Below, in pieces: positions 1 to 64,000 of a stretch of 64,000 nt of DNA (within the stretch, counting starts at the first letter, position 1; each line of letters opens with the position of its first letter). The stretch is from Leeuwenhoekiella palythoae (GTDB lineage Bacteria > Bacteroidota > Bacteroidia > Flavobacteriales > Flavobacteriaceae). The stretch lies in assembly GCF_900130045.1 (NCBI RefSeq), contig NZ_FQXT01000005.1, positions 1 to 64,000 of the forward strand, read 5' to 3'. The notes under the pieces were generated by a model, which worked only from the letters and a program-made list of their open reading frames with translations, did no database searches and had not been told where the DNA came from. The translations under genes and the position numbers were made by a program.

Positions 1-1553
1 GTAATTCCATCTTCTACTAAACCATCAGTGATCGGCAGCGTTCCGTTAGCATCTAAGTAATAGTTGAAGCTTCCATTTATCGTTGCTGTGGGAACGATAG
101 TAAGCAGCTCCGGAAGACAGATCGGAAGATCAAATCCTAAAACAGTGATATCGCCGGATTCCGGTAAGGGATTGACAGTCACCTCCACAGCCACGCGGCC
201 GGATTCTTCGGTACAACCCGCTAAAAAGGAGGCTACATAAAAAGTAGTATCTTCTGACAATGCCGCAGTGGTAAAGGTTTCACCGCTGGCTGTGGTTGCC
301 AGTAAATTACCGCCAACCTCGCTGTCATACCAGCGCAGTTCTGCTCCCGCACTCGCCGTAGTCGCCACTAAAGAAGCGCTCTCTCCCTCGCATACTTCAA
401 CATCTTCTGAAGCAGCATCGATAACGGGAATTCCGGGAGTGATCGCTACATCATATAAGTCTAATCTTTGAAAAACATTAACTCCTAATAAGGAGGTGTA
501 ACGTACCACAATGCGGTCTGCAGGTCCAGCGACGTCAAAAGGAACCTGCGCGACAGCACCGCCTTGCAAAAGACCCAAAAGATCAAGATTTAATAGGGAT
601 GAAAGACTCGAACTCGAGACTAATGTAGGACCATTGTAGGCCTCAAAGGTGATATTGTTAACCACTCCTAAAGCCAACAATGTTGGATCTACTCTTAAAC
701 TGATTTTAAAATCTTCAGTGGGCTGTGATGGGACACCAAAATAAACTATTTGCTCTATAGATGCAGCTACGTCCAACACCCCAAGACTCAATTCTGAGAA
801 AGAGTTGGGATCATTATCTATAGCATTTTCAGGATTATTGACTCCTGCTCCTCCCAGTTGCAATAGATCAAGACTAAGACCGTCTCCATCATAAGAGGTG
901 TAAAGTGGATCATTACACGTTAAAGCGCCAGAATTATAAAATGCGCCTCTCACATTTAATGTTCTCGTATTACCTAAACCTAGAAGCGAACCTATACTAT
1001 TAGTGATGCGTATACTGCTGTATGATTGATTTGGGGTCATAGCAATATACATCGCACCACTAACATCTGTTACCACACGCACTCGGGGAGAATCAAAGGT
1101 ATTAGGGTCAGAGGAGTCTGCGCTAAGCACCGTTGTTGTGCCCGATCTGGCTTCGACTGTAAATTCTTGATTTCCGATAAGGACTACCCCAAGAACATCT
1201 CCTAATAGATTACCCAGACCACCACCTAGCAGAACGCGAAGAAGTTCATCCTGAGTATCTATGCGTATGAAGGTTGTGGTATTTGCTGCTACCGGAGTAT
1301 CGTAGCCTATCTCAATAAAACTGTTATAAGCTCCTATACCTAATGCCAAGCCACTATTAGCTTCTAGCTCTGCAGTGGTATTTAGATCACCATCTACAGC
1401 AAAAGAACCGTTAACTACGTGATCTGTATCAATATCAACTAAGTTAGTTGCAAACGTCTGTGTTTGCCCTAAAGCATTTTGCCCTATACTGCATACAAGG
1501 AGCAGGCAAAAGATGGATTTGAAAATAAAATTTCGAAAAGTAAAGTTCACCAT
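1..1553 (-). CDS. Secreted surface protein with Ig-like domain, 3' end outside window
   Basis: An uninterrupted minus-strand frame runs from an ATG at 1553 to the left edge, about 517 codons with no stop, so the C-terminus is missing. It begins with a signal peptide whose hydrophobic core is followed by LGQTQ, a typical flavobacterial cleavage site. About 390 residues of beta-rich, glycine- and leucine-rich sequence follow. Then comes an Ig-like module (CEGESASL, then LRWYDSEVGGNLL and TTFYVAS) of the kind found before gliding-motility-type C-terminal secretion domains in Bacteroidetes giant surface proteins. A second such module seems to begin near the edge. An adhesin or type IX secreted role is inferred; the sorting domain would lie outside the window. 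Confidence 0.8.
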   Translation of the reverse strand, partial: MVNFTFRNFIFKSIFCLLLVCSIGQNALGQTQTFATNLVDIDTDHVVNGSFAVDGDLNTTAELEANSGLALGIGAYNSFIEIGYDTPVAANTTTFIRIDTQDELLRVLLGGGLGNLLGDVLGVVLIGNQEFTVEARSGTTTVLSADSSDPNTFDSPRVRVVTDVSGAMYIAMTPNQSYSSIRITNSIGSLLGLGNTRTLNVRGAFYNSGALTCNDPLYTSYDGDGLSLDLLQLGGAGVNNPENAIDNDPNSFSELSLGVLDVAASIEQIVYFGVPSQPTEDFKISLRVDPTLLALGVVNNITFEAYNGPTLVSSSSLSSLLNLDLLGLLQGGAVAQVPFDVAGPADRIVVRYTSLLGVNVFQRLDLYDVAITPGIPVIDAASEDVEVCEGESASLVATTASAGAELRWYDSEVGGNLLATTASGETFTTAALSEDTTFYVASFLAGCTEESGRVAVEVTVNPLPESGDITVLGFDLPICLPELLTIVPTATINGSFNYYLDANGTLPITDGLVEDGI

Positions 1554-2093
1554 AGTTACTTTGTTTTAAGGTTGAGAGGTTATTTTTAAAACGTTAAATC
1601 TGAGCAATAAAAGCCTAGACCAACAACCATATATAGTTGTCAGTCAAGATTTTAAAATGTAAATAGGGGTGAGAAAATTTTGACATAAGTATGGCTAAAA
1701 ACCCTCTTAAATGTCAAAATGAACGTCTACTCTGGAAAATTTGTAATGAGAGTATTAACTTTTGTTTATACTAAGCTAGACAAGGATTCTTTAAAAAACA
1801 CAAAAACGGGATAAAAAACACAACTTTATCGGTTTAGTTTGGGTGTTTTTTAATTTTTTACAAGTGTAATTTTATTTATCGTAGGAATGTGACTCGGAAA
1901 TATAAACGCATATTACTGTTTTATACAAGTAATTAGTTTTTACAACTACCACTATATCAGCATTTAATAGTCGTTCATCCTGAATCAAAGGAGTAAATCG
2001 ATTTATGTGAGAAGATTCAGAATTAAAAAAAACGATTTACTTCCATAGAAAAATAACTCGTAAGAATATTCTTAATAACTAAAACCGCATAAG
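1554..2093. other. Intergenic region with nested inverted repeats
   Basis: No credible gene is seen in this AT-rich stretch. It holds several symmetric elements: CTGAATC at 1980-1986 pairs with GATTCAG at 2014-2020; between them lies the perfect palindrome TAAATCGATTTA (1994-2005); GTAAATCG at 1993-2000 is repeated in inverse as CGATTTAC at 2033-2040; and TAAGAATATTCTTA (2061-2074) is a perfect palindrome just past the stop of the NADH dehydrogenase gene. The upstream part probably carries the promoter of the surface-protein gene, but no clear box was recognised. Confidence 0.4.
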
Positions 2094-3362
2094 CTATTTC
2101 CGCTTTGTGTTTGGTCTTATGATCAGTCTGAGATCTTGATTTTGGGTAAGGTATTCTGTAGACCAGTTGTAGAACGTACGCACTCTATTTCGATAATCAA
2201 TTAAAGCAAATAGGTGTACAAATAGCCATACAAACCATGCCACAAAGCCATTGAAGTGTAGTTTTGGTTTAGGCATATCGGCAACAGCTTTACTGCTCCC
2301 AATAATCGCCATAGATCCTTTATCAAGATAATTGAAGGGTTTGGGCGGTTTTCCTTTAGCCATTCGGTCCAGGTTTTTAGCTAATACTCTTCCTTGTTGC
2401 ATGGCTACTTGGGCAAGTTGCGGATGCCCTGTAGGAAAATCTGAGTCAGCAGTGCTTATTGAAGCATCACCAATAGCATAAATATCCTGTACATTTTCGA
2501 CCTTATTATAGGCATCCACTTTTAACCGGTTACCGCGTTCATAAGCTATATCTGGGATTCCTTTAAATCGAAAGCCGGTCACGCCCGTCGCCCAGATAAG
2601 GTTTTTGCTATAAATATGAGAACCATCTTTCATCATAACTTTTTCGCCATCAAAATCTACAACTCGCGTGTTAAGCAAAACTTCCACACCTGCTTTTTGT
2701 AGTTTTTTAAGCGTGTATTGCTGACTTTTCTCACTCATAGGCGAAAGCAGCTCTCCCCCACCGTTGATCAAATAAATTCGGCTTCCGGAACCTATGAGCT
2801 CAGGAAATTCTTTTCTTATAGTATGGTTACGCAACTCTGCAAAAACACCGGAAATTTCAACTCCGGTAGGACCGCCTCCCGCAACCACCATATTTAAATA
2901 GGGTAAACGTTGTGACTTATCATCTATACGCGTGGCTTCTTCAAGTCGCTGTAGTAAAAGATTACGCATTTCTAATGCGTCTTCAAGCGTCTTCATGGGA
3001 ATCGCATGCTTTTCAATCTGATCAAGTCCAAAATAATTGGTTTGCGTTCCCGTAGCCAATACCAAATAATCGTAGTGTAGCGTACCGTTATTCAAAATGA
3101 TCTGATGATTTTCAGGCTGAACTTCTAAAAATTCTCCCATTCTAAACCTAAAATTTGCCTGGCCTCTAAAAAGGTTTCTAAACGGAAAAGTAATACTCGA
3201 AGGATCAAGATATCCCGTGGATACTTGATACAACAAGGGCGGAAAGAAATTGTAATTATTTTTATCTACTAAGGTGACTTGGTAGTACGATACTTTACTT
3301 AGTTTTTTAGCAAGATTGATTCCGGCAAAGCCTCCCCCAATAATTACAATATGTTTACTCAT
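2094..3362 (-). CDS. ndh: Type II NADH:quinone oxidoreductase (NDH-2)
   Basis: A 422-residue single-subunit flavoprotein that oxidises NADH and reduces quinone at the inner membrane without pumping protons. The FAD Rossmann motif GGGFAG is at residues 9-14 and the NADH Rossmann motif AGGGPTGVE at 161-169. The flavin-binding YAIGDAS is at 295-301. The motif AQVAMQQG (317-324) matches the quinone-site AQxAxQxG signature that separates NDH-2 from other pyridine nucleotide oxidoreductases. A hydrophobic, Trp/Phe-rich segment at 370-389 is the expected C-terminal membrane anchor. The gene is divergent from fbp and appears monocistronic. Length and motifs fit the family well. Confidence 0.92.
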   Translation of the reverse strand: MSKHIVIIGGGFAGINLAKKLSKVSYYQVTLVDKNNYNFFPPLLYQVSTGYLDPSSITFPFRNLFRGQANFRFRMGEFLEVQPENHQIILNNGTLHYDYLVLATGTQTNYFGLDQIEKHAIPMKTLEDALEMRNLLLQRLEEATRIDDKSQRLPYLNMVVAGGGPTGVEISGVFAELRNHTIRKEFPELIGSGSRIYLINGGGELLSPMSEKSQQYTLKKLQKAGVEVLLNTRVVDFDGEKVMMKDGSHIYSKNLIWATGVTGFRFKGIPDIAYERGNRLKVDAYNKVENVQDIYAIGDASISTADSDFPTGHPQLAQVAMQQGRVLAKNLDRMAKGKPPKPFNYLDKGSMAIIGSSKAVADMPKPKLHFNGFVAWFVWLFVHLFALIDYRNRVRTFYNWSTEYLTQNQDLRLIIRPNTKRK

Positions 3363-3581
3363 AAATTCTAGTATTAAGCTCGAAATTAGCGGTTTTCTTG
3401 GAGTTAGCTTTGATTTTAAAACAATTTTAATGCTTTATTTACGGCGCTACTTAAAGCGTTATTTCTTACAAAAAACTTCCGCTAATAACTCTTAAATTAA
3501 AAGTATACTGAGGCTTTTAATCACAAAACTTTGCTTTAACTTTACTACGAATTCTTTGCCAAATAATCAATAAAAAGTCAA

Positions 3582-3595
3582 AGTAATCGATTGTA
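3582..3595. promoter_or_regulatory. Possible LacI-type operator upstream of fbp
   Basis: AGTAATCGATTGTA shares the AATCGATT core and flanks with the operators found at the GH28 (20635-20648) and GH105 (34990-35003) promoters. It lies 70 bases before the fbp start. No good -7 box adjoins it, unlike the other two, so this is a weaker call. If real, it would couple gluconeogenesis to uronate use. Confidence 0.35.
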
Positions 3596-3619
3596 AAAAA
3601 TGTATTTGATACATTTTTT
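3595..3619. repeat. Perfect 11-bp inverted repeat upstream of fbp
   Basis: AAAAAATGTAT, a 3-base centre TTG, then ATACATTTTTT form a perfect palindrome 46 bases before the fbp ATG. It could be an operator for a dimeric regulator or a weak stem in the 5' leader. It is too AT-rich to be a convincing terminator, and no plus-strand gene lies upstream to need one. Confidence 0.45.
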
Positions 3620-3665
3620 AATAAAAAAGTAATTTTATTACATAGACCAACCAGAACACACTTTT

Positions 3666-4673
3666 ATGGAAAGACACACCACGCTTGGCGAATTTATCGT
3701 TCAAAACCAAAAAGATTTCCCGTATGCTAAAGGCGAACTCACCTCGCTTCTGAGCGCTATTAGGCTCGCCGGAAAAATGGTAAATCAAGAAATCAACAAA
3801 GCCGGACTTGCAGAAATACGCGGAAAAGCCGGTCAAGAAAATGTACAAGGAGAATCCCAAGCAAAACTAGATGTACTCGCCAATGATATGTTTATCAGCA
3901 CACTACGTGATCGTGGCGATATTTGCGGTTTGGCCTCAGAAGAACTTGAAGATTTTGTAGTTTTTAATGAGGAGCAACATAAAAATGCCAATTATGTAGT
4001 GCTTATTGACCCGCTTGATGGTTCTTCAAATATTGATGTTGATATAACGGTAGGTACCATTTTTAGCATTTATCGCAGAATCAGCCCGGTGGGGACGCCT
4101 GTAACTTTAGAAGATTTTCTACAACCCGGTATCAATCAGGTTGCTGCGGGCTATCTCATCTACGGAACCTCAACAATGCTAGTGTATACCACAGGAAATG
4201 GTACTCACGGCTTTACTTTTGATCCCGGAATTGGATCTTTTTTTCTCTCTCATCCTAATATGAAATATCCGGAATCTGGTAGAATTTATTCGGTAAATGA
4301 AGGGAATTATGTGCACTTTCCGCAAGGAATTAAAAAGTTTATACGTTGGGCGCAAGAGCTTAAAGAAGAAGAAAACAGACCTTTTACTTCACGTTACATC
4401 GGTTCGCTGGTGGCTGATTTTCACAGAAACATGTTGCTAGGCGGAGTCTATTTATATCCTGAAGGAACTAAAGCTCCCAAGGGTAAGCTGCGTCTAAATT
4501 ACGAATGTAATCCTATGGCTTTTCTTACAGAACAAGCGGGAGGAAAAGCTTCTGACGGTTACGGTCGCATTATGGAACGTATTCCTAACGAACTGCACGA
4601 GCGCGCTCCTTTTTATTGCGGATGCACCACTGAAGTGGAAAAAATTGAATGGTTTTTACAACAGAAGGATTAA
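3666..4673 (+). CDS. fbp: Fructose-1,6-bisphosphatase, class 1
   Basis: A 335-residue class 1 fructose-1,6-bisphosphatase, the gluconeogenic enzyme that converts fructose-1,6-bisphosphate to fructose-6-phosphate. The metal-binding signature [12 protein letters not shown] starts at residue 115, and a metal-ligand glutamate lies in ASEE near 92. The sugar-phosphate region [15 protein letters not shown] and the [13 protein letters not shown] segment are intact. Length matches the bacterial family. It is a single gene ended by a strong hairpin. An operator-like site shared with the pectin promoters lies upstream, which would make sense because growth on uronates as sole carbon requires gluconeogenesis; that link is inference. 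Confidence 0.95.
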
Positions 4674-4735
4674 ATGCGTTTCTCTGAATAGAAGTAAACC
4701 TTCTCAAAATATTATGCGCTTCAACAGCAACAAAA

Positions 4736-4767
4736 AAAAAATCCGGAAGACGGCTTCCGGATTTTTT
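4736..4767. terminator. Bidirectional terminator between fbp and modC
   Basis: ATCCGGAAG (4741-4749), loop ACGG, CTTCCGGAT (4754-4762), flanked by an A-run on the left and a T-run on the right. The stem extends through the A/T flanks. It works in both directions for the convergent fbp and mod transcripts and reaches the modC stop codon. Confidence 0.92.
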
Positions 4768-5644
4768 ATGCTTCTAATTTATAAAGTATAGGATTAAAGG
4801 CTTTTGAGACGACTATCACCTGATCGCCCAAAGCAAGCGCTTGGGCTTCGTGATGCTGTACTACTACTTTAACCACTTGCGTATGAATGCGCACACTCAC
4901 GACGCTGATGATCTCTTCCCTTTCAACCTTGACAACCACTCCCGGAAATTTGAATTTTCCGCTTAAATTTTGATTGGTAAAGACAGTATCGGGCGAGCCT
5001 ATTTTATTGATCCTTCCTTGTTCTAAACAAACCACCTTGTCAGCCAACTTGATAATTTCGCCTACCTCGTGAGATATTAAAATTGTGGTTAGATCGTAGC
5101 GCTCTTGAACGCGCTTTAAATATTCATGAAGTTTAAAACGTATGGTATTATCTAGCGCTGCAAAGGGCTCATCAAGCAATAATAGTTTTGGTTTTTGCAC
5201 CAAGGCCCGCGCTAGCGCCACACGCTGTTTTTGTCCGCCGCTTAGTGTTTCGGGTTTGCGGTGTTCCAGTTGCTGCAACTCCATCACCTCTAAAAGTTCG
5301 TCTATACTGTTAGTACCATCGTTTTTTCCTTTGGCAAAAATCAGATTCTCTAAGACCGTCATATGACCAAACAAGGCATAATCTTGAAAAACAAAACCTA
5401 TACTGCGCTCCTGAGGTTTTTTATTGATTTTTTTTGAACTGTCGTACCAGACTTCATTGTTTACAACGAGACTTCCACGATCTGGAGTCATCAATCCGCT
5501 GATCATTCTTAAAGTAGAAGTTTTCCCCGCGCCAGACGCTCCATAGATTGTGGTAAATTGACCAGCTTCTAAAGCCAGTTTCAGTTCAAGATCAAAACTA
5601 CCTGCTCCCCCATCTAATGTTTTAGTAAAATCAATCTCGATCAT
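4766..5644 (-). CDS. modC: Molybdate ABC transporter ATP-binding protein
   Basis: A 292-residue ABC ATPase. Walker A GASGAGKTS is at residues 35-43, the signature LSGGQKQR at 134-141 and Walker B LLLLDEP at 154-160. The C-terminal 65 residues form a TOBE/Mop-type domain typical of ModC and related oxyanion importers. It overlaps the modB permease gene by four bases, which points to translational coupling, and is the last gene of the operon. Tungstate or sulfate would be alternative substrates for the family, but the order modA, Mop protein, modB, modC favours molybdate. Confidence 0.9.
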   Translation of the reverse strand: MIEIDFTKTLDGGAGSFDLELKLALEAGQFTTIYGASGAGKTSTLRMISGLMTPDRGSLVVNNEVWYDSSKKINKKPQERSIGFVFQDYALFGHMTVLENLIFAKGKNDGTNSIDELLEVMELQQLEHRKPETLSGGQKQRVALARALVQKPKLLLLDEPFAALDNTIRFKLHEYLKRVQERYDLTTILISHEVGEIIKLADKVVCLEQGRINKIGSPDTVFTNQNLSGKFKFPGVVVKVEREEIISVVSVRIHTQVVKVVVQHHEAQALALGDQVIVVSKAFNPILYKLEA

Positions 5645-6312
5645 TTATAAAGACTTTTAAAATGATTTCCGTTCACGAGATACACGACAAGTAAAATGCA
5701 AAAAGTAATCGCAAAGAGAATAAAAGAATATAGATGAGCAGCATCGTAATTGAGAGCTTCGACCTCATCATAAATCGCGATAGATGCTACTTTTGTTTTC
5801 CCCGGAATATTGCCACCTATCATCAGCACTACTCCAAATTCACCCACGGTATGTGCAAAAGACAATACAATACCGGTAAGTAATGCGGGTTTGATCTGCG
5901 GAAGTTGCACCTTAAAAAACGTTTCCCAAGTGGACTTGCCCATCACATAAGCAGCCTCTGTTACTGATCGCGGAATGCTGCTCAAACCTGACTGTAGCGG
6001 GTGAACCATAAACGGCAAACTATAAAGTACAGACGCGACGGTCAAACCCGCAAACGAAAATACCAACTTAACACCCAGCCACTCGTTGAGCCAATTTCCG
6101 AAGAAATTATTAGGACTGAAAGCCATTAAAAAATAGAACCCCAAAACCGTGGGCGGTAATACCAGAGGCATACTCACCAGCGTCTCAATGACCGGTTTGA
6201 TCTTAGCTTTTGTTGTGCTTAACCACCGGGCCAAGGGTAATGCAACCACTAGCAAAATAAAAGTGGTAAGTACCGCTAGTTTAAACGTGAGGATAAGAGG
6301 TTCCCAATTCAT
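5641..6312 (-). CDS. modB: Molybdate ABC transporter permease
   Basis: A 223-residue inner-membrane permease with about five to six hydrophobic segments. It carries the ABC permease EAA-type loop around VTEAAYVMGKSTWETFFKVQLP and the conserved HTVGEFGVVLMIGGNIPG stretch that is characteristic of ModB. It overlaps modC by four bases and the upstream Mop-domain gene by four bases. It forms the membrane channel that receives molybdate from ModA and couples to ModC. Confidence 0.92.
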   Translation of the reverse strand: MNWEPLILTFKLAVLTTFILLVVALPLARWLSTTKAKIKPVIETLVSMPLVLPPTVLGFYFLMAFSPNNFFGNWLNEWLGVKLVFSFAGLTVASVLYSLPFMVHPLQSGLSSIPRSVTEAAYVMGKSTWETFFKVQLPQIKPALLTGIVLSFAHTVGEFGVVLMIGGNIPGKTKVASIAIYDEVEALNYDAAHLYSFILFAITFCILLVVYLVNGNHFKSLYK

Positions 6313-6713
6313 AAACCACGCAACATTACTTCGTTTAACTTGATCATCGCGATCACCTTCTTGCCTTCTTGCAGTTCTAAACGCGATGCAGAATCTGTGC
6401 TTATGATAGCTATGAGCACACCGGCATCTGACTGTAATTTGAGTTTAGTAAGTAACGCTCCTTTTTCTACGGAAACAATACTTGCAGGAATGCGGTTTTG
6501 CAAACTGATCTGCGGCACTTCTGCAGTGGCAATGATCACTTCGGTTTCTTTAAAAAGTACAGCAACCGAAGCTTCAGATTGAAGATAGGTCGCAGTTTCA
6601 GGCGTGTCGATCACGATGGCTTTTAGCTGAAGTTTAGGTGTAACTTCAACCAACACCAAACTAAGATTGCCATTAACTTGAATGGTTTTAATATTTCCGT
6701 TGAAACTATTCAC
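6309..6713 (-). CDS. Small Mop/TOBE-domain molybdate-binding protein
   Basis: A 134-residue cytosolic protein that appears to contain two tandem molbindin (Mop/TOBE-like) halves: residues 1-65 with NLSLVLVEVTPKLQLKAIV, and 70-134 with NRIPASIVSVEKGALLTKLKL. The NxIxGxVxxIexG-like pattern is relaxed in the first half. Such proteins bind molybdate oxyanions and store or sense them. It sits between modA and modB with four- to eight-base overlaps, so it belongs to the transport operon. It is not fused to an HTH domain, so it is not ModE. Exact function is inferred from context. Confidence 0.75.
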   Translation of the reverse strand: MNSFNGNIKTIQVNGNLSLVLVEVTPKLQLKAIVIDTPETATYLQSEASVAVLFKETEVIIATAEVPQISLQNRIPASIVSVEKGALLTKLKLQSDAGVLIAIISTDSASRLELQEGKKVIAMIKLNEVMLRGL

Positions 6714-7476
6714 CTACCGAATATCCAAAATCTTGAAGAATTTTCTGTGCTTCTTCGGTAAAAAGATAAGCATAAAATGCTTCTGCCTGTTGCTTTTTTG
6801 CTGCATCCTGTGAGATCCTCACAACCCCTTGCGCTATAGGTTTGTATAAGGAATCAGCTACCGGCGCCCAGAATCCTTTGGTTTTTAAAGAAGGTGCTTT
6901 TACTACCGAAAGTGCGGTAAATCCTATTTCGGCTGCGCCGGAAATAATAAACTGATTGGTTTGTGCAATACTTTCGCCATAGACCAACTTATCAGCCACA
7001 GCCTCCTCCAATTGCAATGTACTTAACGCAGCAACCGCTGCCTCTCCATAAGGCGCTGTCTTTGGATTGGCCAAAGCAATATGTTTGACCGCATTTGATT
7101 GAAGCGTCGCAAATTCAGGTTTGAGTTCGCTACGCAACGTCCAGATAACAAGTTTACCGTATGCGTAAATTCTAGGGGATGTTGCCGCAATACCAGCATC
7201 GTAAACCTCCTGCGGATATTTCATATTTGCCGCAACAAAAATATCGTAAGGTGCTCCCGCTTTAAGTTGTGCCGTTAATTTCCCCGAAGAACTGATCACC
7301 AATTCACAAGGCACCCCTGTATCTTTAGTAAAATCGTCTGCCAACCGCTGCATTGCAAATTGCATATTAGCAGCGGTGGCAATAGTAAGTTTAGGGTTAT
7401 CATTAACTTCTTTACAGGCTGTAAAAGCCGTCGTAAAAAGCAGTAGGGAAATGTAAATCCGTTGTAATTTGCGCAT
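6706..7476 (-). CDS. modA: Molybdate-binding lipoprotein of ABC transporter
   Basis: A 256-residue substrate-binding protein. A lipoprotein signal peptide ends at Cys21 (FTTAFTAC). Family landmarks are AAANMQFAMQRLADDF at the N-terminus, ISSSGKLTAQLKAGAPYDIFVAANMKYP, and the hinge-region LANPKTAPYGEAA. These match ModA proteins that bind molybdate through Ser and backbone contacts. It is the first gene of the transport set and overlaps the Mop-domain gene by eight bases. The small membrane protein and MarR genes lie immediately upstream on the same strand. Confidence 0.92.
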   Translation of the reverse strand: MRKLQRIYISLLLFTTAFTACKEVNDNPKLTIATAANMQFAMQRLADDFTKDTGVPCELVISSSGKLTAQLKAGAPYDIFVAANMKYPQEVYDAGIAATSPRIYAYGKLVIWTLRSELKPEFATLQSNAVKHIALANPKTAPYGEAAVAALSTLQLEEAVADKLVYGESIAQTNQFIISGAAEIGFTALSVVKAPSLKTKGFWAPVADSLYKPIAQGVVRISQDAAKKQQAEAFYAYLFTEEAQKILQDFGYSVGE

Positions 7477-7507
7477 ACCCGAAGGTACTACAATCGGTGC
7501 AACTGCA

Positions 7508-7786
7508 TCAATACCCCTGCGCTTTTCTTTTTCTTTTTCGGTCTTGATACCAATGCCTTTTAGCGCGGTAAATAGAGAGTAAGGCTATAATACTCCAGAT
7601 CACATTGGTAACTAAAGACGGAATGGCTTTATAATAAAAGCAATTGACCGCAATCAACATTCCTCCTACTAAGTTCATTAAAATACAATAGGTACTAAAA
7701 TCTTTGTTTTTTACTAGAGTAAGTGCATACGAGAGGACTACAAGAAAAGAGCCCGCCCATCCTGAAATATCGATGAGTAACTTCAT
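7508..7786 (-). CDS. Small CBU_0592-like membrane protein
   Basis: A 92-residue protein with about three hydrophobic segments (residues 5-22, 33-50, 58-75) and a basic C-terminal tail rich in Arg and Lys. The pattern WAGSFLVVLSYALTL, then NLVGGMLIAVNCFYYKAIPS and a VIWSIIALLSIYR helix resembles the small CBU_0592-type membrane family found next to transport genes. Function is unknown. It lies 31 bases upstream of modA and 22 bases after the MarR gene, so all may be cotranscribed. Assignment rests on the remembered family pattern. Confidence 0.65.
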   Translation of the reverse strand: MKLLIDISGWAGSFLVVLSYALTLVKNKDFSTYCILMNLVGGMLIAVNCFYYKAIPSLVTNVIWSIIALLSIYRAKRHWYQDRKRKRKAQGY

Positions 7787-7808
7787 AGCCTTTAAAATTT
7801 GGAACGTT

Positions 7809-8294
7809 CTATTCGTTTATAAGTAGTTTATCCATTCGGGTTTTAAAATCAGCTTCCGCCATACGGGCTTCAAGCTGTTCTAATTGTTCAAGCAATAGGG
7901 TATTGTGTTCAAGCATTTCTTCAAGCGCTTTATTACCGGCTTCCCAATAGGCTTCTAAAACAGGTAGTTCTTTTTTGGCTTTTTGTGATAAAACCAGGTT
8001 ATACCTGCGGTTATCTTTAGGATCCAGATTAGAATTGATGTAGCCGCGTTTTTTCATTTTATTTATAAGTTTTACGATCGCCGGATGCGAGAGCTGTAAG
8101 GCATCTGCAATTTCGGTTACCGTCATCGTTTCATTTTTCTGAAGAAGTAAAAAGATCATATGCCAATTGGGCTCTATCTCACTGTCGTGTTCTCTATAAA
8201 AATCCCGAGTTTGATACATAAAAGCATCACTCAATCTTTTTAATCTACCGGTTAAACCGGCGTAGCCCATTTCAATCAAAAAATCTTCACTCAT
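7809..8294 (-). CDS. MarR family transcriptional regulator
   Basis: A 161-residue winged-helix regulator. The HTH spans MTVTEIADALQLSHPAIVKLINKMKKRGYI (about residues 57-86), followed by the wing residues DPKDNRRYNLVLS and an antiparallel dimerisation helix at the C-terminus. It is the first gene of a tight minus-strand run that continues into the small membrane protein and the mod genes. A palindrome that abuts its -7 box suggests autoregulation. The ligand is unknown. Whether it controls the molybdate genes depends on readthrough across a 22-base gap. Confidence 0.88.
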   Translation of the reverse strand: MSEDFLIEMGYAGLTGRLKRLSDAFMYQTRDFYREHDSEIEPNWHMIFLLLQKNETMTVTEIADALQLSHPAIVKLINKMKKRGYINSNLDPKDNRRYNLVLSQKAKKELPVLEAYWEAGNKALEEMLEHNTLLLEQLEQLEARMAEADFKTRMDKLLINE

Positions 8295-8302
8295 TCTAAA
8301 TA

Positions 8303-8324
8303 TGTAACTGGTTACACAAATGTA
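8303..8324 (-). promoter_or_regulatory. MarR gene promoter box with overlapping palindromic operator
   Basis: On the minus strand a perfect TAnnTTTG box, TACATTTG (8324-8317), is followed directly by TGTAACCAGTTACA (8316-8303). The latter is a perfect palindrome with 6-base arms. It lies nine bases before the marR start codon. The placement over the transcription start is what an autorepressor would use. No clear -33 element was found. Confidence 0.65.
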
Positions 8325-8455
8325 TATTTTTCTTATAGTTCATTTATTAATTCAGCGTTAAATTTTTAAGTGATTTTTGGAGACTTTGTAAGAGCTATTT
8401 TACAGGAAAATCAGACCAAGTATTTTTTTCAATAACAATACCGCAAGCCTTTAAA

Positions 8456-9110
8456 TTAAACGATTGCCGAATATAGCACACTGATGAGTAAAATAGGCAG
8501 AAGCACTATAAAAATGGGCAGGATCAAATTTAAAAATGCTTTAAAGAGACCTACATTTTGCACTTCTGAAATACCGATCAAAATGAGAACAAACGACCAA
8601 ATAGATAAAACTATTTCACAAAAAACTGAAGTGTAATAAATCACTTTATCAAAAGAGCTGCCTTTGGTTAAATCTAGATCCTCTTGAAAAACTGCTTCGC
8701 CATAAATGGATATTTGAAGCATTAAAAATACTAAAGCTGTAATAGCAGGTAGCATTCCATAAGCCAAGACTCTTACTAGTTCTTTACTAGAAGCGCGCCC
8801 TCCTATCCACTTGCCTGTCCAGCTTAACAGCGCTGCGTACAAATAATAAGAGATCCAACCAAGAAGCGCTCCACCAAAGACACTAAATCCAATTACGGAA
8901 AGCAAAGACATGCTATCACCAAGATTTTTTTCAATAGCACGATCAAAGGCATTAAAAATACCCGCTAAAAGCAACAGCGTTTGTACAAAGTCATCAATTC
9001 CGCGTTGATGCATATACCTTAAATACCCTGCGAGGAGATCGCCATATGTTTATGAATAATTCGCGATGCGTAAAGGTCTCTAATTCGGTATTAGCGGTTG
9101 TGTTAGTCAT
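8456..9110 (-). pseudogene. Yip1-family membrane protein gene with one-base frameshift
   Basis: The main frame (8456-9013, 185 codons from an internal ATG) encodes a multi-pass membrane protein with the Yip1-type core (LLGWISYYLYAALLSWTGKWIGG, then about four further hydrophobic helices). The family normally has an N-terminal LFxxIWxSPRxVFxF segment. That segment exists in another frame starting at ATG 9110: ELFINIWRSPRRVFK. That frame hits TGA soon after. Removing one C from the CC at 9017-9018 fuses the two frames into one 218-residue protein reading RRVFKYMHQRG. It is either a genuine inactivating mutation or a sequence error. A native start at 9013 would leave the protein short of its first segment. 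Confidence 0.7.
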
Positions 9111-9169
9111 GATTCTTAATCCAAAATGATGTAGATAACAAAAACATCTAAAGTTAGGACTTAATTAAA

Positions 9170-9193
9170 AAAGCGGCCCTAGAGCCGCTCTTT
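9170..9193 (-). terminator. Terminator after the uxuA-kdgF end of the pectin operon
   Basis: AGCGGC (9172-9177) and GCCGCT (9184-9189) form a GC-rich stem with a six-base loop. On the minus strand it is followed by a run of Ts. It begins a few bases after the kdgF stop codon and closes the operon that starts at the GH28 gene. Confidence 0.88.
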
Positions 9194-9194
9194 A

Positions 9195-9542
9195 CTATTC
9201 TAAAAAATCTTCCCTCGCCGGATTAAACGAATCGATTAAAATTCCTGCTTCTAGGCATTTTGCTCCGTGTGGTGCGTGCGGCGGCACATAGAAGCCGTCA
9301 CCAGCTTCTAATAGTTCTGACTTCCCATTGATCGTGATCTCAAATTTTCCCGAAACTACATAGCTGCCCTGAGTGTGAACGTGGTCGTGCACGCTACCTA
9401 TAGCTCCTTTTTCAAACTTAACACTTACGACCATTAAATCGTTGTTATGTGCTATAATTTGCCTTGTAATCCCTTTATCGGCCTGCTCCCAGGCATTTTT
9501 ATCTGTTTTAAAAAATACGTCGCTTGTTGCTTTTGTACTCAT
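9195..9542 (-). CDS. kdgF: KdgF-type cupin, unsaturated galacturonate linearisation
   Basis: A 115-residue single-domain cupin. KdgF proteins speed conversion of 4,5-unsaturated monouronates to the linear keto sugar 5-keto-4-deoxyuronate. Metal-site residues are visible as H52, H54, H56 and Q58 in SVHDHVHTQG and H92 in PPHAPHG. The C-terminal SFNPAREDF (R110, D112, F113) matches the conserved FxPxRxDF tail of KdgF. It lies four bases after uxuA and ends the operon. Size, tail motif and context make KdgF a strong choice over a generic cupin. Confidence 0.85.
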   Translation of the reverse strand: MSTKATSDVFFKTDKNAWEQADKGITRQIIAHNNDLMVVSVKFEKGAIGSVHDHVHTQGSYVVSGKFEITINGKSELLEAGDGFYVPPHAPHGAKCLEAGILIDSFNPAREDFLE

Positions 9543-9546
9543 AAGG

Positions 9547-10716
9547 TTACTTTTTGTTCTGCATAAATTCTATCCCTGCGATTACCCCGCGTAATTCTGC
9601 CAATCCTTTTAAACGGCCTATCGCAGTGTACCCCGGATGTGCGAGCGGTTTTTTGAGATCGTCAAGCATCTGATGGCCGTGATCTGGTCGCATAGGTAAT
9701 TGCTTCCCTCTTTTCTTTTCCACTTCTAAAAGTGCGTGCACTACAGCAGGCATAGGTACATCGCCCTCCAGATGATTATCCTCAAAAAAGTTGCCCATCG
9801 CATCTCTTTTGGTACTACGCAAATGAATGAAATGTATATGGCTGCCGTAATCATCGATCATTTGTACCAAATCATTATCTGCACGCGCTCCAAATGAACC
9901 GGTGCAAAAGGTGACTCCGTTATATTTGCTGTCATTATCTTTTAGTAAACGCGCAATATCTGAAGCTTTACTCATTATTCTAGGCAAGCCAAAAAACGGA
10001 TGCGGCGGATCATCAGGGTGAATCGCCATAGCCACTCCTGCGGCTTCAGCAACTGGTAAAATCTCATCTAAAAAAAGCTTTAAATGCTCCTGTGCTTTTA
10101 CCTCGTCAATTGAAGCGTATTTATCAATAGCTTCCTGTAATCCCTCGAGACTATATCCTTCTTCAGCGCCCGGGAGACCAGCAATGATTGCATCCTCCAA
10201 CTTCTGCTTTTCTTCGGTTGAAGCCTTATCAAAAAAGTGTTTCGCTTCGGTTAATATCTTTTCATCATAATCTTTCTCTGCGTTTTTTCGTCTCAGCATA
10301 AAACAATCAAAAGCCGCAAGATGCGCCCAATCAAAGCGTAATGCGGTCGCGCCATTTTTTAAAGGATAAGCCAATTGAGTGCGCGTCCAGTCTAAGACCG
10401 GCATAAAGTTATAACACACCACCTCAACCCCTATTTCACTAAGGTTAATGAGCGACTGTTTATAGTTATCTATATGTTCTTGAAAAGCTCCGCTTCGGGT
10501 TTTTATAGGCTCAGTTACTGGGAGGCTTTCTACGACTTTCCACGTAAGTCCTGCGGCTTCTATTTCAGCTTTGCGTTGTTTTAAAACCTCAACAGACCAA
10601 AGCGCACCATTTTCAATTTCGTGCATCGCGTGAACCACACCAGTTGCTCCTACCTGCCTAATATCTTGTAGGGTAACGGGATCTTTATGCCCGTACCATC
10701 TCATCGTTTGTATCAT
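9547..10716 (-). CDS. uxuA: D-mannonate dehydratase
   Basis: A 389-residue UxuA that dehydrates D-mannonate to 2-keto-3-deoxy-D-gluconate. It starts MIQTMRWYGHKDPVTLQDIRQ and has the family landmarks WKVVESLPV, EVVCYNFMPVLDWTRT, AIHPDDPPHPFFGLPRI, FCTGSFGARADND, HFIHLRS and the C-terminal MRPDHGHQMLDD. Metal-binding His, Cys and Asp residues in these motifs are intact. The neighbours are an SDR mannonate oxidoreductase upstream (15-base gap) and kdgF downstream, so the glucuronate branch is encoded here. Confidence 0.96.
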   Translation of the reverse strand: MIQTMRWYGHKDPVTLQDIRQVGATGVVHAMHEIENGALWSVEVLKQRKAEIEAAGLTWKVVESLPVTEPIKTRSGAFQEHIDNYKQSLINLSEIGVEVVCYNFMPVLDWTRTQLAYPLKNGATALRFDWAHLAAFDCFMLRRKNAEKDYDEKILTEAKHFFDKASTEEKQKLEDAIIAGLPGAEEGYSLEGLQEAIDKYASIDEVKAQEHLKLFLDEILPVAEAAGVAMAIHPDDPPHPFFGLPRIMSKASDIARLLKDNDSKYNGVTFCTGSFGARADNDLVQMIDDYGSHIHFIHLRSTKRDAMGNFFEDNHLEGDVPMPAVVHALLEVEKKRGKQLPMRPDHGHQMLDDLKKPLAHPGYTAIGRLKGLAELRGVIAGIEFMQNKK

Positions 10717-10731
10717 TTCTACTTGCTAAAA

Positions 10732-11547
10732 TTAAACTCCGGCAAAAGCCTTAAAACCACCATCTACAGTCACTACGGTTCCGGTTACAAAATTGGCCGC
10801 ATCGCTGCACAACCAGTGGATAGCTCCATTAAGTTCTTGCGGATCGCCAAATTTACCCAAAGGCGTATGTGCTATGATTTTTTCACCGCGATCGGTAAGG
10901 CTTCCATCGCTGTTGGTGAGCAATTCGCGGTTTTGTTCCGTTAGGAAAAACCCCGGAGCCAAAGCGTTTACCCGAATGGGGTTCTCCTGTTTTTGTGCAA
11001 ACTCGATGGCTAAGAACTGGGTTAGATTTTCGATTCCTGCCTTTGCCGAAGCATAGCCCATCACACGTGTTAACGGTAAATGCGCTGCTACCGAAGAAAT
11101 GTTCAACACACTACCTTTTTTTGACTTTTCTAATAACGGAAGAAATACCTGCGTAGGTAAAAAGCTGCCTATATAATTTAAATCTATCACCTTGCGCATT
11201 TCTTCTACATCAGCATCAGCAAGGCTTTGCTCAGGAAGAATCAACGCGCCTTTCATATTTCCGCCGGCAGCGTTGATCAATACATCTATGTAGCCCAAAT
11301 GATTCTCGATCGTGTCCTTAGCTGCTTCTAAAGCCTCTTTATTGGTTACATCTGCAACAACGCCCGAAGCTTGGTCTCCCTCTTGTTTGATGCTATCAAC
11401 CAGTGCGTCTACCTTGCTCTGATTGCGTCCCAATACGACTACGTGAGCACCGGCTGCGGCTAATGAACGCGTCATAGATTCACCCAAAACGCCCGTAGCG
11501 CCGCTGATGACAATTATTTTGTTTTCTACTGAAATCAAAGATTTCAT
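10732..11547 (-). CDS. uxuB: SDR-type fructuronate reductase / mannonate oxidoreductase
   Basis: A 271-residue short-chain dehydrogenase. The cofactor loop GATGVLGES is near residues 16-24, the NAAGG motif near 92-96, and the catalytic residues are S151/S152, Y165 and K169 (YASAK). The order of neighbours and similarity to the SDR-type UxuB (YjmF-like) of Gram-positive uronate loci support reduction of D-fructuronate to D-mannonate with NAD(P)H. The window also has a long-chain UxaB for the galacturonate branch, so the two branches use unrelated reductases. Substrate assignment relies on context with uxuA. Confidence 0.85.
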   Translation of the reverse strand: MKSLISVENKIIVISGATGVLGESMTRSLAAAGAHVVVLGRNQSKVDALVDSIKQEGDQASGVVADVTNKEALEAAKDTIENHLGYIDVLINAAGGNMKGALILPEQSLADADVEEMRKVIDLNYIGSFLPTQVFLPLLEKSKKGSVLNISSVAAHLPLTRVMGYASAKAGIENLTQFLAIEFAQKQENPIRVNALAPGFFLTEQNRELLTNSDGSLTDRGEKIIAHTPLGKFGDPQELNGAIHWLCSDAANFVTGTVVTVDGGFKAFAGV

Positions 11548-11569
11548 ATTATTTATTTTTGGTTAGTAA

Positions 11570-12355
11570 TTAGTCTTTCAAGGTAACAATTTCTGCCTCC
11601 AAAACTTGAGGTTTAATGTAGTTTTCTAAAGCCAAACCCTGTCTGGCAATTTCTTGCAAAGCCAGTGACGCAATCATCTTCGCGCCGGTGTAGGACAAGT
11701 GCGTATCATCGTGTTTTCCATTTTGATAATAAGGATTTTCGCCAGGCTCAAAATGCAAGTGAATGGATTCAGACTTTTCAGGACCCAACTTTCGCTCTAA
11801 TCGTTCGGTCAGGAATTGCATGTCTATAAACGGAACGTCTAAATCATTGGCCACCATACGCACGACCAGGGGATAATTTCCGTGCGTATCCTCGAGTGTG
11901 CCGTGCTCATTGAATTTTCGTCTTACGATTGAAGACATAAGAATTGGTGTTGCTCCGGCTTCTCGGGTTTCCTTTACATAACGCTCTAGATTGTATCTGT
12001 ACTGTGTAAACGGATTGGTATAGCGCGTACTGTCTTTAAACTTCTGGTCATTATGCCCAAACTGAATGAACACATAATCGCCTTTTTTCAACGTTTCTAG
12101 TACGGTTTCCCAGCGCCCTTCCGTAATAAAACTTTTACTGCTGCGCCCATTAACGGCGTGGTTACTGACTTCTATAGCGTCGGTGAGCAATTCCGGAAGC
12201 ACTTGCCCCCAGCCGTGTTCAGGATTTTCCTCCGGGTTTTTCTTATCGGCCATTGTAGAATCGCCAATAAGATAAAGCGTAGGTTTGTCTTGCGCACTTA
12301 CCACCGAAAATGTGGCTAAGGTTAAACAAAGTGCTAGTGTTTTTAAATGCTTCAT
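11570..12355 (-). CDS. Rhamnogalacturonan acetylesterase, SGNH hydrolase (CE12-like)
   Basis: A 261-residue secreted SGNH-fold esterase. The signal peptide ends near VVSAQ. The nucleophile block is LIGDST (Ser33), the block III asparagine lies in FGHND, and the C-terminal Asp/His pair is in DDTHLSYTGA. This pattern fits CE12 enzymes that remove acetyl groups from rhamnogalacturonan or pectin. ATG at 12355 is preferred because the open frame's first codon three bases upstream is TTG. It lies five bases after the esterase-CE8 gene, so the two de-esterifying enzymes are coupled. Confidence 0.88.
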   Translation of the reverse strand: MKHLKTLALCLTLATFSVVSAQDKPTLYLIGDSTMADKKNPEENPEHGWGQVLPELLTDAIEVSNHAVNGRSSKSFITEGRWETVLETLKKGDYVFIQFGHNDQKFKDSTRYTNPFTQYRYNLERYVKETREAGATPILMSSIVRRKFNEHGTLEDTHGNYPLVVRMVANDLDVPFIDMQFLTERLERKLGPEKSESIHLHFEPGENPYYQNGKHDDTHLSYTGAKMIASLALQEIARQGLALENYIKPQVLEAEIVTLKD

Positions 12356-12360
12356 CAAGT

Positions 12361-14259
12361 CTATTTTAAAATTGAAATTTGTTTATCTGGGTCCCAATGG
12401 TCTTTACCGCCGAGAACTTTTTCTTTTGTGTATTGCAGTGCTTCCTCTTCGTAAAGCTGATGTGACCACCACACCCGTTCATCAGGGTTCGCACCGGCTC
12501 CTGTAGACTGAAATTCAGCATAAAAAACTGTGCGCTCTTTATGCGGAAACATAGCATCACAGTCCCATACATTCCATCCTTCAGGCATTATGTGATCGCC
12601 CAGTTTACTTTCTATAAAAACCGTTTTAGCATACGGGCGCCACGGCCTTCCTAAATATACCTGATCTACGCCTTGAGCTGCGGTAAGGGTGCACTGATTT
12701 AAAACATACCCGTATTCTTGAAACTTAGGCGTTGACGCAGCGGTGACATACGAATTTGACAGACTATGAATCTCACAAGCGTCAAAAAATGCTGTGGCCT
12801 GCCCAAAAATAAAATCGGTTGTACCTTCAATATAACACGAATCAAACAGTATACGATTCCCTTCTCCCGCGGTGTAGACCGTATCTTGACAACCCAAAAT
12901 CTTGCAATTTTTGAAAACGGCTCTATCTGCTGCAACGTGTAAGGCTACAGCCTGCCCCTTCTCACACCAAGTATTCTGAATGGTTAGATTTTCAGCATAA
13001 AAATCTTGACCTTCCACTTTCAACGTGTATGTGGTAAAGGTGTTGTGTTCCTTATTAGATAAAGAATCTAGTTTACCCGAGTAATCGGAATTCACAAGAA
13101 CTACTTCGTCTCCAGACATTCCTATAAGAGCAATTTTACGTTTCCAAGCCGGGATCACTATCTTTTCATTATAAACGCCCTCTTTGATCAGAATTTTGAC
13201 AAATCCGGGACCTAAATCTCGCGTATTACTAATCGCTTCCTGAATGCTTTTATGATCTCCACTACCGTCCTGAGCCACGATGAGAGTTTTATAGACTTCT
13301 GAACTTTCTTTATTGAAAACCCGATCTAAAAAAGATAAACTATACTGAAGCGTTTTATCGAACCAAGGTTGAACCAGCCAAAACGAATGTGGTGTACCCG
13401 GTAACGTATGTACCTCATTGTATATATCGTGCTGATTTAAAATCTGAAGCATATCATCACGACCTGCGTGAAAACGTGGCTGTGTACTGTTGATAAAAAG
13501 GGTGGGTGGCGTTTTTGCATTTACATAAGTTAAAGGCGAAGCTTCCTCCCAATGTTTTAAATTTTCAGAACGCGAACCGTTGAGCCATTGCGCTGCAACT
13601 TCCCCTTCTTCTGATTCCGGATGTGTAAAAGATACAATTCCGTCAACATTTATAATCGCCTGTACCGCATCTGAGGTCGTATCCTGCAGGTCTTTATACA
13701 GTTCAGAGTTTCCGGTAACACCTACCACAGTAGCCAGTTGTGCTCCTGCCGAATTGCCTAAAATGGCTATCCTGTTTTTATCAATCTTAAACGCTTCAGC
13801 TTGATCTCGCATCCAACGAATTGCCGCTTTGAGATCTTTAACCGCTGCGGGATACACTGCTTCTGTACTCAATCTGTATTCTGCGGTGACAGCAACATAG
13901 CCGTGGTTTGCTAATTGTAACGCTAAAGGCCTGACATTAGCCTTGCTCCCGCTGATCCAACCCCCGCCGTGAACCAATATGACGGCCGGATACTTTTCCG
14001 CCTTAGCGGTAGGGATATAAACGTCTGCCTTTAGTTCTCGACCATTGACACGCTCATACGCCAGATCTTCTAGAACTTTGAAATCACCTGTTTTTAGAGC
14101 TTCTATTGGTTTTATAAAAGGATATTCCTTTTTGAGTTTTTCATAAGTCGTCTCTAAGGTATAAGGTTTGACTTCGATGGGCTTTTCCTGTGCAGAAAGT
14201 TTCAATGCAGTGCAAACCATCAAAATGAAAAATATCAGACCGTAACGTGTTCTCATCAT
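12361..14259 (-). CDS. Alpha/beta-hydrolase esterase fused to pectin methylesterase (CE8)
   Basis: A 632-residue two-domain secreted enzyme. After a signal peptide (to about residue 23), residues 60-315 form an alpha/beta hydrolase with oxyanion motif HGGGW (97-101), nucleophile elbow GNSAG (Ser170) and a His near 291. Residues 325-632 form a right-handed beta-helix pectinesterase with GQAVAL, the catalytic aspartates in QDT (D459) and DFIFG (D482), and the arginine in GRPW (R538). It should demethylate and probably deacetylate homogalacturonan, freeing it for GH28. It follows a hairpin after susD. The esterase substrate is inferred from the partner domain. Confidence 0.9.
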   Translation of the reverse strand: MMRTRYGLIFFILMVCTALKLSAQEKPIEVKPYTLETTYEKLKKEYPFIKPIEALKTGDFKVLEDLAYERVNGRELKADVYIPTAKAEKYPAVILVHGGGWISGSKANVRPLALQLANHGYVAVTAEYRLSTEAVYPAAVKDLKAAIRWMRDQAEAFKIDKNRIAILGNSAGAQLATVVGVTGNSELYKDLQDTTSDAVQAIINVDGIVSFTHPESEEGEVAAQWLNGSRSENLKHWEEASPLTYVNAKTPPTLFINSTQPRFHAGRDDMLQILNQHDIYNEVHTLPGTPHSFWLVQPWFDKTLQYSLSFLDRVFNKESSEVYKTLIVAQDGSGDHKSIQEAISNTRDLGPGFVKILIKEGVYNEKIVIPAWKRKIALIGMSGDEVVLVNSDYSGKLDSLSNKEHNTFTTYTLKVEGQDFYAENLTIQNTWCEKGQAVALHVAADRAVFKNCKILGCQDTVYTAGEGNRILFDSCYIEGTTDFIFGQATAFFDACEIHSLSNSYVTAASTPKFQEYGYVLNQCTLTAAQGVDQVYLGRPWRPYAKTVFIESKLGDHIMPEGWNVWDCDAMFPHKERTVFYAEFQSTGAGANPDERVWWSHQLYEEEALQYTKEKVLGGKDHWDPDKQISILK

Positions 14260-14278
14260 AAAACCATTTAAAAAGCAG

Positions 14279-14312
14279 AAAAAAGCTTAACCCAAAATGG
14301 GTAAGCTTTTTT
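14279..14312 (-). terminator. Intra-operon hairpin between susD and the CE8 gene
   Basis: AAAAAAGCTTAACCC and GGGTAAGCTTTTTT pair across a short ATTTT-type loop with one bulged base, followed by Ts on the minus strand. It lies between the susD stop and the downstream esterase gene, 20 bases before the latter. A partial terminator or mRNA-protecting hairpin would keep susCD transcripts more abundant than the enzyme genes. Confidence 0.75.
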
Positions 14313-14335
14313 CACGCTCAATTAAAATTCAAAAA

Positions 14336-15964
14336 TTACTGGTATGCAGGATTCTGTTCAAAGTCATTATTTTGATTCAAGTCTAAAGCACTTTGCGGAA
14401 TAGGTCTCAAGATCTTGAGTTCGCCGTTAGCACCATTAAAATTACCTTCTTCAACAAGATAGTGGTATGCCGAAGCTCGCTCGATCAATGTACCAGTACG
14501 CTTCAAGTCAAACCAGCGGTGATATTCACCCATTAGTTCGCGCCCACGCTCATCTAAAATATAATCGATATCAAATTCTGCAAGAGTAGCATCAACTACG
14601 CCTGCACGCTCACGCACATCATTAAGAAAAGTAAGACCGGTTCCTGGTTGACCAGCTTGTAAATAAGCTTCTGCAGCGATCAAATACGTTTCTCCCAAAC
14701 GAGATAATACGATATCTCTTCTACTTGTATTTTGCCCAAACGGAGCCTCAGGATCATCAAATTTCTTAAGCGGAATAGTTTGATAATCATTAGTAGGATT
14801 TGCCGAAGGCACATAACTTCCGTAAGGGTGATACGTTGCGTCAGGGTGTTCTGCCAGGTATGCATCTTGATCTGCCTGAGTGGCTTCCCAAGCCGGAGCA
14901 TAGTAATGCGCTACCGGAAGCGTGCTGGTATCATCAACATCATAAAAGTCAAAATAACGACTATACACTTCAGTCATAAAAGTGGCAGCATACCGCTCGT
15001 CATCTTCGGTAAAAAGATCTATCGCAAATTGTGTTGGACACAAGGTATAGGTACGGTAAGGTGCGTCACCGGCAACCTCACTTCCACCTTGATACGGACC
15101 AAAATAAGCCGTTTGCTGATGTCCTAGATCAAATGGCGCTGTACTCACTGAAGCAGGATCATATTGTACCGAAAATAGAGTTTCTTCCTTTATAGGATAG
15201 GTAGGATTTCCCGGTGCCCATAATTCGGCAAAAGATAGATTTAAGCCTTGCCCTGCAATCGCAGCTTCCGCATAAGAAGCAGCTGTAGTGAAATCTGCAG
15301 TAGAACCGAAACTTTCATAACCTCTAGTCAAATACACTTTAGCTAACAGATGATTCACTGCACGCTGATTTACTTTTCCCTGATATGCTCCTGAACCTAC
15401 TTGGTTTAACGCAGCTTCTAGTTCGCTAATGATAAAACCATAGATATTCTCAGCACTTTCTCTAGAAAATTCTAATACCGGTTCTCTAAAATATTCTGTT
15501 ATTAATGGAACACCTCCATAGGTTTGCACTAATAAAAAGTAGGCATTTGCGCGTAGGTATCGTACTTCACCTAACTGCTGATCAAGTACATCTGTAGATT
15601 CGGTTAAATCTGCGTAATACACTGCAGTATTTGCTAACTGAATAGCTCTGTATGCATTGTCATACAATTCTGCCACACCTGAAGAAGACGGGTTAAGGTC
15701 AGAATATCTGCTCAATCCTGTGGGTTCTGCGTCACGCCCTTCGGCAAAAAGATCTGTTCCACAAACGTAGATCCAAGGTGCGTTACCATATAATTCACGC
15801 AATTGTGAATAATTAGCATTGATAAGCGATTGATAGCCTTCACCGGTAAGATAAAATTCTTCGGCAACGGCAAAAGATTCATTTTCTTCTTCTAAAAAAT
15901 CTTGGCAGCTGATCACCGTAAACAAAACAGTGAGGCAGCTTATTATATAGGTTATCTTTTTCAT
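14336..15964 (-). CDS. susD: SusD/RagB outer-membrane glycan-binding lipoprotein (pectin locus)
   Basis: A 542-residue SusD-like lipoprotein. The signal peptide ends at Cys20 (TVISC). The N-terminal SusD_2-type region includes YRAIQLANTAVYYAD, and the TPR-type core includes YLRANAYFLLVQTYGGVPLI. The C-terminal RagB/SusD part has LSRLGETYLIAAEAYLQAG, ERGRELMGEYHRWFDLKRTGTL and the closing LDLNQNNDFEQNPAY. It caps the adjacent SusC barrel and captures pectin oligosaccharides. It starts four bases after the susC stop. Substrate is inferred from GH28, CE8 and CE12 in the same transcript. Confidence 0.95.
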   Translation of the reverse strand: MKKITYIISCLTVLFTVISCQDFLEEENESFAVAEEFYLTGEGYQSLINANYSQLRELYGNAPWIYVCGTDLFAEGRDAEPTGLSRYSDLNPSSSGVAELYDNAYRAIQLANTAVYYADLTESTDVLDQQLGEVRYLRANAYFLLVQTYGGVPLITEYFREPVLEFSRESAENIYGFIISELEAALNQVGSGAYQGKVNQRAVNHLLAKVYLTRGYESFGSTADFTTAASYAEAAIAGQGLNLSFAELWAPGNPTYPIKEETLFSVQYDPASVSTAPFDLGHQQTAYFGPYQGGSEVAGDAPYRTYTLCPTQFAIDLFTEDDERYAATFMTEVYSRYFDFYDVDDTSTLPVAHYYAPAWEATQADQDAYLAEHPDATYHPYGSYVPSANPTNDYQTIPLKKFDDPEAPFGQNTSRRDIVLSRLGETYLIAAEAYLQAGQPGTGLTFLNDVRERAGVVDATLAEFDIDYILDERGRELMGEYHRWFDLKRTGTLIERASAYHYLVEEGNFNGANGELKILRPIPQSALDLNQNNDFEQNPAYQ

Positions 15965-15968
15965 CTTC

Positions 15969-18900
15969 TTAAAATTTTAAATTAAAGCCTAACTGATACG
16001 TCACAGAAGCCGGTCTACCTGTATTTAAACTCGCTCCTGCCCATTCTGGGTCATAGCCTTCATAATCTGTAAACACAAATGGGTTAAGCACGTTAGCATA
16101 AACTCGCAATGATGTAAAGCCTAATTTCTCTAAGGCGCCATCACCCAGGTTATATCCAAGCGCGATGTTTTTCACTTTTACAAACGATGCATCCTTGTAA
16201 TAGCCTACGCCATTGTTTCTCCAAAATGAACCTTCATTACGTGGCTGCGGATAGGTATTAGATGCTCTTGCCGGTAAGCCCGCATCGTTGGCAGGAACAT
16301 ACCAGTCTATATCTAATTTTTGACGTCCACGATCACGCGTATTTGCGAAATTAGAGTGGAAGTTACTGTACACTAAAACTCCTTGCGTTACAATTACAGA
16401 AGTAGAAAGATCAAAGTTTTTTACACGTAGCGAACTGAAGAAACTTCCGGTCCAATCAGGGTTAGAAGAACCTAAAATGATACGGTCACCATCTGGTGTA
16501 TATTGACCGTCATTGTTAACATCAAGCAATTTCTCCTGACCTTCTTCCATCCCGTAGCCTGCCGCTTCATCGGCCTCATCTGCCTGCCAGATTCCGGTGA
16601 ATTTATAATTGTAGATCGCATCTAGAGATTCTCCAATAAATAAGTTGTTCCCTATATCATCTACTTCGCTCTGCCCGTATATAGTACGCAGCTCGTTAGT
16701 ATTTTTAGTGAACGTAAATTGGGTCGTCCAGGTTACATCTTCGGTCTGAATATTTCGAGTAGTTAAAGCAAGTTCGACACCGCTGTTGTTTACAGAAGCT
16801 ACGTTTGCATTAATATTAGAAAACCCGGTTTCGCTAGGAAGATCTTGTGTAAATAATAGATCGTCAGAAAGTCTGTCGTAAACATCAACACTACCGGTGA
16901 TACGATCATTTAAGAATCCAAAATCAACCCCCACGTTAAATTCACGAGTACGCTCCCAACGTAATGCCGCGTTAGCGATTTGCGTTGAGATAAATCCATT
17001 AGAAACGGTACCTGCATAATCGTAGTAGGTTTGTGAATTCAGTGTATTTAATGACGAATAAGGATCAATGATATTGTTTCCGGTATAACCAAAACTAGCA
17101 CGTAATTTTAAGTTGCTTACCGTTGTTGATTCTGCTAAGAAATCCTCGTTAGAGATATTCCAACCCACCGCTGCTGACGGAAATGAATCCCAGCGATTGT
17201 CTTCCGGAAATACTGAAGAACCATCCCATCTATTAGATAGGGTTAGTAAATATTTATCATCAAATGAATAATTTAAACGCAATGCATAAGAGCGTAGCGT
17301 ATTCTTATTGAATCCAGAACCAATATCATACGTACTTTGCTCTCCACTGCCAATGTTATAAAAACTGGTATCAAAAGGCATATTACGTGAAGCCGAATAC
17401 GAATTTTCGTTACGATTAGAGAAAATACTGTAAAGCCCCAGTAAACTTACATTGTGCTTTTCATCAAAAGTTTTATTGATGTTGAACTGATTATCCCAGG
17501 TGTAATTAAAATTCTGGCTTTGATCTAAGCGCGCAGAAGGCAAGTTGTTATTACTGGCACCTGTATTGGTCAATGCTCCCCAAGATCTTCCGCGTCGCGT
17601 GTCTGTATAACCCGCAGCGAAAGAAGTTTTGAACGATAGCCAATCTGTTGCTTGATATTGAAAATAACTGTTTCCAATCACGTTCCAACGGCGTACGTTA
17701 TCGATTGAGTTGTTAATTTCTAAAAGCGGATTGTAGGTACTGGTTTTATTGATTATAAAATCTCCATTTTCATCTACTAATTTTCCAGGTTGTGGAAAAA
17801 GCGTAACCCCATCTAAATCATAAGGATCTAAAAATGGATTTAATCGAAATGCTTCACGCATAGCGACATCAGAACCTTGATCCTGATCGATTAATGTAAC
17901 CGTAACATTAGTACCTAAAGTAAACTTATCATTGATGTTGTGATCAACCCCAAGCTTCAAGGTATATTTATTCAATTCTTCATTATCGATGTTTCCGGTC
18001 TCGTTTTGATAGCCAATTCCTAAGTTATATCCCAAACCATTTTCTGCCCTTCCGGAAGCATTTACGTAGGTATTTTGCTGAACACCTGTTTTTAAAACCG
18101 CATCATACCAGTCAAAAGATTGATTAGCAGCTACCCGTCTTAAAAGCTCCTCGTTAGAACCATTACCACCCACGGCATTCGCTAATGTTTCGGCAGAAAC
18201 AGCGCCTGTGTTAGGATCCGTTCCGGCGGTAGCTAAATAAGCAGATTGGTGATAATCCCACCAGGTTTGCGGGTCCATTAATTTTGGTAAACGTGCTACA
18301 TCTTTAACACCTACAAAAGACTCCACACTAACGGTTAGTCCGCCTTTTGCACCTGCACCACTGCGTGTGGTTACGATCACAACCCCGTTAGATCCACGAG
18401 AACCATAGATCGCAGTAGATGAAGCATCTTTTAAGATATCCATTCGCTCTATATCCTGTGGATTTAAGAAATCGATGTTATCAGTAGGAACGCCGTCAAC
18501 TACAAAAAGAGGGTCACCGCCACCGCCAATTGAATTCTGACCACGAATGGTGATATTAAAACCATCACCAATACGACCGGTAGAGTTACTTACCTGCACC
18601 CCGGGCACTAAACCTTGTAAAGATTCAACGGGATTGGTTATGTTTCTTTCGGTTAGACTTTCAGAACCTATAGTACCAACGGCACCTGTTAGATCTGATT
18701 TTTTTACGGTTCCATAACCTACTACGACCACTTCATTTAAAGACTGAACATCTGTCTCCAACGATATCGTAAAGGTACTTTGAGAACCCACTGCTACATT
18801 TTTAGTAAGAAATCCCACATAGCTCACCACTAAAGTGGCATCATCTCCGGGTACTTCTAGCTGAAAATTACCGTCAAAATCAGTTACCGTAGCATAATTG

Positions 18901-19082
18901 GTTCCTTCAACTACGATATTTACACCGGGCAACGGCATACTGTCATCTGCAGAAGTAACCGTACCGGTAATCGTGCGTGTGTCCTGAGCAAATCCAGGTA
19001 CCGAAAAAAGGCAGCTTGCCAGCACTAAAAGCAAGCCAATCTTTTTTCGAATAAGAAAATTTGTGTGTGTATTTCTCATCAT
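15969..19082 (-). CDS. susC: SusC/RagA TonB-dependent transporter (pectin locus)
   Basis: A 1037-residue outer-membrane receptor. It has a signal peptide (ending near PGFAQ), an N-terminal carboxypeptidase-regulatory-like domain (TGTVTSADDSMPLPGVNI, GFLTKNV), the SusC linker LNEVVVVGYGTVKKSDLTGAV and the plug with VPGVQV, GGGDPLFVVDGVP and IYGSRGSNGVVIVTT. A 22-strand barrel region ends in ASVTYQLGFNLKF. It imports pectin-derived oligosaccharides with TonB energy. It follows the GH28 gene after 37 bases and is paired with susD. Confidence 0.96.
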   Translation of the reverse strand: MMRNTHTNFLIRKKIGLLLVLASCLFSVPGFAQDTRTITGTVTSADDSMPLPGVNIVVEGTNYATVTDFDGNFQLEVPGDDATLVVSYVGFLTKNVAVGSQSTFTISLETDVQSLNEVVVVGYGTVKKSDLTGAVGTIGSESLTERNITNPVESLQGLVPGVQVSNSTGRIGDGFNITIRGQNSIGGGGDPLFVVDGVPTDNIDFLNPQDIERMDILKDASSTAIYGSRGSNGVVIVTTRSGAGAKGGLTVSVESFVGVKDVARLPKLMDPQTWWDYHQSAYLATAGTDPNTGAVSAETLANAVGGNGSNEELLRRVAANQSFDWYDAVLKTGVQQNTYVNASGRAENGLGYNLGIGYQNETGNIDNEELNKYTLKLGVDHNINDKFTLGTNVTVTLIDQDQGSDVAMREAFRLNPFLDPYDLDGVTLFPQPGKLVDENGDFIINKTSTYNPLLEINNSIDNVRRWNVIGNSYFQYQATDWLSFKTSFAAGYTDTRRGRSWGALTNTGASNNNLPSARLDQSQNFNYTWDNQFNINKTFDEKHNVSLLGLYSIFSNRNENSYSASRNMPFDTSFYNIGSGEQSTYDIGSGFNKNTLRSYALRLNYSFDDKYLLTLSNRWDGSSVFPEDNRWDSFPSAAVGWNISNEDFLAESTTVSNLKLRASFGYTGNNIIDPYSSLNTLNSQTYYDYAGTVSNGFISTQIANAALRWERTREFNVGVDFGFLNDRITGSVDVYDRLSDDLLFTQDLPSETGFSNINANVASVNNSGVELALTTRNIQTEDVTWTTQFTFTKNTNELRTIYGQSEVDDIGNNLFIGESLDAIYNYKFTGIWQADEADEAAGYGMEEGQEKLLDVNNDGQYTPDGDRIILGSSNPDWTGSFFSSLRVKNFDLSTSVIVTQGVLVYSNFHSNFANTRDRGRQKLDIDWYVPANDAGLPARASNTYPQPRNEGSFWRNNGVGYYKDASFVKVKNIALGYNLGDGALEKLGFTSLRVYANVLNPFVFTDYEGYDPEWAGASLNTGRPASVTYQLGFNLKF

Positions 19083-19119
19083 GTTAAATTTGATTGTTTC
19101 TGTTTGTAATTGTTTCTGT

Positions 19120-20574
19120 TTACTTTTCTCCGTATTTCTCGTTATTAATAGTTGTATTTACATAGTTTATAGGTTCGCAATTTTCAATCTTCAATGGAGT
19201 CGCCGCATTTTTGATGCTTACATTTTTTAAGCTGATTCCCGTCACCGGCTTTTCTTCTCTACCTTGAATCAACAGCCCATATTTCCCTCCATTTTCTACC
19301 GTAACATTTTCTAAGTTGATGTTTTTTATAGTTGGAATAAAGTCCCCTTCTTGAGTTCCGTAGATGCCATAATACGTATTGATCTTAAGCACCGCTTCTT
19401 TTACCTGACCGACTTCAACATCCTTCACATAGACGTTTTCAACAAAACCACCTCTCAACGTGTTGGTCTTAATTCTTATAGCACGATCCAGATTTGGACT
19501 GTTCATCGTACACTCGCGTACAAATACGTTACGTACCCCAGCGGAGATCTCACTGCCCATAACCACACCACCGTGACCATCTTTCATATCACAGTTTTCA
19601 ACCACAATGTTCTCACTAGGAATATTTACACGACGACCATCACCGTTCCGTCCAGACTTTATTGCGATACAGTCATCACCAGTATTAAAGTTGCAATTGG
19701 TGATGTGCACATATTTTGAATATTCAGGATCGCAGCCATCATTATTAGGACCGTGGCTGTTCACAGTAACCCCGTCTACGGTTATATATTTTGATTTTAG
19801 CGGATGAATGACCCAGAACGGCGCATTGGTAAAAGTCACTCCTTGAATCAAAACATTTTCACATTCCAGCGTTTGTAAAAACAAGGGGCGTAGTTGATGG
19901 CCTTCTCCAAAAATGCGCTCTTCAACCGGAGTACCATCTTCGATCATTGTAAAAAGCGTGGGCAAATTATGTTCATCTTTTTGCTGTGGCTCTCCCTCTT
20001 TGTGCCCATAACGCTCTGCACCACACCACGGCCACCAATTCTCTGAATTCGCCTGACCATTAAAAGTTCCGTTGCCTGTTACTGCAATGTTTTTCTGCCC
20101 TTTAGCATAGATGAGCGGAGAATAATTCATGATTTCCATCCCCTCATACGATGTATGCACTGCTGGTAAATAAGCGCTCTTATCTGTGGTAAATAAGACT
20201 TCAGCATCAGCATCTAGGTGTAAATTCACATTTGATTTTAAGTGAATTGGGCCTGTTAAATACGTTCCTTTTGGTACTAAAACTTTACCACCACCCGCCT
20301 GATTGCAAGCGTCAATAGCAGCTTTAAAAGCTTCCGTATTTAAAGTTGTTCCATCTGCTACAGCTCCGTATTCATTAATATTGAATACCGAATCCTGAAA
20401 AGTCACTGTTCCGATCTCTTCGATGATGGCATCAGCCTGTGCCCAAACATTTTCAGTTTGTGCTAAATCTGCTTTAGATTGCTCATCTTTCTTCTTACAG
20501 GAAACTGAAACTAAACCAACCGCAATTGCGGTTAGAAGAAGGTAGCGAAATCGATTTCTTAAAATGGGTAGCAT
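19120..20574 (-). CDS. GH28 exo/endo-polygalacturonase lipoprotein
   Basis: A 484-residue pectin hydrolase of family GH28 that cuts alpha-1,4-galacturonan. A lipoprotein signal ends at Cys26 (LVSVSC), so it is probably membrane-anchored. The beta-helix begins near residue 65 (NINEYGAVADG). The GH28 signatures are all present: NNDG (277-280), GDD (299-301), GHGG (333-336) and RIKT (367-370). It is the first gene of the minus-strand pectin operon, behind a promoter with a LacI-type operator. Exo or endo action cannot be told from sequence alone. Confidence 0.93.
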   Translation of the reverse strand: MLPILRNRFRYLLLTAIAVGLVSVSCKKKDEQSKADLAQTENVWAQADAIIEEIGTVTFQDSVFNINEYGAVADGTTLNTEAFKAAIDACNQAGGGKVLVPKGTYLTGPIHLKSNVNLHLDADAEVLFTTDKSAYLPAVHTSYEGMEIMNYSPLIYAKGQKNIAVTGNGTFNGQANSENWWPWCGAERYGHKEGEPQQKDEHNLPTLFTMIEDGTPVEERIFGEGHQLRPLFLQTLECENVLIQGVTFTNAPFWVIHPLKSKYITVDGVTVNSHGPNNDGCDPEYSKYVHITNCNFNTGDDCIAIKSGRNGDGRRVNIPSENIVVENCDMKDGHGGVVMGSEISAGVRNVFVRECTMNSPNLDRAIRIKTNTLRGGFVENVYVKDVEVGQVKEAVLKINTYYGIYGTQEGDFIPTIKNINLENVTVENGGKYGLLIQGREEKPVTGISLKNVSIKNAATPLKIENCEPINYVNTTINNEKYGEK

Positions 20575-20634
20575 AGATTAATAAACTGGTTATCTAAATG
20601 GGTTTGATCAAATTACTCGTTCTGCAACAATTAA

Positions 20635-20679
20635 TGTAATCGATTGCACGAAAATAAATATTAATTATCATTATGCAAA
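20635..20679 (-). promoter_or_regulatory. GH28 operon promoter with abutting LacI-type operator
   Basis: On the minus strand: TTTG (20679-20676), 19-base spacer, TATTTTCG (20656-20649, one mismatch to TAnnTTTG), then directly TGCAATCGATTACA (20648-20635). The near-palindrome lies at the expected transcription start, about 60 bases before the GH28 ATG. The GH105 promoter has the same order and spacing. The divergent lacI gene is the obvious candidate for the repressor. Confidence 0.75.
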
Positions 20680-20818
20680 TAAAAAAGACTAATTTTCATT
20701 AAAAAATCAGTTTTTAACAGTTAAATATGCCTGATTGATAAATTAAAGTGCCATTTTATGGCTTTTCTTCTTGTATATTCTGCTGAAAAAGTGAGAAATA
20801 TTAAAAATTATTCTAAAT

Positions 20819-20832
20819 TGAAAACGATTACA
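20819..20832 (+). promoter_or_regulatory. LacI-type operator just upstream of lacI
   Basis: TGAAAACGATTACA fits NGNAAWCGATTNCA, the pattern shared by the GH28 and GH105 operators. It ends 15 bases before the chosen lacI ATG (20848), so autoregulation is likely. The sequence just before it contains TAAATTG, a poor match to the -7 box. Confidence 0.55.
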
Positions 20833-20847
20833 ACACCCTAATTGAAG

Positions 20848-21882
20848 ATGCGCCAGAAAGAAAAGGTTACGATTTACGATATCTCAAAAAAACTAAATAT
20901 TAGTGCTGCTACGGTATCGAGAGCTTTAAATGACAGCGATCGTGTGAGCTTAAAAACCAAGGAACTTGTTTTAAAAACCGCCAAGGAACTCAATTATCAA
21001 CAAAACGCACTTGCCCTCGCTTTAAAAAGTGGTCGCACTTTTAACGTGGGAGTGGTTGTGCCGTATATCAATCACACGTTTTTTGCTTCGGTGATTCGCG
21101 GTATTGAGGAGGAGCTGGAACCAAAAGGATATCACGTGATTATCTGTCAAACGCACGAGAATGTAGAGAGCGAAGCCAAACAGATTAAAACCCTTCTAAA
21201 TACGCATATAGATGGCATATTTATTTCGGTTTCTAAAACCACAGAGAGCGTAAAACACATAGAGGAAGTTAGGGATGAAGGCGTACCACTGATCTTCTTT
21301 GACCGTAAAAAAGATATTTCAGGAGTGAGTTCGGTTACGATCAACGACTTTGAAGGGGCTTATGAAGCCACTACACACCTGATTCAACAAGGCTATACCA
21401 ATATTGCGCACATAGGAGGTGATCATAAACTTGAGATTTACAAACACCGTTATGACGGTTATATCGCTGCGCTTAAAGCACACAACCTACCCGTAAATGA
21501 TGATCTTTTACTGCAAGTAAACAGCACTGTTGAAGCCGGTATCGAGGCAGTAAAATTCCTTTTAAAAAACAATATTAGCTTTGATGCAATCTTCTCTGCC
21601 AGTGACTATGTTGCTTTAGGTGGTATGCGCGAGCTGCGTGCTAACGGCTTTAAAATCCCAGAAGATGTAGGCGTTGTGGGCTTTAGTAACGAGCCGTTTA
21701 CCAAATATTTAGAACGCCCGCTAACGACTGTGGGACAAACACCCGTTCTGATGGGGCAGATAGCCGCTCAGGTTTTTCTGGAACAAATTACAGACGTAAA
21801 AAAGAATTTTAGGGTTGAGAAAAAAGTGGTGTTGAGTCCGGAGCTTTATACCCGAGATACTTCAATAAAAAAAGGAAGCTAA
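20848..21882 (+). CDS. LacI-family regulator of the pectin/uronate locus
   Basis: A 344-residue LacI/GalR repressor. The HTH and hinge are VTIYDISKKLNISAATVSRALND followed by LNYQQNALALALKSGRT. The periplasmic-binding-like effector domain carries NVGVVVPYINHTFFASVIRGIE, DGIFISVS, GVPLIFFDR and DAIFSASDYVALGGMREL. It is divergent from the GH28-susCD operon. Operator-like sites lie before GH28, before GH105 and before its own start, so it likely controls both blocks with a uronate-derived inducer. ATG at 20848 is preferred to the in-frame TTG at 20842. Confidence 0.92.
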   Translation: MRQKEKVTIYDISKKLNISAATVSRALNDSDRVSLKTKELVLKTAKELNYQQNALALALKSGRTFNVGVVVPYINHTFFASVIRGIEEELEPKGYHVIICQTHENVESEAKQIKTLLNTHIDGIFISVSKTTESVKHIEEVRDEGVPLIFFDRKKDISGVSSVTINDFEGAYEATTHLIQQGYTNIAHIGGDHKLEIYKHRYDGYIAALKAHNLPVNDDLLLQVNSTVEAGIEAVKFLLKNNISFDAIFSASDYVALGGMRELRANGFKIPEDVGVVGFSNEPFTKYLERPLTTVGQTPVLMGQIAAQVFLEQITDVKKNFRVEKKVVLSPELYTRDTSIKKGS

Positions 21883-21898
21883 AAGTAGCTTCCTTTTT
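21867..21898. terminator. Bidirectional terminator between lacI and uxaA
   Basis: GGAAGCTA and TAGCTTCC pair across a short loop, flanked by A-rich sequence on one side and T-rich sequence on the other. It overlaps the lacI stop codon and serves the convergent uxaA operon as well. Confidence 0.9.
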
Positions 21899-21919
21899 AT
21901 TTTTTTTCTATACTGTGAT

Positions 21920-23536
21920 TTAAAGTGACACCCCTCTTTTCCACGGAATAAAATCATCCTGACCTAAAGCATCTGCCTTAGACTGGATCTCGCCACTCGC
22001 CACTTGAATTACGTGCTCTAAGATTTCTTCTCCCATCTCTTCAATGGTCTTTTCACCTCGAATAACACCACCACTATCAATATCTATAATATCGGGCATT
22101 CTGCGTGCCAAAGTGCTGTTTGAAGCCACTTTAAGCACAGGTGCGATAGGGTTTCCGGTAGGTGTGCCCAAACCAGTAGTAAATACAACAACAATAGCCC
22201 CAGAACCTACCATTGCCGTGGTACTTTCTACATCATTACCCGGCGTACATAAGAGGTTTAACCCGGGCTTAGTGACATATTCTCCGTAATCTAAAATCGC
22301 TTGAATAGGCGATGTCCCACCTTTTTTAGCAGCTCCGGCAGATTTCATAGCGTCGGTAATCAAGCCGTCTTTAATATTCCCCGGAGACGGATTCATATCA
22401 AATCCTGATCCTGCATCCACAGCAGATTTCTCGTAAGCCTTCATCAAGTGCATAAAACGCTCTGCATCCTCATCAGAAACACAACGATTCACCAACTCCT
22501 GCTCTACTCCGCATAATTCAGGAAATTCAGAAAGTATGGGAGAGCCGCCTACTGCCGCCAGAATATCTGAAGCATAACCCAAAGCCGGATTTGCAGAAAT
22601 CCCTGAAAATCCGTCTGATCCACCGCATTCTAAGCCCATCTTCAGTTTTGAGATTGAGGCTGGTTTACGCTGAATTTGATTCGCTTTTTTGATGCCCTCA
22701 AAAGAGTCTTTAATGATTTTAGAAAGCATCTCATCAACTGTACCCTCCTGTTGCTGCTCATAGATCAGCACAGGTTTTTTAATAGCAGCGCTCTTTTCGG
22801 CCAAAGCTTGTTTGAAAATGTCAATTTGTAAATTTTGGCAGCCTAAGCTCAATACTGTAGCCCCGGCCACATTGGGATTATTAACATAGCCCGCAAGGAG
22901 TTTAGATAAAGAAACCGAATCTTGACGAATACCGCCACAGCCGCCTTGGTGTGTGATAAACTTCACTTGAATATTGTCAAAAATAGCCTGCTCTTCCTCT
23001 ATTTCTGCAACCGCTGTATCTTCTGGTGCACCGCTGATCAAATTGCGCAACAATTGTCGCTGTTTACTGGCTTTGTGAAAAGAAAGCTCTTTTTCAAATA
23101 CATCTTTCAGCAATTCTATATTTCGGTTTTCACAAAATACTAAAGGAAAAAACAACCAGATATTCTGCGTTCCCACTTGACCATCCTCGCGGTGATAGCC
23201 CATAAAGGTTCGGTCTTTCCATTTTGAAATATCAGGTGCTGTCCACGAAGTTGTTTCTGTTTTTTGAGAAACTGAGTTCGCCTCGTGTTTTACATTCTCT
23301 GTAGTAAGCAAGCCTCCAAAATTGATCGCACTTAAAGCTTTCCCCACTAAAACCCCATACATATAAATGGGATCATTCACCTTAAAATCGGTCAATGCGA
23401 TCTTATGCTTCGCTTTAGAATCGGTTAAAATTGCTATTGATTTTCCTTCAAAATCAACAGTATCTCCAGCATATAAATCTACCAAAGCTACTGCCACATT
23501 ATCTTCAGGATGTACTTTTATCAACTTGCTTTTCAT
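21920..23536 (-). CDS. uxaA: Altronate dehydratase
   Basis: A 538-residue UxaA/GarD-family dehydratase that converts D-altronate to 2-keto-3-deoxygluconate. It has an N-terminal SAF-type domain (KLIKVHPEDNVAVALVDLYAGD), then the catalytic part with MGYHREDGQVGTQN, THQGGCGG, GLECGGSDGFSGISANPALGYASD, and the C-terminal TTGLGTPTGNPIAPVLKVASN. Cysteines in these motifs may bind iron. ATG at 23536 is preferred because MKSKLIKVHPEDN is the usual family start; an earlier ATG at 23572 would overlap uxaB. It is the last gene of the long uronate operon. Confidence 0.94.
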   Translation of the reverse strand: MKSKLIKVHPEDNVAVALVDLYAGDTVDFEGKSIAILTDSKAKHKIALTDFKVNDPIYMYGVLVGKALSAINFGGLLTTENVKHEANSVSQKTETTSWTAPDISKWKDRTFMGYHREDGQVGTQNIWLFFPLVFCENRNIELLKDVFEKELSFHKASKQRQLLRNLISGAPEDTAVAEIEEEQAIFDNIQVKFITHQGGCGGIRQDSVSLSKLLAGYVNNPNVAGATVLSLGCQNLQIDIFKQALAEKSAAIKKPVLIYEQQQEGTVDEMLSKIIKDSFEGIKKANQIQRKPASISKLKMGLECGGSDGFSGISANPALGYASDILAAVGGSPILSEFPELCGVEQELVNRCVSDEDAERFMHLMKAYEKSAVDAGSGFDMNPSPGNIKDGLITDAMKSAGAAKKGGTSPIQAILDYGEYVTKPGLNLLCTPGNDVESTTAMVGSGAIVVVFTTGLGTPTGNPIAPVLKVASNSTLARRMPDIIDIDSGGVIRGEKTIEEMGEEILEHVIQVASGEIQSKADALGQDDFIPWKRGVSL

Positions 23537-23561
23537 AGGTGCTTTACTTAAAAACAGTCTT

Positions 23562-25001
23562 TTAGACCGCATATTTTTTATAGGCTTCTTCTACGCCGTA
23601 CTCCTCAATTAACGCCAGAGCAATAGCAACTTTTTGTTCTAATCCTGAAATTGCAGTCAAATCCTGATCCCAGAACCCAACATTGCTCAATACCTTTTGA
23701 GCCACTTTTGCATAGTCTTCGGTTTGCCAAACTTCTTTGAAGAATGCCACAACCGCCGCATCATCTTTTATAGGTAATGCTTTACCCTTATAAGTGCCTT
23801 TATAAAAACGGATTAAACACGCCAATGCAAAGGTAAGATTTTCAGGCAATCGATTGTATTCTTTTTCAAAAGCTAAAAGACTAGGCAATACGCGAACTTT
23901 AAATTTAGACACCGTATTGAGTGCAATACTAGACAATAAGTGTTTGATGAACGGATTTCTAAATCGGTCAAAAACAGCATCTGCAAACTCTTGCAACTCT
24001 TCTTCGGAAAGATCTAAAGTTGGATTAATCTCTTTAAATACAGCATCTCGCACAAACTTTCCGGTAAATGCATCATCTACAGTTTCCTTTACCGTTTCAT
24101 TTCCGTAGAGCAATGAAAAAGGAACCATCGTAGTGTGTGCTCCGTTAAGAATACGCACTTTACGTGTACGATAAGGCTGCATATCTTCAACGACCAAAAT
24201 ATTCTCATCAATTTTATCAAACGGTATTTTTAGCTTTAATCGCGCGTCGCCTTCAATCACCCAAAGTAAAAATGTTTCGGCCGAAACAATAAGATTATCT
24301 TTATACGCTAACTGACTTTGATACGCATCAATATCATCTTTAGGATACCCCGGAACAATGCGATCTACCAATGTATTATGAAAGCTATTGTGCTCTTCTA
24401 CCCAGCTTTTAAATGCAGGCTCTAAGTCCCATAAATCTGCGTATTGCAAAATGATTTTCTTAAGCATATCTGCATTATGATTAATCAATTCGCAAGGAAT
24501 GATCGTCAATCCCATATCTGAAGCTCCTTCAAAATGAGTATAGCGCTTGTATAATAAAGCGGTTACTTTAGCAGGAAAACTTGTGTGTGGTGTGCCTGCA
24601 AGCGTATCATTCTCGTCAAAACTAATTCCTGCTTCGGTGGTGTTTGAGATTAAAAATTCTAGCTCTTCGCCAGTGGCTAATGCAAGATATTTATCGTAAT
24701 CTGTATACGGATTCAGCCCTTCCTGTACACAGGAAATGGTGTGTATTTCTTCGGTTTCCTCGCCGTTTTTAATTCCTCTTAAAAATAAATTATAGAGTCC
24801 GTCTTGATCGTTAAGCATACTTACCATCCCACCTGGCAGCGGCTGGATCACCGCAACACCGGCATTAAAGTCTGCTTCTTTATTTAGTTTATCAATGATG
24901 TAATCTACAAAGGCTCTAAGAAAATTTCCTTCACCATACTGAACGACTTTTATAGGAAGTTTTTCGGTTAAACCTGTGTTTGCTCGAGTGAGATTTTTCA
25001 T
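23562..25001 (-). CDS. uxaB: Tagaturonate reductase (altronate oxidoreductase)
   Basis: A 479-residue member of the polyol-specific long-chain dehydrogenase family. It reduces D-tagaturonate to D-altronate using NADH. The N-terminal cofactor region is KVVQYGEGNFLRAFVDYIIDKLN. Later landmarks are EFLISNTTEAGI, IIPCELINHNADMLKKIILQYA, VDRIVPGYP and RKVRILNGAHT. The C-terminal domain includes NTVSKFKVRVLPSLLAF. It lies between the TRAP transporter genes and uxaA, which supports the galacturonate branch. Confidence 0.94.
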   Translation of the reverse strand: MKNLTRANTGLTEKLPIKVVQYGEGNFLRAFVDYIIDKLNKEADFNAGVAVIQPLPGGMVSMLNDQDGLYNLFLRGIKNGEETEEIHTISCVQEGLNPYTDYDKYLALATGEELEFLISNTTEAGISFDENDTLAGTPHTSFPAKVTALLYKRYTHFEGASDMGLTIIPCELINHNADMLKKIILQYADLWDLEPAFKSWVEEHNSFHNTLVDRIVPGYPKDDIDAYQSQLAYKDNLIVSAETFLLWVIEGDARLKLKIPFDKIDENILVVEDMQPYRTRKVRILNGAHTTMVPFSLLYGNETVKETVDDAFTGKFVRDAVFKEINPTLDLSEEELQEFADAVFDRFRNPFIKHLLSSIALNTVSKFKVRVLPSLLAFEKEYNRLPENLTFALACLIRFYKGTYKGKALPIKDDAAVVAFFKEVWQTEDYAKVAQKVLSNVGFWDQDLTAISGLEQKVAIALALIEEYGVEEAYKKYAV

Positions 25002-25030
25002 AGGGTTTATCTGGTTGATGCGTTAATTAA

Positions 25031-26317
25031 TTATTCAAATAATGAAGGTAACCACAGGCTTATCGCCGGAATAAAGGTTACCATCAATAAAACGATGGCC
25101 ATTACTGCATAAAGGGGCAACAGGGGTTTCATTATCTTCTGAATTGAAGTTTTTGCCACTCCTACTCCGATAAATAATACTGCGCCCACCGGCGGGGTAC
25201 ATAGTCCCACACAAAGGTTCATTACCATCATGATTCCAAATTGAACCGGCTCAACTCCCATACTGGTAACCACCGGAAGGAATATAGGCGTAAATATCAA
25301 AACTGCCGGAGTCATATCCATAAAAGTTCCTACAAAGAGTAAAAGAACATTGATGATGATCAGGATAACCAGTTTATTGTCGCTAAGCGAAAGCAATGCT
25401 GAACTCACATTTTGAGGAATGTTCTCAAAAGACATTACCCACGACATACTCATTGATGTAGCAATCAAGAGCATTACAATCGCCGTGGTACCCACAGAGC
25501 TTAAGAAAATGCTCTTAAGGCTCGAAACTTTTAGTTCCCGGTACACAAACGAAAGTACTAAGCAATACAGTACTGCAATTCCTGAGGCCTCGGTAGCTGT
25601 AAAAACACCTGTGACAATTCCGCCAATTACAACGACTAGCAGCAACAAACTAGGCAAAGCATCTAAAAAGGTTTTGAGTATCGTTCCCAAACTACTGCGT
25701 TCACCTGCAGGGTATTTTTTCTTTTTGATCCAGAAGGTAGCCACTAACATTAGTGCAAGTCCCATTAAAATTCCGGGGATATATCCTGCAAGGAATAATG
25801 AAGCGATAGATACACCGCCGCTCGCAAGCGAATATACGATCAACACATTAGAAGGTGGAATAATCAATCCTGTGGTCGAAGCCGTAATATTGATCGCCGC
25901 TCCAAATTCTTTAGAGTAATTTTCTTTTTCCATAAAGGGTCCTAAAATCCCTCCAATCGCTGAAGTTGCTGCTACCGCAGAACCTGAAATTGCACCAAAA
26001 AGCATCGCTGCAATAACATTAACATAGATCAGTCCTCCGGGTAGCGCGCCCATGAGCGCTTTAGCAAAATTAATAAGTCGAAGTGCTATTCCGCCTTGAT
26101 TCATAATTTGACCGGCAAGTACAAATAAAGGGATTGCCAACAGCGAAAAACTATCTAAACCGGTAGCCATACGCTGCGCAATTGTGGTGACACTGGCTAG
26201 CGAATCAATAGAGACCATAATGGTCAATAAACACGAAATCCCAATAGACCAAGCCACAGGGACCCCAATACCCAGAAGCACAAAGAAAACCAGTACCAGA
26301 ATTAATACTTCAATCAT
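25031..26317 (-). CDS. TRAP transporter large permease (DctM type)
   Basis: A 428-residue, highly hydrophobic protein with about 12 membrane helices. Family landmarks are ATGLDSFSLLAIPLFVLAG near the N-terminus, GSAVAATSAIGGILGPFMEKENYSKEFGAAI in the centre, and LNLCVGLCTPPVGAVLF-like residues toward the end. It forms the sodium-coupled channel of a TRAP transporter. It overlaps the small permease gene by four bases and is followed by uxaB after 29 bases. Given the flanking uronate catabolic genes, galacturonate or glucuronate is the likely cargo. Confidence 0.93.
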   Translation of the reverse strand: MIEVLILVLVFFVLLGIGVPVAWSIGISCLLTIMVSIDSLASVTTIAQRMATGLDSFSLLAIPLFVLAGQIMNQGGIALRLINFAKALMGALPGGLIYVNVIAAMLFGAISGSAVAATSAIGGILGPFMEKENYSKEFGAAINITASTTGLIIPPSNVLIVYSLASGGVSIASLFLAGYIPGILMGLALMLVATFWIKKKKYPAGERSSLGTILKTFLDALPSLLLLVVVIGGIVTGVFTATEASGIAVLYCLVLSFVYRELKVSSLKSIFLSSVGTTAIVMLLIATSMSMSWVMSFENIPQNVSSALLSLSDNKLVILIIINVLLLFVGTFMDMTPAVLIFTPIFLPVVTSMGVEPVQFGIMMVMNLCVGLCTPPVGAVLFIGVGVAKTSIQKIMKPLLPLYAVMAIVLLMVTFIPAISLWLPSLFE

Positions 26318-26784
26318 GATGCTAAATATTTTTGAGGGTTCGCTAATTCGATGATCTTATACCAAATGATCAATGCGCCACTTATGGGTAACACGGCATA
26401 AACAAAACCAAGCGGCAAGCCTAAGGCTGCAGAATATTGCCCGAGTTCGAAATTCACGTAAACCAAATTGATGCCGCCAACGATCAAAGCAAAAAGCGCG
26501 AATAAAATGATCAAAATATTGATCCCCATACGCAGTTTAATCCGGTTTTTGATGTTGAGTTTAGGTGGAAGTATGTTAATCGCTAAGTGATCTTGTTGCC
26601 CGGCAGCATAAGCCGCTCCCAAAATACCGATCCAGATGAGCAAGAAGCGCGCAATCTCTTCTGTAAACGAACTGGCAGCTTGTAACACATATCTAGAAAA
26701 GACCTGCCACAGCACAGCGATAACGATTGAAGCCATCAGAAAAACCAAGATGCCTCCTAAAATTTTGTCTAATCTTTTTTTCAT
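26314..26784 (-). CDS. TRAP transporter small permease (DctQ type)
   Basis: A 156-residue protein with four hydrophobic helices. The DctQ signatures are VFSRYVLQAASSFTEEIARFLLIWIGILGAAYA and a downstream HLAINILP. It supports assembly of the large permease with the binding protein. It overlaps the DctM gene by four bases and follows the binding-protein gene by three bases, so the three subunits are translated as a unit. Confidence 0.92.
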   Translation of the reverse strand: MKKRLDKILGGILVFLMASIVIAVLWQVFSRYVLQAASSFTEEIARFLLIWIGILGAAYAAGQQDHLAINILPPKLNIKNRIKLRMGINILIILFALFALIVGGINLVYVNFELGQYSAALGLPLGFVYAVLPISGALIIWYKIIELANPQKYLAS

Positions 26785-26787
26785 ACT

Positions 26788-27780
26788 CTAATTGGTTTTA
26801 ACGGCTTGAATTTGTTCTATAAGCATTTTCATCTCAGGATTCTGAGAAAACTCCTCATACATTGATTTCACACGATTGCGAAACGGTTCTTTATCTGGTG
26901 TAATTACCTCTACTCCGGCTTTCTTGATTTCGGCAAGCGCTTCCATTTCGGCTTCGTGCCAAATTTCCTTTTCAAAAGCCAGCGATTCATCAGCAGCCTC
27001 TTTAACCCAGCGCTGTTCTTCTTTAGAAAGATCATCCCAGATGAGCGTGCTTATCAACAATTCATCAGGTAGCGCGGTGTGCTCATCCACTACAAAGTAT
27101 TTACACACCTCATAATGATGCGACAGGTAAAAACTAGGCAGGTTATTTTCTGCACCATCTACAACCCCTTGTTGCAAAGCTGTGTAGAGTTCGCCCCAGG
27201 CAATTGGCGTAGGAGAACCTCCAAGGTTTTTAACCATATTCATCGCCGTCTGACTTTCCATCACACGTAGTTTTAAGCCTTTTAGATCTTCTGGAGTTTC
27301 TACCGGTTTTTTAGTATAAAAACTGCGGCTACCGGCATCGTAAAACGTCAAGCCTTTTAAGCGCTGCGGAATACTCGAGCTCAGCAATTGCTCTCCGATC
27401 TCACCTTCTAAAACCGCAAACCGATGCTCTGCATCTCTAAACAAAAAAGGAAGACCAAATACTTTAAGTTGCGGTGCAAAATTCTCGAGTACACCGGTGG
27501 ATACTTTAGTCATCCCCAAACTTCCTATTTGCAATAGCTCTAGACATTCTCGCTCAGAACCCAATTGCTGGCTGGGGTAAATATCTAAACTGAGCTTTCC
27601 GGCCGATTTTTCTTTGAGACGCTCGCCCATAAAAACCATCGCCTTATGCACCGGGTGTGACACATCAAGACCATGCGCCAGTTTGATCACGCGAGAATCT
27701 GAAGCTTCTTTACAAGCAGTCTGGCATACAAGGCCTACTACGGCAAGAACTATTAAAATAAAATTCTTCAGCCTACTCAT
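26788..27780 (-). CDS. TRAP transporter solute-binding lipoprotein (DctP type)
   Basis: A 330-residue periplasmic binding protein. A lipoprotein signal ends at Cys23 (VCQTAC). DctP family landmarks are IKLAHGLDVSHPVHKAM, GSERECLELLQIGSLGM, and the ligand-site LKGLKLRVMES, whose Arg normally grips the substrate carboxylate, followed by GGSPTPIAWGELYTALQQGVVDGAENN. It overlaps the aldolase gene by four bases. The substrate is inferred to be a hexuronate from the surrounding pathway. Confidence 0.93.
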   Translation of the reverse strand: MSRLKNFILIVLAVVGLVCQTACKEASDSRVIKLAHGLDVSHPVHKAMVFMGERLKEKSAGKLSLDIYPSQQLGSERECLELLQIGSLGMTKVSTGVLENFAPQLKVFGLPFLFRDAEHRFAVLEGEIGEQLLSSSIPQRLKGLTFYDAGSRSFYTKKPVETPEDLKGLKLRVMESQTAMNMVKNLGGSPTPIAWGELYTALQQGVVDGAENNLPSFYLSHHYEVCKYFVVDEHTALPDELLISTLIWDDLSKEEQRWVKEAADESLAFEKEIWHEAEMEALAEIKKAGVEVITPDKEPFRNRVKSMYEEFSQNPEMKMLIEQIQAVKTN

Positions 27781-28448
27781 GAGCGTAATTTTTTAACAAG
27801 ATCAAGCGCCGAGCTGATGGTCTCAGTGATCGCAGTATAATCGTAAGCTCCTTCTGTATTTTTTGCAAAAAGTTTAGACCCAATCCCCACGCAGTGTACT
27901 CCGGCTGCAATCCACTCTTTTAAGTTTTCTTCGGTGGGGCTCACACCACCTGTAGGCATTATACTAGCCCAAGGTAAAGGTCCTTTTACTCCTTTTACAA
28001 AAGCAGGACCACCTACCTGCGCTCCCGGAAAGATCTTAACGACCTCAGCACCCAACTCTTCAGCATAAGAAATTTCAGTAACCGAACCGCAACCCGGCAT
28101 CCAGGCCACTTTTCTACGGTTACACGCTTTTGCCATTTCAGCATTGACAATTGGAGAAATAATAAAGTCAGCTCCCAATTGAAGATATAAAGATGTGGTT
28201 CCTGCATCTAGCACAGAGCCTACTCCCATCATCATCCCTTGCAGTTCTGCCTTAGCATATTTATTTAAATCAGCAAAAACTTCGTGAGCAAAGTCTCCGC
28301 GATTGGTAAACTCAAAAGTGCGTAAGCCTGCATCATAACAAGCTTTTAAAACCTGCTTACAAACCGCTATGTCAGCATTATAAAAAACCGGAACAATTCC
28401 GTTTTCTTTCATCTGAAGCACCACTTCTATACGTGAATATTTAGCCAT
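27777..28448 (-). CDS. kdgA: 2-keto-3-deoxy-6-phosphogluconate (KDPG) aldolase
   Basis: A 223-residue class I aldolase that splits KDPG into pyruvate and glyceraldehyde-3-phosphate. The catalytic Glu46 lies in FEFTNRG and the Schiff-base Lys138 in VVKIFPGAQVGGP. The phosphate-binding part includes LPWASIMPTGGVSPTEENL. It is preceded by kdgK after 11 bases and overlaps the TRAP binding-protein gene at ATGA. The family also contains 4-hydroxy-2-oxoglutarate aldolases, but the neighbours make the KDPG reaction clear. Confidence 0.94.
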   Translation of the reverse strand: MAKYSRIEVVLQMKENGIVPVFYNADIAVCKQVLKACYDAGLRTFEFTNRGDFAHEVFADLNKYAKAELQGMMMGVGSVLDAGTTSLYLQLGADFIISPIVNAEMAKACNRRKVAWMPGCGSVTEISYAEELGAEVVKIFPGAQVGGPAFVKGVKGPLPWASIMPTGGVSPTEENLKEWIAAGVHCVGIGSKLFAKNTEGAYDYTAITETISSALDLVKKLRS

Positions 28449-28459
28449 TAATTATTGTT

Positions 28460-29473
28460 TTATCTTTTAATTCTTCCACCGGTATTTCCTTGCATCACCT
28501 CGTTGATCTCAGCAACAGAAACCAGATTCACATCTCCTAAAATGGTGTGCTTTAATGCACACGCCGCGTTGGCAAAATTCAGTGCTTTTTCGGCATCAAA
28601 ATGCAGCAAACCGTATATGAGTCCGGCTGCGTAAGCATCTCCAGTTCCAATTCGATCCACCACCTGTGTAATCTCTAATTCTGATGTTTCAAAATAGGTA
28701 TTATCTACCCAAGCTCTTCCGTAGATCTTTTGCCACGAAGCGCTCATACCAGTTCTGATCTTATCAAAAATCTGTGTAATGCTTGGGCATTCTTCTATCA
28801 ACTTTTTACTGGCTGCGATAAATCCGTCTTTATCTAGCCCGTAAGAAGTTCCAAGAATTTCATTGATCTCATTTACACCACCAATAAAAATGGTAGATAG
28901 ACTTACTAATTCTTTTAGGACCTCTTGCCCTTTTCGCCCATACTGCCATAAATTACTGCGGTATGCGGGATCTGCAGTAATCTGCAAACCTCTTTCTTTC
29001 GCAGATACAAGTCCTGCTTTTAAAGCTTGATATGCCGCTTCTGAAATCGCAGGGGTAATTCCTGTCCAATGAAAAAATTGAGCATTCTCAAAAATGGTAT
29101 CCCAAGCTATGTTTTCAGGCTGAATGTTTGCAAAAGATCCGTTTAAACGGTTGTATGCAATCTGACTGCTACGCATTCCCGAACCAACTTCAAGTATGTA
29201 TTGGCCCATAGGATGTGCGACTTTCTGAACATCAGCAACATCAAGACCATAGTGTCGCATACTTGCAAGGGCCGCTTCGCCCACCAAGTCGTCAGAAACA
29301 GCGGTTATATGTTTTACCGACTCTCCTAAAACTGCTAGAGAAGCCCCAACATTCATTTCGGTGCCGCCAAAGAAAAAATCTAACGACTTGGCCTGCGTCA
29401 ATTTTCGGTTTTCTGCAGGTGACAATCGTAGCAGCACTTCGCCAAAGGTGATTATGTCTGGAGTGTTACGCAT
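28460..29473 (-). CDS. kdgK: 2-keto-3-deoxygluconate kinase (PfkB family)
   Basis: A 337-residue ribokinase/PfkB-fold sugar kinase that phosphorylates KDG to KDPG. The N-terminal substrate motif is FFGGTEMNVGASLAVLG (34-50), and the C-terminal PfkB signature DRIGTGDAYAAG holds the catalytic Asp279. It lies six bases after uxaC and 11 bases before kdgA, so the last two steps of the pathway are side by side. PfkB kinases vary in substrate; here the assignment is by context. Confidence 0.93.
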   Translation of the reverse strand: MRNTPDIITFGEVLLRLSPAENRKLTQAKSLDFFFGGTEMNVGASLAVLGESVKHITAVSDDLVGEAALASMRHYGLDVADVQKVAHPMGQYILEVGSGMRSSQIAYNRLNGSFANIQPENIAWDTIFENAQFFHWTGITPAISEAAYQALKAGLVSAKERGLQITADPAYRSNLWQYGRKGQEVLKELVSLSTIFIGGVNEINEILGTSYGLDKDGFIAASKKLIEECPSITQIFDKIRTGMSASWQKIYGRAWVDNTYFETSELEITQVVDRIGTGDAYAAGLIYGLLHFDAEKALNFANAACALKHTILGDVNLVSVAEINEVMQGNTGGRIKR

Positions 29474-29479
29474 TAGATT

Positions 29480-30904
29480 CTAGAAGTTGAAATATTCTTT
29501 AGCATTGTGATAACTGATATTGGCAATTGTCTGCCCTACCAAATCCATATCATTTGGGATTTCGCCCGAAGCGATCTCTTTACCAAACAGATTACAAAGC
29601 ACACGTCTAAAATATTCGTGTCTCGGAAACGACAAAAAGCTTCGGCTGTCTGTTAGCATCCCAACAAAACAACCAATCAAGCCCATATTAGAAAGCGCGT
29701 TCATTTGCTTTTCCATTCCGTCTTTCTGATCTAAAAACCACCATCCGGAACCTAATTGAACTTTCCCTTTAACGCTTCCGTCATTAAAATTACCAATCAT
29801 CGTAGCCATCACTTCATTGTCTGAAGGATTGAGGTTGTAGATAATGGTTTTGGTCAATTTATCATTGCTGTCAAGGGCATTTAAAAATCCTGATAAGGCT
29901 TCTGCTTGAGAATAATCCCCAATAGAATCCCAACCGGTATCTGGTCCCAATTGCGCCAGCATACGCTTATTATTGTTGCGCAAAGCGCCTAAGTGAAATT
30001 GCTGCACCCATCCCAACTCGTGATAGGTTTCTCCTAAAAAGAGTAAAATGGCTGTCTTAAATTTTTCAATTTCTACGGAAGACAAACTGGCACCGCCACG
30101 GCGTTTCTTAAAAATTTCTTGAATTTCGGAAGCTGTAAATGCTGTCCACGAAATTTGATTCAAGCCGTGGTCGCAAAGTCGGCATCCATTTTTATGAAAA
30201 AAGTCGATACGCTGACGTAAAGCTTCCTGTAAATCTGCGTACAATACAATTGAAACTCCGGAAACTTCAGCCAACTTATCAAGGTACGAATTGAAATCTT
30301 CGGCTTCTATTAAAATCGCTTTATCCGGTCTAAAAGCGGTGCTCATCTTGAGTCCGTCATTAGCGCCATCATAAGCCTGATGATGTTTTAAGGTATCTAA
30401 AGGATCTTCGGTAGTACAAACAGTTTCTACATTCATTTGGGTCAATAACCCGCGACAGCTGTTTTCTTTAAGCTGCAATTGGCGATTCACTTCTTTATAA
30501 ATTTCCGGACCGCTGTGTTCATTAAGCAGCTCATCAATATCAAAATAACGCTTCAATTCTAAATGCGTCCAGTGATACAATGGATTACGCAACGTGTGCG
30601 GAACAGTTTTGGCCCAAGCCATAAACTTCTCTTCATCTGAAGCATCACCCGTAATAAAACGCTCATTTACACCCAAGGTGCGCATCGCACGCCACTTATA
30701 GTGATCCCCGTTAAGCCACACCCTTGAGATGTTCTCAAATTGTCTATCAGCCACGATCTCTGCTGGCGGCAAATGATTGTGGTAATCAATAATAGGCTGC
30801 GGAGCAGCGTATGTATGATAAAGTTCTTCAGCATATTTATTTTCTAGAAGAAAACTGTCTTTTATAAATGTGTTTTTAACCTGTGCTGCTGTACCTGTAC
30901 TCAT
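29480..30904 (-). CDS. uxaC: Uronate isomerase
   Basis: A 474-residue amidohydrolase-superfamily isomerase that interconverts D-glucuronate/D-fructuronate and D-galacturonate/D-tagaturonate. Landmarks are PIIDYHNHLPPAEIV with the metal-binding HxH, NISRVWLNGDHYKWRAMR, VETVCTTEDPLDTLKHH and FLGETYHELGWVQQFHLGALRNNN. Its product feeds both the UxaB-UxaA and UxuB-UxuA branches. It sits between kduD and kdgK with short gaps. Length and motifs match the family fully. Confidence 0.96.
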   Translation of the reverse strand: MSTGTAAQVKNTFIKDSFLLENKYAEELYHTYAAPQPIIDYHNHLPPAEIVADRQFENISRVWLNGDHYKWRAMRTLGVNERFITGDASDEEKFMAWAKTVPHTLRNPLYHWTHLELKRYFDIDELLNEHSGPEIYKEVNRQLQLKENSCRGLLTQMNVETVCTTEDPLDTLKHHQAYDGANDGLKMSTAFRPDKAILIEAEDFNSYLDKLAEVSGVSIVLYADLQEALRQRIDFFHKNGCRLCDHGLNQISWTAFTASEIQEIFKKRRGGASLSSVEIEKFKTAILLFLGETYHELGWVQQFHLGALRNNNKRMLAQLGPDTGWDSIGDYSQAEALSGFLNALDSNDKLTKTIIYNLNPSDNEVMATMIGNFNDGSVKGKVQLGSGWWFLDQKDGMEKQMNALSNMGLIGCFVGMLTDSRSFLSFPRHEYFRRVLCNLFGKEIASGEIPNDMDLVGQTIANISYHNAKEYFNF

Positions 30905-30928
30905 GATCTTGAATTTTTATGATGAGAT

Positions 30929-31690
30929 TTATCTTCCCATCCAACCGCCATCTACGGTCATTACGGTTCCGCTCATATAATCGCTGGCTTGAGAAGCCAA
31001 GAATATGATCGGTCCTTTAAAGTCTTCGGGTTTCCCCCATCTTCCTGCCGGAATTCGCGCCAAAATAGAACTGCTACGATCAGGATCGTCGCGTAATGCT
31101 TCGGTATTATCTGTTGCGATATATCCCGGAGCAATCGCATTAACCTGAACGCCCTTACCGGCCCATTCATTAGATAAAGCCATAGTAAGTTGACCGATCG
31201 CTCCTTTTGAAGCCGCATAACCAGGGACGGTAATACCGCCTTGAAAGGTTAACAAAGACGCGGTAAAAATGATCTTTCCGCTGCCGCGTTTTACCATTTC
31301 TTTACCCAATTCACGACTTAAAATAAACTGCGCATTCTGGTTTACTTCAATTACCTTATCCCAGTATTCGTCGCTATGTTCTGCTGCCGGAGCACGTAAA
31401 ATCGTACCGGCGTTATTGACTAAAATATCTATAGAATCATTTTCTGATTTTACCTTTTCTACAAAGGCATAGAGCGATTTACGATCTGAAAAATCACACT
31501 GATATCCTTTAAAACTGCTTCCAGCGGCTTCTACCGCCTTTTCAATCGCTGAGCCTGAAGTTTCTAAAGAAGCTGAAACTCCAAGAATATCAGCTCCGGC
31601 TTCGGCTAAAGCTTCAGCCATTGCGAAGCCTATTCCTCGTTTGCATCCGGTGACTAGTGCAGTCTTTCCTTTTAAACTGAATAAACTCAT
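30929..31690 (-). CDS. kduD: 2-keto-3-deoxy-D-gluconate dehydrogenase (SDR)
   Basis: A 253-residue short-chain dehydrogenase. The NAD(P) loop is TGCKRGIGFAMAEAL (14-28), NNAG is at 92-95, and the catalytic residues are S145, Y158 and K162 (YAASK). KduD reduces 2,5-diketo-3-deoxygluconate to KDG. It is separated from kduI by one base, the standard kduI-kduD arrangement, which supports the call over other SDRs. Confidence 0.94.
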   Translation of the reverse strand: MSLFSLKGKTALVTGCKRGIGFAMAEALAEAGADILGVSASLETSGSAIEKAVEAAGSSFKGYQCDFSDRKSLYAFVEKVKSENDSIDILVNNAGTILRAPAAEHSDEYWDKVIEVNQNAQFILSRELGKEMVKRGSGKIIFTASLLTFQGGITVPGYAASKGAIGQLTMALSNEWAGKGVQVNAIAPGYIATDNTEALRDDPDRSSSILARIPAGRWGKPEDFKGPIIFLASQASDYMSGTVMTVDGGWMGR

Positions 31691-31691
31691 C

Positions 31692-32525
31692 TTACTTTAA
31701 ATCTTCTGGTGAAACGCCATCCATATCGCCGTAATCCATATTCTCACCGGCCATCCCCCAAATAAACGTATAGTTTGAGGTACCTGCGCCAGAATGAATG
31801 GACCACTCTGGTGAAATGATCGCCTGGTGATTTTTCATAAATACGTGACGGGTCTCGTCTGGCTGTCCCATAAAGTGACTTATAGTTTGCCCTTCTTCAA
31901 GATCAAAATAGAAGTATACTTCCATTCTTCGGGTGTGTGTATGCGCCGGCATTGTGTTCCAAACATTACCTTCTTGCAGCTCTGTCATTCCCATTTGAAG
32001 TTGACACGTATCAACCACACTGTTAACCAATAATTTATTGATCACACGTTTGTTAGAATATTTTGTATCACCCAGTTCTACAATTTCGGCTTCTTTTTTA
32101 GTTACCTTTTTTGTTGGATACGCGTGATGTGCAGGTGCCGAATTGATATAAAAATACGGCTGCTCTTCAGTAGCTTCAAATACAACCTCTTTCACACCTT
32201 TACCTACGTAAAGCGCTTCTTTATTACCCAATTCATAAACCTCACCATCAACAGTAATTTTACCTTTTCCACCTACATTGATAACTCCTAATTCGCGACG
32301 ATCAAGAAAATGCTCAGCTTTTAGATCATCTATAGGCTCAAGTTTTACCGCTTGATCAACAGGAAATGCACCTCCGGCGATATACCTGTCATACATTGTA
32401 TAGGTAAGGTTGATCTCATTTTTTACGAACAACTCCGGAATTAAAAAATGCTCTCTAAGTTCTTTAGTAGTATATCTTTTTACATCCTCAGGATGATGTG
32501 CGTATCTAAATTCTGATTTTGTCAT
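31692..32525 (-). CDS. kduI: 5-keto-4-deoxyuronate isomerase
   Basis: A 277-residue bicupin isomerase that converts 5-keto-4-deoxyuronate to 2,5-diketo-3-deoxygluconate. The zinc-site motif THTRRMEVYFYF with H195, H197 and E202 in PAHTHTRRME matches E. coli KduI closely, and the C-terminal segment HSGAGTSNYTFIWGMAGEN is conserved. It heads the 10.6-kb uronate operon behind a promoter that shares the CAGGATAR element with the FAS1 and sulfatase operons. Confidence 0.96.
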   Translation of the reverse strand: MTKSEFRYAHHPEDVKRYTTKELREHFLIPELFVKNEINLTYTMYDRYIAGGAFPVDQAVKLEPIDDLKAEHFLDRRELGVINVGGKGKITVDGEVYELGNKEALYVGKGVKEVVFEATEEQPYFYINSAPAHHAYPTKKVTKKEAEIVELGDTKYSNKRVINKLLVNSVVDTCQLQMGMTELQEGNVWNTMPAHTHTRRMEVYFYFDLEEGQTISHFMGQPDETRHVFMKNHQAIISPEWSIHSGAGTSNYTFIWGMAGENMDYGDMDGVSPEDLK

Positions 32526-32685
32526 GGAATTATTTTTTCTGTTTACACTTTAAGTTATCTCTCAAAGCTACAATTCTATTTTTTAAATGTAAAATTTACA
32601 TTTTATTTAAATGAAACATTAAATTTCTCTAAACCCAAATTTAAAAAGACTGTGTACTTTCTTTATCCTGTACTGTATGGTATGG
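32526..32685. other. kduI leader with inverted repeat
   Basis: This gap between the DUF4861 gene and kduI carries the kduI promoter element (described separately). It also holds AAATGTAAA-A-TTTACATTT at 32585-32603, a perfect 9-base inverted repeat between the predicted transcription start and the ATG. The repeat could be an operator or a 5' leader stem. No small gene is seen. Confidence 0.45.
32636..32670 (-). promoter_or_regulatory. kduI operon promoter with CAGGATAR element
   Basis: On the minus strand CAGGATAA (32670-32663) is followed by exactly 19 bases and then TAAATTTG (32643-32636), a perfect TAnnTTTG box. The predicted start is about 105 bases before kduI. The same element and spacing occur before the FAS1/SusCD operon and the sulfatase operon. 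No TTTG -33 box is present, so an activator may replace it. Confidence 0.65.
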
Positions 32686-33690
32686 CTATTCTAAAACACC
32701 ATGGTTATCAAGTTTGGCCAGTTTTTCCGCTAAACCTTTTTCAAAAGCTTCCTTCGATTTAATACCGTTATGCTCTTGATCCCAGGCACTTAGAATGTAA
32801 TAGGTTTGCGTTTCAGTTGAAGGTTTAAATACTACCAAATGATCGTGCGGACCGTCAATAACTTCTGCATCTTCGGTTTTGTAAAAAATTGCCATACCCA
32901 GCTGGTCCTGCTCTCCTGCTAATGTTTGCACGCCATAAGTTGAGATGTAGGCCCAAGACCCATCTTCACTTGTTCCTTGCATTAAAGGAATCTCCTCAAA
33001 CTTCACAATACCGGTAGCTAAGCCATCAAAAGAAATACTGGGTGTGAGTTCGGCTTTCAAAAAGCGATCTTCAGGAAAAATACTGATAACCGACTTCAGA
33101 TCTGTTGTAACGTCACCGGTTTTCCAACCTTCATAATTAATTGCAACACTTGATTGAGAAGCTTCATTATTCACTTTTACGCTGGTTTTCTGAACTTCAT
33201 CAAAGTGTGCTATGGTATCACCGGTAAATCTTCCGTAGCCGCCAATCCCCATAGATTTCCCGGCTTTTAAAATATCTTGTCCCCAAGGTGCATTATTATG
33301 ATAGGAGTCAAAACCATCTGTACCCACATAAGGAAGCACAAGTGTATCAACTTTTTTACCAAAAATATCTATTGCATTTCTCCAGTCTAAATACAGACGG
33401 TATGCGGTTTGCTTATTTTCCCATCCCGGACCTTCATAGCGTATATACCAAGAATGATCTGTATGCTCCTCAGGAACTATAAGTTCGTCTACATTCTCAA
33501 AAGATCCGTCAATGTATTCTCGTGTATCTTCTTTCCAGCTACCGCCTTTTTTTACCGATATTTCAGCATAGGTTTCCGGAGCTACTTCTTCTATCTCAAT
33601 GATTTCCTCAACAGTGTTTTTTTCTTCCTTTTCTTTACAAGCTACAAGCGCTGCTAAGGCAAAAGCTCCTGATAAAATTCTAGTTTTCAT
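32686..33690 (-). CDS. DUF4861-family lipoprotein (pectin operon copy)
   Basis: A 334-residue secreted lipoprotein (signal to Cys18, LAALVAC). It shares a clear core with the 52392-53672 protein: WENKQTAYRLYLDWRNAIDIFGKK and YHNNAPWGQDILKAGKSMGIGG. This places both in the DUF4861 family, which is often seen in pectin and uronan loci. Tryptophans, Asp and His in these blocks suggest a glycan-binding or catalytic cleft, but no activity can be claimed. It lies 20 bases after the GH105 gene and is likely cotranscribed with it. Confidence 0.8.
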   Translation of the reverse strand: MKTRILSGAFALAALVACKEKEEKNTVEEIIEIEEVAPETYAEISVKKGGSWKEDTREYIDGSFENVDELIVPEEHTDHSWYIRYEGPGWENKQTAYRLYLDWRNAIDIFGKKVDTLVLPYVGTDGFDSYHNNAPWGQDILKAGKSMGIGGYGRFTGDTIAHFDEVQKTSVKVNNEASQSSVAINYEGWKTGDVTTDLKSVISIFPEDRFLKAELTPSISFDGLATGIVKFEEIPLMQGTSEDGSWAYISTYGVQTLAGEQDQLGMAIFYKTEDAEVIDGPHDHLVVFKPSTETQTYYILSAWDQEHNGIKSKEAFEKGLAEKLAKLDNHGVLE

Positions 33691-33710
33691 TTTTTTTGAT
33701 TCTTGTTTGA

Positions 33711-34937
33711 TTAGCGATCTAGTTGAAGTGCAGCCATAATAAACGGACCTGTTCCTTTTGGGTCGTTATCTTTTTGACGCTCATTTACATAATACTCAAA
33801 CGAACCATCGCGATATGGATCTCCTCCTAAACCGGCTACAGCACACACCTGAGTCAGGGTAATCGTTCCATCATCATTGCGTACAATGAGTTCTTGCGTT
33901 AAGCCGTCAAAAGCTTTATTGGCTACAGCTTTATAACGCTGATCAAGATAGCCTTTATTCACTCCTTTTGCAATTGCATAAGCAAACATAGAAGATCCGG
34001 ATGCCTCTAAATAGTTCCCTTCTTTGTCTCCCATAGTAGGCACTTGATACCATAAACCACTTTCATGTTGATAAGGAATTAAAGCTTCGGTGAGCTGTTG
34101 TAAATAAGAAATCAGCTCCTTTCGTTTAGGATGTTCTTCCGGGAAATAATCTAACACATCAACTAAAGCCATCATGTACCAACCTAATGATCTGGACCAA
34201 AAGTTAGGCGACACGCCGGTTTCTTGATCAGCCCACTGCTGCTCTTTGCTTTCATCCCAACCGTGATAGAGTAATTGAGTTTCAGGATCGATCGCGTGCT
34301 CTTGAATCAATTCAAACTGTCTAGCGACGTCGTTTAAATTTTCAGGATCACCGAAAGTGACTGCGTACTGGGCGTAAAAAGGCGCTCCCATATACAAACC
34401 ATCTAACCACATCTGACTTGGGTACCGTTTTTTATGCCAAAAACCGCCTTGGGATGTTCTGGGGTGTTCTGCCAATTGCTTTCTCAATAATTGCATCGCC
34501 TTCAGGTATTTTTCGTTCCCCGAGCGCTCGTAAACCTCAAAGAGCAATTTACCGGCATTGATCATATCTATATTGTAATCGTCCAGCGTATAGGTTTCAA
34601 TACTTCCGTCCTCGTTGACCAACTGATCAGCATAATCAGCCACATAATCGTAATACGCAACAGAATCTGTCACTATCTCCAGATCAAGAAAAGCTTTTAA
34701 AACCAGTCCGTGTACATAATCCCATTTTGCCGTGGTTCGGTCATCAATTTGATAGCCTTCCGGGAATCTATGCCTGATAGACTCAGCCATTTGAACAGAC
34801 CATTTTTTACCTTCCAGAGACATATTTTCGGTGACTGCTTTATCTTCTTGCGATTCTTGTTTGGCAGATTGTTTACAAGAACTGCTGAGCCCTATAAAAA
34901 GGATGAGCACAGCATAAAAGACACTTGATTTCTTCAT
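33711..34937 (-). CDS. GH105 unsaturated rhamnogalacturonyl/uronyl hydrolase
   Basis: A 408-residue lipoprotein (Cys21, LSSSC) with an alpha/alpha-barrel fold. The GH105 catalytic aspartate is probably D179 in SQMWLDGLYMGAPFYAQY, and the second conserved aspartate D124 lies in DYNIDMINAGKLL. Other family landmarks are VSPNFWSRSLGWYMMALVDVLDYFPE, SGLWYQVP and EASGSSMFAYAIAKG. It releases unsaturated uronic acid from lyase products, for KdgF and KduI to process. It starts the minus-strand GH105-DUF4861 unit under a LacI-type operator. Confidence 0.93.
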   Translation of the reverse strand: MKKSSVFYAVLILFIGLSSSCKQSAKQESQEDKAVTENMSLEGKKWSVQMAESIRHRFPEGYQIDDRTTAKWDYVHGLVLKAFLDLEIVTDSVAYYDYVADYADQLVNEDGSIETYTLDDYNIDMINAGKLLFEVYERSGNEKYLKAMQLLRKQLAEHPRTSQGGFWHKKRYPSQMWLDGLYMGAPFYAQYAVTFGDPENLNDVARQFELIQEHAIDPETQLLYHGWDESKEQQWADQETGVSPNFWSRSLGWYMMALVDVLDYFPEEHPKRKELISYLQQLTEALIPYQHESGLWYQVPTMGDKEGNYLEASGSSMFAYAIAKGVNKGYLDQRYKAVANKAFDGLTQELIVRNDDGTITLTQVCAVAGLGGDPYRDGSFEYYVNERQKDNDPKGTGPFIMAALQLDR

Positions 34938-34958
34938 AAGATTAGTAATAACGGATTA

Positions 34959-34972
34959 CGAAAACGATTTCA
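34959..34972. promoter_or_regulatory. Second LacI-type site in the GH105 leader
   Basis: CGAAAACGATTTCA matches NGNAAWCGATTNCA and lies 31 bases (about three helical turns) from the primary operator at 34990-35003, between it and the GH105 start codon. Two sites on one helical face would allow cooperative binding or looping. Confidence 0.5.
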
Positions 34973-34989
34973 ATTTAAGTAAATAAAAA

Positions 34990-35035
34990 TACAATCGATT
35001 GCACAAACATAATATACTATTTGTTGTTATCCAAA
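34990..35035 (-). promoter_or_regulatory. GH105 promoter with abutting LacI-type operator
   Basis: On the minus strand: TTTG (35035-35032), 20-base spacer, TATGTTTG (35011-35004, a perfect TAnnTTTG), then directly TGCAATCGATTGTA (35003-34990), whose core CAATCGATTG is a perfect 10-base palindrome. This is the same layout as at GH28. The leader to the GH105 ATG is about 60 bases. Confidence 0.8.
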
Positions 35036-35342
35036 GAATTTTGCTTACAAACTGAAATTTCGTGGATATTTAACTAAATAAATGCTTGCTCAACATAAAT
35101 GTGACGAATTTACCTAGAATTGACAATTCAAATCTTTAAGCGAATACTGTTTTGATCCTCTCCAAAACCAACAAACAATTAAAAATGATCAGTTTTTGCA
35201 AAGTTTTGCCTCACAACTTCTAAAAGTTATCATAAAAAATAAAATAAATGTAAATCATACACTATCCTGCATATTCTCTGACTTCAACGCGCATCAACCC
35301 ACCTCCAACCCCCACAACTAAATGCATTTAGCAGATTTTAAG

Positions 35343-35387
35343 CAGGTTAGAGCAGGATAGTCAAAATTAGATTTCCTAATACATTTG
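35343..35387 (+). promoter_or_regulatory. FAS1/SusCD operon promoter with CAGG direct repeat
   Basis: CAGGTTAG (35343-35350) and CAGGATAG (35353-35360) form a direct repeat with 10-base period. Exactly 19 bases later comes TACATTTG (35380-35387), a perfect -7 box. The predicted leader to the FAS1 ATG at 35469 is about 75 bases. A near-identical element precedes the sulfatase gene. Confidence 0.7.
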
Positions 35388-35468
35388 GGTTGTTAATAAA
35401 TTTAACAAGTCACACAGATGGAGCTCCCCCTAATCCATCTAACAATTCATCAGCTATAAATCAATTAA

Positions 35469-37703
35469 ATGAATAGACCATTACTCACGCACATCTTATT
35501 TCTCTGTTGCGCAATCGTTATCGCTAGTTGCAGCTCTAAAGAATTTGATGAATATTATGCTAGACCCGATGACCTTGAGGAGCCTATTTATCAACAATTA
35601 GAAGCTCGAGGAAATTTTACTGTGCTTACACAACTTATTGAAAAAGCCAATTACAAAGACATCTTAGGAAAAGCTGGTTACTGGACCATGATCGCCCCAA
35701 ACGATGAGGCTTTTGAGCGTTTCTTTCAAGAACAAGGTATCGCCAACGTTAGTGCAATCGATTCCGTCTTGGCAAACAAGATCGTTAGATACGCGCTTAT
35801 CTATAATGCCTTCAGAACAGAGCGTCTTTCAGACTATCAATCTAATACAGGCTGGGAAGAAGACAACGCATTTAGAAGAAGAACCGCCTATTATGATGGT
35901 TTTGAAGTCAAAACAGTAGATGGAAACGAAATCGTTGTCGCCGGTTCAAACCGGAATAACGCTCCTGACGGCGACCCTTACATTCCCGGGGATAACAACA
36001 ATAAGTACCTCACCTATTTTGTAGATGAATACATGACCGCCAATGGCTTAGGAGCCTTTGATTACAATTATTTCTTCCCAGGGCAATCGTATACAGGCTT
36101 TAATGTACTGGGTTCTTCGATGGTCAATGCTGATATTGTTGCAGAAAACGGGATCATTCACGAAGTTGATGAAGTCTCGCTTCCATTAATCAATCTCGAT
36201 CAAAAGCTTGAAACCAGCAGCGAATACAGCCTTTTTAGAAGTATCCTTGAGGACAATCTTGTAAACTATGTGTTTGATCAGGATGCGACCACTACCTATC
36301 AGAATTTTACTAGAAATACAGATCAGGTTTACATAAAAGTATATGATCCTGCGCTATCTTTTTCACCAAATAATGAAAACTACCTTAAAGAAGCAGACAA
36401 TGATGGGCAGAGCGATGCTTATACCATGTTTGTTCCTGAGAATAGCGTTTTACAGAGTTTTATTGATGAAGTCTTGCTCAAGAATTATGCATCGCTAGAC
36501 CTTCTCCCAAAATATGTTTTTGAGGATTTTGTGAATGCGCATATGGTACAAAATGCAGTCTGGCCTTCGCTGGTGGAAGCCTATAGTAATGCACTAGAAG
36601 AAGATATACGCATTGATTTAAGCACTGAAGTAAATGAAGCTCAAGTTTTGAGCAATGGCTTCTTCTATGGCACCAATAAGGTACAAGAGTCTAACTTATT
36701 TTTTAGTGTATATACTTCGGCGTATTTAGATCCTGAATTTACTTTAGCGACACGCTTGTATAATGATGGTTCAGGCTATCGCGAAATCATAAGCAATATC
36801 AATAGCAGATACACGCTGTTCCTGCCGTCTGATGATGTTCTTAGAGATTTAGGTTACGATTACAACATTAACCGTGAAGAATGGGTCTATACAAATCCTG
36901 CTACCGGAAACACCGTTGCAGGTACCATTGCCAGGTCTCGTTTGTTGCGCGTGCTTTATAACGGAATTATCCCTACGCCTAATGACGAACTTAATGACCT
37001 TTCCGGTTCTGGAATCATTCGTTCCGGTGATTTTGACCTTCCGGGAGAATACATTAAATGGGAAAACAATACGGTCTTTGCTGCCGGAAATGAGGTCTTA
37101 GGCAACCGAGTAAACATTATAGGATTTGAAGATCAGCGCAACGGCCGCACCTATTATATTGACAATTTACTGGAATTTAGTGAAGAAGCGCCCGGTTTAG
37201 ATATTATGCGCCTGGCGGAAGAACCTGATTCAGAATACAGCAATTTTTATAATTATCTGGAGAATTCTTTACTATATGATCCCGCTGCCGGAAGCATTAC
37301 CGGTGTTGAGCTGGGTACATCTTACACCTTTGTGGTACCCAATAATGCAGCTATTGAACAAGCAGTACGAGATGGTGTCCTACCGGGTGATTCCACCACG
37401 GGAATCCCTGACTTTAACCCTTCAAATGGAGGACAACAGGATCAGGTAGCAGACTTTATACGTTACCACATTCTTGCTACCCGAACTGCTTCAGACGATG
37501 GTTTGATCAGCGGCCAAATAGAAACTTTACGTAGAGACGGCATTGGAGAAAAAACCTATATCGGTTTAATAACCGGCCCTGGCGAATTGAGCTTCGTAGA
37601 TTCCGCAGGACGCATCGCCGATTATATTCCCAGCGCCAGCAACAACCTTGCAGATCGCAGTTTAATACACCTAGTAGATAACTACCTTTTATATACAGAA
37701 TAA
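35469..37703 (+). CDS. Lipoprotein with about four fasciclin (FAS1) domains
   Basis: A 744-residue lipoprotein (Cys21, IVIASC). FAS1-like units can be traced by their hydrophobic helix and the TxFxPxNxAF motif: about residues 40-235 (YWTMIAPNDEAFERFF, then GIIHEVDEV), 236-425 (SEYSLFRSILEDNLVNYVF), 425-590 (YTLFLPSDDVLRDLGY) and 590-744 (YTFVVPNNAAIEQAV, then SLIHLVDNYLL). The domains carry long insertions. FAS1 folds mediate adhesion and sometimes carbohydrate contact. It is separated from the next SusC gene by one base, so it heads a coupled operon. A surface glycan-binding role is inferred from position, not shown. Confidence 0.85.
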   Translation: MNRPLLTHILFLCCAIVIASCSSKEFDEYYARPDDLEEPIYQQLEARGNFTVLTQLIEKANYKDILGKAGYWTMIAPNDEAFERFFQEQGIANVSAIDSVLANKIVRYALIYNAFRTERLSDYQSNTGWEEDNAFRRRTAYYDGFEVKTVDGNEIVVAGSNRNNAPDGDPYIPGDNNNKYLTYFVDEYMTANGLGAFDYNYFFPGQSYTGFNVLGSSMVNADIVAENGIIHEVDEVSLPLINLDQKLETSSEYSLFRSILEDNLVNYVFDQDATTTYQNFTRNTDQVYIKVYDPALSFSPNNENYLKEADNDGQSDAYTMFVPENSVLQSFIDEVLLKNYASLDLLPKYVFEDFVNAHMVQNAVWPSLVEAYSNALEEDIRIDLSTEVNEAQVLSNGFFYGTNKVQESNLFFSVYTSAYLDPEFTLATRLYNDGSGYREIISNINSRYTLFLPSDDVLRDLGYDYNINREEWVYTNPATGNTVAGTIARSRLLRVLYNGIIPTPNDELNDLSGSGIIRSGDFDLPGEYIKWENNTVFAAGNEVLGNRVNIIGFEDQRNGRTYYIDNLLEFSEEAPGLDIMRLAEEPDSEYSNFYNYLENSLLYDPAAGSITGVELGTSYTFVVPNNAAIEQAVRDGVLPGDSTTGIPDFNPSNGGQQDQVADFIRYHILATRTASDDGLISGQIETLRRDGIGEKTYIGLITGPGELSFVDSAGRIADYIPSASNNLADRSLIHLVDNYLLYTE

Positions 37704-37704
37704 G

Positions 37705-40700
37705 ATGAGACAACTTTACACAACTATACATTATTGTTTCACCATAATCCTTTTTATTCTAGTAAGTAATCAAACGCTTGCTCAAGATGCCAATATGGTA
37801 GTTAGAGGTACTATTTTAGATAGCTCTAATAATCAACCCATACCCGGGGCAACGATTGCTGAACAAGATGCCGAAAACAGAACGGTAACCGGAGTCATTG
37901 CAGATTTTGACGGAAATTTTGCCATACGTGTAAAAAGCCGAAGCAATAAACTGGTTATTTCAACTTTAGGATACACTTCGCAAACGATACCGCTTTCAGG
38001 ACAATCCAGCTACACTATTAATCTTACGCCATCAGTAGATGAACTTGATGAAGTAATGATTAGTGTTGAAAAACCTACAGAAAGTGGACTCCTCGATATT
38101 TCAGAACGAAATATGACCACCAGTACTGTTACGGTAAAGGCGGCAGATGTAGAAAATACTCAGGCTGCTTCTATAGACGAAGCCTTGCAAGGGCGCGTTC
38201 CTGGTGTGGATATCACGGCAAACTCGGGGGATCCCGGAGCAGGAATGCAAATACGCATCCGTGGAACTTCATCTATCACCGGTTCGTCTGATCCACTCGT
38301 GGTTGTTGACGGAATGCCTTATGAGACTTCAATCCCTGAGGATTTTAACTTTGGCTCTGCTGACGAACAAGGCTATGCGGCATTATTAAATATCGCACCC
38401 TCAGATATTGAAAGTATTACCATACTTAAAGATGCGGCAGCTACAGCAATGTGGGGAGCACGTGCAGCAAGTGGGGTGCTTGTCATCAATACCAAACGGG
38501 GTTCTGTAGGTGCACCAAAAATCGGATACACTTTTACGGGTACTTTTATGAAGTTACCGCGTACCATACCTATGTTAAGCGGAGATCAATATTCTCAATT
38601 GATTCCTGAGGAATTTATGAATCGCAATGGTACGCCACTAAATACCCTTACTGTAAAAGAATTTCAATACGATCCTCAAGAGGTATATTTCTATAAAAAC
38701 TACGGTAATAATACAGATTGGGTTGATGCCATTTCGCAGACCGGTTTAACGGGAGAACACAATCTTTCTCTACAAGGTGGTGGTGAGAAAGCGCGCTACT
38801 ACACTTCAGTAGGTTATTACGATTCTAAAGGTGTAACTAAAGGAACCGCTTTTCAGCGTATTAATGGGCGTCTGAATTTAGATTATGTTGTTTCAGACAG
38901 AATAAGATTCAAGGCTGATATCGCTTACACACATACGGTTACAGACCGAAACTACGTTAACGGAACCAGCAGCGGAGACCGACTCAGAAGCGTCGCTTAT
39001 ACTAAAATGCCTAATATGAGCATCTATGAGTATGACGATGTAGGAGATCTTACTCCTAATTATTTCTCTCCTGCCCAAAATATTCAAGGCGCCTATAGCC
39101 GAACCTACAATCCTGTAGCAATGGCAGAATATGCGACCAACGAACAGACAGGAGAACGTATCGTACCGCATTTCAATCTAAAAGTAGATTTAATCCCACG
39201 CCGATTGATCTCGACTTTTGATCTGCAATTTGACTTCAACAGTACCAAGGCCAAAGCATTTTTACCACAAAATGCAACCGGAAGACCGTTTACAGAAACT
39301 GTGGTCAACCAAGCTTCTGATGCGGATGTAGATATTGCTAGTGTAACCTCAAAGACTAATCTTATTTACACACCGGAGATTGGCAAAGATCACTCGTTGC
39401 AAACGCTTTTATCTATTCAAACCAATGATTTTAGATACGAGTCTCACCAGGCACTGACTTCAAACACAGCGTCTTCATTGCTTACAGACCCGTCTGTTCC
39501 TTCCAGAACACAAAATGCGGAATTGCAACTTTATAATAACAATAGTCAGTCTCGCAACGTCGCTGCATTAGTAAATGCTCAATACAGTTTACTGGATCGT
39601 TATATTCTGAATGTAGGTGTACGTGGCGACGGAAATTCAAAATTTGGTCCGGGTAATCGCTATGCACTTTTCCCTTCTGTTTCTACGCGATGGAGAGTTT
39701 CGGGAGAGCCTTTTATGGATAACTATGATTTTATTGATGACTTGAGTTTTAGAGCCAGTTATGGTCAATCAGGTCGCGCACCGCGTTACGATTACCGCTA
39801 TTTTAATGTCTACGGAAACTTTAATTCTTCTTATTTAGGAATGAACGGGGTTTACCCACAAAACATTGAACTCGACAATCTACGTTGGGAAACCCTCACC
39901 GGGCAGAACATTGGTTTAAACCTACAAATGTTTAACCGAAGAATTATGCTTGATGTTGATGTCTATAAAAACCGAACAAAAGATCTGTTGTTCCAGAATG
40001 TAGATTTAACCACCGTATCGGGTTACAGCAGCCTTTCTGATCAAAACGTAGGTACTTTAGATAACCAAGGTTGGGAAGTAGGACTTTACACCACTCCTAT
40101 TAAAACAGATAAATGGAAGGTGGACTTCAACTTCAACATTGCGAGCAACCAGAATATCATTAGAGAAATTTCAGAATTCTACCCAAGCGAAAGCGGTAAT
40201 GTAGATCGTAATGGAGAGTTCAAGCGCTTTTTACAAACTGACAATCCTTTTGGTTCGTTTTACGGCTATCGCTTTAAAGGTGTGTATCCTGACTTAGAAT
40301 CCACGCAAGCGCGGGATGCTAATGGCAATGTGATCACCGGGCCTAATGGTGAAACGGTTTACATGCGCTTCAACTACCCTAATACAGATTATATTTTTCA
40401 ACCGGGAGACGCTATCTATGAAGACATCAATAAAGATGGAAACATAGACAGTAGAGATGTGGTTTATCTGGGCAATAGTAACCCAAAATTCACCGGCGGT
40501 TTTGGACCTTCTGTAACCTTTAATGATCAGTTTAAGCTGTTGTTGTTTTTCACCTATCGTCTGGATTATGACATCGTGAATGGTACTGATATGTTGACAA
40601 CCAATATGTACACGTATGACAATCAGAGTACTGCAGTACTGTCTAGATGGAGAAATCCGGGAGACCAGACCAATATGCCTCGCGCGGTGTACGGTGCCGG

Positions 40701-40983
40701 TTACAACTGGTTAGGTTCAGATCGTTATGTAGAAGATGCTTCTTTTGTGCGTTTCCGCTCTGCGACCTTCAGCTACAACTTTACAAAACCTTTTCTCAAA
40801 AAATGGAAACTTGATGACCTGCGCGTATATGTAACAGCAGACAACCTGCTCACATTTACTAATTATCGCGGTCAGGACCCTGAAGTGAATATGCGTGGTG
40901 GCGATCCTTTTGGAATTGCAATTGACTACTCAAGAACGCCTCCTACGCGCCGATTTACCTTAGGAATACAAACTCGATTTTAA
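37705..40983 (+). CDS. SusC/RagA TonB-dependent transporter (FAS1 locus, first)
   Basis: A 1092-residue SusC-like receptor with signal peptide (to about LAQDA), N-terminal carboxypeptidase-regulatory-like domain (RGTILDSSNNQPIPGATI) and plug with LQGRVPGVDIT, SDPLVVVDGMPYE and KDAAATAMWGARAASGVLVINTK. The barrel ends in RRFTLGIQTRF. The family linker is altered: DELDEVMISVEKP replaces the common VVVGYGT. It is nearly overlapping with the FAS1 gene upstream and paired with a SusD after 17 bases. The imported glycan is unknown. Confidence 0.95.
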   Translation: MRQLYTTIHYCFTIILFILVSNQTLAQDANMVVRGTILDSSNNQPIPGATIAEQDAENRTVTGVIADFDGNFAIRVKSRSNKLVISTLGYTSQTIPLSGQSSYTINLTPSVDELDEVMISVEKPTESGLLDISERNMTTSTVTVKAADVENTQAASIDEALQGRVPGVDITANSGDPGAGMQIRIRGTSSITGSSDPLVVVDGMPYETSIPEDFNFGSADEQGYAALLNIAPSDIESITILKDAAATAMWGARAASGVLVINTKRGSVGAPKIGYTFTGTFMKLPRTIPMLSGDQYSQLIPEEFMNRNGTPLNTLTVKEFQYDPQEVYFYKNYGNNTDWVDAISQTGLTGEHNLSLQGGGEKARYYTSVGYYDSKGVTKGTAFQRINGRLNLDYVVSDRIRFKADIAYTHTVTDRNYVNGTSSGDRLRSVAYTKMPNMSIYEYDDVGDLTPNYFSPAQNIQGAYSRTYNPVAMAEYATNEQTGERIVPHFNLKVDLIPRRLISTFDLQFDFNSTKAKAFLPQNATGRPFTETVVNQASDADVDIASVTSKTNLIYTPEIGKDHSLQTLLSIQTNDFRYESHQALTSNTASSLLTDPSVPSRTQNAELQLYNNNSQSRNVAALVNAQYSLLDRYILNVGVRGDGNSKFGPGNRYALFPSVSTRWRVSGEPFMDNYDFIDDLSFRASYGQSGRAPRYDYRYFNVYGNFNSSYLGMNGVYPQNIELDNLRWETLTGQNIGLNLQMFNRRIMLDVDVYKNRTKDLLFQNVDLTTVSGYSSLSDQNVGTLDNQGWEVGLYTTPIKTDKWKVDFNFNIASNQNIIREISEFYPSESGNVDRNGEFKRFLQTDNPFGSFYGYRFKGVYPDLESTQARDANGNVITGPNGETVYMRFNYPNTDYIFQPGDAIYEDINKDGNIDSRDVVYLGNSNPKFTGGFGPSVTFNDQFKLLLFFTYRLDYDIVNGTDMLTTNMYTYDNQSTAVLSRWRNPGDQTNMPRAVYGAGYNWLGSDRYVEDASFVRFRSATFSYNFTKPFLKKWKLDDLRVYVTADNLLTFTNYRGQDPEVNMRGGDPFGIAIDYSRTPPTRRFTLGIQTRF

Positions 40984-41000
40984 TTAGAACAATCATATCT

Positions 41001-42494
41001 ATGCAAACAAGAATTACACATATACTCGCTATCCTTCTTGCAGCATTAAGTCTGTCTTGTGATAGTTATTTAGACCTCAGACCTGAGAATGGTACTGTAC
41101 GCCAAGAATTCTGGCAAACTAAAGAAGATGTTCAGGCAGCAGTGATAGGCATTTATTCTGCAATGCTGAACACACCGCCATCAGAAAGCGATCTAACGCT
41201 CGCTGAATATTTATTTATGTACGGCGAATTACGCGGAGGAATGGTGAGTCCGGCTGCTTTTACTTCAAACGATCAAAGCGATATCATAACCACAAATATT
41301 TTACCGTCAAACAGTATTACGACCTGGTCTCAATTTTATCGCATTATCAACTATTGTAATACGGTGATCGATCTTGCACCAGACGTGCTTGAGGAAGACC
41401 CAACACTCACACAAGAGCAACTCAACAATTATTTATCTGAAGCTTTGGCGATACGTGCTTACTTATATTTCACGCTAGCGAAATCGTTTAAAGATGTACC
41501 GCTTAAACTTGACGCCACCTTGTCTGATGGAGATAATTTCCAACTTGAAACCACTCCACAAGATCAAATTTTTGCGCAAGTGCTTGTTGATCTTAACGAT
41601 GCAGAGCGCCTAAGTGTTGAAGATTATGGCAACACGCCTGAAAACAAAGGCCGCATTACAAAATTTGCCATCAATGCGATGCAGGCAGATCTACACCTGT
41701 GGTTAGAAAATTATGATGAGGCTTTAGTCGCTGCTGATAAGATCATCAACTCAGGACAATTTGAATTGATAGATGCGAGTCCGCAATGGTTTACCACGGT
41801 TTTTGCCTTAGGCAATTCTACCGAGAGCATTTTTGAACTTCAATACACACCAGAAAATCGCGGTCCGTTTTACGGAATCTTTTTACAACAGCCTCAATAT
41901 CTGGCCGCTCCTGCGGTGCTGGAAGAAGTATTTGGGGTAGACTTCGATGAGCCTGAAAACAAAGACGTGCGCGGCGAACGTGCATCACTGGTTCCGGGAA
42001 CCAATGAAATTTACAAATTCACCGGTCTTAACGAAGACCAGCGCAAAGCTTTACAAGAATCAGACACGCACTGGTTTGTTTACAGATATTCTGATGCTCT
42101 ATTGATGAAAGCTGAAGCCCTCAACGAATTAGGAAGAGGCGCCGAAGCGATCAGTATTATTGAAGATCTCAGAGAAAAAAGAGCTGCCATAGCGCAAACG
42201 CAAGAACAGGTTTCGCCTCAGGATCAAGATGGGATAAGGCGTTATATTCTGGCAGAACGTGCGCGCGAATTTGCCTTTGAAGGAAAACGCTGGTTTGATG
42301 TATTGCGTAACGCGCGTAAGAACAACTACGCCTATTTAGACATCTTACTTGGTGTGGCGCTGCGCAGCGCTCCTGCCAACCAACAGCAAAGTATTCTTGC
42401 AAAACTTCAGGATCCTAACAGCCACTATTTACCTATAAATACGTTTGAGCTGTACACTAATAAAGCACTCACACAGAATCCATTCTACAAATAA
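41001..42494 (+). CDS. SusD/RagB lipoprotein (FAS1 locus, first)
   Basis: A 497-residue SusD-like lipoprotein (signal to Cys20, ALSLSC). It starts DSYLDLRPENGTVRQEFWQTKEDVQAAVIGIYSAM. The TPR-type core has ALAIRAYLYFTLAKSFKDVPL, and the C-terminal signature is YILAERAREFAFEGKRWFDVLR. It forms the lid of the preceding SusC. It is followed after nine bases by a second FAS1 lipoprotein gene, where a surface glycan-binding protein gene would often lie. Confidence 0.94.
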   Translation: MQTRITHILAILLAALSLSCDSYLDLRPENGTVRQEFWQTKEDVQAAVIGIYSAMLNTPPSESDLTLAEYLFMYGELRGGMVSPAAFTSNDQSDIITTNILPSNSITTWSQFYRIINYCNTVIDLAPDVLEEDPTLTQEQLNNYLSEALAIRAYLYFTLAKSFKDVPLKLDATLSDGDNFQLETTPQDQIFAQVLVDLNDAERLSVEDYGNTPENKGRITKFAINAMQADLHLWLENYDEALVAADKIINSGQFELIDASPQWFTTVFALGNSTESIFELQYTPENRGPFYGIFLQQPQYLAAPAVLEEVFGVDFDEPENKDVRGERASLVPGTNEIYKFTGLNEDQRKALQESDTHWFVYRYSDALLMKAEALNELGRGAEAISIIEDLREKRAAIAQTQEQVSPQDQDGIRRYILAERAREFAFEGKRWFDVLRNARKNNYAYLDILLGVALRSAPANQQQSILAKLQDPNSHYLPINTFELYTNKALTQNPFYK

Positions 42495-42503
42495 TATCAA
42501 GCT

Positions 42504-44195
42504 ATGAAAACACATTTAAAAGGGTTCAAACTTACATCAGTCTTCATACTTATAGCTTTAGCTAGTATGGTTTTTGGGTGTACTCAAGAAAAATATAAGG
42601 AGTCTACAGATGAGACTCTAAATATCACAGAATTTCTAAGAGCCAACGAAGAGGAGTATTCACTATTCCTTGAGATTTTAGAAGTGACAGACTACGCTTC
42701 TTTTATGAATACCTATGGGACCTATACCCTATTTCTTCCTACCAATGCTGCCATTGAAGGCTTTTTAGGAGATGTAGGCGCAGGAAGTATATCAGATGTT
42801 CCGCTTGAAGATTTACAAGAGCTTGCTAAGCTGCACATACTTTCTGATGTTGTGACCACTGTTGAATTTAATGATGGAAAAATCGCAACGCCAAGCCTGC
42901 AAGGTCAATTTTTGATCACCGGTGCTTCTAATATTAATGGCGAATCAAGTATAACCATAAACAAAGATTCGCGCATTATCACGTCAAATCTTGAAGTAGG
43001 TAATGGGGTGATTCACGTGATTGACAAGGCGCTTCGTGTTGCTGATAAAACACTGGCTGAAACCATTGATGCAGACCCGGAATTATCATTATTTGCTGAA
43101 GCGGTACGCGAAACAGGGTGGTATGATGTTTTAGATCAGCCGGTCACTTATGACCAAGACAGTATTTCAAGCCACGTTAGCGTTTTGGCACAAACCAATG
43201 CGATTTTTCAAGAGGCCGGCTTAAATTCTATCGAAGATTTAAAAGCACGTTACAGCCACCTTGACGATCCTACTAATCCAGAAGATAGTTTAAACCTATT
43301 TGTGGCCTACCGCATAATTCCTGAGTTAGATTACTTGGCAGATCTTGCGGTAAAGTCAGTGGTTCTCACTAAAGCTCCTTTAGAAGTAATCAGTGTAAAA
43401 CTCGCTAGTGATTCTTTATTACTCAATGAGGAAACCTTCAACGGTATTTTTGAACCGGGCGTTCAGATTAATAGAGCGCAAAGTGATATCACGGCGTCTA
43501 ACGGTGTGTTGCACTATGTAAATGATAATTTCTTTATTAAAAAACGTTTTCCGGCCCCTGTATATTTTGATGTTGCAGATCAACCGGAATACAGACAACT
43601 AAGTGCCGTTTTTAGAAAACCGGGTAACTATGCCGAGTTGGCAAGATCAGAATTATCTGAAGTAACCTGGGAAGGTAATGAAGCCTTTAAAATGGGGTAT
43701 CTGGCCGCTGCCACTGGTGATGGAGCGCAGCTTTCTCAGGCTTGGCACGGTGATGTTGTAGAGCTTTTAAGACACAGAACCGGAGTGATCAACAATCTGG
43801 CTTTTACCACACCTGTGATCATAAAAGGACGCTACAAAATTTGGGTTTCCTATCGTCAAAATGCTCGTGCATCAAGTTCTGTAAGAGTATTGTTTAACGG
43901 CGAAGCATTACCACGCCTGATCAATTTTACCGAATATGGTAATACCGAGCTTCCTGAGCGTGTCCTGGAATCTCAGGGATATAAGCGTCACTTGAGTGTT
44001 ACCACCAGCAGATTTAATTCGCGATTAGCTGGTATTGTTGAAGTGCCTACCACAGGAAGACACACCATTACTTTGGAGTCGCTTGCTTATGCCGGGGGAC
44101 AATCTTGGATTGATGTTATCGAATTCAGGCCTGTAGATATGGATCAGCTGTATCCAAAATTTGAAGCAGGAGGCGACGGACTCATTTATGAATAA
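42504..44195 (+). CDS. FAS1-domain lipoprotein with C-terminal beta-sandwich module
   Basis: A 563-residue lipoprotein (Cys26, SMVFGC). Two FAS1 units are seen at about residues 40-180 (GTYTLFLPTNAAIEGFL, GNGVIHVIDKALRV) and 185-355 (ending SNGVLHYVNDNFFI). Residues 365-563 form a separate beta-rich module with KIWVSYRQNARASSSVRVLF, TTGRHTITLESL and the closing QSWIDVIEFRPV. That layout resembles galactose-binding-like carbohydrate modules. It lies directly after SusD and may be the surface glycan-binding protein of the first pair. Confidence 0.82.
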   Translation: MKTHLKGFKLTSVFILIALASMVFGCTQEKYKESTDETLNITEFLRANEEEYSLFLEILEVTDYASFMNTYGTYTLFLPTNAAIEGFLGDVGAGSISDVPLEDLQELAKLHILSDVVTTVEFNDGKIATPSLQGQFLITGASNINGESSITINKDSRIITSNLEVGNGVIHVIDKALRVADKTLAETIDADPELSLFAEAVRETGWYDVLDQPVTYDQDSISSHVSVLAQTNAIFQEAGLNSIEDLKARYSHLDDPTNPEDSLNLFVAYRIIPELDYLADLAVKSVVLTKAPLEVISVKLASDSLLLNEETFNGIFEPGVQINRAQSDITASNGVLHYVNDNFFIKKRFPAPVYFDVADQPEYRQLSAVFRKPGNYAELARSELSEVTWEGNEAFKMGYLAAATGDGAQLSQAWHGDVVELLRHRTGVINNLAFTTPVIIKGRYKIWVSYRQNARASSSVRVLFNGEALPRLINFTEYGNTELPERVLESQGYKRHLSVTTSRFNSRLAGIVEVPTTGRHTITLESLAYAGGQSWIDVIEFRPVDMDQLYPKFEAGGDGLIYE

Positions 44196-44226
44196 AATCA
44201 AACACACTAAACAATTCCATAAAAGG

Positions 44227-45684
44227 ATGATCTATCTAAATAAACATACACGCATTTTTACTGCCGGCATCGCCCTTCTGGCAATGCTGTCGTGCTCTGA
44301 TCCGTGGGAAGAACATAGCGCTACAACTGATGTAAATCTAAATTCTACTTTAAATCAACGTATTACTGCTACCGCAGAAACTTCAGAATTTGGTGCGCTT
44401 TTAGAAGAAACCGGTTATGATAAAGTTCTGGCAGGTTCTAAAACCTACACGGTTTGGGCGCCTACTAATGAAGCGATGGCAACTATTGAAGCAGATGCAT
44501 TGGCTGACGCTTCGGCTAAAAAGCTTTTTATTGAAAATCATATTGCGCTTACTGCCTTCTCATCGGTTACTGAAGTAGACACCTTAACGGTGCAAATGCT
44601 TTCGCACAAGTATTTAGAATTTAAAAATGGATCTGTAATGGCTGATGCCGATGTCGTTACCGCAGATCAATATGCTTCAAATGGCTTATTTCACATAATT
44701 GATAAAGCTTTAGTGCCTAAACAAAATATTTGGGAATATTTAAACACTGATGCTTCGGCATATGCTATGAGCTCCTTTTTGATTGACCTTAATGAATTTA
44801 ACCTATATCAAAGCGATAGCACTGCAAAAGCAACCGCAGCACTTATGCCTGAACTCTTTTCAGATTCTTTGACCAATTCGTTTTTCACCAATGTTTACAA
44901 CCTCAACAATGAGCAGAATAAGTATACCTTTTTCTTGATGGAAGATGAAGCCTATCAAAGCGAAGTTCAAAAGCTCGAACCTTATTTGATAAAAAGCAAC
45001 GAAGATTCTACCACTACCTATGCCAGCTATTTCACTGTACGGGACTTGGCATTTCACAAAGCAATTGCTCGTCAAAATTTGCCAGATACACTCACTTCAA
45101 AGTTTGGTGTTAAAGTCCCTATAGATACAAATGCTATAGTTGAAGAAGTGCAGTTGAGTAATGGAATTGTATATGTTATGCGCAGTTTAGATGTGCCTTT
45201 AGAGACCCGTTTGCTGACTACGCTAATTGAAGGTGAAGAACCATCAGGTTTTAGTCAAGGTGATAAACGTGGAAACACCTATTATCGCGAAAAAGAGGAT
45301 CCTGACGGAGAACTGTTTTATGACATCATGGTGCAAAACCACGAAGTGCCGCTGTTCTCAATCTACTATAATGCTAACAATCTTTATAGCACGACTTACG
45401 AGGTTTACTGGCGTGCGATCAATGATATACAATCTAACACGTTTCAACAACGCTTAAGGTTTGGCGGCACTATTCAAGAAGATGGTACGGTGACAGATCC
45501 TATTGCTACCCTTGATTATACTGATGTTCCTCCTAATACCTATGAGGAGATTTATATTGGCGAATTCACTCTAGACCAGGCCGGAATGCTTGACCTGATC
45601 TCACTGATTGCTACCAACACAAGCTCTACAGGTGCTAATACCCTGACTTTAGATTATTTAAAACTAGTGCCCGTAATTAAGTAA
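44227..45684 (+). CDS. FAS1-domain lipoprotein, second surface partner
   Basis: A lipoprotein of about 485 residues with two FAS1 units (SKTYTVWAPTNEAMATI, NGLFHIIDKAL; then a more divergent unit with NKYTFFLMEDEAYQSEV and NGIVYVMRSL). The C-terminal beta-rich module (about 365-485) ends in LTLDYLKLVPV, like the preceding protein's IDVIEF. Start choice: ATG at 44227 gives a normal lipoprotein signal (Cys23, LAMLSC). ATGs at 44161 and 44188 are in frame but would overlap the upstream gene. Its stop overlaps the next SusC start as TAATG, so it is coupled to the second pair. Confidence 0.82.
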   Translation: MIYLNKHTRIFTAGIALLAMLSCSDPWEEHSATTDVNLNSTLNQRITATAETSEFGALLEETGYDKVLAGSKTYTVWAPTNEAMATIEADALADASAKKLFIENHIALTAFSSVTEVDTLTVQMLSHKYLEFKNGSVMADADVVTADQYASNGLFHIIDKALVPKQNIWEYLNTDASAYAMSSFLIDLNEFNLYQSDSTAKATAALMPELFSDSLTNSFFTNVYNLNNEQNKYTFFLMEDEAYQSEVQKLEPYLIKSNEDSTTTYASYFTVRDLAFHKAIARQNLPDTLTSKFGVKVPIDTNAIVEEVQLSNGIVYVMRSLDVPLETRLLTTLIEGEEPSGFSQGDKRGNTYYREKEDPDGELFYDIMVQNHEVPLFSIYYNANNLYSTTYEVYWRAINDIQSNTFQQRLRFGGTIQEDGTVTDPIATLDYTDVPPNTYEEIYIGEFTLDQAGMLDLISLIATNTSSTGANTLTLDYLKLVPVIK

Positions 45685-48600
45685 TGTCTTTTAAACCAAT
45701 AGTTATGCTCAAAATATTACAACTAACCTGTATTTTATGCTTGTTTCTCTATGGGGGAGTTACTCAAGGGCTCTATGCTCAAACTTCTGCTGACACTACT
45801 GATGTAGCTTCTGAGTCTTCAAAAGGAATGGCAGTAACAGGAATCATTAAGAATGCTGCGAACGGTAAAGGCATTTCTGGAATAAACATCGCCGTGCCTA
45901 ATTTTTCTGCTGCCATCAGTAATGAAGATGGAAGTTTTTCTATAAATGTGCCGCACCTAAATGCGCTGCTTAGCGTTAGCGGTCAAGAGTTTCAAAGTAA
46001 AGTATACCCGCTCAACAACAGATCTAGCGGAATTGAAATTTTGCTTTATGAAGCCAACTATTCTCAGTTTTATCAAAATTCAGAATTACCCGGAGGGCAA
46101 GCTTTACAATATACTAATCCAAAGGCTGCCACTACGGTAAACTTTTCTGAAGGACAATGGGGCAACCCGGTTAATGAGTCGGTTGCAGATTTTTTACAAG
46201 GGCGTGTAGCCGGCCTCAACAGTGTACGTAAATCTGGCGTGCCAGGTGCGGGCGCAAACCTTACACTACGAGGTTTTAATTCGCTTTATGCTACAAATAA
46301 ACCTTTACTTATTGTAGACGGTATGATATACGATGATGAAGATTATGGATCCGGAATCATTCAGTATACCGGTTCTTCTCCACTTTCTATGCTAGAGGTA
46401 AAAGACATTGAGGATATAACTGTTTTGAAAGATGGCTCTTCAATTTACGGAACCAAAGGATCTAACGGGGTGATCATCATAACCACCACCCGACCGGTTG
46501 ATCTAAGTACAAAAATAGATTTTACGATGTACGGTGGAATCAATCAAGAACCTAATGAACTGCCGGTATTGCGGTCAGGAGACTACAGAACTTATTTATC
46601 TCAGCTTGTTGCCACACGCGGTGATACTCAGCAACAAATAGCCAATTACCCTTGGATGAATGATGATAGACAAAGTGAGAATTACTATGCCTATCATAAT
46701 CAGACCAACTGGCAAGATCAGGTTTTTAAAAGCAGTGCAAACCAAAACTATTTTTTAAAAATTAGAGGTGGTGATGATATTGCAAAATATGGCCTTTCGG
46801 TAGGATATCTCAACAGTGAAGGTGTAATTAGAAATACAGGCCTTGAGCGGTATAACACCCGCTTGAATGCCGCACTTAGATTAACCGAAAAACTGACCGT
46901 AAACGCAAATCTTTCCTTTATTCATAATACAGAGCATTTACAAGATCAAGGTTTAGCGTATAAAACCAGCCCAATGTATCTGGCACTTACTAAAGCTCCA
47001 TTTACAGCAATAAATGTGATCAATGCAGCCGGAGAAGTTTCTCCTAATTTATCTGATGTTGATCTATTTAATGTGGGGAATCCGCTTGCAATTATTGAGA
47101 ACGGAATTGGCATTAATAAAAATTATCGCTTTTACGGGAATCTGGACTTCAATTATAGCATCGCCGAAAATCTACAGGCTAATATGCTGGTTGGGCTTAC
47201 GTATAACAAAGAACGAGAGTCTTTCTTTATACCTGATTTTGGTGTGGCAGATGTTATTTTACCTACGGCGATAGGTAACAACCGCAGCGGTAGTGAAGTA
47301 CAACGTTTATACTCTCTGTATACTGACACCTATTTGAATTATGGAAAACGCTTCAATAATACGCACGGTTTAGATCTCAGATTAGGCTTTAGAACACAAA
47401 GCAACGAATCTGAAAGCGATCTAGGTCTTGGATTCAATTCGGCTACAGATGATTTTACAACAGTGGGTGCCGGGAGCAATTTACTTCGTGTTGTAGGAGG
47501 TTCTTTAGGCGAATGGAAGTGGATCAACGGCTATCTCAGCGCAGAATATGATTACCTCAACAAATATTATTTAACGCTTAATGGAGCAATTGACAGTTCT
47601 AGTCGCTTTGGAGATGATATTCAAAATGGAGGCTTCAACATTGGAGATTCACAATTTGCAGCCTTAGGGTCTGTATCAGGAGCGTGGCTGCTTTCTTCAG
47701 AGGATCTTTTTAAAAATGCTTCGGCTTTAGACCTTTTAAAATTGAGAGCAAGCTACGGAGTAAGCGGTAACGATGATATTGGCAATTTTACTTCACAGCA
47801 GCTTTATGTATCCCAGAATCTTTTAGGGATTCAGGGCCTCGTTCGCGGAAATATTGGGAATCCCGAACTCAAATGGGAAACGGTTTCTAAACTGAACTTA
47901 GGTCTTGACTTGAGCTTGTTCAACGAGCGCTTTAATGCTTCAGTTGATGTGTATCAAAATAAAACTTCTGATATGATTACTTACGAGCCGGTTAATACCA
48001 CAAGCGGTTTTAACTATGTAGTTTCTAACAGTGGCGATATGCAAACACAAGGTATTGACTTAAGCCTGAATACCCGACTGGTAAATACTTCTGATGTTAA
48101 GTTTGACTTAGGACTCAACCTTTCGCGCTACGTCAATGAGGTGACCGGTTTACCTTCGGGACCTATTATTTCTGAATTTGGTGGCGCAACCTATATCACG
48201 CACGAAGGTCAGGATGCTAATTTATTTTTTGGATATGAGACTAATGGCGTTTATGCAAATACCGCCGACGCTCAAGCCGCAGGGTTAAGTAGAAGAATGG
48301 AAAATGGTGCGCTACGTGCTTTTAGTGGCGGTGATGTCATTTTTACAGATTTAAACAATGACGGCATTATTGACGATGATGATCGGGTCGTAATAGGAAA
48401 TCCTAATCCGGATCTCTTTGGAAGTTTCAGCGCTAACTTTAAATGGAAACGCTTAAGTATTTCGAGCTTATTCAATTTTTCGCTAGGCAATGATCTTTAC
48501 AATGGTGTACGCTATAATCTGGAGAAAATGAGTGGTTATGAGAACCAGACTATTGCTGTAAACAATCGCTGGGTTGCAGAAGGTCAGCAGACTACAATAC

Positions 48601-48896
48601 CTAGAGCAGTTTGGGGCGATCCATTAGGCAACGCTTCATTTTCTGATCGCTGGATTGAGGATGGCTCTTATTTACGACTTAAAACCCTCGTGGTGGCCTA
48701 TGATGTTTCAATAGATCTAGAACATATAAAATCATTTAAAGTATATGCTTCGGCAAATAACCTGTTTACGCTGACTGATTATTTAGGCTACGACCCAGAG
48801 TTCAGTGCGACTTCTTCCATTTTTGGTCAAGGAGCAGATCTGGGGTTAATGCCACAGTTTACTACAATACAAATGGGTTTAAGACTAGGACTATAA
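45684..48896 (+). CDS. SusC/RagA TonB-dependent transporter (FAS1 locus, second)
   Basis: A 1070-residue SusC-like receptor with signal peptide (to about GLYAQT), carboxypeptidase-regulatory-like domain (VTGIIKNAANGKGISGINIAV) and plug with LQGRVAGLNSVRKSGVPGAGANLTLRG (split here as RGFNSLYATNKPLLIVDG). Another plug motif is KDGSSIYGTKGSNGVIIITT. The barrel ends TTIQMGLRLGL. Like the first FAS1-locus SusC it lacks the VVVGYGT linker. Its ATG overlaps the previous stop by one base. It pairs with the SusD 12 bases downstream. Confidence 0.95.
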   Translation: MSFKPIVMLKILQLTCILCLFLYGGVTQGLYAQTSADTTDVASESSKGMAVTGIIKNAANGKGISGINIAVPNFSAAISNEDGSFSINVPHLNALLSVSGQEFQSKVYPLNNRSSGIEILLYEANYSQFYQNSELPGGQALQYTNPKAATTVNFSEGQWGNPVNESVADFLQGRVAGLNSVRKSGVPGAGANLTLRGFNSLYATNKPLLIVDGMIYDDEDYGSGIIQYTGSSPLSMLEVKDIEDITVLKDGSSIYGTKGSNGVIIITTTRPVDLSTKIDFTMYGGINQEPNELPVLRSGDYRTYLSQLVATRGDTQQQIANYPWMNDDRQSENYYAYHNQTNWQDQVFKSSANQNYFLKIRGGDDIAKYGLSVGYLNSEGVIRNTGLERYNTRLNAALRLTEKLTVNANLSFIHNTEHLQDQGLAYKTSPMYLALTKAPFTAINVINAAGEVSPNLSDVDLFNVGNPLAIIENGIGINKNYRFYGNLDFNYSIAENLQANMLVGLTYNKERESFFIPDFGVADVILPTAIGNNRSGSEVQRLYSLYTDTYLNYGKRFNNTHGLDLRLGFRTQSNESESDLGLGFNSATDDFTTVGAGSNLLRVVGGSLGEWKWINGYLSAEYDYLNKYYLTLNGAIDSSSRFGDDIQNGGFNIGDSQFAALGSVSGAWLLSSEDLFKNASALDLLKLRASYGVSGNDDIGNFTSQQLYVSQNLLGIQGLVRGNIGNPELKWETVSKLNLGLDLSLFNERFNASVDVYQNKTSDMITYEPVNTTSGFNYVVSNSGDMQTQGIDLSLNTRLVNTSDVKFDLGLNLSRYVNEVTGLPSGPIISEFGGATYITHEGQDANLFFGYETNGVYANTADAQAAGLSRRMENGALRAFSGGDVIFTDLNNDGIIDDDDRVVIGNPNPDLFGSFSANFKWKRLSISSLFNFSLGNDLYNGVRYNLEKMSGYENQTIAVNNRWVAEGQQTTIPRAVWGDPLGNASFSDRWIEDGSYLRLKTLVVAYDVSIDLEHIKSFKVYASANNLFTLTDYLGYDPEFSATSSIFGQGADLGLMPQFTTIQMGLRLGL

Positions 48897-48908
48897 TTTA
48901 AGAAAGAG

Positions 48909-50669
48909 ATGATGACACTATTTACAAATACAAAATATACGCTAAAGCTTGGGGCTCTTGCATTGTTCTTAGGATTAGGTTCTTGTCAAGAATATCTAAA
49001 TGTGGAACCTCAGGACCAACTGAATAAAGATCAGGTTTATCGCGATGTTTTTGACGCAGATGCCGCTGTGGTGGGTATCTATGGAAAGTTTATGGGACTT
49101 GCAGAAAAATACGTTGTTCTTAACGAATTGCGTGCAGACTTAGTAAGCCCTACCTATAATGCTGGTCCATTTTACACACAACTCAGCGAACATAGCGTAA
49201 CCGCTGAAAACCCATACGCAAGCCCGAAAGATTTCTATGAGGTAATCAACAATTGTAACGATGCGCTGAAGAATTTTGATCTTATGCGCGCTGATAACAG
49301 ATTAGACAGTAATGAATACAATGAGCGCTACTCAGATATAGGAACTTTAAGAAGTTGGTTATACTTACAATTAGGAATTCACTACGGTCAGGTGCCTTAC
49401 ATCACGGAGCCGGTCGAGAACCTAAATGATATTCGCAACCTCAATCAATATCCACGCATTCAATTTGAGGAATTATTAAATGAGCTCATCACATTCACCG
49501 AAGGCTTGCCTTATACAGATACTTACAGTGCCAATAGTACCTTACTCATAGATGTTGATGGGTATAACACCGGGAAATTTTTCATCAATAAAGAATGTTT
49601 GCTGGGTGATTTACATCTATGGCGAGGTAATTATGTGCAGGCAGCATCGCACTACAAAGTGGTTTTAGAAACCGCCTCAGACAGTGGTAGCGACTCTGAA
49701 CGCTATGATGTATACCGCGTAAAATATGCTGAGATCGCAAGCAATAATGACTTAGCTGTAGGTTATATACGTTACCGCGAGCAAGATGCTCAGGCGCTGA
49801 TCAATAATAATACGCAAGGTTGGCGTTCTATGTTTTCTAGAGAGCCAGATGCCTTATGGAACACCGAGTGGATCTGGTCACTACCCTTTGACTCCAGCTT
49901 TGCGCCTGAAAATCCGTTCATCAATTTATTTTCTAATCAGAATGGGAACTACCTACTCAAGCCGTCTCAAGAAGCGATGAATTTATGGGAAGATCAAACG
50001 CAGCTTAACGGGTTTCCTTATGATGCCCGCGGTTCTAAGTTCTCTTATTCCATGATTAACGGCGATCCGGTTATCATGAAGTATTTATATAACTACTTAG
50101 ACCCCGTAAGTCAATTACCGGTAGATGTATTTCAACGCGATGGCAGATGGTTTCTGTATCGTGCAGCAAAATTGCATTTACGTTATGCTGAAGCGGCAAA
50201 CCGCGATGGGCAACACCGTCTCGCTGATGCTTTACTCAACTATGGTTTACAAAATGAATATACCGTTGAAGGCGTTGAAGATGTGACAGATATAGAACAG
50301 ACGAATCTTCCGTTTCCATATGATTTTGATGCGAGACAAGGTGATTTCCCTTTCTATAGAGGAAATTGGTATCGCAACGGTGGTCTGCGAGGTAGAGCCT
50401 ATCTCGAGCGTGCGCCGGTTTATGGGGACAGCTTGATTTCCATAGAAAATAATTTAATTGAAGAAGCTGCGCTCGAACTTGCTTTTGAAGGCAATCGCTG
50501 GGGAGACTTAGTGCGCGTAGCAATACATCGTAACGATCCTGCATTTTTAGCTGATAAGATCTATGCTAAACTGAATGCGCAAGGCAATGCAGAAGCTTCT
50601 GCCGTACGTACCAAATTAATGTCTCAAGAAAACTGGTACCTCCCTTTTGTATGGAACGATGAAGAGTAA
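48909..50669 (+). CDS. SusD/RagB lipoprotein (FAS1 locus, second)
   Basis: A 586-residue SusD-like lipoprotein (signal to Cys26, LGLGSC), longer than the first one. It starts QEYLNVEPQDQLNKDQVYRDVFDADAAVVGIYGKF. Core motifs are IGTLRSWLYLQLGIHYGQVPYI, and the C-terminal signature is NLIEEAALELAFEGNRWGDLVRVAIHR. It closes the FAS1/SusCD operon, since a strong hairpin follows 48 bases after its stop. The extra length lies in central loops, which could widen the ligand site. Confidence 0.94.
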   Translation: MMTLFTNTKYTLKLGALALFLGLGSCQEYLNVEPQDQLNKDQVYRDVFDADAAVVGIYGKFMGLAEKYVVLNELRADLVSPTYNAGPFYTQLSEHSVTAENPYASPKDFYEVINNCNDALKNFDLMRADNRLDSNEYNERYSDIGTLRSWLYLQLGIHYGQVPYITEPVENLNDIRNLNQYPRIQFEELLNELITFTEGLPYTDTYSANSTLLIDVDGYNTGKFFINKECLLGDLHLWRGNYVQAASHYKVVLETASDSGSDSERYDVYRVKYAEIASNNDLAVGYIRYREQDAQALINNNTQGWRSMFSREPDALWNTEWIWSLPFDSSFAPENPFINLFSNQNGNYLLKPSQEAMNLWEDQTQLNGFPYDARGSKFSYSMINGDPVIMKYLYNYLDPVSQLPVDVFQRDGRWFLYRAAKLHLRYAEAANRDGQHRLADALLNYGLQNEYTVEGVEDVTDIEQTNLPFPYDFDARQGDFPFYRGNWYRNGGLRGRAYLERAPVYGDSLISIENNLIEEAALELAFEGNRWGDLVRVAIHRNDPAFLADKIYAKLNAQGNAEASAVRTKLMSQENWYLPFVWNDEE

Positions 50670-50716
50670 CTAACGATTTTGTTTGTGTTTAGATTTAATT
50701 CTAATTTTGAGACGAT

Positions 50717-50750
50717 AATGCTGCGGGTAACACCGCGGCATTGTTGTTTT
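50717..50750 (+). terminator. Terminator at the end of the FAS1/SusCD operon
   Basis: AATGCTGCGG (50717-50726) and CCGCGGCATT (50733-50742) pair with one G-T wobble across a six-base loop, followed by GTTGTTTT. It separates the second susD from the sulfatase transcription unit, which has its own promoter. Confidence 0.85.
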
Positions 50751-50779
50751 AAAGCAGTTTGTGTATTTCTACAAACACA

Positions 50780-50824
50780 CAGGAGAGAACAGGATAGAAT
50801 ACCTTAGCTTGATCGCTAACTTTG
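50780..50824 (+). promoter_or_regulatory. Sulfatase operon promoter with CAGG direct repeat
   Basis: CAGGAGAG (50780-50787) and CAGGATAG (50790-50797) repeat with 10-base period. Exactly 19 bases later comes TAACTTTG (50817-50824), a perfect TAnnTTTG box. The layout is the same as at 35343-35387. The leader to the sulfatase ATG is about 30 bases. Confidence 0.7.
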
Positions 50825-50862
50825 AATAGCTTCCTTTAATTAAACACTATTCATTACAGCAT

Positions 50863-52248
50863 ATGCCAAGATTCTCATCAATTTTCTGTTTATTCTTTTC
50901 TTGCATAGTGTCAATTTTAGTAAGTGTTTCTTGCAAGGAAAATCACAGTACTAAATCTGAAGTTTCCAATGATAAACCGAACTTTTTAGTCATTATTGCT
51001 GATGACGCGGGCTGGAATGATTTAGGGATTCACGGTTCAGAAATCAAAACGCCTACTTTAGACAGTCTGGCCGCGCAAGGACTTCTTTTAGAACGTTACT
51101 ACACCTACCCCACCTGTTCCCCTGCTCGCGCAAGTTTCTTAACCGGGCGTCCGGCAAGCAGAATGGGCATCGTAGCTCCTATAAGTGGTCGCAGTGAACT
51201 CAATCTACCGGATAGCATTACAACCTTACCTCAGGCGCTTGGTGCGCTTAACTACAACACAGCATTAATGGGTAAATGGCATTTAGGCCTAAAACCCGAA
51301 AGTGGTCCCGAAGCCTATGGATTTGATTTTTCCTACGGATTTTTACACGGTCAACTAGATCAGTATGCGCATACGTATAAAAATGGCGACAGCACCTGGT
51401 ATAAAAATGGAAAATTCATCACCGAAGAAGGGCACGTAACAGATTTACTTACAGCTGGCGCGATACATTATTTAGACACTCTAAATCCGGAAAAACCCTT
51501 TTACCTGCAGTTGGCATACAGCGCACCACATATTCCGTTGCAGGAGCCTCAAGAATGGTTAGAACAGTACAGTTCAATTGCAGACAGTTCACGACGCGCT
51601 TATGCCGCTGCGATGAGTCATATGGATCACGGCATTGGCAAAGTGCTGCAGAAATTAAAGCAAACTCAAAGAGCTGAAAATACCATCATTCTTTTTATAA
51701 GCGATAACGGAGCTCAAGAACAATGGATTCCTACCACACAATATGAAGGTAAATATGGTCCTAATTATACTCTGGGCAGTAATCTACCGTTGAGGGATTT
51801 TAAAACCTCTAATTATGAAGGAGCCCTTCGTGTTCCTGCAATTTTTTCTTGGCCGAAACTCAATGCCAAAGGTTCGTCTTCAAATTATATTAATGTTTCA
51901 GACTGGATGCCTACCTTTTTACAATGGGCGCAGGCCACAGCAATACCGCCTTCGGTGGATGGGGAATCGATCGAAAAATTACTAACTTCATCAACAAGTG
52001 CACGCAAAAAGCCTATTTACACTCGAGGTCATTTGCAAGAATCTTTAATTGTTCCGCCGTTTAAACTGATTAGAACGCGCCACCTAGAGGGTCAAGCCGA
52101 TTTTGAATTGTATGATATTGAAAGTGACCCTTCAGAAACCCAAAATATAGTTTTAGAACACCCTAAGAAAGTTGATGAATTAAAAGTAATTTTAAAGGAA
52201 GAGTTTTCTAAAGATACTCCGCAAGTCAATGTTGAGCTTAAACATTAA
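50863..52248 (+). CDS. Family S1 sulfatase lipoprotein
   Basis: A 461-residue formylglycine-dependent sulfatase with a lipoprotein signal to Cys24 (SVSC). The CSPAR maturation signature (YPTCSPARASFLTGR) puts the modified cysteine at residue 85. Metal aspartates D47 and D48 lie in VIIADDAGWNDLG, and LMGKWHLG holds the usual Lys/His. It resembles arylsulfatase B-type (4-sulfohydrolase-like) members. It needs an anaerobic-type or FGE maturase that is not in the window. With rhamnose mutarotase downstream it suggests a sulfated, rhamnose-bearing glycan; this is inference. Confidence 0.93.
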   Translation: MPRFSSIFCLFFSCIVSILVSVSCKENHSTKSEVSNDKPNFLVIIADDAGWNDLGIHGSEIKTPTLDSLAAQGLLLERYYTYPTCSPARASFLTGRPASRMGIVAPISGRSELNLPDSITTLPQALGALNYNTALMGKWHLGLKPESGPEAYGFDFSYGFLHGQLDQYAHTYKNGDSTWYKNGKFITEEGHVTDLLTAGAIHYLDTLNPEKPFYLQLAYSAPHIPLQEPQEWLEQYSSIADSSRRAYAAAMSHMDHGIGKVLQKLKQTQRAENTIILFISDNGAQEQWIPTTQYEGKYGPNYTLGSNLPLRDFKTSNYEGALRVPAIFSWPKLNAKGSSSNYINVSDWMPTFLQWAQATAIPPSVDGESIEKLLTSSTSARKKPIYTRGHLQESLIVPPFKLIRTRHLEGQADFELYDIESDPSETQNIVLEHPKKVDELKVILKEEFSKDTPQVNVELKH

Positions 52249-52391
52249 AGCATTCCTGCTAAAATTCAGCCTAAAATAAAAAAAGTATGAGCATTTCTAA
52301 AACAACCAATCAAGAGGCAAAACCAAGAGGTATTCAAAAAAAACACATTTTTAATTTCAATGTAGACATAGAAGCCGTAAGCTGGCTACCA

Positions 52392-53672
52392 ATGCCATTA
52401 AAATGCCTGAGCACCGCCTTTCTTATTTTAGCACTGGCCGGCTGTTCACAGCATAAGGAGAAAGCACTGACACAAATTAGCCTTACCAATCCTGAGGACA
52501 TTTCGCTTACTGATAAAGCTGTTGCTATTCCGCTAGAAAAATTAGAGTATACCGCTTCAAAAAACTATCCGCTACTTACACTTGATCAAGATACCATAGC
52601 CTCGCAATTGAGTGATATGGATGCAGATGGCACAGCCGATCATCTATTTTTTGTTATGGATTTTGAACCAAAGGAAGCTAAAAAAATTCAACTTGAGTGG
52701 GTTGCAGAGGCTCCTCAATATGACCTAAAAACAAGTATACGTTTTGGTAAACGTGAGGCGAAAGACCAACCGGTACAACCTGCTTTAGAAGAGACGCTCT
52801 CTGCTCAAGATATGCCGAAAGCTTTAGGTTTTCAAAAGTATCAAACCGATGGCCCAACTTGGGAAAACGACAAAGTTGCCTTTAGACATTATCTTGACGG
52901 AAGAAACGCAAAAGACGTTTACGGGAAGAAAACGGCAGCTATTTCCCCGGAAAATGTTGGTCTAGATTCGGCCGGCGCAGTTGTTGACAATTACCATACG
53001 ATGGAAGCTTGGGGCCGCGATGTTTTCCCGGTAGGTAATTCAGCCGGACTGGGTGGCTTTGGAGTTATCGCGAAGGACAGCATCAGACGTTTAGGAATTC
53101 TGGTTACAGACACGCTTAGTAATGTAGAACAAACCCATTTTAAAATTATTGAAGAAGGTGCGGTTAAATCAACCATGCATATTGACTATACTAACTGGAA
53201 CACCGCAGGAAATACGTATCAAGCAGAAGAGACTACGAGTATATGGCCGGGGATGTATGCCTACCAAAATACGGTTTCGGTTGCCGGATTACAGCAAGGC
53301 GATACGCTCGCCATCGGGCTTTCAAACATTAACAATAAAAATGGTGTAGAAGAATTAAAATCCGAAAAATGGGTTGCGCTTATTCAACATGACAGCTTGA
53401 CCTACGATCGTAAATGGGTTATGGGAAGTGCATTGATTCTGCCTGCTACTGCCTATCAAAATTATACTGAAGCACCAAGCACCGGAAATTTCACACAATC
53501 CTATTTGGCTAAACTCAATGTAGGCAACGATACGCCGGTGACCTATTATGGAGTTTCTGGTTGGGAGTTGAGCCAAGAGCCAAAATTTAAAGATGCTGCT
53601 TATTTTAAATCTTATGTAGAGCAATTGGCTAACCAATTATATACTGAGATCGATATTCAAATAGAAAACTAG
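52392..53672 (+). CDS. DUF4861-family lipoprotein (sulfatase operon copy)
   Basis: A 426-residue lipoprotein if started at ATG 52392, which gives a normal signal peptide (Cys18, LALAGC). An in-frame ATG at 52287 would add 35 residues before the signal and is less likely. It shares the DUF4861 core with the 32686-33690 protein: TWENDKVAFRHYLDGRNAKDVYGKK and YHTMEAWGRDVFPVGNSAGLGG. It has an extra N-terminal beta-rich domain of about 130 residues. Activity is unknown. It lies between the sulfatase and rhamnose mutarotase genes. Confidence 0.82.
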   Translation: MPLKCLSTAFLILALAGCSQHKEKALTQISLTNPEDISLTDKAVAIPLEKLEYTASKNYPLLTLDQDTIASQLSDMDADGTADHLFFVMDFEPKEAKKIQLEWVAEAPQYDLKTSIRFGKREAKDQPVQPALEETLSAQDMPKALGFQKYQTDGPTWENDKVAFRHYLDGRNAKDVYGKKTAAISPENVGLDSAGAVVDNYHTMEAWGRDVFPVGNSAGLGGFGVIAKDSIRRLGILVTDTLSNVEQTHFKIIEEGAVKSTMHIDYTNWNTAGNTYQAEETTSIWPGMYAYQNTVSVAGLQQGDTLAIGLSNINNKNGVEELKSEKWVALIQHDSLTYDRKWVMGSALILPATAYQNYTEAPSTGNFTQSYLAKLNVGNDTPVTYYGVSGWELSQEPKFKDAAYFKSYVEQLANQLYTEIDIQIEN

Positions 53673-53676
53673 CCCT

Positions 53677-53997
53677 ATGCCTGTTCACGCTTTTACCATG
53701 CAACTCAAACCCGGTTTTGAGAAAGAATATAAACGCCGTCACGATTTGATCTGGCCGGAACTGCAAAAACTGCTAAACGATTCCGGGATCGAAACCTATC
53801 ATATTTTTCTGGATGAATCTAACCTGAAGCTTTTTGCATTTCAACAACTCAAAGAAGGGCATACCACTGCGGCACTTCCGCAGGATCCCATTGTAAAGAA
53901 ATGGTGGGCCTATATGGCTGACATTATGGAAACCAACGCAGACCATTCTCCTGTAGAAATTCCATTAAATGAAGTTTTTGAGCTACAAAAGGAGTAA
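53677..53997 (+). CDS. rhaM: L-rhamnose mutarotase
   Basis: A 106-residue RhaM-type protein that interconverts alpha and beta anomers of L-rhamnose (some act on related uronates). The conserved YKRRHDLIWPEL with His22, and KKWWAYMADIMETNADHSPV, match E. coli RhaM in spacing. It is four bases after the DUF4861 gene and ends the operon with a strong terminator. No rhamnose isomerase, kinase or aldolase gene is in the window, so either the rest of the pathway is elsewhere or the enzyme serves another sugar. Confidence 0.93.
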   Translation: MPVHAFTMQLKPGFEKEYKRRHDLIWPELQKLLNDSGIETYHIFLDESNLKLFAFQQLKEGHTTAALPQDPIVKKWWAYMADIMETNADHSPVEIPLNEVFELQKE

Positions 53998-54030
53998 GAC
54001 CAAGTTTCACAAATAGAAACTAAAAATATA

Positions 54031-54058
54031 AACCCTGAATGTAAATATTCAGGGTTTT
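54031..54058 (+). terminator. Terminator after rhaM
   Basis: AACCCTGAAT and ATTCAGGGTT pair perfectly across a six-base loop, followed by TT and further Ts. It closes the sulfatase-DUF4861-rhaM unit. Confidence 0.92.
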
Positions 54059-54090
54059 GTTTTGATAAGCTGCTTTTAATGTTACTAGCC

Positions 54091-54618
54091 TTATTTACTA
54101 GAGCCTTTAAAGTTTTGCGAACTGTTTTTAAACAGTACATTAAAGGTTGTCAAACTAACGTAAATACGGGTTATATATTGCTGAAGATCTATTTTCTCTT
54201 GATCGTCAAGATTTTTACTGCTGTTGATCTTCTGTTCCATCACTCGAATACGATCTCGCACCATTACGATCTTGTGAAAGAAGGTTTCAATAGGAATATC
54301 TTTACTTGCCAGACCTGCATCTGCCGGACTTAACGTGAGGGTGCCGCCTTTGTATTTATCAGCTATAGGTACAATCTCAGAAATATCTGAATACTGCTTC
54401 AGTAAGTTGCGCAACGTCTTTTCGACCTCATAAAAACTTACTGTATCTACCTCATCATCAACTGCCTCAATGATTTCCATTTCGCTATCAATAGTGACCG
54501 TTTCAAGACCGTTGTCAATAAAAGTGATCCAATATAGTTCTGAAGTAACATTGGTCACAACGCCCACACCATATTCAGCGTGTTTAACGCGTGATCCAAT
54601 CCCTAAAATTTTAGCCAT
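54091..54618 (-). CDS. Small cytosolic protein with KOW/CarD-like N-terminal domain
   Basis: A 175-residue protein. Residues 1-55 (GIGSRVKHAEYGVGVVTNVTSELYWITFIDNG) resemble the small Tudor/KOW-like barrel found at the start of CarD or in UvrD-type proteins, which bind RNA polymerase. Residues 65-175 are helical and charged with no signature seen. It is a likely conserved flavobacterial protein of unknown function. It is convergent with rhaM and monocistronic or followed by nothing on its strand. The domain parallel is by eye. Confidence 0.55.
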   Translation of the reverse strand: MAKILGIGSRVKHAEYGVGVVTNVTSELYWITFIDNGLETVTIDSEMEIIEAVDDEVDTVSFYEVEKTLRNLLKQYSDISEIVPIADKYKGGTLTLSPADAGLASKDIPIETFFHKIVMVRDRIRVMEQKINSSKNLDDQEKIDLQQYITRIYVSLTTFNVLFKNSSQNFKGSSK

Positions 54619-54670
54619 AAAAACGAATTAAATTAAACTACCTTTGGTGGCGCTAAGAAATGTTTTAGTA

Positions 54671-55411
54671 TTAAAGATTCTTATCGATCATCTCATACTG
54701 ATAGAATTCTTCTTTTACACTCTCATAATTGAGGCCGTACTGCACCAACATAGCCATCGCTCCTAAAAAGAAAAATCGATCAAAGAAATAGAAAATCTCA
54801 AATTCAAAATAATATGCAAATAAAGCGGCTATGTCTGAGAATATAAAGCCAAAAGCAAAAAAGATATACAACAACGACCGGTTGCTGTTGTACTTGTTAT
54901 TGTAAGCAATCGCCTGAACACCTAAAACCATCATAGCTGCCCCGTAAACATAGAGAAGTATGGGTTCTACACCATCGTGAAAGGTATAGGTTACCATACT
55001 CATATTCATAATCACATAAAGCGTATAGGTATTTGCAGCAACTAAGATAAGCGTAATGAGTACTACGCCGGGTTTAAAATTTATCTCTGAAATTTTAGGA
55101 AGCCGTTCAAAAACTATGGTCAGATAACACAATGTACCGAGAATCAGGTAGGATTTGTACCCCCAAGGTTCTTCATAAAATTGAAAAAATATATCTCTTC
55201 CTATAAAAAATAAGAACGCAATAACCGTCCAAAGATTTAGGAGTTCTTTCTTGATCAGATAATACGCAAAAAAAATACCGATACTTATAAGGCGTGTCAA
55301 CCTGCTTGTTTCGAGATCGGTCAAGGCAATAACGGTGAGGTTAATGACAATAAGCAAACCTATAAAAGATAAGTACTTGCCTTTATCATTCAATAAATAC
55401 TTTGGGGTCAT
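54671..55411 (-). CDS. Multi-pass membrane protein, possibly YhhN/TMEM86-like
   Basis: A 246-residue protein with about seven to eight hydrophobic helices that run through most of its length, with paired aromatic residues (FYFFDRFFFLGAMAMLVQYGL) near the end. The pattern of helices and the FIFSDIAALFAYYF-type motif recalls YhhN-family (lysoplasmalogenase) proteins, but the match is weak. It lies 53 bases after the start of the KOW-like gene on the same strand, so the two may be cotranscribed. Function unknown. Confidence 0.55.
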   Translation of the reverse strand: MTPKYLLNDKGKYLSFIGLLIVINLTVIALTDLETSRLTRLISIGIFFAYYLIKKELLNLWTVIAFLFFIGRDIFFQFYEEPWGYKSYLILGTLCYLTIVFERLPKISEINFKPGVVLITLILVAANTYTLYVIMNMSMVTYTFHDGVEPILLYVYGAAMMVLGVQAIAYNNKYNSNRSLLYIFFAFGFIFSDIAALFAYYFEFEIFYFFDRFFFLGAMAMLVQYGLNYESVKEEFYQYEMIDKNL

Positions 55412-55494
55412 AGTTTTATACCATTAAACACTATTAGGGGTTGTCTAATAATTACGTAAAAGTTAACCAATTGGTTTTAGAAATGCCATAAGGA

Positions 55495-56493
55495 TTAAAA
55501 ATCTACCACTACGCCAATGCCCAATTGTTGTTTCCACTGAGTTCTGGCTCCCATTACCACTTCTTCACCATCAACGTTTGTTTCGGTAATTTTTACGTCA
55601 TTATCGTATTTTAAATGTGATCCCACTTTAGCCAGCACAAAACTATTCACTTTAAAATTCAAGTTGAGTTCCCAATCTATATCAACATTCCCGAAGCTTT
55701 TTAGATAATCAGTATAAAGATTGACCAGATTGGTCAGGTTTATATTCTCCATAACCTGAGCATTTAAAGAACTCTGTATCAAAATTCCCAATTCGCTATT
55801 GACGTTGGAGCCTTCCCTAATAATATTACCATCTGCATCGCGCACCGCGGGTTCAACACCAAAAGCACCATTGTTAGCCAGGTCCTGATCAAGCACAAAA
55901 GTTGATTTATAGGTTAATGGAGAAGCGTATATAGATAAATTATCCAACCGCTGCCCATACTCACCGCCTACACCTAAAAAGATGTAACCTGGTGCCATGA
56001 ACTGAGAAATTGGCGTGCTGGTATCAGGATATTTATATCCATTTGTAAATTGAGAAGCAAATCTAAATTTAGCTGAATAGTACCAGTTAGATAAGGTATC
56101 GCGGCGGTATCCAAAATCTGAGGTAAGCTCTAGATTATCATCTGTTTTGCGTAACTCTTGCCCCTCTTGACTATTTACTCCGTAGCGCGTAATAAGTTTA
56201 TTACGCCACTTGCGCTTTTTATCAGAATAATTACGTTCTAGAACTACTTCGGCAAGACCGGAAATGGAATTACTACCACCGGCATTCCAATTCACAAAAG
56301 CAACTTCACTTAAATCAATTCCCACACGATTCAATTCTTGCCAATTGGTCTCCGGTTTTGGAGCTAATTGTTCAGTTAATCGTTTTACTAAATTCTTTTT
56401 AATAGGAAGCGGAAAAGCGACGTGCTGCGCATGCACAGCTTTACCTGTCAAAAGAATGACGCAGCATAAAGTGAAGTATACAAGTCTTTTCAA
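55495..56493 (-). CDS. DUF3078-family outer-membrane-type protein
   Basis: A 332-residue secreted protein with a signal peptide (KAVHAQ) and a beta-rich body that fits an outer-membrane barrel: FVNWNAGGSNSISGLAEVVLER, then RYGVNSQEGQELRKTDDNLELTS and FRFASQFTNGYKYP. It ends in an amphipathic GIGVVVDF strand. These motifs are typical of DUF3078 proteins of Bacteroidetes. Function is unknown. It follows purM by 25 bases, a pairing that may be cotranscription only. Confidence 0.85.
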   Translation of the reverse strand: MKRLVYFTLCCVILLTGKAVHAQHVAFPLPIKKNLVKRLTEQLAPKPETNWQELNRVGIDLSEVAFVNWNAGGSNSISGLAEVVLERNYSDKKRKWRNKLITRYGVNSQEGQELRKTDDNLELTSDFGYRRDTLSNWYYSAKFRFASQFTNGYKYPDTSTPISQFMAPGYIFLGVGGEYGQRLDNLSIYASPLTYKSTFVLDQDLANNGAFGVEPAVRDADGNIIREGSNVNSELGILIQSSLNAQVMENINLTNLVNLYTDYLKSFGNVDIDWELNLNFKVNSFVLAKVGSHLKYDNDVKITETNVDGEEVVMGARTQWKQQLGIGVVVDF

Positions 56494-56518
56494 ATCATTT
56501 GATTTTACAGATTACTTA

Positions 56519-57697
56519 TTAATATTCAAACGTACCAAAGGGCGATTTAATTGTTAGTGACTTCTCATTTGAAGCCTCAACGCGTCCAACGATCTGAGCA
56601 TCTATATTGAAGGATTTAGAGATCTCAATAATATCCTGAGCCAGACTTGGATCTACATACAATTCCATTCTATGTCCCATATTGAAAACCTGATACATCT
56701 CTTTCCAATCAGTACCGCTTTCTTCTTGAATAAGTTTGAATAGTGGCGGAACATCAAATAGATTGTCTTTAATGATGTGCAGATTTTCAACAAAATGTAA
56801 AATTTTAGTCTGCGCTCCACCACTGCAATGCACCATCCCGTGTAGTAAACTTTTATCTACGGAAGCTAAAATCTTTTTGATCACAGGCGCATAAGTTCGT
56901 GTTGGAGATAACACTAATTTTCCGGCGTCTAACGGACTCGCTTCAACGGAATCTGTAAGCTTTTTAGAGCCACTGTACACCAAATCTTCCGGTACAGCTT
57001 TATCAAAACTCTCAGGGAATTTTTCGGCTAAATAGTTGTCAAAAACATCGTGACGTGCAGAAGTAAGACCGTTACTTCCCATACCGCCATTGTACTCAGT
57101 TTCATAAGTAGACTGACCAAAACTAGCCAGACCTACGATAACGTCACCCGGCTTAATATTTGCATTATCAATAACATCTTCTTTCTTCATTCTCGCCGTC
57201 ACCGTAGAGTCTACGATTATAGTGCGCACGAGATCTCCAACATCTGCGGTTTCCCCACCGGTACTTTTAATAGAAACACCGTGCTTTTCAAGGTCAGCTA
57301 TCAATTCTTCGGTACCATTTATAATTGCAGAAATGACTTCGCCGGTGATCAGGTTTTTGTTTCGACCAATCGTTGACGAAAGCAAAATATTATCGGTAGC
57401 GCCCACGCACAGAAGATCGTCGATATTCATAATTAACGCATCTTGAGCAATTCCTTTCCAAACGGAAATATCGCCGGTTTCCTTCCAATACATATAAGCG
57501 AGCGAAGATTTGGTCCCGGCACCATCAGCATGCATGATTAAACAATGGTCTTCACTACCGGTCAGATAATCAGGGACTATTTTACAAAATGCTTTAGGAA
57601 ATAACCCTTTATCAACATTTTTAATGGCTTTATGCACTTCTTCCTTTCCGGCAGAAACACCACGCTGAGCGTAGCGTTTAGAAATCTCTTGACTCAT
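56519..57697 (-). CDS. purM: Phosphoribosylformylglycinamidine cyclo-ligase (AIR synthetase)
   Basis: A 392-residue purine biosynthesis enzyme that cyclises FGAM to AIR with ATP. It has SKRYAQRGVSAGKEEVHKAI at the start, then LIMHADGAGTKSSLAYMYW, NIDDLLCVGATDN, ADLEKHGVSIKSTGGETADVGD split across the ATP site, and HCSGGAQTKILHF. It is longer than the E. coli protein (about 345), which is normal for the Bacteroidetes form. It is separated from the curli operon by a strong terminator and stands in front of the DUF3078 gene. Confidence 0.94.
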   Translation of the reverse strand: MSQEISKRYAQRGVSAGKEEVHKAIKNVDKGLFPKAFCKIVPDYLTGSEDHCLIMHADGAGTKSSLAYMYWKETGDISVWKGIAQDALIMNIDDLLCVGATDNILLSSTIGRNKNLITGEVISAIINGTEELIADLEKHGVSIKSTGGETADVGDLVRTIIVDSTVTARMKKEDVIDNANIKPGDVIVGLASFGQSTYETEYNGGMGSNGLTSARHDVFDNYLAEKFPESFDKAVPEDLVYSGSKKLTDSVEASPLDAGKLVLSPTRTYAPVIKKILASVDKSLLHGMVHCSGGAQTKILHFVENLHIIKDNLFDVPPLFKLIQEESGTDWKEMYQVFNMGHRMELYVDPSLAQDIIEISKSFNIDAQIVGRVEASNEKSLTIKSPFGTFEY

Positions 57698-57728
57698 GAT
57701 TGTTAATTATTTGGCAAAAGTAAGAAAT

Positions 57729-57758
57729 AAAAACGTCCTGATATTTCAGGACGTTTTT
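57729..57758 (-). terminator. Terminator closing the curli operon
   Basis: AAAAACGTCCTGA and TCAGGACGTTTTT pair perfectly across a four-base loop. It lies 19 bases past the stop of the last curli-operon gene and 32 bases before purM, on the same strand. Confidence 0.93.
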
Positions 57759-57776
57759 AAAAAAAGCTTTTTACTA

Positions 57777-59291
57777 CTATTCCCAATCTGGCATTGAAGC
57801 GTTAGTGAAGAGTAGGTCGTCATCACTAGAGCTATTATTCGAATTTAAATCTACAGTGTAAATTGATGGTATTGCAGTCAAATTATTGGCTTGTCTTGTT
57901 AGAATTATTTGTCCTTCAGAGGGAGACCATCTTGGATCTAAGTCATTTTCTCCTTGATCAACATCAGTCTCCAATGCTAGACTAATTCCTGTACTGAAAT
58001 CATAAATAAATACGCGGCTCTCAAAAATTCTATATTGATTATTTTGTGATCCCGATAAATCTCTGGTGTATAAAAGACGGTTGCCGTTAGCATCTAGGTC
58101 TAGTCCTCCTGCAGCACCATTATAGTTTACTAATACTTGATTGACTATCATCTGAGTAGCAGTATTGAATGTGAAAATATTCGTCTGATACCCATTGATG
58201 TTATTCGTTTTGAGGGCTATTATATTCTGATTGAAATCTGAAACCGCTATTTCAGTTATTAAACTGCCATCAGGTGTTTGATAAATCAAATTGGCGCCAG
58301 TTCCATTTAAGCTAATACTATATAACTTATCGTAGTTGGGATAATAAACAGCACTACCATTTTGAGCCCAAGCAAAGTCTACCTCACTAATCTTAAAACC
58401 ATTTACCGGTATTGAACCTGTGAGTTTTTTAACATCGCTGCCATCAGCATTCATGGAATACAAGTGAACAGTGCTTCCTTCTGTTCTAAGAAACGCTATT
58501 TTACCTGTTTCCTTATTAGCCCGCGGTCTAAAACTATTGGTATTTGATGAAGTTAGCTGGTATTCTGCATAAACGCCATCATCACTCTCGGCTCCTGCAT
58601 AAATCACACTATTCCCATTCTCGATTCGTGTAAATAAGAATGGTGTATCATCTAAAGTTCTTGTCGTAAATTGTTTAACTGAGCTTAAAATCTGCTCATT
58701 TTCGCCATCACTTGCTGAAACTTGCCAGAAATACGTTGTACCTAAAGTCAATTCATTTATGCTAAATATGGTATCGTTTTCAATCGTAAATACTTCTTTG
58801 GTATTTGCATCTGCATTTCGTAACTCTAACTCATAGGTAATATCATCAGAATCATTTTTAGATGAAGACCACACAAAAGTTGTGTTTAAATCAACGTTTA
58901 ATGTATTGTCTGCTGGCTGGATCAATTCTGGTGCTTTAGGTGGTATATTATCGGTTTTGGATATCACAAGTTCAAAAGCAACTGTACTGGTTTGATTTGC
59001 ACTAACGACTACAGCTTCAAAAGCGGTCACATAACCATCCAACTCAGCCTGTACCGAATAATCGTCTTCATCTATTGGCTCAATAGTAAATCTGCCTTCT
59101 TCATCCGTAAATACAGTTGATGACGCAGGGTTTGTAGATATACGAACATTAGAGATCGCTGTTTTACTTTCATCACTTACAACTCTTCCTGATAAAGTAC
59201 CTTGCCCTACAAAATCTATAGTATCCTCACTACAAGAAATTAGACCAATAGCTAGGATTAATAATAAATATATATGTTTTCTAATTTTCAT
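57777..59291 (-). CDS. Lipoprotein with regulatory-like, FN3 and PD40 repeats, curli operon
   Basis: A 504-residue lipoprotein (Cys20, GLISC). Order of modules: carboxypeptidase-regulatory-like beta sandwich (about 30-110, GTLSGRVVSDESKTAISNVRI), fibronectin-III-like (about 115-210, TTYFWQVSASDGENEQ), then PD40/TolB-like propeller repeats (LYSMNADGSDVKKLTG, DLDPRWSPSEGQIILTRQ). ATG at 59291 is chosen because the frame's earlier codon is GTG. It overlaps csgG by 11 bases, so it belongs to the curli operon, perhaps anchoring or presenting the fibre. That role is inferred. Confidence 0.85.
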   Translation of the reverse strand: MKIRKHIYLLLILAIGLISCSEDTIDFVGQGTLSGRVVSDESKTAISNVRISTNPASSTVFTDEEGRFTIEPIDEDDYSVQAELDGYVTAFEAVVVSANQTSTVAFELVISKTDNIPPKAPELIQPADNTLNVDLNTTFVWSSSKNDSDDITYELELRNADANTKEVFTIENDTIFSINELTLGTTYFWQVSASDGENEQILSSVKQFTTRTLDDTPFLFTRIENGNSVIYAGAESDDGVYAEYQLTSSNTNSFRPRANKETGKIAFLRTEGSTVHLYSMNADGSDVKKLTGSIPVNGFKISEVDFAWAQNGSAVYYPNYDKLYSISLNGTGANLIYQTPDGSLITEIAVSDFNQNIIALKTNNINGYQTNIFTFNTATQMIVNQVLVNYNGAAGGLDLDANGNRLLYTRDLSGSQNNQYRIFESRVFIYDFSTGISLALETDVDQGENDLDPRWSPSEGQIILTRQANNLTAIPSIYTVDLNSNNSSSDDDLLFTNASMPDWE

Positions 59292-60699
59292 TTGTAACAC
59301 TATTTAAGTTATCACTTTTCTTAAACCCAAATCGATATTGTATACCAAACCCTATATTGTAATAAAAATCATCTCGTTTGCCATTTTCAACCCCATCTAA
59401 TAAATCACTTAAAACCAAATTCTGTTCAGCAATTAATTTAAAATCTAATGACTCATTCAAAGTATAAATTAAACCTAAGCCGTATTGCATTTTAAAGAAA
59501 CTTCTAGTCAGATCATCTTGGTCTGTTTCTTCAGACCTGTGATCAAAAATAAATCCTGGACCTGCGTAAATAAATGGTCCAAAATTGTCATTGGGTAGAA
59601 TATTAAATCGTGCATTAAGATCTACACTCAGATACTCATTTTTATATTGATAATCATTATTGGCTTGAAACAAGCTCGCAGCAAGCTCAACATCAAAACT
59701 ATTTGTAAGGCTATGTCCATAATCCGCTCTAAAGTAAAAGCCCGGTTTCTGCTGAGAATAATCCCCATCAATTAAACTCACACCAGACATTACTGAGAAG
59801 TAATTAGGTTTTTGTTTCTCTTGAAAAATTCGATCGTAAAGTTTGATGGATTGCTCTTCTTTTTTTTCTTGAATGTAAGATTCAACAAGTTCTTGATTAA
59901 CTTGGTTACCTCCTTTTGCAGACCAATACCCATCCTGTACTCCCTCAATGATCAAAGCTTTTACGGCTTTCTCTACTGCATCTTTTACAGCGAGTTGTAC
60001 AGGTTCATTCTGTGTGATACCTGTTTCTGCCTCAAGCAATCTTTGGAATTTTACAAATCTAAAAAAGCTTGCATCCAGAGCTTGAGACAGGATGGTTTTA
60101 GAAATATATACTGTTTTAAGAATTTCTCCATTGCTTGTAGAAACCATTCTTAAATACACTGTAATTCTATCTTGACGATATTTGGTAGATCCTCCAATAC
60201 CGAAATAACGAGCACCTAAACCACCAGTAACAATATTGGTGTCATACGAAACTATACCTCCTTCTAAAATAATACCCGCATACTTAAGAGGTGGCAAGGG
60301 AGGTTCATTCGGATTTAAGTTCTTAATATATTCCTGCTTTGTATTTCGAATAATATTCCTTTCAGTGGTGAGATTACTTAAGTTCTCTCGTTCAATAGGT
60401 ATAAACCAATTTGAATCCTCTAATGCTTTCAGAAGAATTGCTGTGGCTCCTTGAGTAACGGCTGTACTAAAGGTACTACCATTTTCAACTGATTTATACT
60501 GTCCTGTTTGATCCCTAAAATTGTAAACTGCAACTTCTACTGGTGTTTGCGCATCGGGTAGATCAAGTAAATTTTGTGTGCTTCCAGAAAATTCTCCTTG
60601 CCGTGCTTCTTGCTGAATTATAGGTTGGTTGAAATAAGCTCCACAAGAATTAAGTAATAATCCGCCTACAAAAAGCAGGAATAACTTATATATTTTCAT
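59281..60699 (-). CDS. csgG: CsgG curli secretion channel with C-terminal barrel-like extension
   Basis: A 472-residue lipoprotein (Cys19, LLNSCG). Residues 1-265 match CsgG, the outer-membrane pore for curlin export: VEVAVYNFRDQTGQYK, then NWFIPIERENLSNLTTERNIIR, LEGGIVSYDTN and DRITVYLRMVSTSNGEILKTVYISKTI. Residues about 300-472 form an added beta-rich part with alternating hydrophobic strands (PGFYFRADYGHSLT, FGPFIYAGPGF, NIGFGIQYRFGF), like a small outer-membrane barrel. E. coli CsgG is 277 residues and has no such part. It follows csgF by nine bases. Confidence 0.9.
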   Translation of the reverse strand: MKIYKLFLLFVGGLLLNSCGAYFNQPIIQQEARQGEFSGSTQNLLDLPDAQTPVEVAVYNFRDQTGQYKSVENGSTFSTAVTQGATAILLKALEDSNWFIPIERENLSNLTTERNIIRNTKQEYIKNLNPNEPPLPPLKYAGIILEGGIVSYDTNIVTGGLGARYFGIGGSTKYRQDRITVYLRMVSTSNGEILKTVYISKTILSQALDASFFRFVKFQRLLEAETGITQNEPVQLAVKDAVEKAVKALIIEGVQDGYWSAKGGNQVNQELVESYIQEKKEEQSIKLYDRIFQEKQKPNYFSVMSGVSLIDGDYSQQKPGFYFRADYGHSLTNSFDVELAASLFQANNDYQYKNEYLSVDLNARFNILPNDNFGPFIYAGPGFIFDHRSEETDQDDLTRSFFKMQYGLGLIYTLNESLDFKLIAEQNLVLSDLLDGVENGKRDDFYYNIGFGIQYRFGFKKSDNLNSVTNEN

Positions 60700-60708
60700 A
60701 ATGTGTAA

Positions 60709-61116
60709 TTAATTGGGTACTATGACTTGGGTAGTCTCTCCTGTCGAGGTATCTAAAATATTAATAACTAATCCCTCTGTTGATTCAAAAACTTCAACAT
60801 TTAAGGATCCAAACGTAAATGTGCCTTCTTCCGTAAAATCTCCTATACTCTCAACCTGAGCATTTAATAGTGTTCGAGATAATTGACTTAATATTTGTCT
60901 ATTCAAATTATCCCCAAAACTTTCTAATTCTGTTTGTTCATCTCTAGAATCTGAACTTGCACTGTGACCATTTTGTGCAGATGCCGAACTCAATAGCCAC
61001 TGATAATTAAACGTATCCCCCCCAAATGCTGGGTTAATAGGTTTGTAGGTAAGTTGCTGGGCTTGCATTGTCCCTCCAACTATAAAAAGAAATGAAAAAA
61101 AATAGAAGTACTTCAT
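60709..61116 (-). CDS. csgF: Curli assembly factor CsgF
   Basis: A 135-residue secreted protein with signal peptide (TMQAQ). The mature start QQLTYKPINPAFGGDTFNYQWLL is the CsgF hallmark, where the NPAFGG segment plugs into the CsgG pore and helps anchor nucleation at the cell surface. The rest (NVEVFESTEGLVINILDTSTG) fits the family. Two bases separate it from csgE upstream. Confidence 0.94.
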   Translation of the reverse strand: MKYFYFFSFLFIVGGTMQAQQLTYKPINPAFGGDTFNYQWLLSSASAQNGHSASSDSRDEQTELESFGDNLNRQILSQLSRTLLNAQVESIGDFTEEGTFTFGSLNVEVFESTEGLVINILDTSTGETTQVIVPN

Positions 61117-61118
61117 AA

Positions 61119-61880
61119 TTAATATCTAGTAATTTGATCTTTGGTATTTTGTATTTGCTGAAGTTGCGCAACTACTCGATTAAATGCCATATCTGATTGT
61201 CGCTTTAAAAATTCTTGTGAAGGATTGGAAAAAAACTGCCAGACAAGCTGATTATCTACCTTAACTGAAATTCGAGTTGTTCTAGCCCGAAAAGGTAATT
61301 CGTCAATCACAATGTCTTTTTCTGATTTCAAACCTGATAAATAATATTTTGAATAAAACAGCCTATAAAAATCCTGTCCCATTTTAGTAATAGAATTTTC
61401 AACTACAAGACCTTGAACAAAAAAACCATCTTGAGATGGTGCCATATCATTGTTAGCTGGGTGCTTTGGCTTATCTAAAACAATCGATTCACTAACATTA
61501 TTATCATTAAGTACAACTCGGTCTTGCCCTAATGGTTTACCCTCCAAACTGTAGACAACCAACATTACTATTACACGTCGTTCTTCTGCCCTACTAATTG
61601 TAATTTTATTCAAACGCTCCCTTGACTGACTAGCCAAACCAAATCTTCCTACTAAAGAATCTTTTTTTACCCTATTGTCCTTATCTCTTATAAACGTTGC
61701 AAACTCATATTTAAAGCTTTGATCCGCCAATGACTTGTTTTCAGCAATAGCCAGAAACTCATAAAATTCACCACTATCCTCCACTAGTATTTTTGCTTCA
61801 ATTTCTTGATTGATGAATTGAGCGTTTACAGTTGAATACATAAACACAAAAATGAATATAGATAGTGCAGAGTATCTCAC
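61119..61880 (-). CDS. csgE: CsgE curli chaperone with added N-terminal Ig-like domain
   Basis: A 253-residue secreted protein, about twice the E. coli CsgE (about 129). The C-terminal half (about 150-253, GFFVQGLVVENSITKMGQDFY to QEFLKRQSDMAFNRVVAQL) is CsgE, which delivers curlin to CsgG. The N-terminal half (about 20-135) is a beta-sandwich pattern with FKYEFATFIRDKDN, QSRERLNKITIS and MLVVYSLEGKPLGQDRVVL, which resembles CsgC/CsgH-type amyloid-inhibiting domains. If correct, chaperone and inhibitor are fused. It is one base from the minor-curlin gene. Confidence 0.85.
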   Translation of the reverse strand: MRYSALSIFIFVFMYSTVNAQFINQEIEAKILVEDSGEFYEFLAIAENKSLADQSFKYEFATFIRDKDNRVKKDSLVGRFGLASQSRERLNKITISRAEERRVIVMLVVYSLEGKPLGQDRVVLNDNNVSESIVLDKPKHPANNDMAPSQDGFFVQGLVVENSITKMGQDFYRLFYSKYYLSGLKSEKDIVIDELPFRARTTRISVKVDNQLVWQFFSNPSQEFLKRQSDMAFNRVVAQLQQIQNTKDQITRY

Positions 61881-62387
61881 TTATTTAAAGCTTCTTACTA
61901 TAAGAGTTTTTGAAAAACCCGTTTGTTTAAATTGGAGCGATTCTGATAATGTGCTTGAGCCATATTTATCAAAGGTTAAATTTGAACCATCTTGAGTAAG
62001 GTTCAGATTAATAGTTTCTCCCGGAAGATTGACGTAATCGACAACTTTATTGTTAGAACCATTTTGAATAACGTTTGCTACCGCGTGATCTGCAATGTAT
62101 TCAAAGCTCAAATCATTATTACTCCCATTCTGTCTAACATTAATATCTGAACTATTAGTTTGAGTATTGATGTTAATAGTGTTAAACTCTCCCACCTGAG
62201 TTAAATACACTTGATTATTTTTAGGAAGGGAATTATTCACTCTTGGTATTTCATAAACTCCAGAATTAAAAAGAGACAGCTTATCTCTATCTACATCAGG
62301 CTTACTATCTGTTGCAAAAGTTTGCGCAGATATGTTTGTAACTATTCCTAAGAAGAAAAGCACTATTAGTGTTTTTAAATAAGTCAT
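61881..62387 (-). CDS. Minor curlin, probable CsgB-like nucleator
   Basis: A 168-residue secreted protein (signal to about ISAQT). It contains about four degenerate curlin repeats: VYLTQVGEFNTINI, DINVRQNGSNNDLSF, ANVIQNGSNNKVV and LNLTQDGSNLTFDKYG. It ends with a basic, hydrophobic tail (KTLIVRSFK), as in nucleator subunits that stay at the cell surface. It lies between the main fibre gene and csgE. CsgB identity is inferred from size, repeats and position. Confidence 0.8.
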   Translation of the reverse strand: MTYLKTLIVLFFLGIVTNISAQTFATDSKPDVDRDKLSLFNSGVYEIPRVNNSLPKNNQVYLTQVGEFNTININTQTNSSDINVRQNGSNNDLSFEYIADHAVANVIQNGSNNKVVDYVNLPGETINLNLTQDGSNLTFDKYGSSTLSESLQFKQTGFSKTLIVRSFK

Positions 62388-62430
62388 TTTTAAGAGAATT
62401 AAGTATGATGTTCAATTCTATATAGAAGCA

Positions 62431-62457
62431 AGAGGGTGTGTTACTCACACCCCCTCG
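62431..62457 (-). terminator. Hairpin between the main curlin and minor curlin genes
   Basis: GAGGGTGTG and CACACCCCCTC pair with a small bulge. On the minus strand it follows the major-curlin stop by 35 bases but lacks a T-run, so it is more likely an mRNA-stabilising or attenuating structure than a full stop. It could keep the fibre mRNA in excess over the assembly genes. Confidence 0.55.
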
Positions 62458-62491
62458 ATTCTTACAATTCATTAAAATGAATTATTAATTT

Positions 62492-63733
62492 CTAGTAACC
62501 TGAAGGAGTTGTACGTACTTCAGGAGTTAAGTCAAGAGTTCCTTGCCCTGGAAAATCTTCTTGCAAAGCAGTGAAACTATTTGAACCACCTCCGCCTTGA
62601 GTATGCGTAGCAGTATGACCTGTACCAAATTGAGAAATAATCGCAGAACCTTGTGACCATCCTTGAGTAAGATCAATCTTATGGTCAGAACCATTTTGGT
62701 ATAAATCTGCGTACTGGCTGTAACCGGATTGACTTACATCAACTGTATTATCAGTCCCCATTTGATGTACAAAAGCTTCTTGACCTCTAGTAGTCTGATT
62801 TACTCGAGCTAAGTTATCTGCACCATCTTGTAAAACTCTTGCGTAGCTACCCGGATCTCCGTAAGGATCTATACTTTCTTGGTTAATAATAGCATTGTTT
62901 CCAGTGGAACCCATTTGGTGTACATAAGCTTTATCACCAGCTCCAGCAACTAGGTCAACGTCATCACCTGTTTGAGTGATTGTAGCTTTGTTATCGTCAG
63001 AATCTTGATCAACATAAGCTTCAGCGTAATTATTTTCTTGAGTAATAGTTGCACGGTTACCTTGAGTTTCAATTTGCTCCACTACAGCTAAGTTATCTAT
63101 ACCGTCTGTATATACTGTAGCCATATTCTTAGCACCTGACACAGCATAAGATTCTTGATTCACTCTGGCTTTATTACCAGTACCCATTTGATCTACATCC
63201 GCTTCATTACGAGGAAAACGCGCATTCGGAGCTCCTGGTTGGTTAGGTTTACCTACTTGGGTAACTTTAGCCATATTACTATCTCCAGATTGATTAACGT
63301 CTGCCTTACTTTGATCATACGTTTGTTTAACTTTAGCATAGTTTCCTGTTAAGACATCAGTAGACCCAGACTGAGTTACTTTTGCCCAATTGCCTACAGC
63401 TGCCATACCAGTTCCTTGAATAATAGTAGACATGTTTCCTAAATCATCTTGATCCACATAAGCTTTATTGTCTGAACCTCCTTCTTGAATAGCAGAAGAT
63501 GTGTTTGATGTTCCGACTTGATCAACCTTAACGAGGTTATCAGCTCCAAACTGAGATGTTTCAGAAGCGTTTGTTGTTCCGTTTTGAACCAAGTTTGCCT
63601 TGTTCATAGTTCCTGCTTGATAAACATCTCCAGTATTTGAAGTTCCGCTTTGACTCCCCGTTGAAGTGTTCTGTTGAGCAAAAGCAACTGCCCCAAACAT
63701 TAGCGCACCAGCGCATAGAATTACTTTTTTCAT
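62492..63733 (-). CDS. csgA: Major curlin-repeat amyloid protein (CsgA-like)
   Basis: A 413-residue secreted protein (signal to VAFAQQ) built almost wholly of curlin-type repeats of about 22 residues, each with the form N-x-A-x-V-x-Q-x-G (for example NLVKVDQVGTSN, NMAKVTQVGKPN, NKARVNQES, NLARVNQTT). About 18 repeats can be traced. Some carry short insertions, such as PNQPGAPNARFPRNEAD and IDPYGDPGSYARV. E. coli CsgA has five. Each repeat is expected to form one beta-strand-turn-strand rung of the amyloid. It heads the operon. Confidence 0.93.
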   Translation of the reverse strand: MKKVILCAGALMFGAVAFAQQNTSTGSQSGTSNTGDVYQAGTMNKANLVQNGTTNASETSQFGADNLVKVDQVGTSNTSSAIQEGGSDNKAYVDQDDLGNMSTIIQGTGMAAVGNWAKVTQSGSTDVLTGNYAKVKQTYDQSKADVNQSGDSNMAKVTQVGKPNQPGAPNARFPRNEADVDQMGTGNKARVNQESYAVSGAKNMATVYTDGIDNLAVVEQIETQGNRATITQENNYAEAYVDQDSDDNKATITQTGDDVDLVAGAGDKAYVHQMGSTGNNAIINQESIDPYGDPGSYARVLQDGADNLARVNQTTRGQEAFVHQMGTDNTVDVSQSGYSQYADLYQNGSDHKIDLTQGWSQGSAIISQFGTGHTATHTQGGGGSNSFTALQEDFPGQGTLDLTPEVRTTPSGY

Positions 63734-64000
63734 GATAGAAAAGTTTTTAATTAATAATATATAGAATGGTTAATAAAATACTATTTCAATCTTTTGACAT
63801 CTATGAGAGGGGAACTCAGGTCAAAAGTAACTTTGAGGGGAGGTTGAGACATTATACATTGCGTCTCAATGCGATGCTAATTTATAAAAATCTAAAGCTC
63901 AGATTTTAAGAAGATTGTAACTTTTCGATGAAATCCACAAATCAATATAACGTTGTAAATAATAAACCTAGAGTTTAATTGACCTCAACACCAAGAAGGG
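63734..64000. other. Curli operon upstream region
   Basis: No gene is seen. It contains the curli promoter and inverted repeat described separately, in AT-rich surroundings to the window edge. Confidence 0.5.
63822..63869 (-). promoter_or_regulatory. Curli operon promoter box with upstream inverted repeat
   Basis: On the minus strand TACTTTTG (63829-63822) is a perfect TAnnTTTG box about 90 bases before the csgA ATG. Upstream lies TTGAGAC (63869-63863 read on the minus strand) and GTCTCAA (63850-63844), a perfect 7-base inverted repeat with 12-base spacer, which covers the -33 region. It is a candidate operator or activator site. No regulator gene lies in the window. Confidence 0.6.

Follow-up and report, generated by a model that had tools for sequence, protein, structure and literature searches.

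A recurrent seven-gene FAS1–SusCD cassette in Bacteroidota with one TonB-boxed SusC and a sister SusC that almost always lacks the box

Results

The window analysed here, a stretch of 64,000 nucleotides of Leeuwenhoekiella DNA, carries at positions 35469-50669 an array of seven genes, all on the plus strand, in the order FAS1–SusC–SusD–FAS1–FAS1–SusC–SusD; none of the seven encodes a hydrolase. FAS1-1 (35469..37703, +) encodes a lipoprotein of 744 aa in which Pfam recognizes four Fasciclin stretches. It is followed by SusC1 (37705..40983, +), a protein of 1092 aa with an N-terminal extension domain, the TonB-box-like sequence LDEVMI, a plug and a barrel, and by SusD1 (41001..42494, +), a lipoprotein of 497 aa. 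FAS1-2 (42504..44195, +) is a 563-aa lipoprotein in which two FAS1 stretches precede a CBM-like C-terminal module (modelled stretch 43545-44192, +). The next lipoprotein, FAS1-3 (44188..45684, +), ends in a module predicted to be CBM6/CBM35-like (modelled stretch 45220-45681, +); one of its FAS1 stretches was identified by Pfam, the second by eye only. The start of FAS1-3 in the ORF list, 44161, is a mechanically assigned TTG, and ATG candidates lie at 44188 and, alternatively, 44227. The array is completed by SusC2 (45684..48896, +), a sister paralogue of SusC1 of 1070 aa from which the TonB box is absent, and by SusD2 (48909..50669, +), a divergent SusD lipoprotein of 586 aa. The gaps amount to 1 base between FAS1-1 and SusC1, 17 between SusC1 and SusD1, 9 between SusD1 and FAS1-2, and 12 between SusC2 and SusD2. 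FAS1-2 and FAS1-3 overlap if the ATG at 44188 is used and are separated by 31 bases if translation starts at 44227, while FAS1-3 and SusC2 share one base within a TAATG at 45682-45686. The same ORFs, order and TAATG overlap had been described in an initial annotation of this DNA, which proposed a single coupled plus-strand operon; the tight packing makes co-transcription probable.

A direct-repeat operator-like motif, RCAGGATRNNRCAGGATR, occurs with one mismatch upstream of the cassette (35342..35359, +), and a single half-site, CAGGATAG, lies in the same region (35262..35269, -). Divergently from the cassette, genes for a DUF4861 protein and a GH88/GH105-type unsaturated uronyl hydrolase are located at 32686..34937 (-). 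Downstream, a second copy of the motif, again with one mismatch (50779..50796, +), occupies the gap before genes for a sulfatase, a DUF4861 protein and an L-rhamnose mutarotase (50863..53997, +). As judged from the motif, these three genes likely belong to one regulon with the cassette and are transcribed separately from it.

We scanned for related loci using the middle FAS1 protein, FAS1-2, as the only seed, so that SusCD was not asked for. The scan returned 78 loci from several families and many genera of Bacteroidota. The seven-gene order was complete in 70 of the 78; six loci were cut by contig ends, and the remaining two were orphan copies of FAS1-2. Recovery of the same order in 70/78 loci of a SusCD-blind scan places the array far beyond chance, and median intergenic gaps within cassette loci ranged from 2 to 38 bp. 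A neighbourhood survey had been proposed as a check on the initial annotation, and by this survey the FAS1 genes are indeed kept beside SusCD (70/78 loci). All seven proteins co-diverge to a similar degree, with correlations of pairwise distances of r 0.92-0.96 across 68 loci (r 0.953 for SusC1 against SusC2). The seven genes are one recurrent block in many Bacteroidota and not a local oddity. Two six-gene relatives were also found. In one locus (L048), SusC1 is apparently split into three ORFs.

Both SusC proteins exceeded the TIGR04056 cut-off of 368.25 bits (SusC1, 748.7 bits; SusC2, 618.2 bits), and Pfam SusC domains were present in proteins 2 and 6, including plug and barrel matches in SusC2. 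In a tree of 15 loci against 28 SusCs of the Leeuwenhoekiella genome itself and four others, SusC1 and SusC2 formed sister clades with a support of 0.99. The TonB box is the handle through which SusC-type pores normally get their power. By alignment column, the box was in place in 64 of 74 SusC1 proteins and in 2 of 73 SusC2 proteins; the array's own SusC1 has it and its own SusC2 lacks it. The Leeuwenhoekiella genome encodes 38 SusCs in total, and among the 36 others used for comparison 35 had the box by the same test, the exception being L187. A loose pattern applied to the linkers detected box-like strings in 37/74 SusC1 and 14/73 SusC2 sequences; a strict pattern matched 26/74 and 0/73, and another pattern search 26/73 SusC1 sequences. 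We relied on the alignment-column test, as pattern searches recover the SusC1 box poorly. The second copies L147-L149 had the box, by alignment column, in 2/3 SusC1 and 0/3 SusC2 proteins. At the single-pair locus L138, the SusC fails the test despite a box-like look. In both six-gene relatives, the TonB box is gone from the second SusC, and so is the whole N-terminal extension. The terminal leucine of SusC2, which replaces phenylalanine in 68/73 sequences, was considered as a sign of decay and dismissed, as 8 of 28 ordinary SusCs from this genome have it too. By its sequence, SusC2 is classed as a SusC and not as a proven TonB-dependent transporter.

Since the TonB box is missing from SusC2, only SusC1-SusD1 looks like a self-sufficient TonB-powered importer. 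The tight packing, the FAS1 placement and the C-terminal modules described in the initial annotation held up, and the FAS1 genes proved to be conserved beside SusCD; its picture of a double uptake machine, taken as two equivalent pores, did not hold up, given that SusC2 lacks the box in nearly all orthologues. Two independent importers for different rhamnogalacturonan-I (RG-I) fragments, co-encoded and with a diverged TonB-binding sequence in SusC2, would fit the retained plug and barrel matches, the dedicated SusD2, mean pairwise identities of 0.54 and 0.55 (68 loci), and box-like strings that the loose pattern places roughly at the right position in SusC2 of L083, L102, L104 and L109. However, the aligned box is missing from 71/73 SusC2 proteins, whereas it is present in nearly all of the genome's other SusCs, and both six-gene relatives share the loss along with that of the extension. 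We therefore regard this explanation as unlikely. Loss of the box with retention of lid and barrel would equally suit a decommissioned pore, in which SusC2-SusD2 serves as a static glycan-binding platform that makes no direct contact with SusC1; yet the fixed gene order and the co-divergence with SusC1, which is of the same degree among all seven proteins, are indirect signs that fit a shared complex no less well, and a static platform of this kind appears doubtful. Taken together, the cassette probably combines a single SusCD driven by TonB with a sister SusCD that has no such drive and with putative glycan-binding FAS1 lipoproteins; a pair of equal importers is the less likely reading.

Among the SusD proteins, SusD1 scored 108.1 bits against the Pfam SusD cut-off of 23.1, while SusD2 matched weakly at 28.9 bits. 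Lipobox-like sequences were present in all orthologues, 76/76 for SusD1 and 70/70 for SusD2.

The three FAS1 proteins matched Pfam Fasciclin (PF02469; gathering cut-off 22) at 83.8 (FAS1-1), 75.8 (FAS1-2) and 64.6 bits (FAS1-3). In phmmer searches, the nearest solved sequences were periostin and TGFBIp (best E-value 2.7e-21). A lipobox-like sequence was found in 70/71 orthologues of FAS1-1, 78/79 of FAS1-2 and 73/75 of FAS1-3. The C-terminal modules of FAS1-2 and FAS1-3 were modelled by AlphaFold2 at a pLDDT of 97.1 and 95.8, respectively, and the models agree with the beta-sandwich modules that had been suspected on two of the FAS1 proteins. In Foldseek searches, the FAS1-3 module matched CBM6 at E 4.9e-6. 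The FAS1-2 module matched MiXBM at E 8.1e-6 and, more weakly, CBM35 and CBM6, with other beta-sandwiches ranked in between; its matches were moderate (TM by target ≤0.73, rmsd about 7-8 Å). Sequence identity in the structural matches of the modules was about 7-19%, and no Pfam CBM match was obtained up to E 1. We concluded that both modules are predicted to adopt a CBM6/CBM35-like fold, FAS1-2 less closely.

An SGBP is recognized as a lipoprotein next to susCD, and the FAS1 proteins are such lipoproteins: the proposal that they occupy the position of surface glycan-binding proteins is borne out by the lipobox-like sequence in nearly all of them and by their adjacency to SusCD in 70/78 loci. 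They are putative surface glycan binders, with CBM-like folds modelled for two C-terminal modules. Alternatively, they might act in adhesion or cell-surface structure and belong to the array for co-regulation only. FAS1 domains are known from adhesion proteins, as stated in an excerpt of a review (PMC6032426), and 22 of 28 other FAS1 neighbourhoods, hand-picked from the match list plus L130 and not random, had no adjacent SusCD pair. A purely adhesive role nevertheless seems distinctly unlikely to us, because FAS1-2 and FAS1-3 carry CBM-like modules at their C-termini and all three FAS1 genes keep their places in 70/78 loci, co-diverging with SusCD.

PL11 RG-I lyase (PF21348) was detected in 48 of 50 cassette genomes (49 chosen from the 78 loci, plus G000) and was absent from two. 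In a draw of 198 genomes across the phylum, PL11 exceeded the cut-off in 4/5 cassette genomes compared to 5/193 others; in a draw of 299 genomes from the family, it occurred in 5/5 with a full-length FAS1-2 compared to 9/294 others. The PL11 gene lay within 30 kb of FAS1-2 in 20/50 cassette genomes, a count that omits five weak or fragmentary rows (E >1e-20). In 79 sources, the gene clusters found up to 10 kb from the cassette included a CE12-like esterase (14), GH2 (12), GH105/88 (7), GH28 (7), GH115 (5), PL11 (4), a rhamnulokinase-like kinase (4) and GH106 (3). Based on these results, the substrate of the cassette is most likely RG-I. Another polymer of uronate and rhamnose, for instance the sulfated ulvan in the case of marine strains, is very unlikely by comparison. 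It would account for the sulfatase, DUF4861, GH88/105 and rhamnose mutarotase genes that adjoin the Leeuwenhoekiella cassette, and for the sulfatase cluster found near the cassette in 8/79 sources, mostly Leeuwenhoekiella; plain RG-I needs no sulfatase. However, PL11, the sole lyase family searched, occurs in nearly all cassette genomes across many genera, and CE12-like, GH28, GH115 and GH106 genes are among the neighbours.

In the genome of the window itself, PL11 is located on another contig, and its tie to the cassette is the shared motif only. The idea that this RG-I enzyme island has no transporters of its own was abandoned: its first 40 kb contained none, but the next 20 kb held two ordinary SusCD pairs beside PL11. 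Thus, the cassette is not the island's only transporter.

The direct-repeat motif is common to the cassette and to RG-I enzyme islands. Within 350 bp upstream of FAS1-1, it was present in 55/71 loci with up to two mismatches and in 46/71 with up to one, compared to 1/71 for a reversed-pattern control. Among the exact sites listed (53 sites in 13 genomes), 33 were no more than 30 kb away from FAS1-2 or PL11, in regions that make up 4.2% of these genomes. On average, 8.1 sites per genome were counted in 28 cassette genomes and 1.1 in 28 non-cassette genomes. One island site (L129:480) lies upstream of an ordinary SusCD in the RG-I enzyme island. A gene for a GntR/Peripla_BP_3 regulator adjoins several cassettes and also occurs in the island; since regulator-bearing loci are found with and without the motif, it remains a candidate for the motif-binding protein only.

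Discussion

SusCD systems are a main route of glycan uptake in Bacteroidota. They are viewed as self-sufficient units, usually homodimeric, that draw their power from TonB. Our preferred reading, to which we assign a probability of about 0.62, is that the array is a portable cassette for capture and import of RG-I fragments, consisting of a powered SusC1-SusD1, an unpowered SusC2-SusD2 and glycan-binding FAS1 lipoproteins; the parts that we infer are the identity of the substrate, the binding of glycans, assembly into a complex, control through the motif and the division of labour. The cassette may have originated by tandem duplication of a FAS1–SusC–SusD unit, the second unit gaining one extra FAS1 gene. 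SusC1-SusD1 would act as a TonB-driven importer. SusC2-SusD2 has kept barrel, plug and lid and lost the TonB box; this loss makes it most likely an unpowered partner of SusC1-SusD1, as part of a shared dimer or as a surface platform. The three FAS1 lipoproteins would replace surface glycan-binding proteins: their FAS1 domains would serve for docking or as spacers, and the CBM6/35-like modules at the C-termini of FAS1-2 and FAS1-3 would be the heads that bind the glycan. Expression of the cassette would be coupled to that of RG-I enzyme genes by the shared direct-repeat operator. More tentatively, the proteins might assemble into a heteromeric utilisome, in which gene duplication would have converted the usual SusCD homodimer to a fixed SusC1D1-SusC2D2 heterodimer; TonB would pull on SusC1 only, SusC2D2 would be specialized for capture, and FAS1 lipoproteins with CBM heads would form a collar that captures the glycan. 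In the literature searched, we found no case of paralogous SusCD halves sharing the work in this way.

The recurrent pairing of a boxed SusC with an almost always boxless sister provides a natural test of the purpose of a second barrel, and FAS1 proteins at the position of glycan-binding lipoproteins suggest a candidate role for FAS1 in polysaccharide uptake. The cassette may further help to recognize probable RG-I users from their genomes, and the shared operator-like motif outlines their regulon.

According to partial texts of two accounts of Bacteroides systems (PMC7782687, PMC7618045), TonB-box deletion and alanine mutants of Bt1763 show that the box matters, and the SusCD importers of the levan and dextran utilisomes resemble the cassette in the N-terminally extended SusC barrel, the SusD lid and co-encoded surface lipoproteins. 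Compared to these utilisomes as described there, the cassette differs in having two paralogous SusCD pairs, one without a TonB box, and FAS1 proteins where SGBP and GH lipoproteins are usually encoded, with no hydrolase in the seven genes. Uronate genes of a Gramella pectin PUL described in sections of PMC5306329 resemble those at 12-35 kb of the Leeuwenhoekiella stretch, and a FAS1 domain protein is labelled in the legend to a PUL figure of PMC4891872. G. flava reportedly lacks an RG lyase and does not use RG (PMC5306329, PMC4891872), and the seven-gene cassette is absent from the PUL descriptions in these portions of the two papers. The CBM6 and CBM35 families share a predicted beta-sandwich fold with the FAS1-3 module and, less closely, with that of FAS1-2, in the absence of a Pfam CBM match. 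Finally, the FAS1/Fasciclin domains (PF02469) typified by periostin and TGFBIp match the FAS1 proteins of the cassette above the Pfam cut-off; in contrast to these matrix adhesion proteins, the cassette proteins are bacterial lipoproteins encoded beside SusCD, two of them bearing predicted CBM-like modules.

Organization and conservation of the seven-gene cassette

The cassette at 35469-50669 of the window comprises, on the plus strand, the genes FAS1-1, SusC1, SusD1, FAS1-2, FAS1-3, SusC2 and SusD2. The initial annotation had proposed these identities, this order and a tight spacing. Pfam and NCBIfam supported all seven family assignments, that of SusD2 weakly, and the genes are separated by 1, 17 and 9 bases at the first three junctions, overlap at the fourth, meet in TAATG at the fifth and are 12 bases apart at the sixth, in agreement with that spacing. 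Downstream of the cassette lie genes for a sulfatase, a DUF4861 protein and a rhamnose mutarotase. Upstream, on the minus strand, are genes for a GH88/105-type hydrolase, a DUF4861 protein, KduI, a short-chain dehydrogenase, UxaC, a PfkB kinase, a KDPG-type aldolase, a TRAP transporter, mannitol-dehydrogenase-type and altronate-dehydratase-type proteins, GH28, an ordinary SusCD pair and a pectinesterase that combines esterase-type with pectinesterase domains. The minus-strand stretch 12361-34937 constitutes a homogalacturonan/uronate PUL that abuts the cassette; a LacI gene within it is on the plus strand. The DUF4861 proteins flanking the cassette on both sides (32686-33690 and 52287-53672) score under the NCBIfam cut-off for the BT3233 family. 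A curli-type cluster encoding CsgG, CsgF, CsgE and a 413-aa protein with curlin repeats is located at 59281-63733.

A collection of titled genomes was scanned with an alignment of five full-length FAS1-2 proteins from a 198-genome draw of the phylum; nearby SusCD genes were not a requirement, and 78 loci were kept from the best 80 of 118. In this neighbourhood survey, which the initial annotation had suggested, the FAS1 genes stay beside SusCD: the full seven-gene order occurs in 70 of the 78 loci, six are truncated by contig ends with the remaining genes consistent with this order, and two (L075, L076) hold orphan FAS1-2 copies. These orphans (L075:9995-11713 and L076:8117-9829) lie amid glycosidase genes without SusCD, and their hosts, Flavobacterium palustre and F. 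fluvii, possess a full cassette too (L073, L074). An additional SusC or SusD is close to the cassette in 11 of the 70 complete loci. SusC1 of Leeuwenhoekiella parthenopeia is seemingly split into three ORFs (L048:5142-8459), which may be an assembly error or decay.

Among the loci kept, the closest FAS1-2 orthologue is that of L. blandensis MED217 (85% identical), and the record titles of carriers include Leeuwenhoekiella, Flavobacterium, Zunongwangia, Pedobacter, Mucilaginibacter, Chitinophaga, Niastella, Thermoflavifilum and Pontibacter. One cassette (L095) is in a record titled 'Williamsia sp.', presumably a Bacteroidota bin under a wrong label. Across 68 loci, the pairwise distances of all seven proteins are correlated at 0.92-0.96, indicating co-divergence, and some genomes hold further complete copies (L147-L149). 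Full-length FAS1-2 was found in 5 of 198 genomes of the phylum draw and 5 of 299 of a family draw; all four non-window genomes of the former have the whole cassette, and in two of them the retrieved sequence ends partway through FAS1-1. The cassette is a conserved unit and is rare overall. No published account of it was among the matches listed from open-licence PMC papers.

FAS1 genes beside SusCD elsewhere

As a background, 28 further FAS1 neighbourhoods were hand-picked, one of them from the six-gene FAS1 search and the others from the phylum-draw matches. Two (L037, L130) contain a six-gene cassette, FAS1-SusC-SusD-FAS1-SusC-SusD, whose second FAS1 occurs in 2 of 395 genomes, and four (L043, L044, L138, L142) have a single SusCD pair followed by FAS1. 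Since the other 22 of these hand-picked neighbourhoods lack an adjacent pair (in L137 a pair lies five genes off, and L136 and L141 stop at contig ends) and six have one, particular FAS1 families accompany SusCD, while FAS1 in general does not. Passages of earlier papers mark a FAS1 protein in the legend of a Gramella PUL figure (PMC4891872), mention both fasciclin and SusCD for a mussel symbiont (PMC10199937) and treat fasciclin as an adhesion domain in marine flavobacteria (PMC2668756).

FAS1 proteins and their C-terminal modules

By a rule of our own, a lipobox-like sequence is present in 70/71 FAS1-1, 78/79 FAS1-2 and 73/75 FAS1-3 orthologues. FAS1 is the sole domain that Pfam detected in FAS1-1; FAS1-2 and FAS1-3 bear extra C-terminal modules, and periostin and TGFBIp are solved relatives of the FAS1 parts. 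AlphaFold2 models of the modules, based on alignments of 69 (FAS1-2) and 68 (FAS1-3) sequences, reached pLDDT 97.1 and pTM 0.93 for FAS1-2 and pLDDT 95.8 and pTM 0.90 for FAS1-3. In Foldseek searches of the PDB, the predicted FAS1-3 module resembled chiefly CBM6, CBM35 and related modules (best E 4.9e-6), and that of FAS1-2 resembled MiXBM, CBM35, CBM6 and also other beta-sandwiches (best E 8.1e-6), with higher rmsd than for FAS1-3. The models agree with the C-terminal beta-sandwich modules previously claimed for two of the FAS1 proteins.

TonB box and origin of the two SusC proteins

Mutation of Bt1763 showed that uptake needs the TonB box that follows its N-terminal extension, as described in PMC7782687. 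By alignment to other SusCs, box-like sequence occurs in 64/74 SusC1 and 2/73 SusC2 orthologues, and in 13/14 further SusCs, where only the second SusC of the six-gene locus L037 lacks it. A strict box pattern matched 26/74 SusC1, 0/73 SusC2 and 25/28 comparison SusCs. All 38 SusCs of the window genome over the TIGR04056 cut-off were checked; the box is present in SusC1, absent from SusC2 and present in 35 of the 36 others. L187 (G000:C9:761700-765300), a window-genome SusC without a TonB box, is the lowest-scoring of the 38. In both six-gene cassettes, the second SusC is without the TonB box and the entire N-terminal extension. A loose pattern that was allowed to match at any point of the linker hit 37/74 SusC1, 14/73 SusC2 and 13/14 further SusCs, and SusC2 of four loci (L083, L102, L104, L109) has box-like strings near the right place; these results and those of the strict pattern count against a clean loss of the box.

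A tree was built from the SusCs of 15 loci, 28 own SusCs of the window genome and four SusCs of single-pair FAS1 loci. SusC1 and six-gene SusC1 form one clade (0.997), SusC2 and six-gene SusC2 another (0.996), and the two unite (0.99) against the 28 own and four single-pair-locus SusCs. Long-branch attraction is possible because the branches are long. In the simplest history, a FAS1-SusC-SusD unit would have been duplicated, the TonB box would then have decayed in the second SusC copy, and the six-gene and seven-gene forms would have diverged later; the box-like strings of some SusC2 proteins would be remnants or chance.

Association with rhamnogalacturonan-I enzymes

Neighbour gene clusters were counted within 10 kb of the cassette in the 78 loci plus the window. 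The 79 neighbourhoods contain a CE12-like GDSL esterase (14), GH2 (12), a GntR/Peripla_BP_3 regulator (12), sulfatase (8), GH105/88 (7), GH28 (7), GH115 (5), PL11 rhamnogalacturonan lyase (4), FGGY kinase (4), GH43 (3) and GH106 (3). From established knowledge, we take the flanking enzyme clusters to be enzymes for rhamnogalacturonan-I (RG-I); certain other flanking clusters are housekeeping, e.g. pseudouridine synthase and UbiA.

PL11 (PF21348) was found in 48 of 50 hand-chosen cassette genomes and not in the remaining two, G231 and G238. In the 198-genome draw, PL11 scored over the cut-off in 4/5 cassette genomes compared to 5/193 others (Fisher p 1e-5; 6/193 non-cassette genomes at E 0.001), and in the 299-genome family draw PL11, weak matches counted, occurred in 5/5 FAS1-2 genomes compared to 9/294 others (p 1e-7). 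FAS1-2 and PL11 share a contig and are at most 30 kb apart in 20 of the 50 genomes, and at most 70 kb apart in 25. The CE12-type domain PF21254 occurs in 28 of the 50, 23 of them over the cut-off. A pectin PUL of G. flava is described in PMC5306329, and this species is reported there to be without RG lyase.

A shared direct-repeat motif

Upstream of FAS1-1 (35342-35359 in the window) is a direct repeat with a 10-base period, RCAGGATRNNRCAGGATR. With at most two mismatches, it precedes FAS1-1 in 55 of 71 loci (35/38 Flavobacteriaceae-type and 20/33 other loci), compared to 1/71 for the reversed pattern and none for 20 shuffles. A second window copy (50779-50796) lies before the sulfatase, and further copies (C8:717655, 725338 and 746281) lie within and next to the window genome's PL11 island. 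This island contains PL11, GH106, GH105/88, a GntR-type regulator and an FGGY kinase according to Pfam and, by resemblance to the cassette-neighbour clusters, GH28, GH115, GH2 and CE12-like genes. The window genome has 22 sites (at most two mismatches), five at cassette and island and 17 elsewhere, compared to four for the reversed motif. With at most one mismatch, 28 cassette genomes average 8.1 sites and 28 non-cassette Flavobacteriaceae genomes 1.1. Of the 53 exact sites listed from 13 cassette genomes, 33 are no more than 30 kb away from FAS1-2 or PL11, in regions amounting to 4.2% of these genomes, and 20 fall outside. In G205, G214 and G216, whose cassette and PL11 genes are on separate contigs, each of these contigs has motif sites. 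We infer that the motif is an operator. Because the island adjoins two ordinary SusCD pairs (L129:641-10813; motif upstream of one), the cassette is one among several ports of the regulon.

Taken together, the evidence fits one apparatus for capture and import of RG-I, in which one SusCD would be powered and its sister SusCD unpowered, and FAS1 lipoproteins would serve as surface glycan-binding proteins. That both SusCDs are joined in one heteromer is a tentative proposal, which we hold to be somewhat short of even odds. Utilisomes and SusCDE complexes are treated in passages of PMC7618045 and PMC12611786.
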